Below, one piece after another: positions 1 to 64,000 of a stretch of 64,000 nucleotides of DNA. This DNA is from Clostridium formicaceticum (GTDB lineage: Bacteria; Bacillota; Clostridia; Peptostreptococcales; Natronincolaceae). How positions within the stretch are numbered: the first letter of the stretch is position 1; each line of letters opens with the position of its first letter. The notes beneath the pieces are model-generated. The model ran no database searches. It was not told the origin of the DNA and worked only from the letters and a program-made list of their open reading frames with translations. Position numbers and translations under genes: made by a program. The stretch spans positions 930,001 through 994,000 of the forward strand of contig NZ_CP017603.1 of the NCBI RefSeq assembly GCF_001854185.1, read 5' to 3'.

Positions 1-196
<196 letters not shown>

Positions 197-200
<4 letters not shown>

Positions 201-1501
201 TGTGCCCCCGCTCTCTTTTTACCATTTTCTACACGTATTAGATTTGCCAGTTCTACTACCTCTTCCATTGTTATAATTTCCTCAATCGCCTCCTGCACAT
301 CAGCTTCTCTTGTACAGTGGGTGATGAATACCAAAGATACAGCAGGAACACCTTCACCTTTTTGGAGAACAGAAGATAAGCTCACATTATGTTTTCCGAA
401 CAAACTAGCAATTGTTCCCAGAACACCTGGCTTATCTTTTACAATTAGCCTTATATAATATTCTGATTCTGTCTCACCCATAGGCTTTATTATTTTTACT
501 GTACTTGTATCTTCTTCTGCTTTAACTGGTGGCTTATCCTTACCTTTTATTACAGCAATAATATCTCCTACAACAGCACTACCGGTGGGTAAATCTCCAG
601 CACCCCTTCCATACAGCATCAAGTCTCCCACAGCATTGCCTTTTATAAATATTGCGTTAAAGGAGTCATTGACAGAAGCTAAAGGATGCGACTGAGAAAT
701 AAAGGTAGGATGTACCCTCATTTCTATCGTACCTGCATCCTCCTTGCCTATAGCAAGAAGCTTTATCACATAACCTAGTTCTCTAGCATAATCAATGTCA
801 ATAGAGGTAATTTTAGAAATCCCTTCTCTATATACTTCATCAAACTTCACAGAAGTACCAAAGGCTAGAGAAGATAATACTGTAAGCTTATGGGCAGCAT
901 CGTATCCTTCCACATCTGCTGTAGGATCTGCCTCTGCATAACCCATTGCCTGCGCTTCTTTTAAGACAGCATCGAAATCTACCTTTTCCTTTGTCATCTT
1001 TGTTAAAATGTAGTTGGTGGTACCATTAAGGATACCCATCATCTTTTCAATTTTATTGCCGGCTAAACTCTCTTTAAGGGTTTGGATGATAGGAATTCCC
1101 CCTGCTACGCTAGCTTCATAATAGAGTTGTACCCCTTCGTCCTCAGCTAACTTGATAATCTCATTACCATGATTCGCTAAAAGTGCTTTGTTGGCGGTAA
1201 CAACATGTTTTTTTTGCTTTAAGGCCTTTACTATGTAGTCCTTAGCTGGTTCAATACCCCCCATAACTTCCACCACAATTTCAATTTCATCATTATAAAT
1301 AATATCTTCGAAATTTGAAGTAAGTAAATTCTCAGGAATACCATCTTTTCTTTTTTTAGTAGCATCCTTTACTAAAATTTTTTCTACTTCTATTTCATAA
1401 CCACAATTTCTTGTGATATTTTCTTTATTGGTTTGAAGAATATCCCATACGCCCCCACCTACGGTTCCAGCGCCTAACAATGCTATTTTTATCTTTTTCA
1501 T
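197..1501 (-). CDS. hom: homoserine dehydrogenase with C-terminal ACT domain
   Basis: This 434-residue protein catalyses NAD(P)-dependent reduction of aspartate semialdehyde to homoserine, the branch point to threonine and methionine. The N-terminus has the Rossmann motif GAGTVGGG (residues 10-17). The centre carries the homoserine dehydrogenase substrate region, including GGIPIIQTLKESLAGN and GILNGTTNYIL. Residues of about 350-425 form an ACT domain (YYIRLIVKDKPGVLGTIASLF), the usual site of threonine feedback in Gram-positive enzymes. Length matches the Bacillus-type enzyme of about 430 residues. It sits between an ACT-domain gene upstream and thrB downstream on the same strand, 35 bp after the former. 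Confidence is high. Confidence 0.96.
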
Positions 1502-1536
1502 CCTCTTATTCCTCTCCCTCTACTATTTATTTTCAT

Positions 1537-1983
1537 TTACTCCTTTGCCAATATCGTCACTTTATTTACACCCTCCATACTTTCAAGGTTTTGAATTAGC
1601 TGACTTACTTGAATCATCATATTTTTCAACTCCAGTGATATGGTGACATTGGCAACCCCGTGAACGGGAATATTTTGGTTAATGGTCAAAATACTAGCTT
1701 TCGCATTAGCAATTTCATTTAATACTTCCGAAAGCACCCCCGGTGAATGTTCTAATATCATAGCCATTGTAATCATTCGCGTTGTATTCATCTCATAAAG
1801 TGGAAAGATAGCATCTTTATATTTATAATAAGCGCTTCTGCTCATGCCTACCCTCTCCACCGCCTCAAAAATAGTGGTAACCTTCCCTTTTTTTAATAGA
1901 TCCTTTACCTCCATCGTCTTTATAAATACTTCTGGCAATACTTCTGCTTTTACAATATAATAGGTATTCCCATCAGATTCCAT
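1537..1983 (-). CDS. PheB-like (UPF0735) ACT-domain protein
   Basis: A small cytoplasmic protein of about 148 residues. The N-terminal part has a helix-turn-helix-like segment ([25 protein letters not shown]), and the C-terminal half is an ACT domain ([19 protein letters not shown]). This layout is that of Bacillus PheB/UPF0735, often encoded beside hom or pheA. The role is probably amino acid sensing, but the ligand and target are not established. The reading frame stays open upstream to 2031, but that earlier start has no ribosome site. The ATG at 1983 has AAAGGA upstream and gives the normal family length, so it is preferred. It is first in the operon with hom and thrB. Confidence 0.85.
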
Positions 1984-2258
1984 GTCGCTATCACGTCCTT
2001 TTGTTTGCATATGGTAAACAAATGTTTTCATATAATGAACATCTTACCACAAAGTTCCGCTACTTTCAACTACTTTTCTTAGAAATTTTTCTACAAATAT
2101 AGCCCTTCCTATGTTAAAATTCATAAAAGTACCTCCCTTGAAAAATCCTTCTGTAAAGTATTGTAAGTTTTTAGAAAAGTGTGATATCATAATAAGTATT
2201 AGAACTTTTTGCATACATTACTTTAAAAATTAAGGTGTACAGAGGAGGTATGGGATTC

Positions 2259-3746
2259 ATGAGTCAAAAAAAAGAACAATGGGGCAGCAGGTGGGGATTT
2301 ATCGCAGCATCTATTGGAATGGCAATAGGAACTGGTAATATATGGAGATTCCCTAGAGTTGCTGCTGCCAATGGGGGAGGTCCCTTTATCATCGCCTGGA
2401 CCATTGCGCTGTTTGTCTGGGCTATTCCTTTATTAATGGGAGAAATGGTCATGGGACGGAAAACCGGATTAGGTACCATTGGTGCATTTCGAGATTTTGT
2501 AGGTCCTAAGTTTACCTGGATGGGTACTTGGATTGCTGTAGTATGTTTGGGTATTATGTTTTATTATTCTGTTGTAATGGGTTGGTGTGTCAAATACTTC
2601 ACTTTAGCCTTATCTGGTGCCTTTAAACCAGGTATGACTACAGAAGCCACTGAAGCAGTTTGGCAGGTTTTCACTACCACGCCTTCACAAACAATACTTT
2701 TCCATTTTATTTCTATGGCATTAGCTGGTTTTATTATTTATAAAGGTGTTACAAACGGTATAGAAAAGGCCAGTAAAATTATGATTCCTACACTATTTAT
2801 TTTATTAATTGTAGCTGTTATAAGATCTCTAACCTTACCTGGGGCTGCGCAAGGTCTGGAATACTTATTTAGTCCTAAGCTAGAGATGCTGGCCAACCCA
2901 GAAATTTGGTTGCAAGCCTTTACGCAAGCAGCTTGGTCAACAGGGGCAGGATGGGGATTTATTATCACTTATTCTGTTTATACCAGCGCTAAGGAAGATA
3001 TCGCAGGTAATTGTCTTATCATGGGTTTTGGGGACAACCTCGGAGCCTTAATCGCAGGCATGACCGTCCTGCCTGCCATTTACGCTCTATCCCCTACGCA
3101 AGAATTTGCAAGCGATGCTCTGGCCTCTGGTAATACAGGTATTACCTTCATTTATCTAGCGCAACTGTTTACAGAAATGCCTGCTGGAAGATGGCTGGCA
3201 GCAATATTTTTTGCTTCTATGGCAATTGCAGCACTATCTTCTCTTCTTCCGATGATCGAAGTAGGGGTACGAAACTTAATGGACATGGGTCTTGAAAGAA
3301 AAAAATCAACTTTAATTATTGTCATCAGTGGCTTCCTTCTAGGCGTTCCCTCCGCTTATAGTTTAAATTTCCTAGATAATCAAGATTGGGTTTGGGGAAT
3401 CGGATTATTAGTAAGTGGATTATTTGTCGCCTTTGCCCTCATGAAATATGGTTTAGAAAAAGCTAGAACTGAGATTATTAATACCAAATGGTCGGACTTT
3501 CAAGTTGGTAAGTGGTGGAGTAATTGTGTACTACTGTTCCCAGTATTTTTTGTCATTATTACAGGTTGGTGGTTATGGCAAGCTATTACCTGGTACCCAG
3601 ATGACTGGTGGAATCCCTTTGAAGTCTTTAGCTTCGGCACTATTATATTTCAATTTATCATTCTCTTATTAATTTCTTGGTTAACCAACAACTGGCTTGC
3701 AGACAAAATAACAAAAGGGCAAGATATTACCAAGCAGGTATCCTAG
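2259..3746 (+). CDS. sodium-dependent NSS-family amino acid transporter
   Basis: An integral membrane protein of 495 residues in the neurotransmitter:sodium symporter family, which imports amino acids with Na+. The N-terminus has the family signature WGFIAASIGMAIGTGNIWRFP, containing the unwound first helix that binds substrate and sodium, and about 11-12 hydrophobic segments follow. The chosen ATG at 2259 lies 10 nt after GAGGAGG (2242-2248); earlier starts lack room for the ribosome site. A MetS-like small subunit gene follows 24 nt downstream. By analogy with the corynebacterial MetPS pair the cargo could be methionine or alanine, but no SAM riboswitch precedes it, so the substrate is inferred only. 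Confidence 0.92.
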   Translation: MSQKKEQWGSRWGFIAASIGMAIGTGNIWRFPRVAAANGGGPFIIAWTIALFVWAIPLLMGEMVMGRKTGLGTIGAFRDFVGPKFTWMGTWIAVVCLGIMFYYSVVMGWCVKYFTLALSGAFKPGMTTEATEAVWQVFTTTPSQTILFHFISMALAGFIIYKGVTNGIEKASKIMIPTLFILLIVAVIRSLTLPGAAQGLEYLFSPKLEMLANPEIWLQAFTQAAWSTGAGWGFIITYSVYTSAKEDIAGNCLIMGFGDNLGALIAGMTVLPAIYALSPTQEFASDALASGNTGITFIYLAQLFTEMPAGRWLAAIFFASMAIAALSSLLPMIEVGVRNLMDMGLERKKSTLIIVISGFLLGVPSAYSLNFLDNQDWVWGIGLLVSGLFVAFALMKYGLEKARTEIINTKWSDFQVGKWWSNCVLLFPVFFVIITGWWLWQAITWYPDDWWNPFEVFSFGTIIFQFIILLLISWLTNNWLADKITKGQDITKQVS

Positions 3747-3770
3747 TACTGCTATAAGGAGGAAAATATT

Positions 3771-3875
3771 ATGTCTACTACATCTATTATTATGATGGTT
3801 CTTGTTTTAGGATTCTATGGTTTGGGGTTTGTTTTCCTATTAAGCAAAGTCTTTCAATCACAGGCTAATAAGTAA
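3771..3875 (+). CDS. MetS-type small subunit of the NSS transporter
   Basis: A 34-residue single-span membrane peptide starting MSTTSIIMMVLVLGFYGLGF and ending in a short polar tail. It has a strong ribosome site (AAGGAGGAAAATATT before ATG) and lies 24 nt after the NSS transporter. A tiny one-helix protein encoded right after an NSS gene is the MetS arrangement known from the corynebacterial methionine/alanine importer, where both parts are needed. It is too short for most gene callers. The hairpin terminator at 3882-3918 closes the two-gene operon. Confidence 0.8.
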   Translation: MSTTSIIMMVLVLGFYGLGFVFLLSKVFQSQANK

Positions 3876-3881
3876 GTAAAT

Positions 3882-3918
3882 AAAAAACACGTTGGTAATC
3901 CTCCAACGTGTTTTTTAT
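3882..3918 (+). terminator. intrinsic terminator after NSS/MetS operon
   Basis: Inverted repeat of 14 bp (arms 3882-3895 and 3903-3916, core ACACGTTGG/CCAACGTGT) followed by T-rich sequence. It lies 6 nt after the MetS stop. Confidence 0.9.
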
Positions 3919-3999
3919 TTATGTCCACATTTTTTCTCCTTAATTTCTACTTTTATCCCCAGTACCCACAATATATTGTGTATATATTTTAAAAATAGG

Positions 4000-5889
4000 C
4001 TAGTCTTCTATTTTGTTATAATCGATTTGGTATTTTTTCATTTTGCGATATAATGTATTTCTTCCAATACCTAAGGCTTCCGCCGCTAAACTAATATTTC
4101 CTCCTGTTTTTTCTAATACCTTTTTAATGTGTCTGTTTTCAACTTCTTCTAATTTATCTTCTTGAGATATACTAACGGCTCTCTCTACAACTTTTGAAGG
4201 TTCTCCAGTTTCCCACAGGTGGTTCCCCTCTGCATTAATAATTTGTTCTACCATATTTTCTAGTTCTCTAATATTACCTAACCAAGGAAGGTTCGTCAGA
4301 TTCTCTATTGCTTCCTTCGAGAGAGCCACTGTTCTTTTTCCTAACTTTAGTGATTTTGTAGCCATAAAGTAGTCTATCAACAGCGGAATATCTTCTTTTC
4401 TTTCTCTCAAAGAAGGCAGCTTTAAGGGCAGCACGTTTAACCTATAATAGAGGTCTCTTCTAAAATTACCCTTTTCCACTTCCTGTCTTAAGTCCTTATT
4501 TGTAGCGGCTATAATACGAACATCCACTTCGATTTCTTTATTTCCTCCTACACGAAAAAGCTTACTCTCTTCTAGCACTCTTAAAAGATTGGTTTGCATA
4601 TCCAATGGCATTTCCCCTATCTCGTCTAAAAACAAGGTTCCTCCATCTGCTAGTTCAAACTTTCCAGGATGCCCCCCCCTTTTAGCCCCTGTAAAGGCCC
4701 CTTCTTCATAACCAAAAAGTTCTGATTCTATAAGATTTCTAGGCAATGCTCCACAATTAATTGCCACAAAACTTTCTTCGCGACGACTGCTGTGATTATG
4801 AATAGATTGTGCAAAAACTTCTTTACCGGTACCACTTTCTCCAGTGATTAATACCGTGGAAGGACTGTCGGAGATTTTTTTAGCATACTCTATAATCTGC
4901 ATAAATCTTTCGCTTCGCCCAATGATTTTATCAAAGGTATAATAAGCCTGCTGTCCTGTCATTTTATTTGCTAACTTTCTAGCTTTTTTTATTTCACGAA
5001 TGACACAAACAATCCCCTGAGGCGTCTGATTAGGGTCCAGTATAGGATAGGCACTTAAAGTGCAGTGAATCCTTTCTTCCTTTCCCTTTAAAAAGGCTTC
5101 TTCTTCCAGGTAGGTAATATGTTTTGCTACACTATCTTGAATCCCCTTCCATCCCTCCACTAACGCTTCTACTTTTATGCCAATAATTTCTTGCTGGGTA
5201 TATCCCAGCATCTCCATGGCAGTTTTATTCATGGTCTTCATATAACCCTTAGGGCCTATGGTGAAAATCCCTATGGTAATGGAGTCAATAATGGTTTCAA
5301 TATACCTTTTTTTAACTTCAAGCTTTCTATTGGTTTCTCTAATGTTTAACATTTGTTCTATGGCATGAGCGGCTGCCACCACCATCCCCAATGTATGAGA
5401 ATGAACAAGATGGCTATAACCAGTAAGGTTTAATGTGCCTATAATCTTCCCTTCTGCATTTCTAATAGGTGCAGCTGAACAGGTCCATCTGTGGTAAGCC
5501 TTTATAAAATGCTCCTTCCCTGAAATTTGTATAGGCATCCCCTCCACCAGTGCTGTCCCCATGGCATTGGTGCCTATATGTTCTTCATTCATAAAAGCTC
5601 CCGGTGTCATCTCTAAATCAAAGGCCACCTCTAATACATCTTCATCTCCTATAACATTTAAAATACAGCCTTCATCATCTGTTAAAATTACAAAGAAGTA
5701 AGAGCCCTTTACAAAGTTGTACAACTGATTCATAAAGGGTTCTGTGGTTACAATAAGATTACTATTAGCTTCTAGCCTCTTTTGAAGTTCATCTTCATGT
5801 AAAATCCTGCTACTGTAAACTCTATTATCATCTACACCAAACTTGATAGATCTTTGATGGGATCTAGCAATATAATCCTTTGCATCCAT
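4000..5889 (-). CDS. sigma-54 enhancer-binding regulator (GAF-PAS-AAA+-Fis), AcoR-like
   Basis: This 629-residue activator should drive sigma-54 promoters by ATP hydrolysis. Residues of about 60-185 form a GAF-like sensor typical of AcoR relatives (HIGTNAMGTALVEGMPIQISG). About 195-300 is a PAS domain. About 320-555 is the AAA+ module, with Walker A GESGTGKE, the sigma-54 contact loop GAFTGA and Walker B LFLDEIGEMP. The C-terminus is a Fis-type helix-turn-helix (GGNISLAAEALGIGRNTLYRKMKKY). It is encoded just downstream of the AOR operon, beyond that operon's terminator. A canonical sigma-54 promoter with tandem upstream repeats precedes aor, so this is the best candidate activator of that operon. 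The inducer, perhaps an aldehyde or alcohol, is not known. Confidence 0.9.
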   Translation of the reverse strand: MDAKDYIARSHQRSIKFGVDDNRVYSSRILHEDELQKRLEANSNLIVTTEPFMNQLYNFVKGSYFFVILTDDEGCILNVIGDEDVLEVAFDLEMTPGAFMNEEHIGTNAMGTALVEGMPIQISGKEHFIKAYHRWTCSAAPIRNAEGKIIGTLNLTGYSHLVHSHTLGMVVAAAHAIEQMLNIRETNRKLEVKKRYIETIIDSITIGIFTIGPKGYMKTMNKTAMEMLGYTQQEIIGIKVEALVEGWKGIQDSVAKHITYLEEEAFLKGKEERIHCTLSAYPILDPNQTPQGIVCVIREIKKARKLANKMTGQQAYYTFDKIIGRSERFMQIIEYAKKISDSPSTVLITGESGTGKEVFAQSIHNHSSRREESFVAINCGALPRNLIESELFGYEEGAFTGAKRGGHPGKFELADGGTLFLDEIGEMPLDMQTNLLRVLEESKLFRVGGNKEIEVDVRIIAATNKDLRQEVEKGNFRRDLYYRLNVLPLKLPSLRERKEDIPLLIDYFMATKSLKLGKRTVALSKEAIENLTNLPWLGNIRELENMVEQIINAEGNHLWETGEPSKVVERAVSISQEDKLEEVENRHIKKVLEKTGGNISLAAEALGIGRNTLYRKMKKYQIDYNKIED

Positions 5890-6014
5890 AGAAATCCCCC
5901 CAACTTTTAAACTACCTTTTTAAATTATTCAATTTTATTATGAAAACTCCTTCTTTTTTATTCTTATAAAAAATGCCTCTTTTATGCTAGTTTTTGTAGA
6001 TTAGCTAAAACAAA

Positions 6015-6071
6015 ATAACACAGAAAAAAATTCCAGAATCCAACACACTCTGGAATTTTTTTCTGTGTTAT
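6015..6071 (-). terminator. long perfect hairpin terminator of the AOR operon
   Basis: The arms 6015-6037 and 6049-6071 are a perfect 23-bp inverted repeat around an 11-nt loop, containing an A/T-rich block inside the stem. It lies 75 nt after the last gene of the AOR operon and separates it from the downstream regulator. Confidence 0.8.
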
Positions 6072-6145
6072 ACTAAAACAATAGACTTCCCCGTATTTTC
6101 AAAGCTTACATTAGTATTTTTATTTCAATAGACTGCTAATATACT

Positions 6146-6370
6146 TTAACCTCCCCCTACCGGTGGGAAAAGAGATAGCGTATCATTATCTTCTAAAACT
6201 GTATTCAACTCTTGATGTCTACCGTTAATAAGGATGATTGCTACTTCTTCTTCAGGGATATTTAGAAGTTCTATAACATCCTTTGGAGTAGCACCTTGCG
6301 CCAAATCCATCATCATTTCTTTTTCACGGTTTTCTCTAAAAGTCGCAAATAATCTCACATTTACCTGCAC
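6146..6370 (-). CDS. MoaD/ThiS-like sulfur-carrier protein
   Basis: A small ubiquitin-fold protein of 74-77 residues ending in the glycine tail FPPVGGG. The terminal Gly-Gly is what E1-like enzymes adenylate and thiocarboxylate, so sulfur can be passed to precursor Z in pterin synthesis. It is the last gene of the AOR operon, so it most likely serves the tungstopterin cofactor. The frame opens at a GTG at 6379, but AGGAGG ends next to it. The GTG at 6370 has the ideal 8-nt spacing and is preferred. An E1-like partner is encoded far away at 39455-40138, and thiF at 49013-49825. Confidence 0.85.
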   Translation of the reverse strand: MQVNVRLFATFRENREKEMMMDLAQGATPKDVIELLNIPEEEVAIILINGRHQELNTVLEDNDTLSLFPPVGGG

Positions 6371-6439
6371 CCTATTCACCTCCTATTTTCATTATACTAT
6401 AATTCCATCCACCGAGGAAAGAGGATAAACCACACTTAT

Positions 6440-7633
6440 TTATGGACAAGCGATAATGCGTCTAGCCCAAAGACATTCAGCGCAGGAAGGACTGTTTCCC
6501 CAACAATCCATCTCATTGCTATCGGTATAACTACAACCTTCCAAAGACCTGCAATCAGTACAGGAGGGAAAATGATTTTCATTGACAGTCCGCCTAAAAT
6601 TTACATAGCCAGAATCCGTCCATATGTCTTGAAGCTTTTTCTCATTAACATTGCCTAAATAAAAAGCGTACATATCCTTTTTTCTTCCATAGATATAACA
6701 GTGATAGGTATGCATCAAAGCATAACAGGGACTTACATTTCCCTGGTAGTTAATACACAAGGATTTATCCTTTACAAATTTACAACTTCGTTCTGTTCTT
6801 AGCTTCATATTAGACATTTGTGCTTTAATGGTAGTTAGTTGGGCATCCTTTTCAAACATACGTCCAGTGTCATCTATATCATAAACAATTTCATCCTTCA
6901 TGGATTCGTGATAAGGTATTAAATTGCTCACGATAATTTGACTGGCACCTAGATTATACGCCATGCGGATTAACTTAGGCAACTTATCGTAATTTTTTTT
7001 CATGGCTACAAACTCGATTCCCAACTCTGGTTTTCTGGTTTTTTGTTCTCGTTTCATGGCCTGCAGATTTGCAATGTTTTGAGAAACACTCTGAAAATCA
7101 GCGCCTTGTCGGATTTCATTATATTCTTCCTCTTCAGGGCTATCTAGAGAAGTAAAGAGAATATCTAGTTCCAGGTCAATTAACTGTTGAATATTTTCTT
7201 TTCCCAGATAGGAACCATTCGTGATCATTTCCGCACTTAGACCAATTCCCTTTACTGCCCTTAACATATCAAAAATCCTTGGATGCATCATAGGCTCACC
7301 AAAACCTCCGAAATGGACGGACTCTAGATTTGGCAGTTCCTTAAGGTTTTCTAATATATTTTCAAAGGTCTCCCATTCCATATGCAGCAAACAGTCCTGC
7401 CAAGAACTGCGAATACAGGTGATACAGTCAAAGTTACATTTGGTAGTCACCTCTATATATACTCTTTTTATATCCGGTAGGAGAGGGATTAGTCGATAAC
7501 CCTCCTCTGTTTGAACAAACAGCACTTCTTGTTCTCCCTCTACAGGCAGCTTCACACATCCATCCTTAGTAACCTTAAGCTTTTTTCCTGCCGCAAAAAG
7601 TTCAGTCCCCAAAGATTTAAACGATTTTTTCAT
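6440..7633 (-). CDS. radical SAM/SPASM maturase of tungsten aldehyde oxidoreductase
   Basis: A 397-residue radical SAM protein with the cluster motif CNFDCITC (C66, C70, C73). The Cys-rich C-terminal SPASM-type region runs from CTDCRSLEGC to CWGNSPSCAECLWARRIIACP. This domain pair, and the position beside aor, match the family described as tungsten cofactor oxidoreductase radical SAM maturase. Its chemical step on the cofactor or enzyme has not been defined. It lies between the two MoaD-like genes in the AOR operon, 28 nt after the upstream one. Recognition of the family is confident; the exact reaction is unknown. Confidence 0.9.
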   Translation of the reverse strand: MKKSFKSLGTELFAAGKKLKVTKDGCVKLPVEGEQEVLFVQTEEGYRLIPLLPDIKRVYIEVTTKCNFDCITCIRSSWQDCLLHMEWETFENILENLKELPNLESVHFGGFGEPMMHPRIFDMLRAVKGIGLSAEMITNGSYLGKENIQQLIDLELDILFTSLDSPEEEEYNEIRQGADFQSVSQNIANLQAMKREQKTRKPELGIEFVAMKKNYDKLPKLIRMAYNLGASQIIVSNLIPYHESMKDEIVYDIDDTGRMFEKDAQLTTIKAQMSNMKLRTERSCKFVKDKSLCINYQGNVSPCYALMHTYHCYIYGRKKDMYAFYLGNVNEKKLQDIWTDSGYVNFRRTVNENHFPSCTDCRSLEGCSYTDSNEMDCWGNSPSCAECLWARRIIACP

Positions 7634-7661
7634 ATTATCTCCCCCATGATGTCAAAAACGA

Positions 7662-7994
7662 TTATTCTCTTCCTTTGATTTTAAAGTTCGCTGGATTCCC
7701 TTGGTTTTTTCCATAGAATCCCATTGCCAATCGATATGGCCCAGGACATCCCGGTGGCAGAAAAGCTACTCGATCCCCTGGATGTATAACATAGTCTAAT
7801 GCTTGAACAAAACCATTTACAAAAATAACTTCAACCTCATCCCAAGAAACATTCATCTTCTCAGCCAGTTCCGTACCTTTAATCGGTTCCTCTAGCTCCA
7901 TAATGACAGGTATAGACCCATATTTCTTTCTAAGATGTGCATCCAACTGTAGAAAACCTCTTACTTCAATGGTTTTTTTACCTTCTTCTGGCAT
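7662..7994 (-). CDS. second MoaD/ThiS-like protein with C-terminal extension
   Basis: A 110-residue protein with a predicted ubiquitin-like fold. Its core resembles ThiS/MoaD (MNVSWDEVEVIFVNGFVQALDYVIHPGDRVAFLPPG). The usual terminal Gly-Gly is replaced by PPGCPGPYRLAMGFYG and a basic tail, so it probably cannot be a conventional thiocarboxylated carrier unless it is processed. Such extended MoaD-like proteins occur next to AOR genes. It is second in the operon, about 430 bp after aor and 28 nt before the radical SAM gene. The role is presumably in tungstopterin assembly or insertion; that is inference from context. Confidence 0.75.
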   Translation of the reverse strand: MPEEGKKTIEVRGFLQLDAHLRKKYGSIPVIMELEEPIKGTELAEKMNVSWDEVEVIFVNGFVQALDYVIHPGDRVAFLPPGCPGPYRLAMGFYGKNQGNPANFKIKGRE

Positions 7995-8427
7995 ATAAAG
8001 CTATCCCTCCTTAACTACTGTAGCCTTTCATGATAAAAGGCCTATCAACAATTCTCTCAAGTATACTTATGAGTCAAGTCCAGCAAAATTTTAAGCATCA
8101 TCCTTTTCAACAGATTTTCTGCAGGTTTTAAAATTAACAAATTTACCAATATGCAAGGATTTTATTATTTAAGTATTCCAGTATTTCTTTACTCTTATTC
8201 TATCACAGATGGACGTCTTAGCAATACACCAAAAATAAACTTTATTTATAAAAGGCATCTGCTATCATTTTTCCAATTAAAATCGTGTCTTTTCTCAAAA
8301 GTATTTATTAAAAGTGTGGGATAAAAGATTAGAAAATTTGAAGCCGGACCTAAGTCCGGCTTTTTTAGTTAAATAACATCTTATTATAACTCCGCAAAGC
8401 CAACAGGCTATAAAAACAGAGATTTAA
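7995..8427. other. aor-to-maturation-gene spacer with stem-loop
   Basis: A 433-bp gap within the AOR operon. It holds a strong symmetric stem-loop at 8341-8362 (AAGCCGGAC, loop CTAA, GTCCGGCTT) with a T-run on the plus strand. In the operon direction the stem is followed by TTCAAATTTTCT, a weak terminator tail, so it may partly stop transcription after aor or protect its 3' end. No ORF with a ribosome site was seen in the rest of the gap. Confidence 0.5.
8341..8366. terminator. stem-loop after aor, possible attenuator
   Basis: Nine-bp perfect arms with a 4-nt loop, GC-rich core GCCGGAC/GTCCGGC. The T-run is good on the plus strand and only moderate on the minus strand, where aor is read. Partial termination would set more aor than maturase. 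Confidence 0.6.
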
Positions 8428-10191
8428 TTAGCAGTTACAAGCTCCTTCATTTTCAAAAGCATAAACTTCGTCGATTTCTTCAGGAGTGAAGTCCCAAACT
8501 GCATTGTGTGGAGGACATGGCTCATACTCGAAGAATTCTGGTAATCTGTCATGAGCATTAGTGAAGCCAGCTGCTTTGTTGAAAGCACGTTCAACCTTAA
8601 GAACAGATTCACCAAGCTTGTTTACGTCTTCAGAAGTTAAAGATGTACCGTATTGAGCATTGATCATATCAATTAGTGATTGATGTCCAGCAGGATTGTC
8701 AGCTGTTCCGAAGGTTATGAACAAGCACATACCAGTACTATCAACAGCGGCTGTTGCAATTTGCATTGCACGCGAATATTCGATTTGACCATCTTTCTTA
8801 AGTGGATCGATATCAGCACCAACTTTTAAGATGTTACCAGAGATACAGTATCCAGCAGTATGGTCAGCACCCATTGTACTTGTAGCATAGGTTAAACCAA
8901 TACCCTTAACTGGGCGTGGGTCGTAAGCAGGGATACCTTGGTCTTTTACTACAGGAGTTCTGTAAAGACCACAAACCTTACCTACAACAGCAGTACCACT
9001 ACCTAAGATTCTTCCTAATGGAGTAGGCTTACGGATTTCTTTAATAGCTTCTAATGCAGCTTTTCCATCGCCATAAGGAATTAATCCACCCTCCATAGCA
9101 GTAGCTACAGCAACAGCTGTTTCGATACTATCAACACCGATGTCATCCATTTCACGGTCGCAGTAAGCGATAGCATCTAAATCTTTGATACCAGCATCTG
9201 CACCAAGACCCCAAATTGTTTCATATTCAAAACCACTTGTGATATATTTACCATCTTTGTCTGGGTACCACTGAGAACATCTGATGATACAACCAGCATG
9301 ACAACCATGAGAAACTTTACCGTCACCACCACGCTCTGAAATTGTAGCGTTTAATGTTTCACCAGAGATATTGTCGTTATAGTCAATACGTCCAGCAGTA
9401 AAGTTCTTAGTTGGTAAACCACCAGCTTCATTTAAGATGTTAACCAATACGTTAGTACCGTATGCAGCTAGACCTTGGCCAGAAACTGGATGATCTAACA
9501 TAGCTTTCGCAAATACTTTTGAAGCTGCTTTAAACTTCTCAGGATCTGCTATAGGAACTGCACCAGCACCAGCATCATCGATAACAAGAGCTTTTACTTT
9601 CTTAGAACCTAATACCGCACCTAAACCACCACGGCCAGCACTACGGATATTGCCTTCTGGATCTTTGAAAGAAATATTTGCAGAAGGCAGACGGTTTTCA
9701 CCTGCTGGACCAGCTAAACCAATACCAACTTTTGCACCATATTTTTCACTTAATATTTTGATTGCTTCGTAGTTACCACAGCCTCCAAGAATTTCAGCTG
9801 GAGCTTCGTCTATAGTAACACCATTCACATCAATTTTAATTACATAGAACTTGTCATCTGCAGGCATTCCCTCGATAACTAAAGCTTTGATACCCATTTT
9901 AGCCATTTTTTGAGAGAAAGAACCACCAGTATTACTTTCCTTGATTGTACCTGTTAATGGACTCTTAGCACCAACAGAAAGACGTCCAGAGTTAGGAGCA
10001 CTAGTACCGCTTAGTAAACCAGGAGCAAAGATTAACTTGTTGTTTTTACCTAGCGCATGGCAAGTAGGCTTTACTTCATCATTAACAAAGTTAGAAGTAA
10101 GGGCACGACCCCCTAAGCCTGCATATTTCGCGGGAACTTCTTCAGTAGTAACTTTCAATGTTGTCATGTCTACTCTGATAAACTTGTTCAT
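8428..10191 (-). CDS. aor: tungsten-containing aldehyde ferredoxin oxidoreductase
   Basis: A 587-residue enzyme of the AOR family, which interconverts aldehydes and carboxylic acids with ferredoxin at a bis-tungstopterin site. The N-terminal domain shows the family start (VDMTTLKVTTEEVPAKYAGLGGRAL) and the pterin-binding pattern SAGRGGLGAVLGSKKVKA. The [4Fe-4S] ligands appear as C297, C301, C305 and C489. The first three are spaced CX3CX3C, whereas the Pyrococcus enzyme has CX2CX3C. Length is normal. It is the first gene of an operon with a radical SAM maturase and two MoaD-like genes, and has a sigma-54 promoter at 10252-10269. Substrate range cannot be read from the sequence. Confidence 0.93.
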   Translation of the reverse strand: MNKFIRVDMTTLKVTTEEVPAKYAGLGGRALTSNFVNDEVKPTCHALGKNNKLIFAPGLLSGTSAPNSGRLSVGAKSPLTGTIKESNTGGSFSQKMAKMGIKALVIEGMPADDKFYVIKIDVNGVTIDEAPAEILGGCGNYEAIKILSEKYGAKVGIGLAGPAGENRLPSANISFKDPEGNIRSAGRGGLGAVLGSKKVKALVIDDAGAGAVPIADPEKFKAASKVFAKAMLDHPVSGQGLAAYGTNVLVNILNEAGGLPTKNFTAGRIDYNDNISGETLNATISERGGDGKVSHGCHAGCIIRCSQWYPDKDGKYITSGFEYETIWGLGADAGIKDLDAIAYCDREMDDIGVDSIETAVAVATAMEGGLIPYGDGKAALEAIKEIRKPTPLGRILGSGTAVVGKVCGLYRTPVVKDQGIPAYDPRPVKGIGLTYATSTMGADHTAGYCISGNILKVGADIDPLKKDGQIEYSRAMQIATAAVDSTGMCLFITFGTADNPAGHQSLIDMINAQYGTSLTSEDVNKLGESVLKVERAFNKAAGFTNAHDRLPEFFEYEPCPPHNAVWDFTPEEIDEVYAFENEGACNC

Positions 10192-10251
10192 AAAACTAAC
10201 CCCCTTGATAATTTTACGTTATTTTTTTGAAATTTTATTCAATTACATATA

Positions 10252-10269
10252 ATGCAATTAGTATGCCAA
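10252..10269 (-). promoter_or_regulatory. sigma-54 (-24/-12) promoter of the AOR operon
   Basis: Read on the minus strand the sequence is TTGGCATACTAATTGCAT. The invariant GG and GC are separated by exactly 10 nt as sigma-54 promoters require, with TGGCA and TTGC intact. It ends about 60 nt before the aor start. Confidence 0.85.
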
Positions 10270-10361
10270 TTAGTACATTTGCTTTTTCAAAAAAACAAAA
10301 GCGCTGAAATACAACGTTTTCTTCTCGTAAAATTCTGTATATTTGACAAGTGTTTTGTTAA

Positions 10362-10431
10362 TTGTTCCATATTGGATCATATTCCACCATAGCGCTTGTA
10401 CCATTTTGATACATTGTACCGTTTTGATGCA
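10362..10431 (-). promoter_or_regulatory. triple 18-bp upstream activating repeats for the sigma-54 AOR promoter
   Basis: Three related 18-mers lie at 10362-10379 (TTGTTCCATATTGGATCA), 10396-10413 (TTGTACCATTTTGATACA) and 10414-10431 (TTGTACCGTTTTGATGCA); the last two abut. Each is roughly palindromic (TGTA...TACA). They lie about 95-165 bp upstream of the sigma-54 promoter, the normal place for enhancer-binding protein sites. The GAF-type activator at 4000-5889 is the likely ligand-responsive binder. Confidence 0.7.
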
Positions 10432-10502
10432 ATTTTTAAGCGCTTGCTTAAAAATATATTGGTACTCCTTCTATAATGAGGAAGTTCCGTCATATTTTTA
10501 AT

Positions 10503-10545
10503 ACTGACACTCTCACGCCTAAAGGCATGGTATTCTTTCCTTTAA
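10503..10545 (-). repeat. degenerate hairpin resembling an IS200/IS605-type element end
   Basis: Read on the minus strand this contains CATGCCTTTAGGCGTGAGAG followed by TGTCAGT. That is close to the CCCACGCCTTTAGGCGTGGG hairpin I associate with clostridial IS200/IS605-group termini. No transposase or RNA-guided nuclease gene is nearby. The rest of the 10192-10818 gap holds the sigma-54 promoter and repeats, then AT-rich DNA without further visible signals. Confidence 0.35.
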
Positions 10546-10818
10546 CAATAGCATAAAGCTCGTATCAAAACCTATATGGGTTTTATATCCCCATACTAGA
10601 TATTAATTTACTTTCACTATTTTTAATTCTTTTAATTTCTTTGTCCTGTAGTATAATGAAGTTTTTCGTATATTATCCTATCATACGAATATATCTATGA
10701 TTATTCAACATTCCGAAAGAAATCCCTTTTTTTCTTCTAAAAACTACAACTTTTCTTCCCCTTTTTTTAAATATATAATAGATTTATATGTTTTAATTAT
10801 TCTATAGGAGGAGAAGCA

Positions 10819-12774
10819 ATGAAAACTTTTAAAACCGCTTGCCCGCTGGACTGCTTTGATGTTTGCTCCATCCAGATTGATATGAAAGAAGATCGAGTAT
10901 CCTGTGTAAGGGGAGATGATCAAGATCCCATTACCAAGGGCTTTCTGTGTAAAAAAGGGAGAAATCTCTTAGAAAGGTTAAGTCACAAAAAGCGTGTTAC
11001 TGCGCCTTTAAAAAAGGTAGAGGGGCAGTGGACTACCATCAGCTGGCAAAAAGCTATTGAAGAAATTGGAAATGCTCTTTTAGCGATAAAAGACCACCAT
11101 GGGTCTAATGCTCTGATCCACTACAGTGAATCGGGGCATGGAGGGCTATTAAAAAGTATAGATACTGCTTTTTTTAATAGCTATGGAGGTGTTACAACAC
11201 CTAAAGGCAGCCTCTGCTGGGGTGCTGGCATCGAGGCTCAAACACTAGACTTTGGTGATGTTCTTGGTCATGATCCCCATGATCATCTTCACGCCAAAAC
11301 TATCCTTATATGGGGAAGAAACCCTTCCTTCACCAATGTTCATCTTATCCCCTTTTTAAAAGAAGCCCAAAGTAAGGGAACAAAACTTGTTGTCATCGAC
11401 CCAGTAAAAACAGCCACCGCCTCTTTTGCTGACTACTATTATCAAGTAAAGCCCGAAGCCGATGGTCATCTAGCGATGGCGATGGCAAAAATTATCCTTC
11501 AACAAAAGAAATACGATGCTTCTTTTATAAAAAATTATTGTAAGGGTTTTGAGGATTTCAAGGAATTTATTGATAACTTGCAGCTACAGCAACTGATTGA
11601 AGCTACGGGACTTACCAAGAAAGAGGTATACGAACTTACTGCTTTATATAGTCAACATAAGCCCTCCTGCATCATTTTAGGTTACGGCTTGCAGCGTTAT
11701 AAACGGGGTGGTAACAACATTCGCTTCATCGACGCCCTAGGAGCCCTGACAGGTAACATAGGATTAGCAGGAGGCGGGGTAAACTATGCTAATAAATCTA
11801 TCACAAAGTATATCGACTGGCATTATATAAAAAACAATCCCCTGCCATCTCCCACCTTTAAACGTCCACTGTTTTCCAAATATGTTTTAGAGGAAAATAA
11901 AGGTAAGATTCAGGGAATTGTTGTAACGAAAAGTAATGTTGTTTTGCAACTGCCAGATACCCAGAAAGCTATAGAGGCCTTCTCTTCTATTCCCTTTAAA
12001 GTCGTTATCGATCACTTCATAACAGACACGGCTGAGTTGGCTGACTATATTTTACCCTGTACTGGTATTTATGAAGAAGAAGATTTTATTTTCTCTTCTA
12101 TGTGGCATAGTTATTTTACTTATACAGAAAAAATAATGTCCCCACCTCCAAATGTAAAACATGAATTTGAGATTTTTCACCTTTTAGCCCAACATATGAA
12201 GATGAAGGATTTTCTCAGAGATTATAGCCATCCTAAACAATATTTAGAAACAGCCCTAGCACCCTTACTAAAGCATCTAGGATGTGAACTAGAAACCATC
12301 AAGGGGAAAAGAATAAAGTTAGAAACTCAGGACATACCCTGGCAAGATAAGCAATTTGCAACCACCTCTGGAAAGTTTGAATTTATTTCTACGCAGGAAG
12401 ATCTTCTGCAAGAAAATAATATAGAGGATCCTCGCTATCCGCTGCAATTTTTAACACTACATCCTAAAGCCTCCCTGCACTCTCAACATTTTATAGATGT
12501 AGAAAGAAATAGGCTTCCAGAAGCCTTCGTTAATGAAAACACCTTAAGAAAATGGAACTTAGAGGAGGGGCAAGAGGCAATGCTGGTATCTCCTAACGGA
12601 AAATTAAAGATAAGACTTTTGCTTGATGAAGGAATAGGCGAAAATATCGTCGTCTCCTATGAGGGATGGTGGTTAAAGAATCAAGGGGTAAATCATCTTA
12701 CACCTGAAGGTATTTCTGATATTGGCAATCAAGCCATCTATAATAACTGTCGATGCAAAATCATACCTATTTGA
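10819..12774 (+). CDS. molybdopterin-dependent oxidoreductase, formate dehydrogenase-like superfamily
   Basis: A 651-residue member of the DMSO reductase superfamily. The N-terminal [4Fe-4S] ligands are C8, C12, C16 and C44 (CPLDCFDVC and FLCKKG). C133 in GSLCWGAG is in the position that ligates Mo or W in cysteine-type enzymes. The middle carries bis-MGD-binding patterns (ILIWGRNPSFTNVH, LVVIDPVKTATASFAD). The C-terminus carries the dinucleotide-binding barrel (LQFLTLHPKASLHSQ). There is no Tat signal, so it is cytoplasmic. It has a good ribosome site (TAGGAGGAG) and is a single-gene unit divergent from aor. No electron-transfer subunit is encoded beside it, so its partner and substrate remain open. 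Confidence 0.85.
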   Translation: MKTFKTACPLDCFDVCSIQIDMKEDRVSCVRGDDQDPITKGFLCKKGRNLLERLSHKKRVTAPLKKVEGQWTTISWQKAIEEIGNALLAIKDHHGSNALIHYSESGHGGLLKSIDTAFFNSYGGVTTPKGSLCWGAGIEAQTLDFGDVLGHDPHDHLHAKTILIWGRNPSFTNVHLIPFLKEAQSKGTKLVVIDPVKTATASFADYYYQVKPEADGHLAMAMAKIILQQKKYDASFIKNYCKGFEDFKEFIDNLQLQQLIEATGLTKKEVYELTALYSQHKPSCIILGYGLQRYKRGGNNIRFIDALGALTGNIGLAGGGVNYANKSITKYIDWHYIKNNPLPSPTFKRPLFSKYVLEENKGKIQGIVVTKSNVVLQLPDTQKAIEAFSSIPFKVVIDHFITDTAELADYILPCTGIYEEEDFIFSSMWHSYFTYTEKIMSPPPNVKHEFEIFHLLAQHMKMKDFLRDYSHPKQYLETALAPLLKHLGCELETIKGKRIKLETQDIPWQDKQFATTSGKFEFISTQEDLLQENNIEDPRYPLQFLTLHPKASLHSQHFIDVERNRLPEAFVNENTLRKWNLEEGQEAMLVSPNGKLKIRLLLDEGIGENIVVSYEGWWLKNQGVNHLTPEGISDIGNQAIYNNCRCKIIPI

Positions 12775-12813
12775 CAAAACGCCTCCTCAAAAGAGGCTAC
12801 TGAAAACTATTTT

Positions 12814-12877
12814 TGTCATCCTGAGCACAAGCGAAGGATCTTTAAAATCTAGATTCTTCACTGTGTTCAGAATGACA
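12814..12877. repeat. short palindromic dispersed repeat (TGTCATCCTGAGC type)
   Basis: The 64-bp segment starts TGTCATCCTGAG and ends TTCAGAATGACA, with inner AAGGATCT/AGATTCTTC arms, so the whole folds as one imperfect hairpin. This sequence family is a common intergenic repeat in many bacteria. It lies between two convergent genes (12774 and 12920) and may also serve as a bidirectional terminator. A small GCCTC/GAGGC hairpin precedes it at 12781-12797. Confidence 0.65.
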
Positions 12878-12919
12878 GGTAAGGTAAAGTTTTCTTCCTA
12901 TTTTTTTAAGATGATTTAG

Positions 12920-14317
12920 TTACTGGCATATTTTTCCTGGATTTAATAGGTTTTTAGGATCAAAGACACTCTTTATCCCTCTCATTAAAGCCAAATGATT
13001 TCCTCCTAAGGATTCTTTCAGGAAACCCTTTTTAGCAAAACCAATGCCATGTTCTCCTGAAACTTGACCCCTTAGATCCCTTGCCTTGTTATACATACAG
13101 TCCATTACATCCTGTAGCGTTTTTTTCCAAGCTTCCTCTGATAATGCATCTCTTAAAATGTATACATGTAAATTACCATCTCCTGCATGCCCAAAACTTC
13201 TAATTCTAATGTTAAACTGATGCTGTAACTCATCTGTATATTTAATAAATTCTGCCACTTTATTCCTTGGTACCACTACATCACATTCATCCATTTCCGT
13301 GGTGGAAGATTTAATCGCCTCTAAGAAAGCTCCTCTAGCAGACCAAATAGCCTCTTGTCTTTCCTGGGTTTCTGAAATATACACATCTAGTGCCCCTTCT
13401 TCTAAACAAATGTGTGCCACTGTCTCATAGGCCTTTTCTACCTCCTCCTTGCTGTTGCCATCAAAGGTCAATAGTAGATAAGCATTAGAGGAATTATCAG
13501 GAAATTGCTTCCCTAGAAATTCTTCTGCTGCAATGATTGTGTCCCTAACCATAAATTCTATAGCAGTAGGAATAGCCTTTGATTTTATGATTTTAGGCAC
13601 TGTTTCAATAGCAGTTTCTAAATTTTCAAAAGGAATCAATAGGCTAAGGGTTTTTTTAGGTAATGGTAGAAGTCTTAAAATAGCCTTCGTTACAATCCCC
13701 AATGTACCTTCCGAACCAACAATCAAATCTTTGAAGCTATACCCCGAGCTATTTTTTACCACCTTGCCCCCTATTTCCATGATTTCCCCATTGGGCAGAA
13801 CCACTTCCAATCCTCTTACATAATCTCTAGTAACCCCGTATTTTACTGCCCTCATGCCTCCTGCATTGGTATTAATATTTCCTGCAATGGTGGCACTTTT
13901 TTCTCCTGGATCTGGAGGATAAAAAAGATCTCGTTCTTCTACAAACTTACTTATTTCCATTAACAGCACGCCAGGCTCTACAGTAAGCGTCAAGTTTTCC
14001 TCATCTAATTCTAAGATTTTGTTCATCTTACTCATATTCACCATGATTCCTCCATGGATGGCTACAGAGCTGCCTACCAATCCAGTACCCTGACCTCTAG
14101 GCGTAACAGGGATGTCGTTTTCATATGCATACTTCATCACTTCCGAAACCATTTGCGTAGAAAGAGGTTCTACCAATACCTCTGGCATACACTTTACTTC
14201 CGCAAGCTCATCTCGACCAAAATCTTCATTAATTTCCTCTCCAAAGAATACCCTATCTTCTCCACAGATCGCTTTTAAAACTTCTACATCTTTTGCATCT
14301 ACTTTCTTATAAGCCAT
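12920..14317 (-). CDS. lctD: FAD-linked lactate dehydrogenase subunit (GlcD/LctD type)
   Basis: A 465-residue FAD protein of the GlcD family. The PCMH-type FAD domain spans about residues 40-220 ([42 protein letters not shown]). The C-terminal cap ends in [14 protein letters not shown] and [11 protein letters not shown], typical of D-lactate/glycolate dehydrogenases. It is the last gene of an etfB-etfA-lctD set, the same order as in the electron-bifurcating lactate dehydrogenase of Acetobacterium woodii. That enzyme drives lactate oxidation by NAD+ together with reduced ferredoxin. Only 12 nt separate it from etfA. Substrate (D- or L-lactate) is inferred from the neighbouring racemase. Confidence 0.87.
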
Positions 14318-14329
14318 TTTTTACCCTCC

Positions 14330-15547
14330 TTATACAACCTTTGATTTCAGATCTTCTACTTTTATATTTCCTTTGTCTATTTCTTCTATTAACCTAGGAA
14401 TCACTTCATAAATATCCCCTACAACCCCATAGTGGGCTACCTTAAATATTGGTGCGCTTTCATCTTGATTGATAGCAAAAATACATTCAGCATTGCTCAT
14501 ACCTGCTACAAACTGTACTGATCCAGATACGCCACAGGTAATCAACAGCTTAGGCCTTACTGTTCTTCCACTTAATCCAATTTGCTTTTTAGCATCTCCC
14601 CATCCAGCTTCAATTAACGGTCTTGTGGAAGCTACCTGCGCCCCTAGTTTCTCCGCTAGCTTATATATCATATCTAAATCTTTTTGGGATTTTACACCCC
14701 TACCAGCTACCACAATCATTTCTGCCTCTGAGATATCCTCTTCCTGCTCTTTTGGCTTCACATCGATTACCTTGATTTGAGATGTTAGCTTTTCTAAAGC
14801 AATTGGACACTTTGTTACTCTTCCTGTAGTTTGTTGACTAGGTTCTGCTGCTGTCATCACCTTATAACGTACTGTAGCAAACTGTGGTCGATGATTGGGG
14901 GTAATAATTTTTGCCATGATATTTCCCCCAAAAGCAGGTCTAATTTGAATCAAATCAGAATTTTCTTTTACATCTAATATAGTACAATCAGCGGTTAAAC
15001 CAGTTTTAAATCGAGCAGATACCCTTGGTGCCAAAGACCTGCCTACAGTGGTTGCTCCCACTAATACAATAGAAGGTTTTTTGTTATGGATAAAATCTTC
15101 AAAAGCTGCAGTGTAGGGCTCTATTCTAAAATGCTTTAGAGGTTCTTCATCATATACAAACACTTCATCTACACCGTAATGTAATAGTTCCTGCGCCTTT
15201 TCATAAACATTATCTCCGATAAACACTGCATAAATGGGGTAACTTAACTTGACCGCCAATTCTTTGGCCTTTCCTATAAGCTCCATTGTTACAGGATGGA
15301 TTTCTCCCTCTAGATGGTCCACATAGACTGCGATCCCCTTCCAAAGTTTCTTATCTATTTCCGTAATCTTTTCTTCTACCAACTGAAAAGCCCCTTCGTC
15401 TCCCTTATTAACACAAATCTTACACATTTTACAGGCAGCGTTTATTTCTATAACACCATCATTATTTTCTATGGCATTAAAGGGACAAAGTGCTAGCGTT
15501 TCTTCAACATTTTTAATTTTTTCTTGATTTACAATAATTTTAGCCAT
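14330..15547 (-). CDS. etfA: electron transfer flavoprotein alpha subunit with N-terminal [4Fe-4S] domain
   Basis: A 405-residue EtfA. Residues 1-65 form an extension with one ferredoxin-like cluster site: CPFNAI plus CKMCKIC give four cysteines. The rest is the usual EtfA, ending with the FAD-binding region (IVVAGRGVKSQKDLDMIYKLAEKLGAQ, SGSVQFVAGMSNAECIFAIN). The extension is found in EtfA of bifurcating complexes such as lactate dehydrogenase LctC and caffeyl-CoA reductase CarE. It probably links the Etf to ferredoxin. It lies between etfB and lctD in one operon. Confidence 0.92.
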   Translation of the reverse strand: MAKIIVNQEKIKNVEETLALCPFNAIENNDGVIEINAACKMCKICVNKGDEGAFQLVEEKITEIDKKLWKGIAVYVDHLEGEIHPVTMELIGKAKELAVKLSYPIYAVFIGDNVYEKAQELLHYGVDEVFVYDEEPLKHFRIEPYTAAFEDFIHNKKPSIVLVGATTVGRSLAPRVSARFKTGLTADCTILDVKENSDLIQIRPAFGGNIMAKIITPNHRPQFATVRYKVMTAAEPSQQTTGRVTKCPIALEKLTSQIKVIDVKPKEQEEDISEAEMIVVAGRGVKSQKDLDMIYKLAEKLGAQVASTRPLIEAGWGDAKKQIGLSGRTVRPKLLITCGVSGSVQFVAGMSNAECIFAINQDESAPIFKVAHYGVVGDIYEVIPRLIEEIDKGNIKVEDLKSKVV

Positions 15548-15570
15548 TTCCTCAACCTCCTCTATCTTTA

Positions 15571-16359
15571 TTAAACAAACTTCAAGGCTTTAAGCTTCTC
15601 ACAGATTTGAAGGGCTAAATCTTCTCCTGTTCCCTTCCATATTTCTTGATCTCTATTGGTATCTGGTGGAAAAATTTTTTCTACTTGCGTAGGTGAGCCA
15701 TTTAAGCCATAACGCTTTTCATTTTGATCTCCAAAATCCTTTAACCCATATACGAAAACCTCTTTATTTTTTGTAGCTAGTTTCTTCTTAAAGGACGGCA
15801 ATCTAGGTTGAAAAATTCCCTTTTCTACTGTGATTAAACAAGGTAGTTGTATCTCTGCAATTTCAACAGTAGTAGGCATATCCATTTCTACTATGATGTT
15901 ACCTTTATTGATTTCTAGTATTTTTCTCACATTTGCCACATGAGCTATATCAAGGACCTCCGCCATTTCTGCCCCTACTTGGGCAGTATCTCCATCTGTT
16001 GTTTGCTTACCACAGATAATGAGGTCAAAATCACCTGCTTTCTTCACCCCTTGGGCAAGGGTATAAGACGTTGCTAGTACATCTGCACCAGCAAACTTTC
16101 TATCTGAAAGCAAGATACCATCATCTGCTCCCATCATGAAGCACTCTCTAATAATCGCTTCAGCCTGTGGTGGTCCCATTGTCATTACTTTGACTTCCCC
16201 TCCAACTTCTTCTTTGATTTTAAGGGCAGTTTCTACTGCATATAAATCATAGGGATTCATTTTAGCTTCAATGCCATCTCTCTTAAGCACGCCTGTTGCT
16301 TCATCTACTTCAACTTTTGTTGTGCCAGGAACTTGTTTGATACACACTAAGATATTCAT
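15571..16359 (-). CDS. etfB: electron transfer flavoprotein beta subunit
   Basis: A 262-residue EtfB starting MNILVCIKQVPGTTKVEVDE. It carries the nucleotide-binding segment DLIICGKQTTDGDTAQVGAE and the motif VEIAEIQLPCLITVEKG, where the two Etf subunits and FAD meet. In bifurcating Etfs the bifurcating FAD sits in this subunit. It is the first gene of etfB-etfA-lctD. A TGGTCTTACCA operator lies 75 bp upstream (16435-16445), so the three-gene operon probably has its own promoter separate from larA. A ribosome site AAGGAGG precedes the ATG. Confidence 0.93.
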   Translation of the reverse strand: MNILVCIKQVPGTTKVEVDEATGVLKRDGIEAKMNPYDLYAVETALKIKEEVGGEVKVMTMGPPQAEAIIRECFMMGADDGILLSDRKFAGADVLATSYTLAQGVKKAGDFDLIICGKQTTDGDTAQVGAEMAEVLDIAHVANVRKILEINKGNIIVEMDMPTTVEIAEIQLPCLITVEKGIFQPRLPSFKKKLATKNKEVFVYGLKDFGDQNEKRYGLNGSPTQVEKIFPPDTNRDQEIWKGTGEDLALQICEKLKALKFV

Positions 16360-16434
16360 ATTTTTCCTCCTTTATTTTTCTATCAGATACTGATTTGTCA
16401 ATAAAACATTGCTCAAACTGGTATTTCAGTCTTA

Positions 16435-16445
16435 TGGTCTTACCA
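16435..16445 (-). promoter_or_regulatory. GntR/FadR-type operator upstream of etfB
   Basis: The palindrome TGGTCTTACCA is identical to those at 18855 and 22800 and matches the TGGTNNNACCA form bound by PdhR/LldR/FadR-type regulators. It shares the flank TCTTA with the 22800 copy. It lies in the 89-bp gap between larA and etfB. Confidence 0.75.
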
Positions 16446-16448
16446 CAT

Positions 16449-17723
16449 TTATTCTAAAATTACAGAAACCCCATCAGGAATTACTGTCACCTTAGCATCT
16501 TTTCCTTTTATTGCATAGGCTCTTACTAAAGCCTCTTCAAAAGTATCTGCTTGCTCCATATGCATGTTTTTTATCATCTGAGGATCACACATATCTGTTA
16601 CCATAATTACTTTATATTGATTTAAAATACGGGCTAGTATTTGGAACTCCCATTGATCTGGTGCAGTTTTCTCCATAGGTACCTTTAACACCTTTTCTAA
16701 AACCTCTTTAGGACTGACTGCTTCTTCCATATTTCGGTAAAAAGATTCTCCCCCATGGCCATCATTGCAAGCTGCAATCATGATGATTACTGCTCCCTCC
16801 TTGCAACAAGCTTCTGCCGCTGTCATACCTTTTACAGCTTGATAAATATTTTGATCCAATGGATAGCCTCCGTTAGAAGTAATAACAATATCCCCTTTAA
16901 TTTTTGTTACCTTCGAAAGACTTCTAACAAATTCACATCCTTCTTGATGAGCCAGCTGACTATGTCCACTGAAGGCATTAATAATTTTCTTATCTCCATC
17001 AATAACAACATTTAATATAAAAGCTAATTTTGCTTTTTCAGCAGCATATAACATGTCTCTATGAATAGGATTTTCCTCAAGGACTCCTGTTCTTGCATGT
17101 TCACTAGCTATAAAGGCAGAACAGTGATTTGCTAATACTGTTTGTGCTCCTGCAATCCCCGGTAAAATACTTTTTCTTCCCCCAGAAAATCCAGCAAAAA
17201 AGTGGGGTTCTATAAATCCTTCAGCGATTAATAATTCTGTTTCCATAGCCAAACGATTCAACCAAAGTTCCCCTCCAGAAGGCAATATTCCAACCTTCAT
17301 CAAACACGCTTGATCTTGAGACATATGATTGATAACGTTTTCATTCTTGACGATTTCCTCTCCAAACTTATCTATCATCTCTTCCCTTGTTGTAGGTCTA
17401 TGAAACCCCGTAGCAATTAATATCTTAATATCAATGTTTGGGTTAGCTTCCCTTATGGTCTTCAGAAGTATCGGCAAGGTAATTTTACTGGGAACAGGTC
17501 TTGTGTGATCGCTGGTGATAATCACCATATTTTTCTTTCCCTTTACCAGGGTTTCGATGGAAGGACTACCTATAGGATTCTGCAAAGCCTTTTTAATAAT
17601 TTCTTCTTGACTCATGGTTGTTTTAAAATGATGTGCCTTTGATTCAAGCACCCCCGATAAGTTATTGTCCTCTATCTCTATTTCCCAAAAATTTTTGTGA
17701 TAAGGTATCTTTATTCTAGGCAT
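16449..17723 (-). CDS. larA: LarA-family nickel-dependent lactate racemase
   Basis: A 424-residue member of the LarA family (DUF2088), which interconverts D- and L-lactate with a nickel-pincer cofactor. The sequence has the expected blocks SDHTRPVP, ATGFHRPTT and EPHFFAGFSGGRKSILPGIAG, the last holding the lysine that tethers the cofactor. It matches lctF of the Acetobacterium lactate cluster in position and function. Cofactor-maturation genes larB, larC and larE are not in the window, so they must be elsewhere, or the protein may be one of the LarA relatives acting on another 2-hydroxyacid. It lies 31 nt after lrgB. Confidence 0.82.
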   Translation of the reverse strand: MPRIKIPYHKNFWEIEIEDNNLSGVLESKAHHFKTTMSQEEIIKKALQNPIGSPSIETLVKGKKNMVIITSDHTRPVPSKITLPILLKTIREANPNIDIKILIATGFHRPTTREEMIDKFGEEIVKNENVINHMSQDQACLMKVGILPSGGELWLNRLAMETELLIAEGFIEPHFFAGFSGGRKSILPGIAGAQTVLANHCSAFIASEHARTGVLEENPIHRDMLYAAEKAKLAFILNVVIDGDKKIINAFSGHSQLAHQEGCEFVRSLSKVTKIKGDIVITSNGGYPLDQNIYQAVKGMTAAEACCKEGAVIIMIAACNDGHGGESFYRNMEEAVSPKEVLEKVLKVPMEKTAPDQWEFQILARILNQYKVIMVTDMCDPQMIKNMHMEQADTFEEALVRAYAIKGKDAKVTVIPDGVSVILE

Positions 17724-17754
17724 AGTATCTCCCCCTTCTATTTCCTTCTTTTTA

Positions 17755-18453
17755 CTATAACATGTTAAATAGATGTATGAGTAGAGGCGTAATAATCACA
17801 GTAATTAATCCTGCTACACCGATTGCTAAACTACTCATTGCTCCTTGGGTTTCTCCTAACTCCATAGCCTTTGTGGTTCCCACCGCATGAGAAGCTGTCC
17901 CTATAGCTATACCTACCGCTACCTCATCCTTTATCTTAAAAACATTACATACGATGGGTCCAATAACCGCACCTAAAATACCCGTTATGACAATTACTCC
18001 TACGGTAATAGAAGGTATTCCTCCAATCTGTTGAGATATTTCCATCCCTATAGGTGTTGTTACTGATTTAGGGATTAATGACACAGCAATTACTCCCTCT
18101 ATGTTGAAGATATTTGTTAGAACAAGCACACTGACTACTGCGGCAACACATCCGGCTGTAATACCAATTAATATTGCGGCTAAATTGGCTTTTAAAAGTG
18201 CCCTCTGCCTGTAGAGAGGTACCGCTAGAATAACCGTAGCCGGGCCTAAGAAAAATTGTATTAAACTGCCTCCTTTGTTATAATAATCTGTACTGATGTT
18301 AAAAACAGTTAAAATAATCATAATGGAGATAATACTAATTAATAGTGGATTAAAGAAAGCTATTTTTGTTTTCTTGTAAATGACTAAACCCAGCTCAAAA
18401 AACAAAATGGATAAAATAATCCCAAAATAAGGCGTATCTAGAAAGGTCATCAT
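17755..18453 (-). CDS. lrgB: LrgB/PftB-like membrane transporter subunit
   Basis: A 232-residue membrane protein of the LrgB/CidB family with many hydrophobic segments and the conserved stretch AVGIAIGTASHAVGTTKAMELGE. The ATG at 18453 overlaps the lrgA stop (ATGA), showing translational coupling. An upstream open frame to 18567 reads through lrgA and is not a real extension. In Bacillus the homologous YsbAB (PftAB) pair moves pyruvate, so in this lactate/pyruvate cluster a role in lactate or pyruvate transport is more likely than the holin-like role in the old name. That is inference from context. Confidence 0.85.
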   Translation of the reverse strand: MMTFLDTPYFGIILSILFFELGLVIYKKTKIAFFNPLLISIISIMIILTVFNISTDYYNKGGSLIQFFLGPATVILAVPLYRQRALLKANLAAILIGITAGCVAAVVSVLVLTNIFNIEGVIAVSLIPKSVTTPIGMEISQQIGGIPSITVGVIVITGILGAVIGPIVCNVFKIKDEVAVGIAIGTASHAVGTTKAMELGETQGAMSSLAIGVAGLITVIITPLLIHLFNML

Positions 18454-18818
18454 GCGGTTTTCCTCTCCTTTACTATTTCTTTTTTCTTTATCAGCTGTAT
18501 TGTCAAGCCTGTAACACCCATAACAATGATCGTGGATAAAAGAACAACACTCATGATGGGCAACCACTGTCCCTGAATCAAGTGTAAATTGTTCAGCAAC
18601 CCAACACCCGCTGGTATAAAAAAGAAGGCCAGGTGCTCTAGCAGAAACTTCGCAATTTTGTCAATCATTTCTAGCTTTATAACTCCTAGCAAAAGCAATA
18701 GCAGTAGGAAAATCATCCCTAAAACATTTCCTGGTATAGGGATTCCCAATGATTTGTTCACCAATTCTCCGGCTAAACAAACTGCTATAATAATAAAAAA
18801 TTGTCTAAATAGAACCAA
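18450..18818 (-). CDS. lrgA: LrgA/PftA-like membrane transporter subunit
   Basis: A 122-residue protein of the LrgA/CidA family with four hydrophobic helices and the family pattern ELVNKSLGIPIPGNVLGMIFLLLLL. It is the first gene of lrgA-lrgB-larA. The start has a purine-rich ribosome site (AAAGGAGGGAAG) just upstream. An operator TGGTCTTACCA lies 37 bp before the start, so the unit belongs to the same regulon as etfB and the first PFOR. Confidence 0.87.
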   Translation of the reverse strand: MVLFRQFFIIIAVCLAGELVNKSLGIPIPGNVLGMIFLLLLLLLGVIKLEMIDKIAKFLLEHLAFFFIPAGVGLLNNLHLIQGQWLPIMSVVLLSTIIVMGVTGLTIQLIKKKEIVKERKTA

Positions 18819-18854
18819 ATAACTTCCCTCCTTTACATAAAATTTTAGGTATAA

Positions 18855-18865
18855 TGGTCTTACCA
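18855..18865 (-). promoter_or_regulatory. GntR/FadR-type operator upstream of lrgA
   Basis: Second exact copy of TGGTCTTACCA, 37 bp before lrgA. The sequence on its far side (ATTATCATTTTTTTTCAAAA then TTTCAAC) is also found beside the operator of the first PFOR at 22825-22850. Confidence 0.75.
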
Positions 18866-18973
18866 GTTGTCATTATATTATCATTTTTTTTCAAAAATTT
18901 CAACTATTATTTTAAAATTTATTTTGATATAGTAGTGTTTCAGTTTGCTGAAAGGGGACCTCTTCTTTTAATG

Positions 18974-19009
18974 AAAAGCACCTATAGATTTCTTCTACAG
19001 GTGCTTTTT
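18974..19009 (-). terminator. intrinsic terminator after the first PFOR
   Basis: Arms AAAAGCACCTATAG (18974-18987) and CTACAGGTGCTTTTT (18995-19009). It lies 70 bp past the PFOR stop and before the lrgA promoter region. Confidence 0.8.
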
Positions 19010-19079
19010 CCTTCATTGAGTAATTAACTATTAACATAAAATGAGACTTACCAAAAACCCCCATGAAGGTGTTTTTATA

Positions 19080-22000
19080 CTATACTAATCTCTTATAGCT
19101 TTCATATCTTTCTTGTGCTTCTTCTTCAGCCTTAGCAAATAAAGCTTCTGCTACCTCTGGGAAGGACTTTGTTAAGGAAGCATAGCGTACTTCGCTTAAT
19201 AAGAAGTCTTTAAAGGAAGCTTTTGGTTCCTTAGAATCTAAGGTAAATGGATTTTTACCTTCTTTCTTTAATTCTGGGTTGAATCTATATAAATGCCAGT
19301 ATCCTGCCTCTACTGCTTTTTTCGCTTGCTCTTGTGTTTTACCCATACCAGCACCAATTCCATGGGCAATACATGGTGAGTATGCGATGATGATAGATGG
19401 CCCTTTGTAAGCTTCTGCTTCTTTAACCGCCTTCATTAATTGGTTCTTATCAGCACCCATGGCTACCTGTGCAACATATACATAGCCATAGCTCATCGCC
19501 ATCATACCTAAGTCTTTCTTCTTCGTTCTCTTACCTGCGGCTGCAAACTTTGCAATCGCTGCTGTTGGTGAAGCTTTTGATGATTGTCCGCCTGTGTTAG
19601 AATATACTTCTGTATCCATTACAAGAATGTTTACATCTTCACCAGATGCGATTACATGGTCTAATCCGCCGTAACCGATATCATATGCCCAACCATCTCC
19701 ACCAAGAATCCATTGAGATTGCTTGATTAGGTAATCTTTCTTCGCAATGATTTCTTTAATAACTGCATTTGAAGCTTCTGCTTCAAGTAATGGAAGAATT
19801 TTATAGGTTGCAGCTTTTGATGCTTTACCATCTTCCTTACCATCAATCCACTCTTGGAAAGCTGCTTTTAAGTCAGCATTGATATCTAATGTCAGTGCTT
19901 CTTTCATTAAATCTTCAATTTTATTTCTAATTTGGCTTGTCCCCAACATCATACCATAACCAAACTCAGCATTGTCTTCAAATAAAGAGTTTGCCCAAGC
20001 TGGTCCTTTGCCTTGTTGGTTCTTGCAGAATGGTACAGATGGCGCACTACCACCATAGATGGATGAACATCCTGTAGCATTGGCTATCATCATTCTATCA
20101 CCAAATAATTGTGTGATTAGCTTAACATATGGTGTCTCACCACAACCAGTACAAGCTCCTGAGAACTCAAATAATGGTTGTGCAAATTGGCTGCCTTTTA
20201 CAGTTTCTATGTTGGTTAATGCTGATTTATCTGTAACAGTCAGAGCATATGCCCAGTTTTCGCTTTCTACTTCAACTTGTGGCTCAACAGGCTTCATTTC
20301 TAATGCTTTGTTCTTAGATGGACAGATATCCTCACAGTTGCCACAACCTGTACAGTCTAGTGGTGCTACCTGCATACGGTACTGTAATCCTTCAAACTCT
20401 TTACCAATTGTTTTTAATGTTGTAAATCCTTCTGGCGCATTTTTTGCTTCCTCTTCGTTTAATAGGAAAGGTCTAATTGCTGCATGAGGACATACAAAAG
20501 AACATTGGTTACATTGGATACAGTTTTCTGGAATCCATTCTGGCACAGTAATAGCAATGCCTCTTTTTTCATAAGCACTGGTGCCTAATGGGAAGGTGCC
20601 ATCTTCTGCTCCTGCAAAAGCGCTTACTGGCAGATCATCCCCTGCTTGCGCATTCATAGGTCTTAAGATATTTTTAATGAAGTCTGGTTCTTCTACTGCA
20701 GCTGCTACTTCTTCTGCTGCACCACTCCAGCCTTCAGGTACATCTATTTTTACAAGGGCTTCTACACCACGGTCTACGGCTTTATGGTTCATATTAACGA
20801 TCTTTTCACCTTTTTTACCATAAGCATGCACGATGGCTTCTTTTAAGTGCTTAATAGCATCCTCTACAGGGATAACTTCTGTTAGTTTGAAGAAGGCTGA
20901 TTGCATAATCATGTTGATTCTTCCGCCTAAACCAACTTCTGCAGCGATTGCTGTTCCGTTAAGGGTATAGAAGTTAATATTATTTTCAGCAATATATTTC
21001 TTCATACTTGCTGGTAACTTTTCTTCTAGCTCCTCTGGTGACCACATACAGTTTAATAGGAAGGTACCGCCCTTTTTCAAACCTTTTAATAAATCATATT
21101 GATTTACATAGGCTTGGTTATGACAAGCAATAAAGTCTGCTTCATCAATTAAATAAGGTGACTTGATTGGCTTTTTACCAAAACGTAAGTGTGATATGGT
21201 AACCCCGCCTGATTTTTTAGAATCATAGGAGAAGTATGCTTGTGCGTACATGTCTGTATTATCTCCAATGATCTTAATCGCTTCTTTGTTTGCACCTACT
21301 GTACCGTCAGATCCTAATCCCCAGAATTTACATCTGATGGTGCCAGGTGTTGCTGTTGAAACCTTTTCTTTAATTTCTAAAGATGTGTTGGTTACATCAT
21401 CTACAATACCTACTGTAAAGGCATTTTTAGGTGCTGTAGCCTTTAGGTTTTCGTATACTGCTAAAATTTGCGCTGGTACTGTGTCCTTTGAACCAAGACC
21501 ATATCTACCACCAATAACCATTGGTGCATTTTCTTTACCAAAGAACATGGTTCTAACATCTTGATATAGTGGCTCTCCAAGAGAACCTGGTTCTTTTGTT
21601 CTATCTAATACAGCAATTTTCTTTACTGTCTTTGGCAGTACATCAAAGAAGTATTTTTCTGAGAAAGGTCTGTATAGGTGTACTTTTACTACCCCTACCT
21701 TCTCACCTTTTGCTATTAAGTAATCAACGGTTTCTTCAATCGTATCTGTTACAGAACCCATAGCAATAATGATGTTTTCTGCATCTTCTGCCCCATAGTA
21801 GTTAAATGGCTTGTATTCTCTGCCGGTAAGTGCTGAAATTTCCTTCATGTAATCAGCTACCATATCAGGAAGAGCATCATAGTATTTATTTGCTGCTTCC
21901 TTTGCTTGGAAGAAAACATCTGGGTTTTGTGCAGTTCCTCTTAACACTGGATGTTCTGGATTTAAAGCTCTATCTCTAAAGGCTTGAATAGCATCCCAAT

Positions 22001-22586
22001 CTACTAATTTAGCAAACTCATCATACTCAATCACTTCAACTTTTTGCATCTCATGAGAAGTTCTGAATCCATCAAAGAAGTGTACAAAAGGCACTCTTCC
22101 TTTGATAGCTGCTAAGTGAGCAATACCCCCTAAATCCATAACTTCTTGAACACTACCAGATGCCAGCATAGCACATCCTGTTTGTCTTGTAGACATAACA
22201 TCTGAGTGATCTCCAAAGATAGAAAGAGCATGCCCAGCTAAAGCTCTAGCACTTACATGGAATACTCCTGGAAGTAATTCTCCAGCGATTTTATACATAT
22301 TAGGAATCATTAACAGTAGTCCCTGAGAAGCTGTAAAAGTCGTGGTTAAAGCTCCTGCTGCTAAGGAACCATGTACAGCCCCCGCTGCCCCTGCCTCCGA
22401 TTGCATTTCTACAACCTTTACAGTTTGTCCAAATAAATTTTTCTGCCCTCTAGCACTCCACTCATCAACATTTTCTGCCATGTTGGATGAAGGAGTAATG
22501 GGATAAATAGCCGCTACATCAGTAAAGGCATAGGAAACATATGCCGCTGCAGCATTTCCATCCATTGTTTTCATCTTTCTTGCCAT
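19080..22586 (-). CDS. por: pyruvate:ferredoxin oxidoreductase, copy 1
   Basis: A 1168-residue single-chain PFOR that cleaves pyruvate with CoA to acetyl-CoA and CO2 and reduces ferredoxin. The N-terminal pyrimidine-binding domain starts MDGNAAAAYVSYAFTDVAAI and has YPITPSS. Two [4Fe-4S] motifs, CIQCNQCSFVCP and CTGCGNCEDICP, lie at about residues 690-760. A third cluster site and the thiamine diphosphate domain follow, with CTGCGETPY, GGDGWAYDIGYGGLDH and the typical C-terminal tail. It is nearly identical to the copy at 29802-33308: only three amino acid differences were found (R46/E, L51/I, D442/N). This copy has the TGGTCTTACCA operator upstream, so it belongs to the lactate/pyruvate regulon. 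Confidence 0.97.
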   Translation of the reverse strand: MARKMKTMDGNAAAAYVSYAFTDVAAIYPITPSSNMAENVDEWSARGQKNLFGQTVKVVEMQSEAGAAGAVHGSLAAGALTTTFTASQGLLLMIPNMYKIAGELLPGVFHVSARALAGHALSIFGDHSDVMSTRQTGCAMLASGSVQEVMDLGGIAHLAAIKGRVPFVHFFDGFRTSHEMQKVEVIEYDEFAKLVDWDAIQAFRDRALNPEHPVLRGTAQNPDVFFQAKEAANKYYDALPDMVADYMKEISALTGREYKPFNYYGAEDAENIIIAMGSVTDTIEETVDYLIAKGEKVGVVKVHLYRPFSEKYFFDVLPKTVKKIAVLDRTKEPGSLGEPLYQDVRTMFFGKENAPMVIGGRYGLGSKDTVPAQILAVYENLKATAPKNAFTVGIVDDVTNTSLEIKEKVSTATPGTIRCKFWGLGSDGTVGANKEAIKIIGDNTDMYAQAYFSYDSKKSGGVTISHLRFGKKPIKSPYLIDEADFIACHNQAYVNQYDLLKGLKKGGTFLLNCMWSPEELEEKLPASMKKYIAENNINFYTLNGTAIAAEVGLGGRINMIMQSAFFKLTEVIPVEDAIKHLKEAIVHAYGKKGEKIVNMNHKAVDRGVEALVKIDVPEGWSGAAEEVAAAVEEPDFIKNILRPMNAQAGDDLPVSAFAGAEDGTFPLGTSAYEKRGIAITVPEWIPENCIQCNQCSFVCPHAAIRPFLLNEEEAKNAPEGFTTLKTIGKEFEGLQYRMQVAPLDCTGCGNCEDICPSKNKALEMKPVEPQVEVESENWAYALTVTDKSALTNIETVKGSQFAQPLFEFSGACTGCGETPYVKLITQLFGDRMMIANATGCSSIYGGSAPSVPFCKNQQGKGPAWANSLFEDNAEFGYGMMLGTSQIRNKIEDLMKEALTLDINADLKAAFQEWIDGKEDGKASKAATYKILPLLEAEASNAVIKEIIAKKDYLIKQSQWILGGDGWAYDIGYGGLDHVIASGEDVNILVMDTEVYSNTGGQSSKASPTAAIAKFAAAGKRTKKKDLGMMAMSYGYVYVAQVAMGADKNQLMKAVKEAEAYKGPSIIIAYSPCIAHGIGAGMGKTQEQAKKAVEAGYWHLYRFNPELKKEGKNPFTLDSKEPKASFKDFLLSEVRYASLTKSFPEVAEALFAKAEEEAQERYESYKRLV

Positions 22587-22799
22587 GTGTGATAACCTCC
22601 CTTTTTTTTATCATCATCAGCAGCGCCAACTTAATCTATCATTTATCCTCACCCTCCAAAAACTTTTCAGCGTTTTAGCTCATGAACACTAGCATCCTTA
22701 ATCCGATACTTCAAGAGGATTTTTAAAAACAATTCGCTTAAGTTAACGCTCCTATAATTATAATGCAAACAAAACCGTCCTATCGATGCCAAGGTCTTA

Positions 22800-22810
22800 T
22801 GGTCTTACCA
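22800..22810 (-). promoter_or_regulatory. GntR/FadR-type operator upstream of PFOR copy 1
   Basis: Third exact copy of TGGTCTTACCA, 214 bp before the PFOR start, preceded by an extra half-site AAGGTCTTA. The gap 22587-22867 has no other gene. Confidence 0.72.
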
Positions 22811-22858
22811 CTTACTAACATATTATCATTGTTTTTTTAAAATTTCAACCATTTATAT

Positions 22859-22893
22859 TGAAAACACCTATAGCCTTTCTATAGGTGTTTTTT
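22859..22893 (-). terminator. hairpin overlapping the gntR stop codon
   Basis: Arms AAAACACCTATAG and CTATAGGTGTTTT with a short loop; the stem contains the regulator's stop codon at 22868-22870. Confidence 0.75.
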
Positions 22894-23584
22894 CTTTCAT
22901 TAAAGTATCGTAAACAAATTGTAAGTGTTTTGACATAGCTAAGGAGGCTGCTTTAGGATTTTTATTTTTTATAGATAAATAGATTTCTTCATGCTGTTGC
23001 ATCAATACCTCTGTATTATCTCCACAGTTTAGTATTTTCCCTCTTGCTTCTTTGATAAAGGTATCCATAAGGGAAGATATGACATTCAATATATTTACAA
23101 TTAAAAAATTCTTAGAGGCTTGTGCAATTTTATAGTGAAACTTCTTATCCAAGAAAGCATTTATGCCTTCATCTTCTGTTTCTTTTAACTGCAGTAACAA
23201 TTCCTCTAGTTCCTTTAGCTCCTCCTCTGTAATTCTTGCAGCTGCCAAAGCTACTGTTTCAATTTCTAAAATACTTCTTAACTCTAAGATATCTTCAGCT
23301 TTCCCTTTGTTCAACATAAAAACTACAGATAAAGGTTCAAATAAACAATTATCAAAGCTTGTTTTGATAAAATTCCCTTCTCCTTGCCTCACTTCTGTTA
23401 TTCCTATTATTTCTAAAGCTCTTAAAGCTTCCCTCACAGAAGCTCTACTTACTTTTAAAGATTCAGCTAAATCCCTTTCAGAAGGCAGTTTGTCCCCTTG
23501 TTTTAAGGTTCCATCTGCAATCATATTCTGGATCTGCTCAATAATATGTTCGTATACTTTTGTATTTTTTACAGGCTTAAACAT
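22868..23584 (-). CDS. GntR-family (FadR/FCD) regulator of lactate/pyruvate genes
   Basis: A 238-residue transcription factor. Residues of about 10-75 are the winged helix of the GntR family (IADGTLKQGDKLPSERDLAESLKVSRASVREALRALE). The rest is the all-helical FCD ligand domain (ILELRSILEIETVALAAARIT and a later HEEIYLSIKNKN). The same architecture is seen in LldR and PdhR, which respond to lactate and pyruvate and bind TGGTNNNACCA palindromes. Three exact TGGTCTTACCA sites lie in front of etfB, lrgA and PFOR copy 1, all immediately downstream of this gene. It is therefore the probable local regulator; effector identity is not shown. Confidence 0.88.
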   Translation of the reverse strand: MFKPVKNTKVYEHIIEQIQNMIADGTLKQGDKLPSERDLAESLKVSRASVREALRALEIIGITEVRQGEGNFIKTSFDNCLFEPLSVVFMLNKGKAEDILELRSILEIETVALAAARITEEELKELEELLLQLKETEDEGINAFLDKKFHYKIAQASKNFLIVNILNVISSLMDTFIKEARGKILNCGDNTEVLMQQHEEIYLSIKNKNPKAASLAMSKHLQFVYDTLMKEKTPIERL

Positions 23585-23789
23585 AATCTTCCTCTTTCAT
23601 CTTTACTTTTTTTCTTTTATTGTAACAACATCGTTAGGAATAATCAACACTTCTTATCTTTTAATCAAAATCAACACCGTGAAAAATTTTAGCAACCCTC
23701 TGAAGCGGGCTTTAATAAAAGTTTCCTATAATTCCATAGGATATTGTTTTTAACAACAGTAAAAAATATTGTAGAAGGGAGTGATAAAT

Positions 23790-23996
23790 ATGCCATGGAA
23801 ACAAGGTAAAATCAAACTGGCTGATGGTACAGTATATCCTGCGGAATTACTGGTAGAAAACGGCAAGGAAATTTGGAATGTAAAGATACACAAGGGGAAT
23901 AACGTCGTAGAAGAAATTGATGCTGATAGTTTTGCCCATAAACTAAATAAAAACCCAGAGGATGTTTATCCTTTCTCTTATGAGTTAGATAACTAG
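23790..23996 (+). CDS. 68-residue protein of unknown function
   Basis: A small soluble protein starting MPWKQGKIKLADGTVYPAEL with a mixed beta-like pattern and an acidic C-terminus (PFSYELDN). It has a good ribosome site (GAAGGGAG, 8 nt before the ATG at 23790); an in-frame GTG at 23781 is less well placed. I do not recognise a domain. It stands alone between the divergent gntR and the convergent dUTPase-like gene, and a hairpin with CCTTTA/TAAAGG arms follows at 24012-24052. The reading frame, ribosome site and terminator support a real gene. Confidence 0.6.
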   Translation: MPWKQGKIKLADGTVYPAELLVENGKEIWNVKIHKGNNVVEEIDADSFAHKLNKNPEDVYPFSYELDN

Positions 23997-24011
23997 TTAG
24001 ATTCTTTTAAA

Positions 24012-24052
24012 CAGAGGCTTCCTTTAAACGATCTAAAGGGAGTCTTTGTTAA
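24012..24052. terminator. imperfect hairpin between convergent genes
   Basis: Arms around AGGCTTCCTTTA and TAAAGGGAGTCTTTGTT form an interrupted stem that can serve the genes ending at 23996 (plus) and 24061 (minus). Confidence 0.55.
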
Positions 24053-24060
24053 AATCATTA

Positions 24061-24546
24061 TTAGTAACCCTCTGCCTGACGTTGATGATTAATTTGATTT
24101 TTTGCTAAATAAGCTTCTTTTATTTCCTCAAACGTAAAATCTAGCTTTTTTCCCAGCGTTAGAAATTCTTCAAACAATCTGATATAATCTTCTTGTGATA
24201 AAGATTGATAGAAATCAGCGCTTCTTTTAAAGACCTCCTGAAATTGCTGTGAAAGGTCATAATCATTAGTACCTATTTGAAACTCCCTCACAGGAAAATT
24301 TTTATCTAATCCTATGCTTAGTAAAAAATGTAAACCATCAACAAATTCTTCTAAAACAACTGCCTTAGGTGAAGATACCTTTTTGCTCCAAAATTTAAAA
24401 CACCTTGTCTCATTGGCCAATTCTCCGAGTTCTACCTCTAAAGCTAATATTTTAGCAGGTACCAGGTTTTTGTTATATAGCTGATGGTTTTTAAGTATTG
24501 TTTCGTCTAATTGTTTTTGAATCGCAAACAATTGCTGCATATCCAT
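24061..24546 (-). CDS. dUTPase-like all-alpha nucleotide pyrophosphatase
   Basis: A 161-residue protein resembling dimeric all-alpha dUTP diphosphatases, which hydrolyse dUTP or other noncanonical nucleotides. The metal-binding helix pattern is EVELGELANETRCFKFWS, followed by the second acidic motif EEFVDGLHFLLSIGL. The ATG at 24546 is preceded by AGGAGG at an 8-nt spacing; the open frame further upstream has no ribosome site. It is a single-gene unit divergent from argH. Substrate is inferred from family resemblance. Confidence 0.8.
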   Translation of the reverse strand: MDMQQLFAIQKQLDETILKNHQLYNKNLVPAKILALEVELGELANETRCFKFWSKKVSSPKAVVLEEFVDGLHFLLSIGLDKNFPVREFQIGTNDYDLSQQFQEVFKRSADFYQSLSQEDYIRLFEEFLTLGKKLDFTFEEIKEAYLAKNQINHQRQAEGY

Positions 24547-24644
24547 AGGGGTTTCCTCCTTTTTATTGCTCTTATAGTTTTTCAATATTGTAGCATATCT
24601 CCTATAAAAAAACTATGGAAACCTATAATATTTTCTTTCTATTC

Positions 24645-24673
24645 TTGACTTATATATTTATGTAATATATAGT
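24645..24673 (+). promoter_or_regulatory. sigma-A promoter of argH
   Basis: TTGACT, 17-nt spacer, TATAGT, located about 30 nt before the argH start. Confidence 0.65.
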
Positions 24674-24704
24674 ATAAATATACATTCCTTAGGAGGGTGA
24701 TTTT

Positions 24705-26102
24705 ATGGATCATAAAAATAAAGCACTTTGGAGCGGGCGCTTTGCTGAATCTCCAGCAGAAATTATGCAAAAATATAGTCAATCATTAGATGTTGATTGG
24801 CAATTATATAAAGAAGACTTACAGGGCAGCAAAGCCCATGGAAAAATGTTACATCGTATTGGCATTTTATCGGAGGAGGAGCTTCAACAAATTCTAAAGG
24901 CTTTGGAAGAAATTGAAGAGGAAGTGAATCAAGGTATTCTCCAACCAAAAATTTCTTTAGAAGATGTCCATATGAATTTAGAAGCAAGATTAATTGAAAA
25001 GTTAGGTCCTTTAGGGGCAAAAATCCATACAGGTCGCTCACGTAATGATCAAGTGGCTACAGATTATAGACTCTATATGAAAAAAGCCATCAATGACATT
25101 AAAGAAAAAGTACTTTTGTTTTTAACAACTTTATTAGAAAGAGCAGAGAAAGATATCGATGTTGTTGTTCCTGGCTTTACGCATCTTCAGCATGCCCAAC
25201 CTATTTCTTTAGGACACTACTGGATGGCTTATTTTTGGAAGTTTACCCGTGACTTAAAAAGATTTCAAGCAGCTTATGAGACAACCAATGTAAATCCTTT
25301 AGGAGCAGGAGCCTTAGCTGGGTCTACATTGCCTTTAGATAGAGAATTCACTAGAAAAGAATTAGATTTTGAAGTAAACAGCCAAAATAGCTTGGATACA
25401 GTATCAGATCGAGATTATCTTTTAGAATTCTTATTTGCTGCCTCCACCTTTGTATTACATACAAGTGGCCTGAGTGAAGATTTGATCCTATGGAGTACTT
25501 CAGAGTTTGACTTCATTGAACCGCCTGACGCTTTCTGTACAGGCTCTAGCATGATGCCTAATAAGAAAAATCCTGACGCTTTAGAGTTAACTAGAGGCAA
25601 AACCAGCGGTGTGTTAAGCAGTCTATATGATCTTATGATAAACATCAAAGGACTTCCCCTCACCTACAACAGAGACCTACAAGAGGATAAACGACCGGTG
25701 TTTCATACCATCTACACCGTTAATATGATACTAGATGTATTGACACCGCTGATAGCAGGTATTGCTCCTAAAGAGGAGAGTATTGCTCCGCATTTAAACA
25801 AAGGATTTTTATTGGCTACAGATGTGGCAGAATACTTAGTTGCAAAAAATGTCCCCTTTAGAGAAACCCACGAAATTGTAGGTAACTTAGTGCAATACTG
25901 TATTAAACACCACAAAACCTTCGAAGACTTATCTTTGGAAGAATGGCAAAACTATTGCCCTGCCTTTGAAAAGGACGTATATGATATTTTATCTCCTCAA
26001 CTAGCAGTAGACCGAAGAAAAACCTTTGGTGGTACTGCCCGCAGTGAGGTAAAGCGTCAAATTCAAGAAGGAAAAACCATTATAGAAGTTTTTAACGCTT
26101 AA
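24705..26102 (+). CDS. argH: argininosuccinate lyase
   Basis: A 465-residue member of the fumarase/aspartase superfamily that splits argininosuccinate into arginine and fumarate. It has the family signature GSSMMPNKKNPD, TGRSRNDQVATD near the N-terminus and the catalytic region FTHLQHAQPISLGHY. Length is normal. The start has AGGAGGG 8 nt upstream. It is monocistronic, with its own promoter and terminator; argG is not in the window. In fermenters a lone argH may serve the arginine pathway with argG elsewhere. Confidence 0.96.
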   Translation: MDHKNKALWSGRFAESPAEIMQKYSQSLDVDWQLYKEDLQGSKAHGKMLHRIGILSEEELQQILKALEEIEEEVNQGILQPKISLEDVHMNLEARLIEKLGPLGAKIHTGRSRNDQVATDYRLYMKKAINDIKEKVLLFLTTLLERAEKDIDVVVPGFTHLQHAQPISLGHYWMAYFWKFTRDLKRFQAAYETTNVNPLGAGALAGSTLPLDREFTRKELDFEVNSQNSLDTVSDRDYLLEFLFAASTFVLHTSGLSEDLILWSTSEFDFIEPPDAFCTGSSMMPNKKNPDALELTRGKTSGVLSSLYDLMINIKGLPLTYNRDLQEDKRPVFHTIYTVNMILDVLTPLIAGIAPKEESIAPHLNKGFLLATDVAEYLVAKNVPFRETHEIVGNLVQYCIKHHKTFEDLSLEEWQNYCPAFEKDVYDILSPQLAVDRRKTFGGTARSEVKRQIQEGKTIIEVFNA

Positions 26103-26108
26103 GCTTAT

Positions 26109-26142
26109 AAAACCTGCTGATTCCCTATAGCAGGTTTTCTCC
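26109..26142 (+). terminator. terminator of argH
   Basis: AAAACCTGCT (26109-26118) and AGCAGGTTTT (26129-26138) form a 10-bp stem followed by T/C-rich sequence. Confidence 0.85.
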
Positions 26143-26281
26143 TTCTCAAAATTTTTTTCTATAAGTATAGGCCTATCACTTATTTATTAATTTTTTATAA
26201 ATTTATGGTTATATTCCTAGTACTTTGGTTATAAATACTGTAGAAAAGAAATTATAGCCATAGTAAAAGGAGGAAATATTC

Positions 26282-26656
26282 ATGAAGAGTTTTGGAGAAT
26301 TTTTACAGTCTGGTGATTGGAAGGGCGAGAAACATGTGCCTGTTATCCATGCCCCTAAGAGTGTTAAAGCTGGTGAAGCTTTTGAGTTAAAAATATCTGT
26401 TGGGGATGAAATTCCTCATCCCAATTCATTGGAACATTATATTGCATGGGGAAAAATCTACTTCTTCCAAGATGGAGGAAAGTTCCCTGTAGAGCTTGCA
26501 ACTTTTAAGTTTAATGCTCACGGAGAAGGCGGCAACTTTACAGAACCTGTAGGCTTAACTAAGGTAAAACTAGACAAGTCCGGTACCATCCATGCCATCA
26601 TTTATTGTAATATTCATGGTGTATGGGAAAATAGCCAAGAAATAACCGTAGCGTAG
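26282..26656 (+). CDS. superoxide reductase (neelaredoxin type)
   Basis: A 124-residue one-iron superoxide reductase that reduces superoxide to hydrogen peroxide without making oxygen, a typical defence of anaerobes. The active-site ligands are visible: KHVPVIHAP, HPNSLEHYIAW and CNIHGVW supply four histidines and the axial cysteine. The N-terminal desulforedoxin domain of two-iron enzymes is missing, which puts it in the neelaredoxin class. A good ribosome site (AAAGGAGG) precedes the ATG, and a hairpin terminator follows. It is monocistronic. Confidence 0.93.
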   Translation: MKSFGEFLQSGDWKGEKHVPVIHAPKSVKAGEAFELKISVGDEIPHPNSLEHYIAWGKIYFFQDGGKFPVELATFKFNAHGEGGNFTEPVGLTKVKLDKSGTIHAIIYCNIHGVWENSQEITVA

Positions 26657-26659
26657 TGT

Positions 26660-26697
26660 AAAAAGAATGACTTTTACAAAAGGTCATTCTTTTTTAT
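26660..26697 (+). terminator. terminator of the superoxide reductase gene
   Basis: AAAAAGAATGAC and GTCATTCTTTTTT arms with a short loop and T-run. The remaining 200 bp to 26914 show only AT-rich sequence with a small TTAACGTTAA palindrome. Confidence 0.85.
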
Positions 26698-26914
26698 CTT
26701 TGACTGGAGTAGCCCACTGAGGTTTAAGTTGCTTAATAACTTTATCATTATAACATTAACGTTAACTTAAAGTATAATTTTCATTAAAGAATCTCGCTAA
26801 AAGAATCTTATTACAGCGTGATTTGCGGGTAACAATATTCTTACTATAGCATAAAATGGAATTATGGAATTGAGGAGGCATTTTAATCTTTAAGTTCAAC
26901 TTTAGCCTGCTCTA

Positions 26915-28354
26915 TTAAAGTATTGGTGAAAACAATCGAGCAATGGATTCCTTAAATCTATGGTGAACAGGCCTTTTTTTATACTGCTGCAGCATCACTT
27001 GTCTACTTTCCTGAAGGTCTTGATAAAAACTTTTCTTTAGTTTTTTGTTTAGTTCTTCATCATATATAAAAGCATTTACTTCAAAGTTTAGCTGCAGACT
27101 ACGGATGTCTAAATTTGCTGTTCCTACAGAGGAAAAGTTATCATCTACAATAAAAACCTTGCTATGAACAAAGCCTTTTTCATATTGATATATCTTTACC
27201 CCTGCCTCCAACAATTCTAGAAAGTGAGATTTGGAAGCCCAAAAAACCGTACGATGATCTGGTCTTCCTGGCAGCAAAATTCTCACGTCTACCCCTCTAA
27301 TAGCGGCGGTTTTCAATGCCATTAAAATACTTTCATCTGGTATTAAGTAAGGTGTTGTAATAAATACCTTCTTATTTGCAGTGGCAATAGCAGAAAAATA
27401 AGCTTGATGTATAGATTCCCAATAGGAATCAGGACCACTAGAAGTTACCTGTATCATTTGCTGCCCACAGCTTCCTTGTGTAGGGAAATAGACAGCATCC
27501 TCTAACTCTTCCTTACTAACAAAAAACCAATCCCTTAAAAAGATAACCTGTAGCAAATAGACTGCTTCTCCCTTTATCTTTAGGTGGGTATCTCTCCAAA
27601 AACCCATTTTTTTATTTTTTCCTAAATATTCATCACCAATATTCACGCCTCCTACAAACCCAACTTTTCCATCTACAACCAAAATCTTTCTATGATTTCT
27701 ATAGTTTAGTCTGCTACCTAAAAAAGGCAGTGTTACTGGCAAAAATGGCTTTAATTTTACGCCAGCATCCCGCAATGGACCTAAAAAACTCTCTTTCAAA
27801 TGCCAACAGCCTACTGCATCATAAATTACCCTTACCTCTAAGCCCTCCTTCGCCTTCTTTATCAATGCTCTCTGAAACTTTCTACCTATATCACTATCCT
27901 TAATAATAAAATATTCCATATGGATATGATGCTTAGCGGTTCTGATAGCCTTCAGCATTTCACGGAAAGTTTCATAACCATTGACCAATACATTTGCCTC
28001 ATTATTTACAGTAATAGGTGCTTCTGAATTATTTAATAACAGTGGTGCCACTTTACCCCGTGTATCGGTGAAGTTCTTTTTCAAAAATTCTCCGTAGCCA
28101 GTAAAGGCAATCTGGTGGTGTAGTAAACTATGTACTACCTTATAATCTTGTTTTCTTTTCTTAATAAACGTCCTCTTTTTCCTGTGGTTTTGACCAATGT
28201 ATAAGTATAAGAACATGCCTACTACCGGCAAAAATATCAATGATAAAAGCCAGGCTACAGTTCTAGAGGGATTTCTATTATCTAATATAATTAATATGCT
28301 CACCAATATCGTTGTTATGGTAAATAAAGTAGCAAATATATTTAAAATATTCAT
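26915..28354 (-). CDS. cls: cardiolipin synthase
   Basis: A 479-residue membrane enzyme of the phospholipase D superfamily that joins two phosphatidylglycerols into cardiolipin. Two N-terminal transmembrane segments (NIFATLFTITTILVSILIIL and VAWLLSLIFLPVVGMFLYL) are followed by two HKD motifs, HRKILVVDGKVGFVGG and HSKVFIVDDNFSSVGT. The ATG at 28354 has GGGGGAG upstream, whereas the earlier in-frame start at 28381 has none. It lies 32 nt after the patatin-like gene, so the two are probably cotranscribed lipid genes. Confidence 0.94.
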   Translation of the reverse strand: MNILNIFATLFTITTILVSILIILDNRNPSRTVAWLLSLIFLPVVGMFLYLYIGQNHRKKRTFIKKRKQDYKVVHSLLHHQIAFTGYGEFLKKNFTDTRGKVAPLLLNNSEAPITVNNEANVLVNGYETFREMLKAIRTAKHHIHMEYFIIKDSDIGRKFQRALIKKAKEGLEVRVIYDAVGCWHLKESFLGPLRDAGVKLKPFLPVTLPFLGSRLNYRNHRKILVVDGKVGFVGGVNIGDEYLGKNKKMGFWRDTHLKIKGEAVYLLQVIFLRDWFFVSKEELEDAVYFPTQGSCGQQMIQVTSSGPDSYWESIHQAYFSAIATANKKVFITTPYLIPDESILMALKTAAIRGVDVRILLPGRPDHRTVFWASKSHFLELLEAGVKIYQYEKGFVHSKVFIVDDNFSSVGTANLDIRSLQLNFEVNAFIYDEELNKKLKKSFYQDLQESRQVMLQQYKKRPVHHRFKESIARLFSPIL

Positions 28355-28386
28355 GCTTTTCTCCCCCATAAATCTTATCATACTTA

Positions 28387-29616
28387 TTACAGAAGTAAAT
28401 TTTCATGATTTCTTAGTAAAATCTCTGCTGTTTCTTCTAGCAGTTTTTCTTTATTTATTTTAAGCAAAAAATCTGCATTCAATAGAATCCCTTTTTGTTT
28501 ATGTTCCTTTCCTTTTTTGCTTTTACAATAAGTGCTAATACTTTTTCTCAGAAGTCCTTTTAGCGTATAGATATGAAAAGGATTTATCGCATTATACTCT
28601 GCCAAAGTTTCTACTAATCCAATAACAATTTCACCATAACTGCAATTTTCTTCTAAATCCATTAACAACACCCATTTAGGGATGATTTCCTCCAACAATA
28701 ACCGATTAAGAGGCTTTGTAGGAGGAAGGTGGTATAGTCTTCCTAGTTCTTTGACAACCTTTTCTCCCCATCCCGCTAAAAGCTTTAATGCATCTTCCTC
28801 TGTAAGGTCATCTTTGAAATAATATTTTCTCCCTTTTAATCCTTTTAATACTTTTATTGTATCAAAATAACCTAATTTTATATTGTATTGGGCTCTTTTT
28901 TTAGTAAAATCCATAACACCCCCTAAATCTCGATAGGGTTGTATGTAGATAACTTCTAAGCCCTCTTCCTGTATCTTCTTGACTCTCCCTCTACTCAGCA
29001 ATCGTACCGCTATAACCTTTTTATATCCTTTATTGTACAACATATCTATAGGAAGATTATTGTAAAAGCTCCCATCCAAAAATTTTTTGCCATCCAATTT
29101 TCTAGACTTAAAAATCGGCAGATAAGAAGAAGCCATAAGATAGTCTACGATTTTCCCCGCTGGTATTTCCTCCTTATAGATTTCTAAAGGCTTGAAATCC
29201 GTTAAAGATACGGTGACAAAGCCAAATTCTTTATTAGACTGCACAATTTTTTCTTCATTTACTGTTTCTTTAATAAGTTTTTCCAAAGGTCTTGCGTCAA
29301 AACCAAAACCCTTTATGAATTTGCGTATTTCTTCAAATAACAGATGTATGTTTATATTATTTAACTGGTTTCCCGAAAGCATTTCGTAAATTCTATCATC
29401 TACATCCATAACCATATGTGGAGTAATATCATGCCATATTCCATAAGCCGTGTCAAAATCCTCCTGAATCATTAAAGCACCGTTTAGTGCTCCTACAGAG
29501 GTTCCTGTGATCCCTTGAAACTCTAGGCCCAATTGTCTAAAAGCCTGCCATGCACCTATTTGATAAGCGCCCTTTGCACCGCCACCTTCTAAGGTTAGAC
29601 CCAACATATGCTTCAC
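28387..29616 (-). CDS. patatin-like phospholipase
   Basis: A 409-residue protein with a patatin catalytic domain in its first 220 residues. The oxyanion motif is EGGGAKGAYQIG, the nucleophile elbow is GTSVG, and the catalytic aspartate lies in LDGSFYNNLP. It has no signal peptide, so it should act on the inner face of the membrane or on lipid bodies. The C-terminal 180 residues are not recognised and may be a regulatory tail. It is upstream of and probably cotranscribed with cls. Lipid substrate is unknown. Confidence 0.88.
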   Translation of the reverse strand: MKHMLGLTLEGGGAKGAYQIGAWQAFRQLGLEFQGITGTSVGALNGALMIQEDFDTAYGIWHDITPHMVMDVDDRIYEMLSGNQLNNINIHLLFEEIRKFIKGFGFDARPLEKLIKETVNEEKIVQSNKEFGFVTVSLTDFKPLEIYKEEIPAGKIVDYLMASSYLPIFKSRKLDGKKFLDGSFYNNLPIDMLYNKGYKKVIAVRLLSRGRVKKIQEEGLEVIYIQPYRDLGGVMDFTKKRAQYNIKLGYFDTIKVLKGLKGRKYYFKDDLTEEDALKLLAGWGEKVVKELGRLYHLPPTKPLNRLLLEEIIPKWVLLMDLEENCSYGEIVIGLVETLAEYNAINPFHIYTLKGLLRKSISTYCKSKKGKEHKQKGILLNADFLLKINKEKLLEETAEILLRNHENLLL

Positions 29617-29744
29617 TTCCTTTATTCTAAAAAATTTATTAGATATTTTGCTGGATTATAGGAATTCGCTGGTTATCTTTGTTGTATTATATCTATTATA
29701 CGCCAAATTCTTATTTTTTGTGTTGCTATCTAAAAAACAATAAA

Positions 29745-29785
29745 AAAATAAGACGAAGTCCCTAAGCATAGGACTTCGCCTTTGA
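29745..29785 (-). terminator. terminator after PFOR copy 2
   Basis: Read on the minus strand, GGCGAAGTCC and GGACTTCGTC form a 10-bp stem with a short loop, followed by TTATTTTTTTATTG. It lies about 20 bp after the PFOR stop. Confidence 0.88.
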
Positions 29786-29801
29786 TTGTTTTATGATGCT
29801 A

Positions 29802-32800
29802 CTATACTAATCTCTTATAGCTTTCATATCTTTCTTGTGCTTCTTCTTCAGCCTTAGCAAATAAAGCTTCTGCTACCTCTGGGAAGGACTTTGTTAAGGA
29901 AGCATAGCGTACTTCGCTTAATAAGAAGTCTTTAAAGGAAGCTTTTGGTTCCTTAGAATCTAAGGTAAATGGATTTTTACCTTCTTTCTTTAATTCTGGG
30001 TTGAATCTATATAAATGCCAGTATCCTGCCTCTACTGCTTTTTTCGCTTGCTCTTGTGTTTTACCCATACCAGCACCAATTCCATGGGCAATACATGGTG
30101 AGTATGCGATGATGATAGATGGCCCTTTGTAAGCTTCTGCTTCTTTAACCGCCTTCATTAATTGGTTCTTATCAGCACCCATGGCTACCTGTGCAACATA
30201 TACATAGCCATAGCTCATCGCCATCATACCTAAGTCTTTCTTCTTCGTTCTCTTACCTGCGGCTGCAAACTTTGCAATCGCTGCTGTTGGTGAAGCTTTT
30301 GATGATTGTCCGCCTGTGTTAGAATATACTTCTGTATCCATTACAAGAATGTTTACATCTTCACCAGATGCGATTACATGGTCTAATCCGCCGTAACCGA
30401 TATCATATGCCCAACCATCTCCACCAAGAATCCATTGAGATTGCTTGATTAGGTAATCTTTCTTCGCAATGATTTCTTTAATAACTGCATTTGAAGCTTC
30501 TGCTTCAAGTAATGGAAGAATTTTATAGGTTGCAGCTTTTGATGCTTTACCATCTTCCTTACCATCAATCCACTCTTGGAAAGCTGCTTTTAAGTCAGCA
30601 TTGATATCTAATGTCAGTGCTTCTTTCATTAAATCTTCAATTTTATTTCTAATTTGGCTTGTCCCCAACATCATACCATAACCAAACTCAGCATTGTCTT
30701 CAAATAAAGAGTTTGCCCAAGCTGGTCCTTTGCCTTGTTGGTTCTTGCAGAATGGTACAGATGGCGCACTACCACCATAGATGGATGAACATCCTGTAGC
30801 ATTGGCTATCATCATTCTATCACCAAATAATTGTGTGATTAGCTTAACATATGGTGTCTCACCACAACCAGTACAAGCTCCTGAGAACTCAAATAATGGT
30901 TGTGCAAATTGGCTGCCTTTTACAGTTTCTATGTTGGTTAATGCTGATTTATCTGTAACAGTCAGAGCATATGCCCAGTTTTCGCTTTCTACTTCAACTT
31001 GTGGCTCAACAGGCTTCATTTCTAATGCTTTGTTCTTAGATGGACAGATATCCTCACAGTTGCCACAACCTGTACAGTCTAGTGGTGCTACCTGCATACG
31101 GTACTGTAATCCTTCAAACTCTTTACCAATTGTTTTTAATGTTGTAAATCCTTCTGGCGCATTTTTTGCTTCCTCTTCGTTTAATAGGAAAGGTCTAATT
31201 GCTGCATGAGGACATACAAAAGAACATTGGTTACATTGGATACAGTTTTCTGGAATCCATTCTGGCACAGTAATAGCAATGCCTCTTTTTTCATAAGCAC
31301 TGGTGCCTAATGGGAAGGTGCCATCTTCTGCTCCTGCAAAAGCGCTTACTGGCAGATCATCCCCTGCTTGCGCATTCATAGGTCTTAAGATATTTTTAAT
31401 GAAGTCTGGTTCTTCTACTGCAGCTGCTACTTCTTCTGCTGCACCACTCCAGCCTTCAGGTACATCTATTTTTACAAGGGCTTCTACACCACGGTCTACG
31501 GCTTTATGGTTCATATTAACGATCTTTTCACCTTTTTTACCATAAGCATGCACGATGGCTTCTTTTAAGTGCTTAATAGCATCCTCTACAGGGATAACTT
31601 CTGTTAGTTTGAAGAAGGCTGATTGCATAATCATGTTGATTCTTCCGCCTAAACCAACTTCTGCAGCGATTGCTGTTCCGTTAAGGGTATAGAAGTTAAT
31701 ATTATTTTCAGCAATATATTTCTTCATACTTGCTGGTAACTTTTCTTCTAGCTCCTCTGGTGACCACATACAGTTTAATAGGAAGGTACCGCCCTTTTTC
31801 AAACCTTTTAATAAATCATATTGATTTACATAGGCTTGGTTATGACAAGCAATAAAGTCTGCTTCATCAATTAAATAAGGTGACTTGATTGGCTTTTTAC
31901 CAAAACGTAAGTGTGATATGGTAACCCCGCCTGATTTTTTAGAATCATAGGAGAAGTATGCTTGTGCGTACATGTCTGTATTATTTCCAATGATCTTAAT
32001 CGCTTCTTTGTTTGCACCTACTGTACCGTCAGATCCTAATCCCCAGAATTTACATCTGATGGTGCCAGGTGTTGCTGTTGAAACCTTTTCTTTAATTTCT
32101 AAAGATGTGTTGGTTACATCATCTACAATACCTACTGTAAAGGCATTTTTAGGTGCTGTAGCCTTTAGGTTTTCGTATACTGCTAAAATTTGCGCTGGTA
32201 CTGTGTCCTTTGAACCAAGACCATATCTACCACCAATAACCATTGGTGCATTTTCTTTACCAAAGAACATGGTTCTAACATCTTGATATAGTGGCTCTCC
32301 AAGAGAACCTGGTTCTTTTGTTCTATCTAATACAGCAATTTTCTTTACTGTCTTTGGCAGTACATCAAAGAAGTATTTTTCTGAGAAAGGTCTGTATAGG
32401 TGTACTTTTACTACCCCTACCTTCTCACCTTTTGCTATTAAGTAATCAACGGTTTCTTCAATCGTATCTGTTACAGAACCCATAGCAATAATGATGTTTT
32501 CTGCATCTTCTGCCCCATAGTAGTTAAATGGCTTGTATTCTCTGCCGGTAAGTGCTGAAATTTCCTTCATGTAATCAGCTACCATATCAGGAAGAGCATC
32601 ATAGTATTTATTTGCTGCTTCCTTTGCTTGGAAGAAAACATCTGGGTTTTGTGCAGTTCCTCTTAACACTGGATGTTCTGGATTTAAAGCTCTATCTCTA
32701 AAGGCTTGAATAGCATCCCAATCTACTAATTTAGCAAACTCATCATACTCAATCACTTCAACTTTTTGCATCTCATGAGAAGTTCTGAATCCATCAAAGA

Positions 32801-33308
32801 AGTGTACAAAAGGCACTCTTCCTTTGATAGCTGCTAAGTGAGCAATACCCCCTAAATCCATAACTTCTTGAACACTACCAGATGCCAGCATAGCACATCC
32901 TGTTTGTCTTGTAGACATAACATCTGAGTGATCTCCAAAGATAGAAAGAGCATGCCCAGCTAAAGCTCTAGCACTTACATGGAATACTCCTGGAAGTAAT
33001 TCTCCAGCGATTTTATACATATTAGGAATCATTAACAGTAGTCCCTGAGAAGCTGTAAAAGTCGTGGTTAAAGCTCCTGCTGCTAAGGAACCATGTACAG
33101 CCCCCGCTGCCCCTGCCTCCGATTGCATTTCTACAACCTTTACAGTTTGTCCAAATATGTTTTTTTGTCCTTCAGCACTCCACTCGTCAACATTTTCTGC
33201 CATGTTGGATGAAGGAGTAATAGGATAAATAGCCGCTACATCAGTAAAGGCATAGGAAACATATGCCGCTGCAGCATTTCCATCCATTGTTTTCATCTTT
33301 CTTGCCAT
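29802..33308 (-). CDS. por: pyruvate:ferredoxin oxidoreductase, copy 2
   Basis: A 1168-residue PFOR with the same domains as copy 1, from which it differs at only three residues seen (E46, I51, N442 here). The ATG at 33308 follows a good ribosome site (AAAGGGAGG); the open frame upstream to 33338 has none. At DNA level the two genes are almost identical from about codon 60 to the stop, including silent positions. A patch around codons 44-52 is dense with differences. The TGGTCTTACCA operator of copy 1 is absent upstream, so the copies are probably controlled differently. The pattern suggests recent duplication or gene conversion. Confidence 0.97.
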   Translation of the reverse strand: MARKMKTMDGNAAAAYVSYAFTDVAAIYPITPSSNMAENVDEWSAEGQKNIFGQTVKVVEMQSEAGAAGAVHGSLAAGALTTTFTASQGLLLMIPNMYKIAGELLPGVFHVSARALAGHALSIFGDHSDVMSTRQTGCAMLASGSVQEVMDLGGIAHLAAIKGRVPFVHFFDGFRTSHEMQKVEVIEYDEFAKLVDWDAIQAFRDRALNPEHPVLRGTAQNPDVFFQAKEAANKYYDALPDMVADYMKEISALTGREYKPFNYYGAEDAENIIIAMGSVTDTIEETVDYLIAKGEKVGVVKVHLYRPFSEKYFFDVLPKTVKKIAVLDRTKEPGSLGEPLYQDVRTMFFGKENAPMVIGGRYGLGSKDTVPAQILAVYENLKATAPKNAFTVGIVDDVTNTSLEIKEKVSTATPGTIRCKFWGLGSDGTVGANKEAIKIIGNNTDMYAQAYFSYDSKKSGGVTISHLRFGKKPIKSPYLIDEADFIACHNQAYVNQYDLLKGLKKGGTFLLNCMWSPEELEEKLPASMKKYIAENNINFYTLNGTAIAAEVGLGGRINMIMQSAFFKLTEVIPVEDAIKHLKEAIVHAYGKKGEKIVNMNHKAVDRGVEALVKIDVPEGWSGAAEEVAAAVEEPDFIKNILRPMNAQAGDDLPVSAFAGAEDGTFPLGTSAYEKRGIAITVPEWIPENCIQCNQCSFVCPHAAIRPFLLNEEEAKNAPEGFTTLKTIGKEFEGLQYRMQVAPLDCTGCGNCEDICPSKNKALEMKPVEPQVEVESENWAYALTVTDKSALTNIETVKGSQFAQPLFEFSGACTGCGETPYVKLITQLFGDRMMIANATGCSSIYGGSAPSVPFCKNQQGKGPAWANSLFEDNAEFGYGMMLGTSQIRNKIEDLMKEALTLDINADLKAAFQEWIDGKEDGKASKAATYKILPLLEAEASNAVIKEIIAKKDYLIKQSQWILGGDGWAYDIGYGGLDHVIASGEDVNILVMDTEVYSNTGGQSSKASPTAAIAKFAAAGKRTKKKDLGMMAMSYGYVYVAQVAMGADKNQLMKAVKEAEAYKGPSIIIAYSPCIAHGIGAGMGKTQEQAKKAVEAGYWHLYRFNPELKKEGKNPFTLDSKEPKASFKDFLLSEVRYASLTKSFPEVAEALFAKAEEEAQERYESYKRLV

Positions 33309-33745
33309 GTGTGATAGCCTCCCTTTTTTAATTATCATGCAAAAGATATAGTCATAATTGTATATTTAGGATCATGTATCCTGTATACATAATTCTATTA
33401 TATCTAAATGTTTTCATGATTTACAGTAAAACTTTTTAGATATCTTCAATTATTTTTGCATTTTAAAACCTTTTCCTGATATTTTAAAGGTTTCACCATA
33501 AAATTTTTGAAAGGTTCAAAATACTGGAAAATATGGTACAGTCACTAACAAAGTGATCTTCTATAGCTAAAGATTTAAAAATTAAACATAATTATAGATG
33601 CGCACTTCTAAAGTTAAATTTTAATATACACGGTCTATTGCAGCTTAATCCTATCTAAGCCTCTCCCCTATAGATAAATACTATGAATAGATGATAGTAT
33701 GGTGTATAATAATATTTGAATATGTTTTATATAGGAGGTTTGTTT
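33309..33745. other. intergenic region between divergent PFOR copy 2 and cupin
   Basis: A 437-bp AT-rich gap. On the minus strand a TATAAT-like box occurs near 33400. On the plus strand TATAAT at 33705-33710 is a probable -10 for the cupin. A hairpin-like ATTTTTGAA/TTCAAAAT inverted repeat lies at about 33502-33521. No TGGTCTTACCA operator and no gene were seen. Confidence 0.4.
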
Positions 33746-34093
33746 ATGATTGTTGGTCATAAAAAAGATTTAGAAAGCGTCAAAGTTACACATCCCGAGG
33801 CAAAAAATGCCTTAATGAAGGTATTGGTATCCCCCAGTGAGGGTTGGGAAAGTCATGTAATGCGTATATTTGAACTAGCAGAGGGTGGTCACACACCTAA
33901 ACATACCCACCCTTGGCCCCACATTAACTATGTTATTCGCGGGAAAGGAAGTATGCATCTTGATGGAAAAGATTATGTCATTGAAGCCGGGTCCTTTGCA
34001 TATGTACCTTCAGAAGCAATTCATCAGTTTAGAAATGTTGGTACTGAGAAGTTAGAACTTATGTGTATTGTTCCAACAGAAGGACATCAATAG
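33746..34093 (+). CDS. single-domain cupin protein
   Basis: A 115-residue cupin. The metal-binding motif 1 region GGHTPKHTHPWPHINYVIRGKG gives several histidines, and motif 2 is SFAYVPSEAIHQFRN. Cupins of this small size are sugar-binding sensors, isomerases or dioxygenase-like, and the substrate cannot be told from sequence. The ATG at 33746 is preceded by ATAGGAGG; the frame opening at 33716 has no ribosome site. It is a single-gene unit. Confidence 0.85.
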   Translation: MIVGHKKDLESVKVTHPEAKNALMKVLVSPSEGWESHVMRIFELAEGGHTPKHTHPWPHINYVIRGKGSMHLDGKDYVIEAGSFAYVPSEAIHQFRNVGTEKLELMCIVPTEGHQ

Positions 34094-34185
34094 TTTTTTG
34101 CCTGTCCCTTTGATACATTATACATGAAATTTATTAAACCCTCAATAGAAAAAAACAAGAAAAAAACATTCTGACTACATTTTTT

Positions 34186-34224
34186 TGAAAAAGCCCTCTC
34201 ACGGTGAAGTGAAAAGGGCTTTCA
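34186..34224 (-). terminator. terminator of the tdh-like gene
   Basis: Arms AAAGCCCT (34190-34197) and AGGGCTTT (34215-34222) with a T-run on the minus strand. It may also stop the cupin transcript from the other side. Confidence 0.75.
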
Positions 34225-34248
34225 ATCATATTAGTAATCATATTAGTA

Positions 34249-35208
34249 CTAAATATTTAGCTTTTTACTTAGCTGATCTAACATATCTACTGTCATAGCA
34301 GCTAAATCGTATTTTGGGTTCCAGCCCCATTGCTTTCTTGCCTCACTATCATCTAAAGAATTCGGCCAGGAGTCAGCGATCTTTTGTATATCAGGATTTA
34401 CATCATAATGCATCTCAAATTCAGGTATATGCTTCTTAATTTCTGCAGCTATTTCTTCAGGGTCAAAGCTCATAGCAGTAATGTTAAAGGCATTTCTATG
34501 GATTAATTTAGAAGGGTCCGCTTCCATAAGCTGCACAATCGCTTCTAAAGCGTCCGGCATATACATCATATCCATATAAGTACCTTTGTCTAAGAAACAA
34601 GAGTATTTTTTATTTTTAAGGGCTTCATAATAAATATGCACAGCATAGTCAGTGGTTCCTCCACCAGGTAGCGCCACACTAGAAATGATCCCTGGAAAAC
34701 GCACACCTCGGGTATCAAGTTGATATTTTTGGTAGTAATAATCACACAGAAGCTCTCCTGCCACTTTTGTTACACCATAAATAGTGGTGGGACGCATCAC
34801 AGTATCTTGTGGTGTTTGATCTTTAGGCGTAGAAGGACCAAATACAGCGATAGAACTTGGGGTGCATACGGCACATTGGTTTTCCCTGGCCACCTCCAGA
34901 ACATTGTAAAGCCCATTCATATTTATATTCCATGCAACTGCTGGATTTTTTTCTCCAGTAGCTGATAAAACAGCTGCTAAATGGAGAATCGTATCTACCT
35001 TATGCTTTTTAACCGCATCAGCAATTTGTTGTGCATTGGTAACATCAACAATTTCAAAAGGTTCCGATGTGGCTTGGGAATCTTCTTTTTTACTTCTGCT
35101 GCTGGAAATTACATTATCATCACCATAAGTTTTTCTTAAATACATAACCAATTCGGATCCTATTTGTCCCAATGCTCCGGTTACTAATACTTTTTTCAAT
35201 ATTTCCAC
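34249..35208 (-). CDS. SDR-type L-threonine 3-dehydrogenase
   Basis: A 319-residue extended short-chain dehydrogenase with NAD motif VTGALGQIG and active-site region TTIYGVTKVAGELLCDYY. The stretches PGGGTTDYAVHIYYEAL and YMDMMYMPDAL are characteristic of the UDP-galactose-epimerase-like L-threonine dehydrogenases. It would oxidise threonine to 2-amino-3-oxobutyrate, which is split to glycine and acetyl-CoA by a lyase (kbl) not present here. The role would be threonine catabolism, in line with an amino acid fermenting lifestyle. It is monocistronic. Confidence 0.88.
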   Translation of the reverse strand: MEILKKVLVTGALGQIGSELVMYLRKTYGDDNVISSSRSKKEDSQATSEPFEIVDVTNAQQIADAVKKHKVDTILHLAAVLSATGEKNPAVAWNINMNGLYNVLEVARENQCAVCTPSSIAVFGPSTPKDQTPQDTVMRPTTIYGVTKVAGELLCDYYYQKYQLDTRGVRFPGIISSVALPGGGTTDYAVHIYYEALKNKKYSCFLDKGTYMDMMYMPDALEAIVQLMEADPSKLIHRNAFNITAMSFDPEEIAAEIKKHIPEFEMHYDVNPDIQKIADSWPNSLDDSEARKQWGWNPKYDLAAMTVDMLDQLSKKLNI

Positions 35209-35407
35209 CTCGCTAATAAAATTTACTCACTCTACAAATACTATTGCATATGTTTATTATTATTTAAAAAAGCTTTTTTAAAACATATCTCTTATTAATT
35301 TTATTTGTTATTTTTTAAAGCCTTTTCTAAAAATCCCCTTCATTGGACATAAGATTATTTTTTTGATAAGATAACTTAGAATATAATAATAAAGGAGCGT
35401 TTCACTT

Positions 35408-36157
35408 ATGGATAATAAAAAAGTTTTGGCCGTGGTAGGAAACCGTGAAATTACAGAAGGAGATTTGCAAACGATTATAAGAAGTTTAGATCCACAACGT
35501 GCTATGCAATTTCAAACTGAAGAAGGACAACAAAGATTGTTAGAGGAAATTATCGATCAGGAGTTAATGTACTTAGATGCAGTTGACAATAATATGCCTA
35601 ATGATGAGGCTTATCAAAAAGAATTGAAAAAAATCTCAGAAAACTTTTTAAAGCAATATGCCATCAATCAACTGATAAAGGATGTTAAGGTTGATGATAA
35701 GGAAATAGAAGATTATTACGAAAATCACAAGGAATACTTCAGAAATCCAGCTGCTGCAAAAGCTAGCCATATTCTAGTAGATACCGAAGAAAAAGCGGAA
35801 TCTATCTTAAAGGAAATTAATGAAGGTCTTTCTTTCGAAGAAGCAGCCTCTAAGTATTCAAGCTGTCCCTCTAAGGCACAAGGTGGAAATTTAGGAGAGT
35901 TTTCAAAAGGAAAAATGGTACCAGAGTTTGAAGAGGCTGTCTTCAATATGGAAAAAGGAGAGATCAGCAAGCCTGTAAAAACTCAGTTTGGTTATCACCT
36001 TATTAAGCTATTTGACCGTAAAAAAGAGGATACTAAGACCCTTAGCGAAGTCAAGGATAGATTAACACAACAGTTACTAGGCCAAAAACAACAACAATTA
36101 TATCTTGAGAAAGTTGAAGGCTTAAGAAATAAGTATACGGTAACGATGAATATATAG
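35408..36157 (+). CDS. parvulin-type peptidyl-prolyl isomerase, cytoplasmic
   Basis: A 249-residue protein with a SurA/PrsA-like helical N-terminal part (about residues 1-100) and a parvulin rotamase domain at about 115-205 (AAAKASHILVDTEEKAESIL, SSCPSKAQGGNLGEFSKGKMVPEFE, TQFGYHLIKL). Unlike PrsA there is no signal peptide or lipobox, so it should stay in the cytoplasm and assist protein folding there. It has a good ribosome site (AAAGGAGCG) and sits upstream of the SAM riboswitch as a separate unit. Confidence 0.9.
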   Translation: MDNKKVLAVVGNREITEGDLQTIIRSLDPQRAMQFQTEEGQQRLLEEIIDQELMYLDAVDNNMPNDEAYQKELKKISENFLKQYAINQLIKDVKVDDKEIEDYYENHKEYFRNPAAAKASHILVDTEEKAESILKEINEGLSFEEAASKYSSCPSKAQGGNLGEFSKGKMVPEFEEAVFNMEKGEISKPVKTQFGYHLIKLFDRKKEDTKTLSEVKDRLTQQLLGQKQQQLYLEKVEGLRNKYTVTMNI

Positions 36158-36198
36158 TTTTTTAAAAAAAGCATATTTTAAAACAATTAAAATTTTTC

Positions 36199-36227
36199 TT
36201 GACATTCATTTTATTTAGTGATAAATT
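36199..36227 (+). promoter_or_regulatory. sigma-A promoter of the SAM-riboswitch operon
   Basis: TTGACA (36199-36204), 17-nt spacer, TAAATT (36222-36227), about 25 nt before the riboswitch. Confidence 0.6.
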
Positions 36228-36251
36228 ATATATCATAAATTTCATAATTTA

Positions 36252-36412
36252 CTCTTATAAAGAGAGGTGGAGGGACTGGCCCTATGAAGCCCGGCAACCA
36301 GCATATAAAGTGCATGGTGCTAATTCCTGTAGGTAATGTTGTGCCTAAGAGATGAGAGGATAGGTAATAAAAAAACTTATGCGCTTCTCCATCTTCTTGG
36401 AGAAGCTTTTTT
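36252..36412 (+). ncRNA. SAM-I riboswitch (S-box) with terminator
   Basis: The aptamer runs 36252-36358, closed by CTCTTAT/ATGAGAG. It shows the S-box core: AGAGAGGTGGAGGGACTGGC, CCCTATGAAGCCCGGCAACC and GGTGCTAATTCC. A terminator stem (GCTTCTCC 36383-36390, GGAGAAGC 36399-36406) with a T-run follows. High SAM should therefore stop transcription before metY-metA. Confidence 0.95.
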
Positions 36413-36427
36413 AATTAGATAAGATAA

Positions 36428-37738
<1,311 letters not shown>

Positions 37739-37775
37739 TTTGAAAGTTTTTATGATAAAGGAGGAAAAAATTTAA

Positions 37776-38738
37776 ATGCCTGTTAAAATACCTGATCATC
37801 TGCCAGCTACGGAAGTTTTAAATAAGGAAAATATTTTTGTTATGACGGAAAGTCGTGCACTCACCCAGGATATTCGTGCCTTAAAAATTGGTATTTTAAA
37901 CTTGATGCCCACCAAGATTACGACGGAAGTTCAAATTTTACGATTACTAGGTAATTCTCCCTTGCAGGTGGATATTGTACTTCTGCACCCCAAGAGTTAT
38001 AAGTCTAAACATACGCCAGAGAAACATTTAACCTCTTTTTATAAGACCTTCGACGACATAAAGGAGGAAAAGTTTGATGGACTTATTATCACTGGTGCCC
38101 CAGTGGAACATTTAGCTTTTGAAGAGGTGGCTTACTGGGAGGAACTAAAAGAGATTATGGCGTGGCAGCTTCACAATGTAACCTCCACCCTTCATATATG
38201 CTGGGGGGCACAGGCTGGGCTTTATTACCATTTTGGTATTCCTAAATATACATTATCCTCAAAAATGTTTGGCATATTTACGCATACAGTAACAAAAAGA
38301 AATGTACCACTTCTTAGAGGTTTTGATGACATCTTTTTGGCACCTCATTCTAGACATACTGAAGTAAAGAGAGAAGATATTGAAAAGGTTCCAGAACTTG
38401 AAATTTTGTCAGAGTCAGAGGAAAGTGGAATTTACATCGTGGCTACAAAGGATGGACGACAGGTTTTTGTAACAGGACACTCCGAATATGAACCACTAAC
38501 TTTAAAGGCCGAATATGATCGAGACGTAACCGCCGGCAAAGAAATAGAAAAACCCAAAAATTATTTTCCAAATGATGATCCCACCAAACCTCCTGTGGTT
38601 AACTGGAGAAGCCATGCTAACCTGTTGTTTTCCAATTGGTTGAATTATTACGTTTACCAACAGACCCCGTATAATATTAATGAGGTTTCCAAGGCAGAGG
38701 GTCAATGGGAGAGAAAACGCGAAGGTTCTCAAGTGTAA
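37776..38738 (+). CDS. metA: homoserine O-acetyltransferase (MetA family)
   Basis: A 320-residue enzyme of the MetA family that acylates homoserine. Its catalytic cysteine lies in [18 protein letters not shown], with a later His-Glu pair (GHSEYEP). Residue 111 is glutamate (in [12 protein letters not shown]). In characterised homologues this position favours acetyl-CoA, while glycine favours succinyl-CoA. This fits the O-acetylhomoserine sulfhydrylase encoded before it. The assignment of acyl donor rests on that single residue and the operon. Confidence 0.93.
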
Positions 38739-38755
38739 GTTTGTGAGAATATAAT

Positions 38756-38812
38756 AAAAAAGAGAGAATAGATATATACATATACCCCATATATCTATCT
38801 CTCTTTTTTTAT
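38756..38812 (+). terminator. terminator of metY-metA
   Basis: AAAAAGAGAGA with AATAGATATAT pairs with ATATATCTATCTCTCTTTTT across a short loop, then a T-run. Confidence 0.88.
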
Positions 38813-38897
38813 TTTAAGTGTGTTAAATAGCACACAAATAATTGATCGATAGACAACATCCAATATTTAGAATAGTTAAATTTTTTAGATAATTGTA

Positions 38898-38926
38898 TTG
38901 ACAGTATCCACAGATGCTGTTATAAT
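38898..38926 (+). promoter_or_regulatory. perfect sigma-A promoter of the 64-residue peptide gene
   Basis: TTGACA (38898-38903), 17-nt spacer, TATAAT (38921-38926): both boxes match the consensus exactly at the ideal spacing. This predicts strong transcription of the small gene that follows. Confidence 0.9.
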
Positions 38927-39002
38927 ACTTATTAACAATATTTTAATTATAAATTAAAAATTTTAAATACTCATTAAAACTAAAAAGAAAAGGATGATAT
39001 CC

Positions 39003-39197
39003 ATGCTTTGTAAAAAAATAGAAAACCAAAATAAAAAAAACCCGCTAACTACCTCTGTAGGATGTAAAGAAAAATTATCTCTTGTAGAAAAAAAAACCAC
39101 TAAACCTTCTACTGCTAAGTATACCATCACAAATAGCAACTGTAATTTAAACTTTTGGGGTGCAGGTCCTATGGATCAAGACCTTAAATTTTATTAA
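39003..39197 (+). CDS. 64-residue basic peptide of unknown function
   Basis: A small, Lys-rich protein starting MLCKKIENQNKKNPLTTSVG. It contains three cysteines and a C-terminal NCNLNFWGAGPMDQDLKFY patch. The ATG at 39003 follows AGGA at 8-nt spacing; an in-frame ATG at 38994 overlaps that site. It forms a complete unit with its own perfect promoter (38898-38926) and a terminator (39225-39260). It has no signal peptide and no domain I recognise. A basic leader with a short Cys/Trp/Gly-rich tail would suit a ribosomally made, modified peptide. No modifying enzyme is adjacent apart from the unrelated-looking E1-like gene at 39455, so that idea is weak. Confidence 0.6.
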   Translation: MLCKKIENQNKKNPLTTSVGCKEKLSLVEKKTTKPSTAKYTITNSNCNLNFWGAGPMDQDLKFY

Positions 39198-39224
39198 GAC
39201 ATATTTCTACGAAGTTCAATATGG

Positions 39225-39260
39225 CAAGGGCTACATCTGCGGCCCTTGGTTGTTTTTTTG
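39225..39260 (+). terminator. terminator of the 64-residue peptide gene
   Basis: CAAGGGC (39225-39231) and GCCCTTG (39242-39248) form a 7-bp GC-rich stem followed by a T-run at 39253-39259. Confidence 0.85.
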
Positions 39261-39310
39261 TTAATAAAGCAGCCTTAGACTATAGATCGCTAAAATTAGG
39301 TATAAAATGC

Positions 39311-39443
39311 AGCGGAATTTACTTGGAGGATGTAGTGCTTGATCTCCTACCTGCATAAGTAGATAACCCAAATCTTTGATTTGGTGTTAGTCACTTAGTT
39401 TGTTCACCTACAACTGAGGGTCTTAGCAATCCATCGAAGGATA
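39311..39443 (+). ncRNA. structured repeat element, copy 1 (HEARO/omega-RNA-like)
   Basis: Shares a nearly identical core with 55128-55300 and 57865-57977. The core folds as a long hairpin: TAAGT/ACTTA, TAAC/GTTA and CCAAATC/GATTTGG around a TTT loop, followed by a CTTAGCAA segment and an AGGATA end. A 5' hairpin pairs GTAG (39332-39335) with CTAC (39347-39350); in copy 2 the same positions are GTGA and TCAC, a compensatory change. Its 5' end is not clear because no ATGA flank is present. It sits between the small peptide gene and the convergent E1-like gene. Confidence 0.6.
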
Positions 39444-39454
39444 GAAATGCGTAT

Positions 39455-40138
39455 TTACAATTCCACGATATTATATTCCAATTCAAGGGTATTGATAAAG
39501 AGTATTTTTCTTCTAAGTATTTCGCCTCTGCCTATAAGTAATTTCAGTACTTCACTAACCTCTATAGAAGCCACTAATGCAGGGGTAAAAGAAGGGTTGC
39601 CTAATTCTTTTTCTACTCCCCTTATATCCTTTTTGGCATAGATTACATCTAATGTTCTATCCCCTGGAAGGATTGTTGTTACTTGCCCATACCAACCTGC
39701 AATGGCTCCATGAACCAAAGGTATATTAAACTTTTCTGCAGTCTCCTGTAAAATAAATCTAGTTTCTATGTTATCCAATGCATCTATGATTATGTCATGC
39801 CCCTGCAGGATTTCTTCGGCATTCTCTTTATTTAACTTGCCAACAATCGCATTTACATAGACATCAGAATTTACTAAAGCCATCCTTGCTTTGGCTGTTT
39901 CCGCTTTGCTCTTGCCTAAGGTAGCTTCATTGGATAAAATTTGACGGTTTAAATTTGACGCATCAAAGACATCTCCGTCTACCGCTGTTATGTATCCTAT
40001 GCCTAACCTTCCTAGCATTTCAATAATATAACCACCGAGTCCCCCGCATCCAATAACACACACTTTATGGTTCCTTAACTGTTGATTTTCCTCTTCGGAA
40101 AGTGTTTTCATATTTCTTTCATACCTTTTCAACACCAC
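39455..40138 (-). CDS. E1-like ThiF/MoeB/HesA adenylyltransferase
   Basis: A protein of about 225 residues with the E1-like nucleotide-binding motif VIGCGGLGGYIIEMLGRLG and the pattern DGDVFDASNLNRQI, DALDNIETR and NIPLVHGAIAGWYGQ. These mark the family that adenylates the C-terminal glycine of ThiS or MoaD. It lacks the rhodanese domain and the CXXC zinc site is not evident, so it is short. The frame opens with GTG at 40138, but GGGGGGAGC best fits the TTG at 40132. The thiamine operon has its own ThiF, so this one may serve the MoaD-like proteins of the AOR operon. That link is inference. Confidence 0.85.
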   Translation of the reverse strand: MVLKRYERNMKTLSEEENQQLRNHKVCVIGCGGLGGYIIEMLGRLGIGYITAVDGDVFDASNLNRQILSNEATLGKSKAETAKARMALVNSDVYVNAIVGKLNKENAEEILQGHDIIIDALDNIETRFILQETAEKFNIPLVHGAIAGWYGQVTTILPGDRTLDVIYAKKDIRGVEKELGNPSFTPALVASIEVSEVLKLLIGRGEILRRKILFINTLELEYNIVEL

Positions 40139-40242
40139 CGCTCCCCCCTATGCACTTTGTTCATTTCTATTATACTATACTTCATTTATCATTTGACAAA
40201 ATTTTTAGAATATTTTTATGAAAATTGTAATCAAATTTGCTT

Positions 40243-40299
40243 TGAGGATGTAGCCTGGCCTCCCGTTTCTGCAAGCGGGAGGCCGAAAGCACTACACTG
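40243..40299 (-). repeat. nested GC-rich inverted repeat
   Basis: TGTAG and CTACA flank a strong GGCCTCCCG/CGGGAGGCC hairpin. The element lies downstream of the 356-residue secreted protein gene and upstream of the E1-like gene. It has no T-run on either strand, so it is not a standard terminator. On the minus strand it reads TGTAGTGCTT at its 5' edge, the same string as in the 39.3-kb repeat. Confidence 0.6.
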
Positions 40300-40343
40300 A
40301 AGAATAACTATTATAGATGGGGTCTTTAGTTAACATGAATATT

Positions 40344-41414
40344 TTACTTAAAGGGCTTATACTGACTTACAGGAAGAACACGTGCAACATACACACGATC
40401 TATCATCACATTTCCATATTTCTTGCCATTGGGAGATATGACATTAAAGTACTCTTGGTTATACTGAATACCCCTAGTGGAATCTTGACTGGACCAATAT
40501 TTGAAACCTATTATTTGATTTCCCTCTCTAATCCACTCTAGGAACACAGCCGTGTGACCCGTATTGTTTTCTCTGCTTATGTCAATAAAATCTCCTGCCG
40601 CAGCTTCTTCTAAGTTTCGGATCCGTTGGCCTACTCCATATTTTTCTACAGCAACAGCAATGTTGCTCTGTGATTTAGGACCCTTTGCTGCGTACCAGGT
40701 AAGAACAAAATCGTATAGCTCGTCCCATGTCATATTATTAAAATTATCAGGAGAAATGCCCAACTGTCTATTTCTAGCCTGCATTGCTTTAAAAAACACC
40801 TCGAAGGTAATACCTGAGCAGTGGCTTGCCCTATTGCCGCTGGGGTGTGCCTTTAGCAATTCTTGATTTTGATAATGAAGTGTTGTGGTTACCCCATTGT
40901 AGTTGGCGTAATCATTATTCAGTAGATAAGGATACCTCCCCCCAGCAATTTTATAACTTTTGATGACCTGTAAAACATAGGGATTTAAGTATTGGCTTAA
41001 GTTCTTGTTTGCCCCTGCTGTCGGCGGTATAACTGCTGCTGTTTCCTCTGCCCCACTATCTTGTTCCACCTTCTCTTCGACTTCTCCTGAATCTTCCTTG
41101 TTCCCCCCTTTTTGCATTTCTGCGTCTTCTACTTCTGTTCCTGCGTTAGATTCTTCTTTTAACTGTATTTCTTCCCCTATCCTACCCATTACTTCTTTGT
41201 TTTCAAGCAACAAAGGTTTCTTTACTTTATTTTTTGATGGTAAAGGATTATGCAGCTGCGTAAAAAAATCCTCTGTAGTATATGTAGCACTCTCTGTTGT
41301 TACGTTATTTTTTTCTTGCATAAAGGGTTTATACATGGTAAAAACTATAATCGTTATCACACATAAAATAAGGGTTGTTATAAGGGTAACTATTTTCTTA
41401 CGGCGCATCTTCAT
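40344..41414 (-). CDS. membrane-anchored or secreted NlpC/P60-like cysteine peptidase fold protein
   Basis: A 356-residue protein with a basic N-terminus and one hydrophobic segment (residues 8-28) that would act as an uncleaved signal anchor. A low-complexity, acidic linker follows (about 75-130). The C-terminal 220 residues contain a cysteine in SHCSGITFEVF (C199) and a histidine in TGHTAVFLEW (H287), in the order and spacing of NlpC/P60 or CHAP-type cell-wall hydrolases. It may cleave peptidoglycan peptides, but the match is by motif only. It is a single-gene unit reading away from glnS. Confidence 0.6.
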   Translation of the reverse strand: MKMRRKKIVTLITTLILCVITIIVFTMYKPFMQEKNNVTTESATYTTEDFFTQLHNPLPSKNKVKKPLLLENKEVMGRIGEEIQLKEESNAGTEVEDAEMQKGGNKEDSGEVEEKVEQDSGAEETAAVIPPTAGANKNLSQYLNPYVLQVIKSYKIAGGRYPYLLNNDYANYNGVTTTLHYQNQELLKAHPSGNRASHCSGITFEVFFKAMQARNRQLGISPDNFNNMTWDELYDFVLTWYAAKGPKSQSNIAVAVEKYGVGQRIRNLEEAAAGDFIDISRENNTGHTAVFLEWIREGNQIIGFKYWSSQDSTRGIQYNQEYFNVISPNGKKYGNVMIDRVYVARVLPVSQYKPFK

Positions 41415-41610
41415 CCTGCTCCTTTTTTCTGTCGATTTTATAGTAATCGCCTGTAAAACCCTAATCTTTCAGGCAAAATTCTTCTCACAACTTATTATAC
41501 TAGACATATAAAGGACTAGATATAAGAAATATCTGTCAAAAACAAAGTTAAGGTTCCTGCCTATAGATTTACTCCTTATACTGAATTTTTACAGCCTTAG
41601 CTCTGTATAA

Positions 41611-41682
41611 ACAACAAAAAACCTGCTATATTCTGAAAATCACTTTTTCAGTGTCCTCAGATCCTCAGCAGGTTTGTTGTTA
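41611..41682 (-). terminator. large hairpin terminator of glnS
   Basis: On the minus strand AACCTGCTGAG and its partner with AGCAGGTT form an outer stem, with an inner CTGAAAAAGTGATTTTCAG hairpin, followed by TTTTTTG. Confidence 0.75.
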
Positions 41683-41690
41683 TTATTATT

Positions 41691-43343
41691 TTAAATCTTA
41701 AAAGAACTTTTTAATAATACAATTCTATTAAATACAATCTTATTTTCTTTTGTATCCTTAGGATCTACATTAAAGTAACCGTGTCGGAAGAATTGGAACT
41801 TATCTTGAAGCTCTGCCTTTTTCATGTTAGGCTCTACAAAACCCTCAATGACTTCAAGGGAATTTGGATTAATCTGATCTAAAAAGCTTTTTTCTTCTTC
41901 CTGTTCTTCCTCTAAGATCAAAGGTTCATATAGTCGAAAGGTTGCAGGCACTGCGTTTTTTGCATCTACCCAATGAATTGTTCCCTTTACCTTTCTTCCA
42001 GTAAAACCACTGCCACTTTTTGTTTCAGGGTCATAGGTACAGTGTAGTTCTATCACCTTACCTTTTTCATCCTTAATGACTTCATTGCATTTGATGAAAT
42101 AAGCGTGTTTCAATCTTACCTCGTTTCCAGGGAATAACCTAAAGTACTTTTTCGGTGGATTTTCCATAAAATCTTCTTCTTCAATATAAATCTCTCTAGA
42201 AAAAGGAATTTGTCGGTTTCCCATGGCAGGATCATCTGGATTGTTTTCTGCCTCTAGCATTTCCACCTGATCCTCTGGATAATTAGTGATGACCACTTTT
42301 AAAGGCTTTAATATCGCCATGGTTCTAGGGGCTTTAGCATTTAAATCTTCCCGAATAAAATGTTCCAACATTTGAACATCTACAACGCTATGACTTTTTG
42401 CAACGCCAATTTCTCTACAGAATCGCCTTATAGCTTCTGGTGTATATCCCTTTCTTCTAAGACCAGCAATCGTAGGCATTCTTGGATCGTCCCATCCATC
42501 TACAACACCTTCATCCACCAGTTGTTTTAATTTTCTCTTACTCATAACAGTGTTGGTTAAGTTTAGCCGAGCAAATTCAATTTGCTGTGGTTGGCTTTCT
42601 GTCTCACACTCTTGGATCACCCAATCGTACAATGGCCGATGGTCTTCAAATTCCATGGTACAAATAGAATGCGTCACCCCTTCTATAGCATCCTCTAGGG
42701 GATGGGCATAGTCATACATTGGGTAAATACACCACTTGTCTCCTGTATTATGATGACTGGCATGAAGGATTCGATAAAGCACTGGATCTCTCATATTGAG
42801 ATTTGGTGAAGCCATGTCAATTTTTGCTCTCAGCACCTTCTCTCCATCCTTAAACTCCCCTTTACGCATGCGGTCAAATAAATCTAAGTTTTCCTCTACA
42901 GAACGATTTCTATAGGGGCTTTCCTTTCCTGCCTCTGTTAGGGTTCCACGATATCCTCTTATTTCCTCTGCTGATAAATCACATACATAGGCTTTTCCTT
43001 TTTTGATCAGCAGCATCGCACGTTGGTACATTTCTTCAAAGTAATCAGAGGCAAAATAAAGGTTCTCCCATTGAAAACCTAGCCACTGAACATCTTCTTT
43101 AATAGATTCAACATACTCCGTGTCTTCCTTAGCTGGATTCGTATCATCAAAGCGCAAGTTTGTCTTGCCGTTAAACTCATCTGCTAACTCGAAGTTCAAT
43201 ACGATGGACTTCGCGTGTCCTATATGTAAATATCCATTAGGCTCTGGTGGAAAACGCGTTACAATCTCTTTATGTTTCCCTACTTGCAAATCCTGGTGAA
43301 CAATATTTTTTATAAAGTTTGAACTGGTAGGTTTGTTTTCCAT
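41691..43343 (-). CDS. glnS: glutaminyl-tRNA synthetase
   Basis: A 550-residue class I aminoacyl-tRNA synthetase with the HIGH motif in [15 protein letters not shown] and the KMSKS equivalent VMSKRKL. The anticodon-binding beta-barrels follow ([24 protein letters not shown]). Many Firmicutes lack GlnRS and use GluRS plus GatCAB, so its presence here is typical only of some Clostridia that gained it from proteobacteria-like donors. Length and motifs are normal for the bacterial enzyme of about 550 residues. It is monocistronic. Confidence 0.96.
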
Positions 43344-43598
43344 TTTGTTCCCCTTCCTTTTTTATTTTGTTATCTATTATCCTCTATATTGAAATAAATA
43401 TATCATATATTTTGATTTTTTTCCATGTGTCCCACAGATATTTTAGCATAAAACCATACAGAATGTATTTTTTGAAGGAAAAGAAAACAAAATACATTTA
43501 GTAAAATAATAAGGATGCGTATTTCATGGCCAATGTCCAATTTCAGTTAAAGGAACCCTTCTTTACAAATTATAACCTTATTTAGGAGGAATAAAATT

Positions 43599-45113
43599 AT
43601 GAAAGATCTTTTAAGCATCAATCCTCAATCCTATTGGCTCGCCTCTACGGAAAAAACAGACTATCCTACGCTGCAAGAGGACCTTGTAGTAGATGTTGTC
43701 ATCATAGGAGGTGGCATGACTGGTATTACTGCTGCTACCTTATTAAAAAAAGAGGGCCTTAAGGTGGCTATTATTGAAGCCGATGGTATTTTACAAGGCA
43801 CCACAGGCCATACCACCGCTAAAATTACCTCTCAGCACGGTCTCATCTATGATAAAATTAAAAACCAAATGGGAGAAGAAAAGGCACGGCAGTATGCTGA
43901 TGCAAACCAGTCTGCCATCCACATGATTGCAGACTTGATCAAAGAAAAAAATATTGATTGTGATTTTTCATGGCAGTCTGCCTTTGTCTATACACAATCG
44001 GAAACTTACGTACAAAAAATTGCAAACGAAGCGAAAACTGCTGCCTTTTTAGACATTAAAGCCACTTATACAGAGGACTTACCTCTACCCTTTCCTATCA
44101 AAGCAGCGGTAGCCTTCGAAGGGCAAGCTCAATTTCATCCTAGAAAATACTTATTGGCTCTTGCCAAAGAAATACCTGGAGATGGCAGTTACATCTTCGA
44201 AAACACAAAAGCAGTTGATATTGAAGAAAAAAATCCTGCTATCGTTATTACAGAGAAAGGACCCAGAGTGTTTGCTTTCAATGTTATCATTGCATCCCAT
44301 TACCCCTTCTACGATAAACCTGGATTTTATTTTTCAAGACTTTATCCAGAGCGTTCCTATGTATTAGGGTTAAACGCAAAGGAAAAGTTTCCTGGCGGCA
44401 TGTTTATCAGCGCTGAAGAACCCACCCGTTCTTTGCGTTCTCAAGCTTTTAAAGATAAAGAACTTATCCTCCTTAGTGGTGAGCATCATAAAACAGGTCA
44501 TGGAAAGAGCACCCTTTCCCATTACAAAAATTTAGAGAAGTTTGCTAATGAACATTTTGAAATAGAGGATATCCTGTTTAGGTGGTCCACGCAGGATTAT
44601 TCTACACCGGATGGTCTTCCCTATGCAGGCCAGCTAACAGCAACAATTCCTAATATCTATGTGGCTACAGGCTTCCACAAATGGGGGATGACCAACAGCA
44701 CTGTATCTGCTATGCTTTTGAGAGATCTTATCGTAAAGGGCGACAGTCCATGGGCCTCAGTATACGATCCCTCTCGTTTTACTCCTGCTGCTTCAGCCTC
44801 TAATTTCATCGTAGAAAATGTAGATGTAGCTGTCAACTTTGTTTCAGGCAAAATTTTACCTGCTGCGACAAATCAGGATCTCCAACCAAATGAGGGTAAG
44901 GTCCTACAAGTAGAAGGAAAAAAGGTAGGGGCTTATCGAGACGAGAAGGGAGAATTACATTTAGTAGATACCACATGCACGCATATGTACTGCGAAACAA
45001 AATGGAATGATGCCGAAAAAACTTGGGATTGTCCCTGTCATGGTTCTAGGTTTTCCTGCGATGGAGATATTGTTGAAGGTCCTGCACTAAAACCACTAAC
45101 AAAATATAAGTAG
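43599..45113 (+). CDS. FAD-dependent oxidoreductase with C-terminal Rieske domain
   Basis: A 504-residue protein. The N-terminal half is a DAO-type FAD oxidoreductase with the dinucleotide motif VDVVIIGGGMTGITAATLLKKEG, the pattern TTGHTTAKITSQHG, and TGFHKWGMTNSTVSAMLLRD near the end of the domain. The last 90 residues are a Rieske [2Fe-2S] domain with CTHMYC and CPCHGSRF. This fusion is a common family in Firmicutes with unproven substrates, often thought to act on amines. It has no signal peptide. It is monocistronic, with a symmetric terminator downstream. Confidence 0.9.
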   Translation: MKDLLSINPQSYWLASTEKTDYPTLQEDLVVDVVIIGGGMTGITAATLLKKEGLKVAIIEADGILQGTTGHTTAKITSQHGLIYDKIKNQMGEEKARQYADANQSAIHMIADLIKEKNIDCDFSWQSAFVYTQSETYVQKIANEAKTAAFLDIKATYTEDLPLPFPIKAAVAFEGQAQFHPRKYLLALAKEIPGDGSYIFENTKAVDIEEKNPAIVITEKGPRVFAFNVIIASHYPFYDKPGFYFSRLYPERSYVLGLNAKEKFPGGMFISAEEPTRSLRSQAFKDKELILLSGEHHKTGHGKSTLSHYKNLEKFANEHFEIEDILFRWSTQDYSTPDGLPYAGQLTATIPNIYVATGFHKWGMTNSTVSAMLLRDLIVKGDSPWASVYDPSRFTPAASASNFIVENVDVAVNFVSGKILPAATNQDLQPNEGKVLQVEGKKVGAYRDEKGELHLVDTTCTHMYCETKWNDAEKTWDCPCHGSRFSCDGDIVEGPALKPLTKYK

Positions 45114-45125
45114 TAATATCAAAAG

Positions 45126-45171
45126 TGCAGAGGTCTTTCTAACCCTATTTAGAAAGACCTCTGCATTCTTT
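45126..45171. terminator. bidirectional terminator
   Basis: A 16-bp perfect stem (GCAGAGGTCTTTCTAA and TTAGAAAGACCTCTGC) with T-rich tails on both sides, between convergent genes. Confidence 0.88.
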
Positions 45172-45174
45172 TAT

Positions 45175-45765
45175 TTATCTCAATTTACTTTTAAAGATTT
45201 GGGTTAAGGTATAAGGGTCTTTTGCTGTCATGATAGAAGACATTACCGCAATACCCTTCGCTCCTGTTTTAATAGTTTTCTGTGCATTTTCTGGTGTAAT
45301 GCCCCCTAATGCAATAATAGGTATTGTAGTCTCTCGTCTCATCTCTTCTATAAACCTTAAACCTCTAGGTTTTACTCCTTTTTTACAGTCAGTTTCAAAT
45401 ACATGGCCTGCTAATAAATAGCCAGCCCCTTGCTTTTCTGCTAAGATTCCTTCCTCTACACTGTGGACAGATACCCCTAAAAATCCTTCAAAAGAAGGTT
45501 TTGTTTCCATAAATTCTTGAAAGCCCGTATGATATCCTTCTGCGTTTATCTCTTTCGCCACCGTTAGATTGCGATTAACGATGAGTGCAGTGTTGGTGTC
45601 CTGCGTGATCTTTTTGATCTCCGCGGCCAATGGCAGCAATTCTTTATAGGTTAGGTCCTTCTCTCTTAAAATAATGGCATCTACTCCGCCTCGGACAGCT
45701 TCTTTAATAACCCTAACTAGACCTCCTGATGAAACTAATTTCCTATTGGTGATGAAATAAAGCAT
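45175..45765 (-). CDS. tenI: thiazole tautomerase TenI
   Basis: A 196-residue TIM-barrel protein of the ThiE/TenI family. The central segment GHVFETDCKKGVKPRGL matches Bacillus TenI closely, and SVHSVEEGILAEKQGAGYLL fits TenI better than ThiE. The ThiE pattern for HMP-pyrophosphate binding is not present. TenI aromatises the thiazole product of ThiG. It is the last gene of the thiamine operon and abuts thiC without spacing. No thiE or thiD lies in the operon, so coupling of thiazole and pyrimidine must depend on genes elsewhere. Confidence 0.85.
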   Translation of the reverse strand: MLYFITNRKLVSSGGLVRVIKEAVRGGVDAIILREKDLTYKELLPLAAEIKKITQDTNTALIVNRNLTVAKEINAEGYHTGFQEFMETKPSFEGFLGVSVHSVEEGILAEKQGAGYLLAGHVFETDCKKGVKPRGLRFIEEMRRETTIPIIALGGITPENAQKTIKTGAKGIAVMSSIMTAKDPYTLTQIFKSKLR

Positions 45766-47079
45766 TTATTCATCCTCTCTCAATATATTTAAGTTTTTTC
45801 CCTCCATAATTTTGTTCATATTTCTCATGGAACACATTTTACCACACATTGTACAGCTATCCTCATGCTCCGGCATAGATTCTTTTCTATATCTTCGTGG
45901 CTTCTCAGGATCAATTGCCAGCTCAAACATCCTTTCCCAGTTTAACTGTTGTCTTGCTGTACTCATTTGATGATCCCATTCTCTAGCACCCTTAATGTTT
46001 TTGGCTATATCCCCTGCATGAGCAGCAATTCTAGAAGCAATAATTCCCTCCTTCATGTCCTCTAAGTTAGGAAGTCTTAGATGTTCTGCTGGGGTAACAT
46101 AGCAGAGGAAATCTGCACCATGGCTGGCTGCAATGGCTCCTCCAATAGCGCTTGTAATATGGTCATAGCCTGGCGCTACATCCGTAACAATAGGTCCCAG
46201 TACATAAAAAGGTGCTCCATGGCAAAGCTTTTTCTCAAGAGTCATGTTTGCAGCAATTTCATTGATGGCCATATGCCCTGGGCCCTCGATGATTACCTGT
46301 ACATTTCTCTCCCAAGCCTTTAAAGTCAACTCTCCTAAAATCATCAACTCTTTAATTTGGCTGGCATCAGTAGCATCATGGATACTGCCAGGTCTGCAGG
46401 CATCCCCAAGACTTAAGGTTAAGTCATATTTTTCGCAGATATCTAATAATCTATCATAGTATTGGAAAAAAGGATTCTCCTGCTGATTTAGCTCCATCCA
46501 GGCATACATTAAGGAGCCTCCCCTTGAAACAATATTGGTAAGTCTCTTATTTCTCTTAAAAACCTCTGCCGTCTCTTTATTGATGCCTGCATGAATCGTC
46601 ACAAAGTCTACCCCATCTTCAGCATGCTTTTCTACTACCTCTAAGAACTCCTCTGCAGTAATGTCACTTAGCTCCTTATTATAAAAACCTAAGGCATCAT
46701 AGACAGGTACTGTTCCAATCATAGCAGGTGACATTTCTACAAGTCTTTTTCTAAATTCCTCTGTTTTTCCAAAGGAGCTTAAGTCCATGATGGCTTCTGC
46801 CTTCATATCCAATGCTGTTTGCACCTTTTCTAATTCCGCTTCAATATTAGGACAGTCCTTGGATACACCTAAATTTACATTGATCTTAGTTCTTAAACCT
46901 TCTCCCACACCTTCAGGATCTAAAGATGTATGATTTTTATTAGCAGGAATAACTACCTTTCCTTGAGCTACAAGCTCTCTTAAGGTTTCTATCGCCATCC
47001 CTTCCTTGCTGGCTACAATCTCCATCTGTTTCGTAATGATCCCTTTTTTCGCCGCATCCATTTGTGTTGTATAAGTCAT
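45766..47079 (-). CDS. thiC: phosphomethylpyrimidine synthase
   Basis: A 437-residue ThiC, which rearranges aminoimidazole ribotide to the HMP phosphate of thiamine by radical SAM chemistry. It begins [22 protein letters not shown] and has the conserved [20 protein letters not shown] and [16 protein letters not shown]. The C-terminal cluster motif reads CTMCGKMC, which is CX2CX3C, one residue shorter than the usual CX2CX4C; this may be a clade feature. Its position between thiH and tenI, 39 nt after thiH, supports the assignment. Confidence 0.95.
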
Positions 47080-47117
47080 TTTTATTCATCTCCCTTAAAA
47101 GTAATTTTTTTATCTTT

Positions 47118-48221
47118 TTATAAATGCATCCAATTTTTATAAATTGGCTGATATCCTTTTTCTAAAATAGCTCTTTTTACTTCCTCTACACTTCTTGTAT
47201 CACTGATCTCAAACTGACTATCTCCCTTAGAAACATCACTATGCCCCCCCACCTCTGTAGAAACCCCAGCAGACATCTTGGTAACTCCTAGCGGAATCAG
47301 ATGATCGCGAAACTCTCTACGCTCTCTCGTAGACATGGTAATACCCACATAAGGTAAAAAGATCTTTAATGCCAACATAATTTGCACCAGGTCTCTATCT
47401 CTTACTAAGGAAATATCTTCAAAAGACCCTTCATGGGGCCTGATGCGTGGCAAAGATACACTTACTTCTACATCGGTATATGTATTTTGAAGATAGCTGC
47501 TATGAATTCCTGTGAAAAAAGCTTCTTTTCTCCAATGGTTCAAACCCAACAAAGCACCAATATTCACACACCGCATTTTTGCTCTACAGGCCCGCTCAGG
47601 CGCCTCTAATCTAAAGGAGTAGTTTTTCTTAGGTCCTGATAAATGAACGCGGTCATAAACCTCTTTGTCATAGGTTTCTTGATAAATGGTTAAGCCGTCT
47701 ACCCCTACCTCAATCACCTGACGATATTCTTCTTCCGTTAAAGGATAAATCTCTATGGAAATAGAATCAAAATATTTTTTTAGTACCTTAACAGCTTCCA
47801 TAATATAAGCTACGGGTGTTTCTTTTTTGGATTCCCCTGTTAAAACTAAAATATGTTTTAATCCAGTGGCAGCGATGCTTTTAGCCTCTTCTTCGATTTG
47901 CTCTATTGTGAGTTTTCCTCTTCTGATATCATTATCTATATTGTAGCTGCAGTAGCTACACCGATTTACGCAATAGTTGCCTAGATACATAGGCGTATAT
48001 AATAATACGGCTTTTCCAAAATGCTGCAGGGACAACTGATGGGCTTTTTGGGCCATTTCTTCTAAACAATCTGAAGCAGCAGGAGATAGTAGTGCTAAAA
48101 ATTCATAGTCACTAATCCTATTCTTATGAATGACCTTATATACGTCTTCCTTTGTGATCTCTTGGAAAAAACCCTCAAAATCAAAATCCATATACTGACT
48201 GCAGTAGTTTTCAAAACTCAT
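47118..48221 (-). CDS. thiH: 2-iminoacetate synthase
   Basis: A 367-residue radical SAM enzyme that cleaves tyrosine to make dehydroglycine for the thiazole ring. The cluster motif is [10 protein letters not shown] (CX3CX2C). The rest has the ThiH pattern [35 protein letters not shown] and [11 protein letters not shown]. It overlaps thiG by 4 bp, which suggests translational coupling. As an anaerobe the organism uses ThiH rather than the oxygen-dependent glycine oxidase ThiO. Confidence 0.95.
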
Positions 48222-48997
48222 GATCGATCACCTTCATTTAAAAAGCCTGTAAGAGGTGAAGAAGCTTGCGCCCACCGTTTTTCCGGTGCCAGTTTAGAGA
48301 GATAAGCCAGTCTTCCAGCTTTTACTGCTAAGGAAAAAGCCTCCGCCATTTTTATAGGGTCTTCAGCGGTAGCAATAGCGGTGTTAACTAAGACGGCTTC
48401 CGCCCCCATCTCCATCGCCGCTGCTGCTTCGGAAGGTCTTCCAATCCCTGCGTCTACAATAATTGGCAAGTCAATTTCTTCTATCAGAATTTCTATTAAT
48501 TCTTTTGTTCGAATCCCACGGTTCGTTCCAATTGGGGAACCTAATGGCATAACGGCTGCAGCACCAGCTTCCACCATTCTTTTTGCCGCCATCAAATCAG
48601 GGCTCATGTAGGGTAGGACGATAAATCCTTCCTTTGCCAAAATTTCTGTAGCTTTGATGGTTTCCTGATTATCCGGCAATAGATATTTATTGTCGGATAT
48701 TACTTCAATTTTAATCCAATTACCGCAACCCATAGCTCTAGCTAGCTTAGCGATCCTAACAGCTTCCTCTGCATTTCTTGCTCCTGAAGTGTTGGGTAAA
48801 AGAATACAGTTCTTTGGAATGTATTCGAGAATATTTTCCTCTCCACCATCAAGGTCCACTCTTCTTAGGGCCATGGTCACTACCTGTGTCCCACAATTTT
48901 TTATCACCTCTGGCATTATCTTATTATTGGAAAACTTACCTGTACCAATAAAAAGCCTATTCTCCAAAGAAACCCCGCCAATTGTTAAAGCATCCAT
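48218..48997 (-). CDS. thiG: thiazole synthase
   Basis: A 259-residue TIM-barrel enzyme that assembles the thiazole from deoxyxylulose phosphate, dehydroglycine and ThiS-thiocarboxylate. It has the typical start [20 protein letters not shown], the Schiff-base region [21 protein letters not shown] and [16 protein letters not shown]. The C-terminal phosphate-binding loop is [30 protein letters not shown]. It lies 15 nt after thiF and overlaps thiH by 4 bp. Confidence 0.96.
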
Positions 48998-49012
48998 CTT
49001 ATCATCTCCTCA

Positions 49013-49825
49013 TTAAACTTCTCTTTCTTCTAAAATCAATCTTAAAACCATATTCGCCTGGTGATTGGCTGCTATCGCTACCCTGGGTGCCATCAAACCA
49101 CAACCTGGTTTTGCTTCAGAAATCTCATCCCCCACTAAATAAAGGTTGCGCATCACTTTTTTTGTTTGAACTGTGTTGCTGGAAAAATACCCCGCCATGC
49201 CAGAAGCAGCTACAATAGGTTTTTGTGGAAGCTTTTCTAATGCCGTATTCACCAGCTCCGCTTTACAAAGAGGATTATCAAAGGCTTCTACAATAATGTC
49301 TACCTCTTTAAAACAATTTTCTATGTTTCCTGCATCAAGAAAAAGATTTTTTACCTCTACCTCTACAAAAGGATTGATCAGTGAGATAAGCTCTTTCATA
49401 GCCTCCGTCTTCAACATCCCTATATGTTTTACAAAGTACTGCTGTCTGTTTAAGTTACTGGGTTCCACTACATCAAAATCTATCAGCACCAGTTTTCCTA
49501 TACCTATTCTCGCTAGCGATATGGCTATATTAGAACCCAACCCTCCCAATCCTGCAATACCTACGGCAGCCTTTTTTACCTTTTCATGTACACCTGGGGT
49601 ATGTCTAGCCACCAAAAGAGTTTCCAACTCCTCATGACTGGGCATTTCCCCCTTTTTAATTAAAGTCACCCTATCCCCTGCTTGCAATACCCCATCTTCC
49701 TTGATAATAAAACCGTTTAGGATTACAACATCAGCATCTTTTTTCATTCGATCCCTTATTTCAAAAGCTGTTAAACCCTCTTCTACCGTAAGAGACCCTT
49801 CATTTAAAAATATCTTCATCTTCAC
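49013..49825 (-). CDS. thiF: ThiF-family E1 enzyme with N-terminal ThiS-like domain
   Basis: A 270-residue protein of the clostridial ThiF class. Residues 1-60 are a ubiquitin-like, ThiS-type domain (MKIFLNEGSLTVEEGLTAFE) without a terminal Gly-Gly. The remainder is the E1-like adenylating domain (GIAGLGGLGSNIAISLARIGIGKLVLIDFDVVEPSNLNRQQY). The fused domain cannot be the sulfur carrier, as ThiS is encoded separately just upstream. It probably helps bind ThiS or regulates the enzyme. It overlaps thiS by 4 bp. Confidence 0.9.
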   Translation of the reverse strand: MKMKIFLNEGSLTVEEGLTAFEIRDRMKKDADVVILNGFIIKEDGVLQAGDRVTLIKKGEMPSHEELETLLVARHTPGVHEKVKKAAVGIAGLGGLGSNIAISLARIGIGKLVLIDFDVVEPSNLNRQQYFVKHIGMLKTEAMKELISLINPFVEVEVKNLFLDAGNIENCFKEVDIIVEAFDNPLCKAELVNTALEKLPQKPIVAASGMAGYFSSNTVQTKKVMRNLYLVGDEISEAKPGCGLMAPRVAIAANHQANMVLRLILEEREV

Positions 49826-50016
49826 CCGCCTCCAACAAAGCTTACAATCTCTACTTGATCCCCTCCATTCAAAATGGTTTCCGTATATTGTTCTTTTGCC
49901 ACAATTTCATAATTCACTTCTACCACCACACGATCCTTATGTAGATGAAGCTTTTCTAATAGTTCTACAATAGTGATGCCTTCCGGTAAATCCATCTCCT
50001 TGCCGTTAATGATCAT
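49822..50016 (-). CDS. thiS: thiamine sulfur-carrier protein
   Basis: A 64-residue ubiquitin-like protein ending in EIVSFVGGG. The terminal diglycine is thiocarboxylated to carry sulfur into thiazole. The ATG has AAGGAGGG upstream. It is the first gene of the thiamine operon, directly behind the TPP riboswitch and its terminator. Confidence 0.94.
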   Translation of the reverse strand: MIINGKEMDLPEGITIVELLEKLHLHKDRVVVEVNYEIVAKEQYTETILNGGDQVEIVSFVGGG

Positions 50017-50040
50017 TATTTTCCCTCCTTAGCATTTAAT

Positions 50041-50080
50041 AAAATAAAAAAGAAGCTTACCCAATAGGGAAGCTTCTTTA
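50041..50080 (-). terminator. terminator of the TPP riboswitch expression platform
   Basis: On the minus strand AAAGAAGCTTCCC and GGGTAAGCTTCTT form a strong stem followed by TTTTATTTT. It lies between the aptamer and thiS. Confidence 0.85.
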
Positions 50081-50117
50081 GAAAATTTAAGTTGCACAAA
50101 TAATCTAAGTCTTATAA

Positions 50118-50200
50118 ATTGCTTTCCTACGGTAGTACTAACTACATCAGGTTCAAGGGTTAGGATATTTCCTTCTCAGCCCGAGGGCACCCCTAGCGAA
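50118..50200 (-). ncRNA. TPP riboswitch (THI box)
   Basis: The minus strand shows the conserved TPP aptamer strings CTAGGGGTGCCC, GGGCTGAGAAGG, ACCCTTGAACCTGATG and TAGTTAGTACTACCGTAGG. The terminator follows and then the six-gene operon. Bound thiamine pyrophosphate should end transcription. Confidence 0.95.
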
Positions 50201-50385
50201 ATTATTTAATTATTAGTTCCATTATAGAATAATATCGTTTTTTTGTAAAGATGGTAAAAAAATACTTTCTACAAAGTTTTTATTGCTTTTCACCAACAAC
50301 TCATGTTAAAATGATGATTATTAATTTTATAAATATTGCTGAAATCGAATGAAGGTAGCGGAATATTTTCCTATAGACCGTTATT

Positions 50386-50588
50386 GGACGAGCCTCTGGA
50401 GAGACTCTAAGGAGCACCGAAGGGGAAAGCCTTTTTTTAGGTGAAACTCTCAGGTAAAAGGACAGGGGATTTTAATTGTTAGAAAAGAGATCATTGTCTT
50501 TGTTCTGTCTATACAATGGCATTTTCTTGCATTTAAAATCCTTGTTTCCAGAGACTAGATAATTATATTTGGTCTTTTGTCTTTTTTT
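50386..50588 (+). ncRNA. glycine riboswitch, single visible aptamer, with expression platform
   Basis: The aptamer at 50386-50470 contains CTGGAGAG, AGCACCGAAGGGGAAAGCC and AAACTCTCAGGTAAAAGGAC, all matching the glycine riboswitch core. A second aptamer was not seen; a small hairpin (GGAATATTTTCC) precedes it. GGATTTTAA (50467-50475) can pair with TTAAAATCC (50533-50541) downstream. A weak terminator-like hairpin with a T-run (50552-50588) precedes the ACT gene. The switch controls the ACT/UPF0210 pair rather than gcv genes. Confidence 0.88.
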
Positions 50589-50632
50589 GAAGCAAAAAAT
50601 TTTACTATTTTAACAAAGGAGTGATAAATAAA

Positions 50633-50902
50633 ATGAAGGCATTTATTAGTGTAATAGGTGAAGATAAAATTGGCATCATTCACGGGGTGACCTCCGTATT
50701 GAAGAAAAACAGTGTAAATGTTTTAGACATCAATCAAACGCTGCTTCAAAATAATTTTGCTATGGTGATGTTGGTGGATCTTGAGAAAATGACCATTGAC
50801 TTTAAACAGCTTAAAGAAGATTTAGCTGTTGCTGGCGAAGAAATAGGCGTTGCTATTAAAATTCAGCATGAAGATATCTTCAATACCATGCATAATATCT
50901 AA
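50633..50902 (+). CDS. UPF0237-type ACT-domain protein
   Basis: An 89-residue protein that is one ACT domain (KAFISVIGEDKIGIIHGVTSVLKKNSVNVLDINQTLL). The ATG at 50633 follows AAAGGAG; an in-frame GTG at 50621 sits inside that ribosome site. ACT domains sense amino acids. This one is the first gene under a glycine riboswitch and is followed 21 nt later by UPF0210, a pairing known across Firmicutes. A function in amino acid sensing is likely, but the ligand is unproven. Confidence 0.88.
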   Translation: MKAFISVIGEDKIGIIHGVTSVLKKNSVNVLDINQTLLQNNFAMVMLVDLEKMTIDFKQLKEDLAVAGEEIGVAIKIQHEDIFNTMHNI

Positions 50903-50923
50903 AAAAGTTAGGGGTTGAATTGA

Positions 50924-52282
50924 ATGATTAATTTTCACAACATCATGGAAACCATCAAAATGATTGAAAAGGAAAAATTGGATATCAGAACCATTACGAT
51001 GGGGATTTCTCTTTTGGATTGCTGTGACACCTCCGGTGAACAAGCAAGAAGAAAAATTTACGATAAAATTACAAGATATGCGGAAAATCTGGTAAAAGTA
51101 GGAGAGGAAATCGAAACAGAATACGGTATTCCTATTATTAATAAGAGAATTTCTGTTACACCTATGGCTTTGGTGGCTCAAGCAAGCGAAGATACAAGCT
51201 ATGTAGCCTTTGCAGAGGTATTGGATCGAGCAGCAGCCACTGTAGGTGTTAACTTTATTGGAGGATTTTCAGCTTTAGTTCAAAAAGGATACTCCAGAGG
51301 CGATAAAATCCTTATCGAATCTATTCCTGAAGCTTTAGCAGTAACAGAGAAAGTATGTTCTTCCGTCAATGTTGGCTGTACCAAGACCGGTATCAACATG
51401 GATGCTGTTAAGGATATGGGAAGAATCATAAAGCAAGCTGCTTACCTCACAAAAGAGAGAGATAGTATCGGCTGTGCTAAGCTAGTGGTCTTTGCTAATG
51501 CAGTAGAAGACAATCCCTTTATGGCGGGGGCCTTCCATGGTGTAGGCGAGGGCGAATGTGTTGTCAGTGTTGGAATAAGCGGCCCAGGCGTTGTGAAGTG
51601 TGCTTTAGAAGCTGTAAAGGGACAGAGCTTCGATGTTATGGCTGAAACCATCAAAAAAACTGCCTTCAAAATTACAAGGACTGGCCAATTGGTTGCTAAT
51701 GAAGCTGCTTCTAGGCTTGGTGTTCCCTTTGGTATTGTAGATTTATCCCTTGCACCTACCCCTGCTATAGGAGATAGCGTGGCAAGAATCTTAGAGGAAA
51801 TGGGCTTAGAAAGCTGTGGCTGTCATGGAACAACCGCTGCCTTAGCACTTTTAAATGACGCTGTGAAAAAGGGCGGCATCATGGCTTCTTCCCATGTAGG
51901 CGGTCTTAGCGGGGCATTTATTCCTGTTAGTGAAGACGAGGGCATGATTGCTGCTGTGAAGGCCGGCTCTCTTAACCTTGAAAAGCTAGAAGCTATGACA
52001 TGTGTTTGTTCTGTAGGTTTAGATATGGTGGCAATTCCCGGCGATACTCCGGCGTCTACAATAGCTGCTATTATCGCTGATGAAGCTGCTATCGGCGTCA
52101 TCAATAATAAAACCACAGGCGTGAGGATTATTCCTGTTCATGGCAAGACAGTTGGAGATGAGGCAGAGTTTGGTGGATTATTGGGTACAGCACCTATTAT
52201 GGCTGTAAGCAAGTTTTCCAGCGATGCCTTCATTCAACGTGGAGGTAGGGTCCCTGCTCCTGTCCACAGTTTTAAGAACTAA
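50924..52282 (+). CDS. UPF0210 (DUF711) family protein
   Basis: A 452-residue protein of the PFL-like UPF0210 family, of unknown biochemical function. Recognisable parts are [20 protein letters not shown], the block [25 protein letters not shown] and the Gly/Ala-rich end PAPVHSFKN. It has no signal peptide and is encoded with an ACT protein in many anaerobes. Here the pair is controlled by a glycine riboswitch, which suggests a role in glycine or one-carbon metabolism. It ends at a good terminator. Confidence 0.88.
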
Positions 52283-52292
52283 TAATTTTAAC

Positions 52293-52336
52293 AAAAAAGA
52301 CTATATAATCCCTTAGAAGGCTATATAGTCTTTTTT
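52293..52336 (+). terminator. terminator of the ACT/UPF0210 operon
   Basis: AAAAAAGACTATATA pairs with TATATAGTCTTTTTT, ending in T's. Confidence 0.9.
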
Positions 52337-52437
52337 CATGGGAAGATTTCTATACCCCACTGTTATTTTTTTCTAGCTCAGTACAGAGCCGTCAGACTGC
52401 GTGAGGAATAAAGTTAGTTTTTATACAGTCTGCCGTC

Positions 52438-54705
52438 CTACTGTGCTGTCTCCAGCATAACTTTTCCTTCCTTCAAAGCAATCTTGATATGATCTCCCTC
52501 TACAAACTTGTTTTGTAAATAATCTTCAGCAATTTCATCTTCAATATACTTCTGAATTGTCCTTCGCAAAGGTCTCGCACCATATTTTTCATCATAACCC
52601 TTTTCTAAGATAAATGCCTTTACTTCCTCAGTAACCTCTAATGTCATATCTTTTTCCTTTACTTCTTCTAGTACTTCCTTCAGCATTAAATCTATGATCT
52701 TGTAAAGTTCCTCCTTATTAAGCTTAGTAAATACAATCGTCTCATCTATTCTATTTAGAAACTCTGGTCTAAAGGTCTCTCTTAGGGCTTCTTTTATGCG
52801 ACCTTCTAAGACTTCATAATGATCTTTTCCAAAACCGATACCTGTGGATTTTAGTTGTGTTCCTACATTAGAAGTCATAATAATAACAGCATTTTCAAAA
52901 TAAACAGTGCGTCCTTGGCTATCCGTTAGTCTACCATCTTCAAGAATTTGTAATAATAGATTGAACACATCAGGATGGGCTTTTTCCATTTCATCTAGAA
53001 GAATAACAGAATAAGGTTTTCTTCTTACTTTTTCTGTCAATTGTCCCCCTTGATCGTAGCCTACATAGCCTGGAGGTGCACCGATTAACTTAGAAACCGT
53101 GTGCTTTTCCATATACTCAGACATATCCATACGAATCATCGCTTCTTCACTGCCAAAAAGTTCTTCCGCCAAAGCCCTTACTACTTCTGTTTTTCCTACC
53201 CCTGTAGGTCCTACAAAAATGAAGGAAGAGGGCTTCTTCTTTTTCCTAAAGCCTGAACGATTACGGCGTATAGTCCTAGCAAGACTTTTGATGGCTTCCT
53301 TTTGTCCTATAATACGCTGATGTAAGTGGTCCTCTAGTTTTAGGAGTTTTTGAGCTTCTTTTTCTGTGATTTTCTGCACAGGTATTTTGGTCCAAGCTTC
53401 TATGACAAAGGCAACATCCTCCTCTGTAATCTGTATATCCTCGCAAGCTTCTTCAAGAAGCTTTATCTTGTCCAGCAATCTGCATTCCTCTACTTTATAT
53501 TCTGCAGCCTTTTCATAATTACTTCCTTCTGCTGCTAGTTCTCTTTTATACTGCATATTTCTGTAGGCTTCTCTTAAAGCTTCTAATTCTACTAAACCTT
53601 GGTTCTTTAAATTGGCCCTAGAACCCGCTTCGTCAATAACATCAATGGCCTTATCCGGCAGATATCTATCTGTAATGTATCTTTCTGATAACTTTGCCGC
53701 CGCTTCTATCACCTTATCAGATATTTTTACTTTGTGATATTCTTCATAATAGCCTCTTATACCCTTTAAAATTTCAATTGTTTCTTCTATTGTAGGTTCT
53801 TCTACAATTACCGGTTGAAATCTCCTCTCTAAAGCAGTATCCTTTTCGATATGCTTTCTATACTCTTCAAGGGTAGTGGCACCAATAATTTGTATTTCTC
53901 CCTTTGCCAGAGCTGGTTTCAAAATGTTGGCAGCATTCATCACGCCTCCATGAACTTCGCCGGCCCCCATAATATTGTGGACTTCATCAATCACTAAGAT
54001 AATATTTCCACAGTCCTGCGCTTCCTTGATAATGGCTTTCATACGACCTTCAAATTGGCCTCGAAACTGTGTTCCTGCTACGATAGCAGTCAAATCCAGA
54101 AGATACACTTCCACGTTAAACAATTTTGCTGGAACCTGTTTTTCTATAATACGAAGAGCCAATCCTTCTGCTATAGCGGTTTTTCCTACACCGGGTTCTC
54201 CTACCAGTATAGGATTATTCTTTGTTCTTCTATTTAGAATCTGAACCACCCGATCTATTTCTCTATGTCTTCCAACCACTCTATCAACTTCATTATTTTT
54301 AGCCTTCTCTGTTAAATTGGTTCCATACATCTCCAAATTCTTTTTTTTGCGTTTGCTTTTTTTCTTTTTAGTGTCCTCCTCCGCATAATCAGAAGCCCTA
54401 GAAGTGTAATGGGTGTCATCTTCACCTAAAGAAGAATCATTATTAAATAAGTTCATAAGAGAAGGATGATTTTCTAACCCTCCCATATCCATCTCTTCCT
54501 CTTCAAAGGTATCAGCAATATCTTCTGTAAGATTTTCAATCTCTTCCTCCGTCATACCAGTTTGCTGCATCAGCTGATCTACAACTGGTAGCCCCATTTT
54601 TTTAGCGCAGGGTATACAAATCCCCTTCATCTCCGATTTTCCATTTTCAAACTTTGTTGCAAAAACAACCGCTGTATTTTTATTACAAATAGAACATTTC
54701 TTCAT
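52438..54705 (-). CDS. ClpE-like AAA+ chaperone ATPase with N-terminal zinc finger
   Basis: A 755-residue Hsp100 protein with two AAA+ modules. The first has Walker [14 protein letters not shown] and the second [13 protein letters not shown], with a UVR-type coiled coil between them ([18 protein letters not shown]). The N-terminus has a treble-clef zinc finger ([10 protein letters not shown] and GICIPCAKK) in place of the ClpC N-domain, as in ClpE. It would unfold proteins for ClpP. ATG at 54705 has GGAG 9 nt upstream, whereas the open frame from 54720 is not supported. No CtsR heptamer repeat was seen upstream. Confidence 0.9.
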
Positions 54706-55127
54706 AGATCTCATCTCCATATTTCTATATAATTATTATAGGGTTTAAGTACAATTCAACCTAAAACCAACATTCTTCCATTTTGTAGATACCCAACTCC
54801 AGCTCTGAATAAAAACAGGTGCTAATTTTTTGAAACTGTTTCATGTATTTGATTTTTTTCGAAACGCTTAGAAAAATTTCCTACCTATACATCATTTCAC
54901 ACTATTATATCATTTTTTTGCCTTTAAGAAAAAACAAGTCGTAGAAATCTAAAACAACTGTTATTATTTGATAATTCCTGTGAAATTATAGATTGTAAAG
55001 TTATTTATAATTTATACTTTTTTTTCTAAAATCCTGCAAAAATAATTAAATTTTATCTTCTACTAACTGATGGTATTATTATGCTATAATAACATACATA
55101 CTATATAATATGTTATAATAACAATGA
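54706..55127. other. AT-rich intergenic region upstream of clpE and repeat element copy 2
   Basis: Divergent intergenic DNA with no gene. A perfect palindrome TGAAACTGTTTCA lies at 54831-54843, 126 bp upstream of clpE. An ATAACAT/ATGTTAT inverted repeat lies at about 55089-55117. No sigma-54 or riboswitch motif was recognised. Confidence 0.35.
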
Positions 55128-55300
55128 GACTTAACTCAGTGGGAGTTTTTACTCCCACTGAATTGTAGCCGAATTTACTTCTAGGATGTGATGCTTGATC
55201 TCTCACTTGCATAAGTAGATAACCCAAGCCTTTGATTTGGTGTTAGTCACTTAGTTTGTCCATCTAGAGGTGGGAGTCTTAGCAAATACACCACAGGATA
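55128..55300 (+). ncRNA. structured repeat element, copy 2 (HEARO/omega-RNA-like)
   Basis: Begins right after ATGA (55124-55127) with GACTTAACTCA. A perfect hairpin (CAGTGGGAGT/ACTCCCACTG) follows, then the core shared with copies 1 and 3, ending ACCACAGGATA. A 5' hairpin pairs GTGA (55188-55191) with TCAC (55203-55206), compensating for the GTAG/CTAC of copy 1. It lies just upstream of ilvE. Confidence 0.6.
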
Positions 55301-55330
55301 AATTAAAAATTTGTATATGGGAGGGATCCT

Positions 55331-56356
55331 ATGAATAAGAATGTAGATATCGATTGGAGTAAACTAGCTTTTAATTACATCAAAACAGACCTTCGCTATA
55401 TCTCTAGATGGAAGGATGGTCAATGGGATGAAGGGAAATTAGTGGAAGATAATCAGCTTACGATAAGCGAAGCTTCTACTGCCCTTCACTATGGGCAACA
55501 GTGCTTTGAAGGATTAAAAGCCTATAGCACAAAGGATGGGGGTATTCAGCTTTTTAGACCTGACGAAAATGCTAAGCGCATGAACAGCAGCTGCAGACGT
55601 GTTTTAATGCCCGAAGTGCCAGTAGAAAAATTCATTGATGCATGTGTTCAAGTAGTTAAAGCAAATGCAGCTTACGTACCACCTTACGGCACTGGCGCAA
55701 CCCTTTACTTAAGACCCTTTGTGATTGGTGTTGGGGATAATGTTGGTGTAAAACCTGCACCAGAATACATATTCTGTGTATTTTGTGTTCCTGTGGGCCC
55801 CTACTTTAAAGGCGGACTAGCCCCTGTAAACTTTATTGTTTCTGAATATGACAGAGCAGCACCTTATGGTACAGGCGGCGCAAAGGTTGGAGGCAACTAT
55901 GCTGCTAGCCTTTATCCCCATGAAATAGCAGTAGAAAAGGGTTTTGCAGATTGTATCTACCTAGACCCAGCTACCCACACGAAAATCGAAGAGGTCGGTG
56001 CAGCAAATTTCTTTGGTATTACAAAAGATAATAAATTTATCACACCAAAATCCCCCTCTATTTTACCTAGCATCACAAAATACTCTCTGATGCACATAGC
56101 GAAGGAATATCTCGACATGGAGGTAGAGGAAAGAGATGTATTGGTGGATGCTCTGGATGAATTTAAGGAGGCTGGTGCCTGCGGAACTGCTGCTGTAATT
56201 ACCCCTATCGGCGGTATTCAATATAAAGAAAAGCTTCATGTTTTTCACAGCGAAACTGAAGTTGGCCCTGTAACTAAGAAACTCTATGATACCCTTTATG
56301 GTATTCAATTTGGAGATGTACAATCACCTGAAGGATGGATTGTAAAGGTAAAATAA
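55331..56356 (+). CDS. ilvE: branched-chain amino acid aminotransferase
   Basis: A 341-residue class IV PLP aminotransferase acting on leucine, isoleucine and valine. The N-terminal pattern [15 protein letters not shown] is typical. The PLP lysine is K185 in [15 protein letters not shown], and the C-terminal phosphate-binding segment is [16 protein letters not shown]. Length fits the long bacterial and eukaryotic BCAT class. It has a good ribosome site (GGGAGG) and ends at a strong terminator (56367-56421). The structured repeat copy 2 lies in its 5' region, ending about 30 nt before the start; whether it affects the gene is unknown. Confidence 0.94.
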
Positions 56357-56366
56357 AGATTCCTAT

Positions 56367-56421
56367 AAGGAAAGCAGATGCTCTATAGCCTTTAGAAGCA
56401 TCTGCTTTCCTTTAAGTTTTT
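56367..56421 (+). terminator. terminator of ilvE
   Basis: A 16-bp stem (AAGGAAAGCAGATGCT and AGCATCTGCTTTCCTT) followed by T's; it lies between convergent genes. Confidence 0.88.
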
Positions 56422-56422
56422 A

Positions 56423-57841
56423 TTAAGCTTTATTATTTTCAACAAGTTTTCGAGCCATCAATACCCCCATAACCGATGCCATCATGAGCCCTCTTGTCCA
56501 GCCACTGGAATCTCCTAGACAGTATAAACCTTTAATGTTGGTTTGAAAATTTTCATCTATGTTAATCTTGTTGCTGTAAAACTTAATTTCGGGGCCATAG
56601 AGCAATGTTTCCCTGCTGGCAAATCCTGGAACAACAATATCCATTGCTTTGATGAAATTTAATATGTTTAATAATGGTCTGTAGGGAATGGCAGAAGCTA
56701 AATCTCCAGCAACAGCATCCGGTAGCGTAGGTCTTACATTCGATTGCTGTAATTCATGCTGCCAAGTCCTCTTACCATCTAAAATATCACCATATCTTTG
56801 TACCAAAATTTTACCATTCCCCAGCATATTTACCAGTTCTGCCACCTTCTTGCCATATTGTATCGGTTGATTGAAGGGATGAGAAAAATTATGGGAACTC
56901 AATATCGCTAAATTGGTATTCGTAGACTTTCTATCTTTGTAGGAATGTCCATTTACAATAGCTAAGTCATTATCATAATTTTCTTGGCTGACAAAACCTC
57001 CAGGATTTTGACAGAAAGTTCTAACCTTATTTTTAAAAGGAGCTGGATAGCCGATTAATTTTGATTCATAAAGCACATCATTGACTTTTTCCATGATTTC
57101 GTTTCTTACCTCTACTCGGACACCTATATCCACTGTACCAGCACTATGATTGATATCATGCTTTAAGCACATATCCTGAAGCCAATCCGCTCCTTTTCGT
57201 CCTGTCGCTACGATAATTGCATCCGCTAATAAAGTTTCTTCTTTTACCTTTGTCTTTGCATCCACTACAATAACTGCTTTTGTCCTTCCCTCTTCTATCA
57301 CAAAATCCTTCACCATCGTGTGAAACCGAATCTCTACACCAGCCTCCAAAAGCGTATTCTGCAGCTTTAGATATATCTCTTGCGCTTTTTCTGTACCTAA
57401 ATGTCTGATAGGACAATCTACTAATTTCAATCCTGCTTCTATTGCTTTCTTTCTAATCTCCTTTACTTCACCAGCGTTTTCTATTCCTTCCACTTTTGTA
57501 TCCGCCCCATACGCAAGATAGATGCTATCAGTATAATTAATAAACTTCTGGGCTTCTTCAGCCCCTACCTTATCTGGCAAGTCTCCTCCCACTTCGTAGC
57601 TTAAAGATAGTTTGCCATCAGAAAAGGCTCCAGCTCCAGAAAAACCTGTTGTTATATCACAGTAAGGTTTACAATAGACACAGCTTTTAGTCTCTTCCTT
57701 CGGACAGTGTCGCTTATCTATAGGTCTGCCCTTTTCAAGCATCAAAATTTTCTTAGAGGATTTTTGTCTCACCAACTCTAAGGCAGTAAAAATTCCAGAT
57801 GGACCCGCTCCCACAATAACTACATCATACTTCAATATCAT
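56423..57841 (-). CDS. FAD-dependent oxidoreductase of unknown substrate
   Basis: A protein of about 470 residues with the Rossmann motif YDVVIVGAGPSGIFTALELV, a cysteine-rich insert (CPKEETKSCVYCKPYC), and a C-terminal FAD contact (IKGLYCLGDSSGWTRGLMMASVMG). It belongs to a widespread family of uncharacterised flavoproteins (COG2509-like). Start is ATG at 57841 or, with better spacing to GGGAG, TTG at 57835. The longer open frame to 57928 runs through repeat element copy 3 and is rejected. It has no electron partner encoded nearby. Confidence 0.85.
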   Translation of the reverse strand: MILKYDVVIVGAGPSGIFTALELVRQKSSKKILMLEKGRPIDKRHCPKEETKSCVYCKPYCDITTGFSGAGAFSDGKLSLSYEVGGDLPDKVGAEEAQKFINYTDSIYLAYGADTKVEGIENAGEVKEIRKKAIEAGLKLVDCPIRHLGTEKAQEIYLKLQNTLLEAGVEIRFHTMVKDFVIEEGRTKAVIVVDAKTKVKEETLLADAIIVATGRKGADWLQDMCLKHDINHSAGTVDIGVRVEVRNEIMEKVNDVLYESKLIGYPAPFKNKVRTFCQNPGGFVSQENYDNDLAIVNGHSYKDRKSTNTNLAILSSHNFSHPFNQPIQYGKKVAELVNMLGNGKILVQRYGDILDGKRTWQHELQQSNVRPTLPDAVAGDLASAIPYRPLLNILNFIKAMDIVVPGFASRETLLYGPEIKFYSNKINIDENFQTNIKGLYCLGDSSGWTRGLMMASVMGVLMARKLVENNKA

Positions 57842-57864
57842 CAGCTCCCTATAAAATAAAATGA

Positions 57865-57977
57865 AACTTAATTCATAAGTAGGTGGCCATAAGTAGATAA
57901 CCCAAATCTTTGATTTGGTGTTAGTCACTTAGTTTTTTCATCTAGAAATGGGCACCTTAGCAATACACCACAGGATA
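57865..57977 (+). ncRNA. structured repeat element, copy 3 (HEARO/omega-RNA-like, shortened)
   Basis: Begins after ATGA (57861-57864) with AACTTAATTCA, matching the start of copy 2. It lacks the 5' hairpin region, but the core hairpin (CCAAATC/GATTTGG, TAAC/GTTA and TAAGT/ACTTA) and the 3' end ACCACAGGATA are retained. It lies immediately upstream of, and opposite to, the FAD oxidoreductase start. Confidence 0.6.
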
Positions 57978-58097
57978 ACGTAAATCGAACTTTGGTTGTC
58001 CTTTTAGAAAAATCATTCGAATAATGTCGAATCATATTTTTATTTCCTATTACATTGTACAAGTATTTTTATGTTTTGGCTAGAATTTTTGTAACGG

Positions 58098-58134
58098 AAA
58101 AAGAAAAAGTTCTTAATGAAGAACTTTTTCTTTA
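58098..58134 (-). terminator. terminator at the end of the glycosyltransferase gene
   Basis: AAAGAAAAAGTTCTT and AAGAACTTTTTCTTT form a 15-bp stem overlapping the stop codon, with T-rich sequence after it. Confidence 0.8.
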
Positions 58135-59346
58135 AAAACGGATCGTCTTTTCCCATGATATAATTTGCCTCTTTTTCTTAGCTTTTATGTAATAGTATAG
58201 ACTTCTAAAGAAAAGAAAAATAAAAAGCTGTGCATAAGTGAAATACATGATAAAACCTATCAATATATTCAAGGGAGAAAAAGTATTCTCCATCATTTGT
58301 GCACTAAATAATTGGGACGTATATAAAACATAAGAAACATACCACATCAGCATCATAGGTACTGATGCTTCTATCCTAACAAAACCTAATAGTCCTGCCA
58401 TAAACCAAACATCTGAAATCACTAAAAAAACTAAAAAAATAACATAAACTAAAATGTGCTGCAGCGTATGTACTAATATTTTTCCCTTATAGTACGCAAA
58501 AGAGGTAGCCATCTTTTCCAATAAGTATAAATTTCCTTGAAGCCATCGGGTTCTTTGCTTAATCAACACCTTGATTTGTTGGGGTTCCTGTTCCCAGGTA
58601 ACGGCTTCTGGTACAATAGGCAACAATCCACCCGCCCCAGTGATTCTTAAGGTTAGCTCCGCATCCTCAGCTAGAGCATATACATCATATTCTCCAATTT
58701 CCTCAAGAATAGAACGCCTTAAAAGCATATTCGTTCCTGTAAGAGAGCCTGTCTTGAATAAAGCCCACCTTCCCGATTGCATTAATAGCTGAAATATCTG
58801 AAACTCTAAAGAAATCATTCTTGTAAGCCAGTTTGCCTTTTCATTAATCGTTCTTACATAGCCTACAGCACCCACCGCATTAGATACCGTCTCCGCTGCT
58901 TCTACCAACCGTTTTACCGCTTGAGGTTCCGGTTGGTTATCAGCATCATAAACAGCAAAATACGTGGATTTAGAAATCTGTAAACCATAGTTTAAAACCC
59001 TAGATTTTCCCTTAGGTTCTCCTTTTGGCACACCTATGTGATATATATTTTTAAATTTTTTAGAAAAATCCTCTGCAATCCTCCCTGTTTCGTCCTGTGA
59101 ATGATCGTTTAATAGATAAATATAAAGGTCTCCTGGATATTCTAATCTCACCATTGCTTCTAAGGTTTTTTGTATTACCTTCCCTTCATTGTGTGCAGGT
59201 ATGAGGATATCCACGCTTGGATAGGCCTTCAAAGATGATCTTTCTTTGTTTTTACCTCGGTAATGTAGGCCAAAAACCGTCAATATACAATAATACAAAA
59301 TCACAGTGCCAAATACAAAGGAAGTTATAGATAACATATACTTCAA
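58132..59346 (-). CDS. membrane glycosyltransferase family 2
   Basis: A 404-residue processive-type glycosyltransferase with one N-terminal membrane segment and several C-terminal ones. The catalytic domain has the DAD metal site (YDADNQP, residues 134-136), the acceptor-site ED (AEDAEL, 227-228) and the QRTRW motif (264-268) of cellulose/hyaluronan/PNAG-type synthases. It likely makes and exports a beta-linked polysaccharide. It overlaps the upstream pseudo-GGDEF gene by 4 bp (ATGA), so the two are made together. Polymer identity is unknown. Confidence 0.88.
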   Translation of the reverse strand: MKYMLSITSFVFGTVILYYCILTVFGLHYRGKNKERSSLKAYPSVDILIPAHNEGKVIQKTLEAMVRLEYPGDLYIYLLNDHSQDETGRIAEDFSKKFKNIYHIGVPKGEPKGKSRVLNYGLQISKSTYFAVYDADNQPEPQAVKRLVEAAETVSNAVGAVGYVRTINEKANWLTRMISLEFQIFQLLMQSGRWALFKTGSLTGTNMLLRRSILEEIGEYDVYALAEDAELTLRITGAGGLLPIVPEAVTWEQEPQQIKVLIKQRTRWLQGNLYLLEKMATSFAYYKGKILVHTLQHILVYVIFLVFLVISDVWFMAGLLGFVRIEASVPMMLMWYVSYVLYTSQLFSAQMMENTFSPLNILIGFIMYFTYAQLFIFLFFRSLYYYIKAKKKRQIISWEKTIRF

Positions 59347-60101
59347 GCTATATTCACTCCTTCCTTTTCAGGCGCTATTACTTCCATCTCTATCATTAGC
59401 TCCTCCTGGTTCATCTCAAGTTTTTCATCAACTTTAGAAAGATATCGGTTTAGAGCAATTTCCATCCCTTCCTTATCCGTATTTTGCAGCAATATAACAA
59501 AGGAGCTATCATCCCATTTTCCTACTAAATCATATTGATTTCTAAAGGTTTCCAATGCCAAATTCGTCAATGTATAAAATACAGCATATTGTGCATAAAT
59601 ACCTTGCTGCTTTAGATGAAAATAAATCTCATAGCCTTCTTCTCCTCTGCGCTCCATTGCCTTTTTAATCAAACTGCTTCTTTCTTTGAATTCTTGTTTG
59701 GTTAACAACTTTGAAGCATCCTCGTATTGGGTTAATGCCTTCACTTTTTTTCTTAAATGTATATTTTCTTCTTCTAACTCCTTAGATAAGTAGATAAAAC
59801 CATAGGTAACGCCAGCATTAAACACTAAGATAAGATGATAGAAAATTACCTTGATTTGCATACTCGTTCCCCATTGTTTGGTAAAACCCATAACAAGATA
59901 AACAATAACAGTCATTAAATTATAGCTAATCAGTAAAAGAAAACCCTGTTTCTTTGACAAAAATTTAAATAGTAATATGAAAAATATGTATTGGCCTATG
60001 AAATAATAAATGTGTTCAGAGGAAAATAAGTAAAAAATCGTAATGTAAAAAAGCAAAAACTGACCTATATAGAGAAACGTTAAATTTCCAACATATTTCA
60101 T
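59343..60101 (-). CDS. membrane protein with degenerate GGDEF-like domain
   Basis: A 252-residue protein. Four hydrophobic segments lie at about 5-27, 31-48, 52-72 and 84-105. A short coiled coil follows (107-125), then a domain of about 110 residues whose end reads VGKWDDSSFVILLQNTDKEG. This aligns by eye with the VGRWGGDEFVILLPNTD region of diguanylate cyclases, but the GGDEF signature is replaced by WDDSSF (196-201). It should be inactive as a cyclase and may bind c-di-GMP or another nucleotide. Coupling to the glycosyltransferase suggests it controls polymer synthesis. Confidence 0.65.
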   Translation of the reverse strand: MKYVGNLTFLYIGQFLLFYITIFYLFSSEHIYYFIGQYIFFILLFKFLSKKQGFLLLISYNLMTVIVYLVMGFTKQWGTSMQIKVIFYHLILVFNAGVTYGFIYLSKELEEENIHLRKKVKALTQYEDASKLLTKQEFKERSSLIKKAMERRGEEGYEIYFHLKQQGIYAQYAVFYTLTNLALETFRNQYDLVGKWDDSSFVILLQNTDKEGMEIALNRYLSKVDEKLEMNQEELMIEMEVIAPEKEGVNIA

Positions 60102-60251
60102 TTAAACTTGCCTCCCTAAGATGATGAAATTTTTTATATGCTTCTTTCAATCATACGATAAATATAACTTATTTCCTATGGCTATCTTAAATTTTATGTA
60201 AACCAATTTTTTCTACTTTATGCACCAACAGTAAATTTATCCATACATATC

Positions 60252-60286
60252 AAAAACCTATCTTCTTAAAAGAGATAGGTTTTTAC
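60252..60286 (-). terminator. terminator of the UxaA-type operon
   Basis: AAAAACCTATCT and AGATAGGTTTTT arms around a short loop, with T's on the minus strand; located 20 bp after the stop. Confidence 0.88.
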
Positions 60287-60305
60287 AGATAATTATTTTT
60301 TTAAA

Positions 60306-61466
60306 TTATACATAATTACAAAGTCTATTTATAGCTATTTCATTAAAGCCTAATGTCTCTGCCTTAGTAAATTTACCATTTGCAACATCAATAACTTCTT
60401 TTAAAAGCTCTTCTCCCATTTCTATGATAGTTTTGTTGCCTTCCACCACAGGACTTACATTAAAGTCGATATTATCTTCCATCTTCTCATAGGTTTGTCT
60501 GTTTCCTGTGATTTTTATAACCGGTACAATAGCATTTCCTGTAGGGGTTCCTCTACCAGTAGTAAAAACAATTACCTGACATCCCCCTGCTGCCATTCCA
60601 GTCACTGAAGCTATATCATAGCCAGGGGTATCCATAACGATCAGCCCCTTCTTTTTTGGTATTTCTGCATAATCTACAACCTCCACTACAGGTCGATGTC
60701 CTCCTTTATGAATACAGCCAAGAGACTTTTCTTCAAGGGTTGTGATGCCTCCTGCCTTGTTTCCAGGAGAAGGATTTCCTTCTCTTAAACTCTCACCAGC
60801 TTTTTTGATATGTTCTTCATAGCGTTTCACAATATGAAGGATTTGCTCTTTGATTTCTGGTGTTGCTCCTCTTTCTGCCAATATATGCTCCGCTCCTATA
60901 AATTCAGTTGTTTCACTTAGTATAGAAGAAGAACCTAGATCAACGAGCCTATCGCTTAAATTTCCTACTACGGGGTTAGAAGCAATTCCCGAGGTTGGAT
61001 CAGAACCACCACATTCTGTTCCTACGATAAGCTCTGAAATATCAAAAGATTCTTTTTGCAACATCGTTGCTTCTTGCACCATTTTTCTTGCATATTCTGT
61101 TGCTTTCTTTACTGTAGCAATGGTACCCCCTTCCTCCTGAATCACTAATGTTTTCAGAGGCTTATTGGTCATAGACTGAATAAGGGTTTCCATATCATCC
61201 GGCTGAGCATTTTCACACCCTAAACCAATTAATATTGTTCCATAAACATTAGGATTAGCAGCTAAACCTGCCAATACCTGCTTTGTGATTTCAAGATCAC
61301 CCTTTACCTGAGCACATCCGTTTTGATTCACAATGCTAACAGCACCGGTTACTTGAGATGCTACAACCCTACAGGTCTCACTGGAGCAAGCACAGGTTGG
61401 AAGAATCAACACATGATTTCTAATCCCTACTTTTCCATCTGGTCTTTTATATCCTAAAAAATTCAT
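60306..61466 (-). CDS. UxaA-family dehydratase, large (C-terminal type) subunit
   Basis: A 386-residue protein of the altronate/galactarate dehydratase family. It begins GYKRPDGKVGIRNHVLILPTCACSSETC and has the conserved GTECGGSDPTSGIASNPVVG and IVMDTPGYDIASVTGMAAGGCQVIVFTTGRGTPTGNAIVPVIKI, blocks shared by iron-dependent sugar-acid dehydratases and sulfolactate lyase. With the small SAF-domain gene upstream it forms a split UxaA. Substrate is unknown. It lies 14 nt after the small subunit under a sigma-54 promoter. Confidence 0.88.
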   Translation of the reverse strand: MNFLGYKRPDGKVGIRNHVLILPTCACSSETCRVVASQVTGAVSIVNQNGCAQVKGDLEITKQVLAGLAANPNVYGTILIGLGCENAQPDDMETLIQSMTNKPLKTLVIQEEGGTIATVKKATEYARKMVQEATMLQKESFDISELIVGTECGGSDPTSGIASNPVVGNLSDRLVDLGSSSILSETTEFIGAEHILAERGATPEIKEQILHIVKRYEEHIKKAGESLREGNPSPGNKAGGITTLEEKSLGCIHKGGHRPVVEVVDYAEIPKKKGLIVMDTPGYDIASVTGMAAGGCQVIVFTTGRGTPTGNAIVPVIKITGNRQTYEKMEDNIDFNVSPVVEGNKTIIEMGEELLKEVIDVANGKFTKAETLGFNEIAINRLCNYV

Positions 61467-61480
61467 TGTCGTTTCCCTCC

Positions 61481-61783
61481 TTATTCTTCGATACCTTCAC
61501 GAATACTTACTACATTATGGGTATGAACATGCTGTCCCGCTAAAATATCTTCTAGGGCCTGTCCAATTACCTGCCCATACTTAAATACTAAATCTCCTGC
61601 TTTCATGTCCTTCGTAGCAAATTTATGGTAAATAGGAATATCTTGAAGGATAGAAATTTCTTTGATTTCTTCTTCTATTTTAAAAATAGCCTTGTCTCCT
61701 ACCTTCATCTCATGAATCGCTACCGCGACGCTATCCGTCTCACTAATCACCAGCGCATTTACCGCTAAAGTTTCTGCTTTCAT
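61481..61783 (-). CDS. UxaA-family dehydratase, small SAF-domain subunit
   Basis: A 100-residue protein with a SAF domain (GDKAIFKIEEEIKEISILQDIPIYHKFATKDMKAGDLVFKYG), ending in HVHTHNVVSIREGIEE. In UxaA and SuyA this domain pairs with the larger catalytic subunit. The split arrangement fits a two-subunit dehydratase. The start has AAGGAAG upstream. It is the first gene behind the sigma-54 promoter at 61956-61973. Confidence 0.88.
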   Translation of the reverse strand: MKAETLAVNALVISETDSVAVAIHEMKVGDKAIFKIEEEIKEISILQDIPIYHKFATKDMKAGDLVFKYGQVIGQALEDILAGQHVHTHNVVSIREGIEE

Positions 61784-61842
61784 ATCACATCTTCACTTCC
61801 TTTTTTATATTTATCATGATTTTGCTTTTAGGGTATAAGACC

Positions 61843-61926
61843 CCACCTCTAAGCGTTAGCGTAGGTGGGATTCTCAATCAGGTGGAGTAGACTCTCCACC
61901 TGATTCCCCGATGTTCAGCTTTAGCT
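61843..61926. repeat. cluster of three hairpins, possible mobile-element remnant
   Basis: CCCACCT/AGGTGGG (61843-61871), a perfect 12-bp arm pair AATCAGGTGGAG/CTCCACCTGATT (about 61876-61906) and CAGC/GCTG (61917-61928) lie in tandem between the sigma-54 promoter and the UxaA start. The string resembles terminal hairpins of IS200/IS605-type elements. As it is within the 5' leader it would be transcribed with the operon. Confidence 0.5.
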
Positions 61927-61955
61927 GGACGAGTTCACTTCTTTGTTTATATATC

Positions 61956-61973
61956 AAGCAAGTTATATGCCAA
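61956..61973 (-). promoter_or_regulatory. sigma-54 (-24/-12) promoter of the UxaA-type operon
   Basis: Read on the minus strand the sequence is TTGGCATATAACTTGCTT, with GG and GC separated by exactly 10 nt. It is followed by the hairpin cluster and the SAF subunit gene. Confidence 0.85.
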
Positions 61974-62030
61974 AAAAATTATTTTATAGGAAAACATTTT
62001 CTATTCTTTTAAGAAGGATAGAACTTAAAG

Positions 62031-62052
62031 CTTTATAAAATTCTTTATAAAA
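62031..62052 (-). promoter_or_regulatory. direct repeats upstream of the UxaA sigma-54 promoter
   Basis: Two copies of CTTTATAAAA at 62031-62040 and 62043-62052, 60-80 bp upstream of the promoter. They could be activator sites, but AT-rich repeats of this length may also arise by chance. Confidence 0.35.
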
Positions 62053-62118
62053 CAAAAAGAAAGTTGCATCCTCCTGAAACCTTCTTTTTTGTTAAAAAAA
62101 TATATTGATTTTTTTCAT

Positions 62119-64000
62119 TTATGAAATATCCATTTCATTTTTGTAACTTAACTTTCTCCATAGGGTTGTAGTGCTGATGTTAAGCGCCTTACATAGTCTT
62201 TCCTTATCCCCATTATATCTATCAAGCAACTGCTTCAACACCTCTCTCTCTACTACCTTCATATCCTCCGTAAAACCGATAGTAATAGTATCTTGTTCAC
62301 CATCTTTCTCCAGCTTGGAACCTAGCATTTCCTTAACAAAGTTTTCTGTAAGTTCGTTGCTATAACAGCAGATCACCAATCGTTCTATAAAGTTTTTCAG
62401 CTCTCTAGCATTACCATACCAATCGTAAGCTAGAAGCGGAGCAAATATGTTATCATTTTTCCAATACATGTTTCTATTTTCTTTAACACACTGCTCCTTC
62501 AAAAATGCAATCGCCATAGGCACCACATCTTCCCTCCTTTCTCTGAGGGGAAGTAGATTTAGTTCTAATACACTTAATCGATAGTATAAATCTTCTCGAA
62601 ACCCCTTATTCCTCACTTCTTCCTTTAAATTCCTATTGGTGGCACATATAATTCGTACATCTATAGGAATTACTTTATCGCCACCGATCTTTCTTATCTC
62701 TTTTTCTTGCAATACTCTTAAAAGCTTGGCTTGAAAGCTCAAGGAGGTTTCGCCTATTTCATCTAAAAATAAGGTTCCTCCGTGAGCCAATTCAAACAGC
62801 CCCTCTTTACCTCCCCTAAGAGCCCCTGTAAAGGCCCCTGCTTCATAACCAAACAGTTCACTTTCTAAAAGATTTTCGTTAATAGCCGCACAGTTAATCG
62901 ATACAAAAGGGCCTTTTACCCTTTTACTATCATTATGAATGCTTTGAGCAAATATTTCTTTTCCTGTTCCCGTTTCTCCATAAATCAAAACTGTTCCTTC
63001 CGATTTAGCATATCTCTGAGCTTGATAAATTAATCCCTTAAGCCCATTGCTGCTGCCGATTATGTCTAAAAAACTATGTTTTGCTACAAATCCTTTTTCA
63101 TTTAATTTTTTTCTTATATTTAGTTCTAGTTTTTGTATGCTTTTTATTTCTTCAAAAATTGCCACCGCTCCATGAAGATGTTGATCAATCGTAATAGGAA
63201 TTCTATTGGATACAACTTTTTTATCATTTACCTCCATAATCATGTTGGCTTCCCCCGCACTGCTTCGCAGCACCTTGGTTAATGTACTATTGGGAAGACA
63301 ATCTTTTATTTTCCGTCCAATTACCCGATCCTTTGCTTTACCAAAAATCTTCTCTGCCTTACTATTATAAACCGTCACCACTTCATCTTTATCAATCGTA
63401 AGTACTGCTTCATCAATCATGTTCAAGATCGTCTCCATTTCCTTTACTCTAGCCCTCTCCCTCATATTCATTTTCAGGACTCTTTCGGCTTCTTCTAGAG
63501 CATATTTAATGGATTCCTCCCCGGATTGTAACAACTCTCCATAAACACCATTTTTGATAGATTCATTGGTGGCTATAACATCTCCTATAATAGCATCTAT
63601 TGCTTTTTTATCTACTAAAAACTTTACCCTCTCAGGTAAGTCCTTTACCTCCTCACAGGACTCAAACTGCAGTGTAATATCCATAATTCTATTAAAGTGC
63701 TCTGTTTTAAAAATAATATTTGAAGTGGTTAAAAAGGCTATTTTTTTATACCCCTTGCTGCTTACGTTGCCTATGGCCTTTAAAATATCGAAGGAGGTTA
63801 CAGGAATTTCTATGACCGGCACAGATAAATTCTCCTTGAGATATTTTGCTGTGCCTCCCCTCGTCACAATAATCTTAGAACCCTTTTTTATACTTTCTTT
63901 TATTTCATCCAATCCTTCGTCTAAGTTGCCTATTACAGTAGAAAAAGGCAGGTTTGTCTTGTTTCTATACTCCTCTGCTAAAATCGCAAGTTCACGATAG
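62119..64000 (-). CDS. sigma-54 enhancer-binding regulator with PrpR-type sensor (N-terminus cut by window edge)
   Basis: At least 626 residues are visible and the frame is still open at the right edge; it is read from YRELAILAEEYRNKTNLPFS inward. The first part is a PrpR_N-type sensor (GGTAKYLKENLSVPVIEIPVTSFDILKAI) and is followed by a PAS domain. The AAA+ module has GETGTGKE, GAFTGA and LFLDEIGE, and the C-terminus is a helix-turn-helix. The TTG at 63912 is not the true start because good PrpR_N sequence lies before it. It is next to the UxaA-type operon with its sigma-54 promoter, so it is the probable activator. Confidence 0.9.
   Translation of the reverse strand, partial: YRELAILAEEYRNKTNLPFSTVIGNLDEGLDEIKESIKKGSKIIVTRGGTAKYLKENLSVPVIEIPVTSFDILKAIGNVSSKGYKKIAFLTTSNIIFKTEHFNRIMDITLQFESCEEVKDLPERVKFLVDKKAIDAIIGDVIATNESIKNGVYGELLQSGEESIKYALEEAERVLKMNMRERARVKEMETILNMIDEAVLTIDKDEVVTVYNSKAEKIFGKAKDRVIGRKIKDCLPNSTLTKVLRSSAGEANMIMEVNDKKVVSNRIPITIDQHLHGAVAIFEEIKSIQKLELNIRKKLNEKGFVAKHSFLDIIGSSNGLKGLIYQAQRYAKSEGTVLIYGETGTGKEIFAQSIHNDSKRVKGPFVSINCAAINENLLESELFGYEAGAFTGALRGGKEGLFELAHGGTLFLDEIGETSLSFQAKLLRVLQEKEIRKIGGDKVIPIDVRIICATNRNLKEEVRNKGFREDLYYRLSVLELNLLPLRERREDVVPMAIAFLKEQCVKENRNMYWKNDNIFAPLLAYDWYGNARELKNFIERLVICCYSNELTENFVKEMLGSKLEKDGEQDTITIGFTEDMKVVEREVLKQLLDRYNGDKERLCKALNISTTTLWRKLSYKNEMDIS

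Follow-up and report, generated by a model that had tools for sequence, protein, structure and literature searches.

The closest described system is the AorR regulon of Nie, Dong and Yang (2019; PMC6615313), the main text of which predicts control of aor-moaD by sigma-54 and the activator AorR in Clostridium and Geosporobacter. The enhancer sites (UAS) assigned there to AorR are TGT/ACA inverted repeats with a 10-12 bp spacer; Clostridium formicaceticum is named in the text, and the binding tests it describes did not include aor (PMC6615313). No wet-lab test was found in the literature on AorR. A second relevant system is AdhR of Clostridium beijerinckii, which acts on adhA1/adhA2 and for which all three UAS are required in vivo (PMC7017808). 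AdhR shares with the activator studied here the GAF-PAS-AAA+-HTH domain order, sigma-54 and three UAS (the need for which has been shown experimentally for AdhR), but it targets alcohol dehydrogenases rather than an aldehyde:ferredoxin oxidoreductase (AOR) (PMC7017808). For norVW of E. coli, NorR is described as requiring three enhancer sites that scaffold a hexamer-like oligomer, and the likeness to the present case lies in the three sites and the GAF sensor (PMC2941729, citing Tucker et al., 2010). The purification of a tungsten carboxylic acid reductase from C. formicaceticum dates from 1991, as cited in PMC10816221 and PMC12096430.

The aor locus examined here lies in a 64-kb stretch of C. 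formicaceticum DNA (the window). Its sigma-54/AorR switch is not new in itself, and the locus fits a regulon type already known: the activator is linked to aor-moaD, and the dyads are situated upstream of a sigma-54 promoter without mismatches. Features held in common with the AorR regulon, as given in the main text of its description, include the aor-moaD target, the sigma-54 promoter, the UAS-promoter distance, a taxonomic range that includes Geosporobacter, and TGT/ACA inverted-repeat UAS, with a spacer of 11 bp here vs. 10-12 bp there (PMC6615313). The fixed triad of 18 + 33-35 bp and the placement of UAS inside the activator gene are not described in that main text (PMC6615313). The added detail reported here is the rigid dyad spacing, which serves two distant AOR subfamilies.

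The aor operon and its promoter

The target gene, aor (8428-10191, minus strand), encodes a 587-aa aldehyde:ferredoxin oxidoreductase with the Pfam domains AFOR_N and AFOR_C; these domains, together with the cofactor maturase nearby, place it in the tungsten AOR family, a call made from sequence. It is followed on the same strand by genes for a 110-aa MoaD/ThiS-like small protein (7662-7994; ThiS at 21.9 bits, slightly below the cut-off), a radical SAM/SPASM maturase of tungsten oxidoreductases (6440-7633; TIGR04317 at 430 bits, cut-off 380), and a second ThiS/MoaD-like protein of 74 aa with a C-terminal GGG (6146-6370; PF02597 at 47.7 bits). In almost every clostridial relative, the first MoaD/ThiS-like gene is likewise kept 3' of aor. 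Here it is separated from aor by 433 bp, and a hairpin with a weak T tract on the minus strand lies 3' of aor (8341-8362). A counterpart of the second ThiS/MoaD-like gene also follows in L164, from a same-genus relative, and in L171. The initial annotation placed a regulator next to this operon, and the activator gene at 4000-5889 indeed adjoins it and is linked to aor in many genomes, but a predicted intrinsic terminator (6020-6066, minus strand; 20-bp stem, T-rich tail) stands at the boundary. Because this strong predicted terminator divides it from the operon, the activator gene is probably transcribed on its own. An Rfam search of 3700-13000 gave no matches. Elsewhere in the window, a 3.5-kb stretch spanning a gene for a 1168-aa pyruvate:ferredoxin oxidoreductase-like protein is duplicated with 99.7% identity (19078-22614 and 29800-33338, about 10.7 kb apart).

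Upstream of aor, TTGGCATACTAATTGCA (10269-10253, minus strand) is a sigma-54 promoter with no mismatches to TGGCAYNNNNNTTGCW, the -24/-12 element itself being TGGCATACTAATTGCA (10253-10268). A perfect promoter at this place had been proposed, and its rarity and conservation bear this out. A perfect match arose in three of 3000 dinucleotide-keeping shuffles of the 400-nt aor upstream region, and the 4,586,755-bp genome (~4.59 Mb) holds 36 such matches vs. one for a reversed control pattern. From the -12 spacing, the aor transcription start is predicted at about 10242. Another perfect sigma-54-like match in the 64-kb window (13034-13049) is taken as chance, being inside a gene and without UAS.

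Comparison of aor upstream regions in relatives, suggested as a check in the initial annotation, finds both the promoter and the repeats conserved; the refuting condition named there, a lack of conservation in close relatives, does not hold. Related aor loci retrieved number 79; the conservation set comprises 32 aor upstream regions (the window plus mostly clostridial relatives). A promoter with no more than one mismatch occurs in 18 of these, against an expectation of 0.24 by shuffling, and the set contains 22 dyads at the same tolerance (0.26 expected). Among related upstream regions that bear the triad, most keep the promoter in a similar place with 0-1 mismatch. That aor is chiefly expressed from a sigma-A promoter, the sigma-54 elements being relics or minor, is a reading to which we attach hardly any probability: sigma-70-like matches occur between the genes as often as chance predicts, whereas L164, from the same-genus relative, keeps the promoter and each of the three dyads in place despite diverged flanking DNA, which implies selection. 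A further conserved block, GAAAACGTTGTATTTCA (10306-10322, minus strand), lies between the promoter and the proximal dyad, some 53 bp upstream of the -24 box; it recurs with 0-2 mismatches at a similar distance in L164, L021, and L013, and is absent from most other relatives.

Three enhancer dyads with fixed spacing

An imperfect dyad of 17 bp (TGT-N11-ACA; family consensus TGTTCC-N5-GGAACA) occurs three times in the aor upstream region, each time annotated on the minus strand. The proximal dyad, UAS3 (TGATCCAATATGGAACA; 10363-10379, also written TGTTCCATATTGGATCA), is the closest of the three to the family consensus, has the top position-matrix score of the 64-kb window (19.9), and is 111 bp start-to-start from the -24 box. 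The middle dyad, UAS2 (TGTATCAAAATGGTACA; 10397-10413, TGTACCATTTTGATACA on the plus strand), scores 16.7 and has no mismatches to TGTAYC-N5-GRTACA. The distal dyad, UAS1 (TGCATCAAAACGGTACA; 10415-10431, also given as TGTACCGTTTTGATGCA), abuts UAS2 with an 18-bp period, so that the start-to-start spacing is 18, then 34 bp. Three related 18-mers had been noted 95-165 bp upstream of the promoter, two of them abutting. The distances are right (94 bp from the -24 box to the near edge, 163 bp to the far edge), UAS1 and UAS2 are indeed adjacent, and the third 18-mer is UAS3; the unit, however, is a 17-bp dyad repeated every 18 bp.

None of 3000 dinucleotide-keeping shuffles of the 400-nt aor upstream region contained two or more dyads, compared with the three observed. 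A scan of the genome for the motif, likewise proposed earlier, returned the full triad (24 fixed positions, up to three mismatches allowed, 34-bp version) once in 4,586,755 bp, at aor and without mismatches. The three remaining AOR-family genes in this genome have no promoter-plus-triad nearby. The closest single-dyad match, at 3714575, was considered as a second AorR target and rejected because it and the promoter-like match 385 bp after it both lie within one ORF, and because the full triad (34-bp version) has no second genomic copy. Directly beside UAS1 is an inverted repeat with perfect 10-bp arms (ATTTTTAAGC-GCTT-GCTTAAAAAT; 10432-10455); this repeat and the GCGCT repeats were rejected as operators, since neither is conserved in the relative from the same genus.

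Located by the position matrix, a detection in which spacing played no part, the dyads follow one another at 18 and then 33-35 bp in 33 out of 34 upstream regions of aor; the exception is L024 (33 and 33 bp). An untrained scan of the 34 regions with the plain consensus covered 1936 pairs of spacings (17-60 bp) and has its highest values at (18,34) and (18,35), with 6.8 and 5.8 sd, respectively; these values, with sd taken over the grid, express contrast and not probability, as the sequences are related and the relatives are not phylogenetically independent. The same scan gave no signal at (18,34) or (18,35) in 35 enhancer-less aor upstream regions. Judged by eye, the distances from UAS3 to the promoter are mostly near 67, 78, 88, and 109 bp, and a group at 144-145 bp misfits helical phasing, which is accordingly not claimed. 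The distal dyads of L019, L021, and L040 sit within the 3' end of the activator reading frame. In several AOR-B loci (L124:3256, L123:683, and similar), a fourth good dyad is present 141 bp upstream of the triad, within the activator reading frame.

The triad might also be a shared enhancer that acts in addition on the neighboring molybdopterin oxidoreductase gene (10819-12774, plus strand), given that this gene and aor face away from each other across 627 bp of intergenic DNA and that this neighbor is retained in several relatives. We regard this as very unlikely: a plus-orientation sigma-54 promoter was not found before 10819, and in genomes whose activator gene is placed between aor and this neighbor, the enhancer remains on the aor side.

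A second AOR subfamily (605-aa AORs) is likewise found behind this activator family and the triad; it shares about 36% identity with the window AOR, and its nearest solved structure is the Clostridium autoethanogenum enzyme 9g7j. On the activator tree, in which some rows have incomplete flanks, AOR subfamilies A and B are intermixed; thus, the switch seems to have persisted through a change of enzyme gene. The AOR-adjacent activators do not strictly form a single clade, and the claim made here is accordingly one of linkage, not of a single origin.

The activator and its proposed mode of action

The AorR-type activator (4000-5889, minus strand; 629 aa) comprises GAF (48-179), PAS (202-304), sigma-54 AAA+, and Fis-type HTH domains by Pfam. 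As in sigma-54 enhancer-binding proteins, the AAA+ domain (PF00158, 247 bits) contains GAFTGA and the Walker A motif GESGTGKE, and the C-terminus is a Fis-type HTH (PF02954, 64 bits). Ligand sensing through an AcoR-like GAF domain had been suggested. A GAF domain is present, but the sensor is GAF plus PAS, and its nearest solved structure is that of DhaR (4lrx), a weak sequence match; DhaR, too, places GAF plus PAS in front of AAA+. The activator scores under the cut-off of every NCBIfam equivalog listed, including the DhaR family, and its target differs from those of DhaR and AcoR. AcoR of Bacillus subtilis likewise has a GAF plus PAS sensor preceding AAA+, whereas NorR has an NO-sensing GAF domain with an iron center, no PAS domain, and a motif different from the AorR dyads. 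The label "AcoR-like" does not identify a ligand, and the regulated target is aor, not aco.

Orthologues of the activator adjoin aor in several arrangements: immediately upstream in the same orientation (L019, L021, L023, L027, and L040), divergent from it (L017, L020, and L032), or downstream (L018, L164, and the window). All 10 triad-bearing genomes sampled encode an orthologue at some location (sensor identity 43-81%), vs. one of 15 triad-less genomes at a sensor identity of at least 43%. As the orthologue adjoins aor in many genomes, in varied arrangements, and is present in 10/10 triad genomes, the 4000-5889 product very likely regulates aor.

The genome holds one sigma-54 gene and about 16 other strong sigma-54 activators, and the promoter and triad could be real yet controlled by one of these, with 4000-5889 serving a different target. 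TGT-N10-12-ACA sites are common to fifteen clostridial activator groups, many of the other activators presumably bind such sites, and the orthologue is away from aor in Geosporobacter and Petroclostridium (Geosporobacter ferrireducens, 56% sensor identity). We nevertheless consider control by another activator improbable, as only the orthologue of 4000-5889 was found to track the triad, adjoining aor in several independent layouts. Moreover, its paralogue in the same genome (L165:4948-6843, at 2.58 Mb; 46% identity in the sensor, 52% overall) adjoins a phosphate acyltransferase-like gene and has no such triad nearby; it falls on a distinct branch that lacks AOR neighbors. A second complete sigma-54 arrangement in the window (60306-63999, minus strand) includes a 386-aa sugar-acid dehydratase-like protein, a function assigned by reading the sequence only, and a perfect promoter match (61972-61957) right after a GAFTGA-containing activator gene (62119 to the window end); it possibly resembles the XduR/uxaA group of Nie et al.

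That the AorR-type activator at 4000-5889 switches on aor via the three dyads and the sigma-54 promoter is the reading in which we place high confidence; the predicted terminator between its gene and the operon counts against it. The dedicated, inducible sigma-54 control suggested in the initial annotation is likewise favored by the conservation of promoter and enhancers and by the linkage of the activator, which make such control the probable arrangement. In the mechanism we propose, AorR would bind the three dyads upstream of aor as dimers. The promoter would be silent until AorR, freed by its GAF/PAS sensor on an intracellular signal, assembles an active hexamer, which would contact sigma-54 RNA polymerase at 10268-10253 by DNA looping and remodel it, turning on aor plus the cofactor-maturation genes. 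We infer that the three dimer sites template the hexamer, since three dimer sites correspond to six subunits and NorR and AdhR each need three sites. The signal would be a metabolite tied to AOR chemistry (the acid/aldehyde couple or redox state). For the fuller proposal, in which the fixed 18 + 33-35 bp array templates the hexamer, the activator-enhancer pair is kept across AOR exchange, and the enhancer resides in the 3' coding end of the activator in some species, we see the chances as evenly balanced.

In gas-fermenting clostridia, tungsten AOR carries out the acid-to-aldehyde step on the route to ethanol (PMC12727526); the AORs of 605 aa found with this activator family are close matches to that enzyme. 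The invariant spacing of the triad offers a clean test case for the assembly of a hexameric activator on DNA, and knowledge of the activator and signal for AOR would allow control of the acid-to-aldehyde step.
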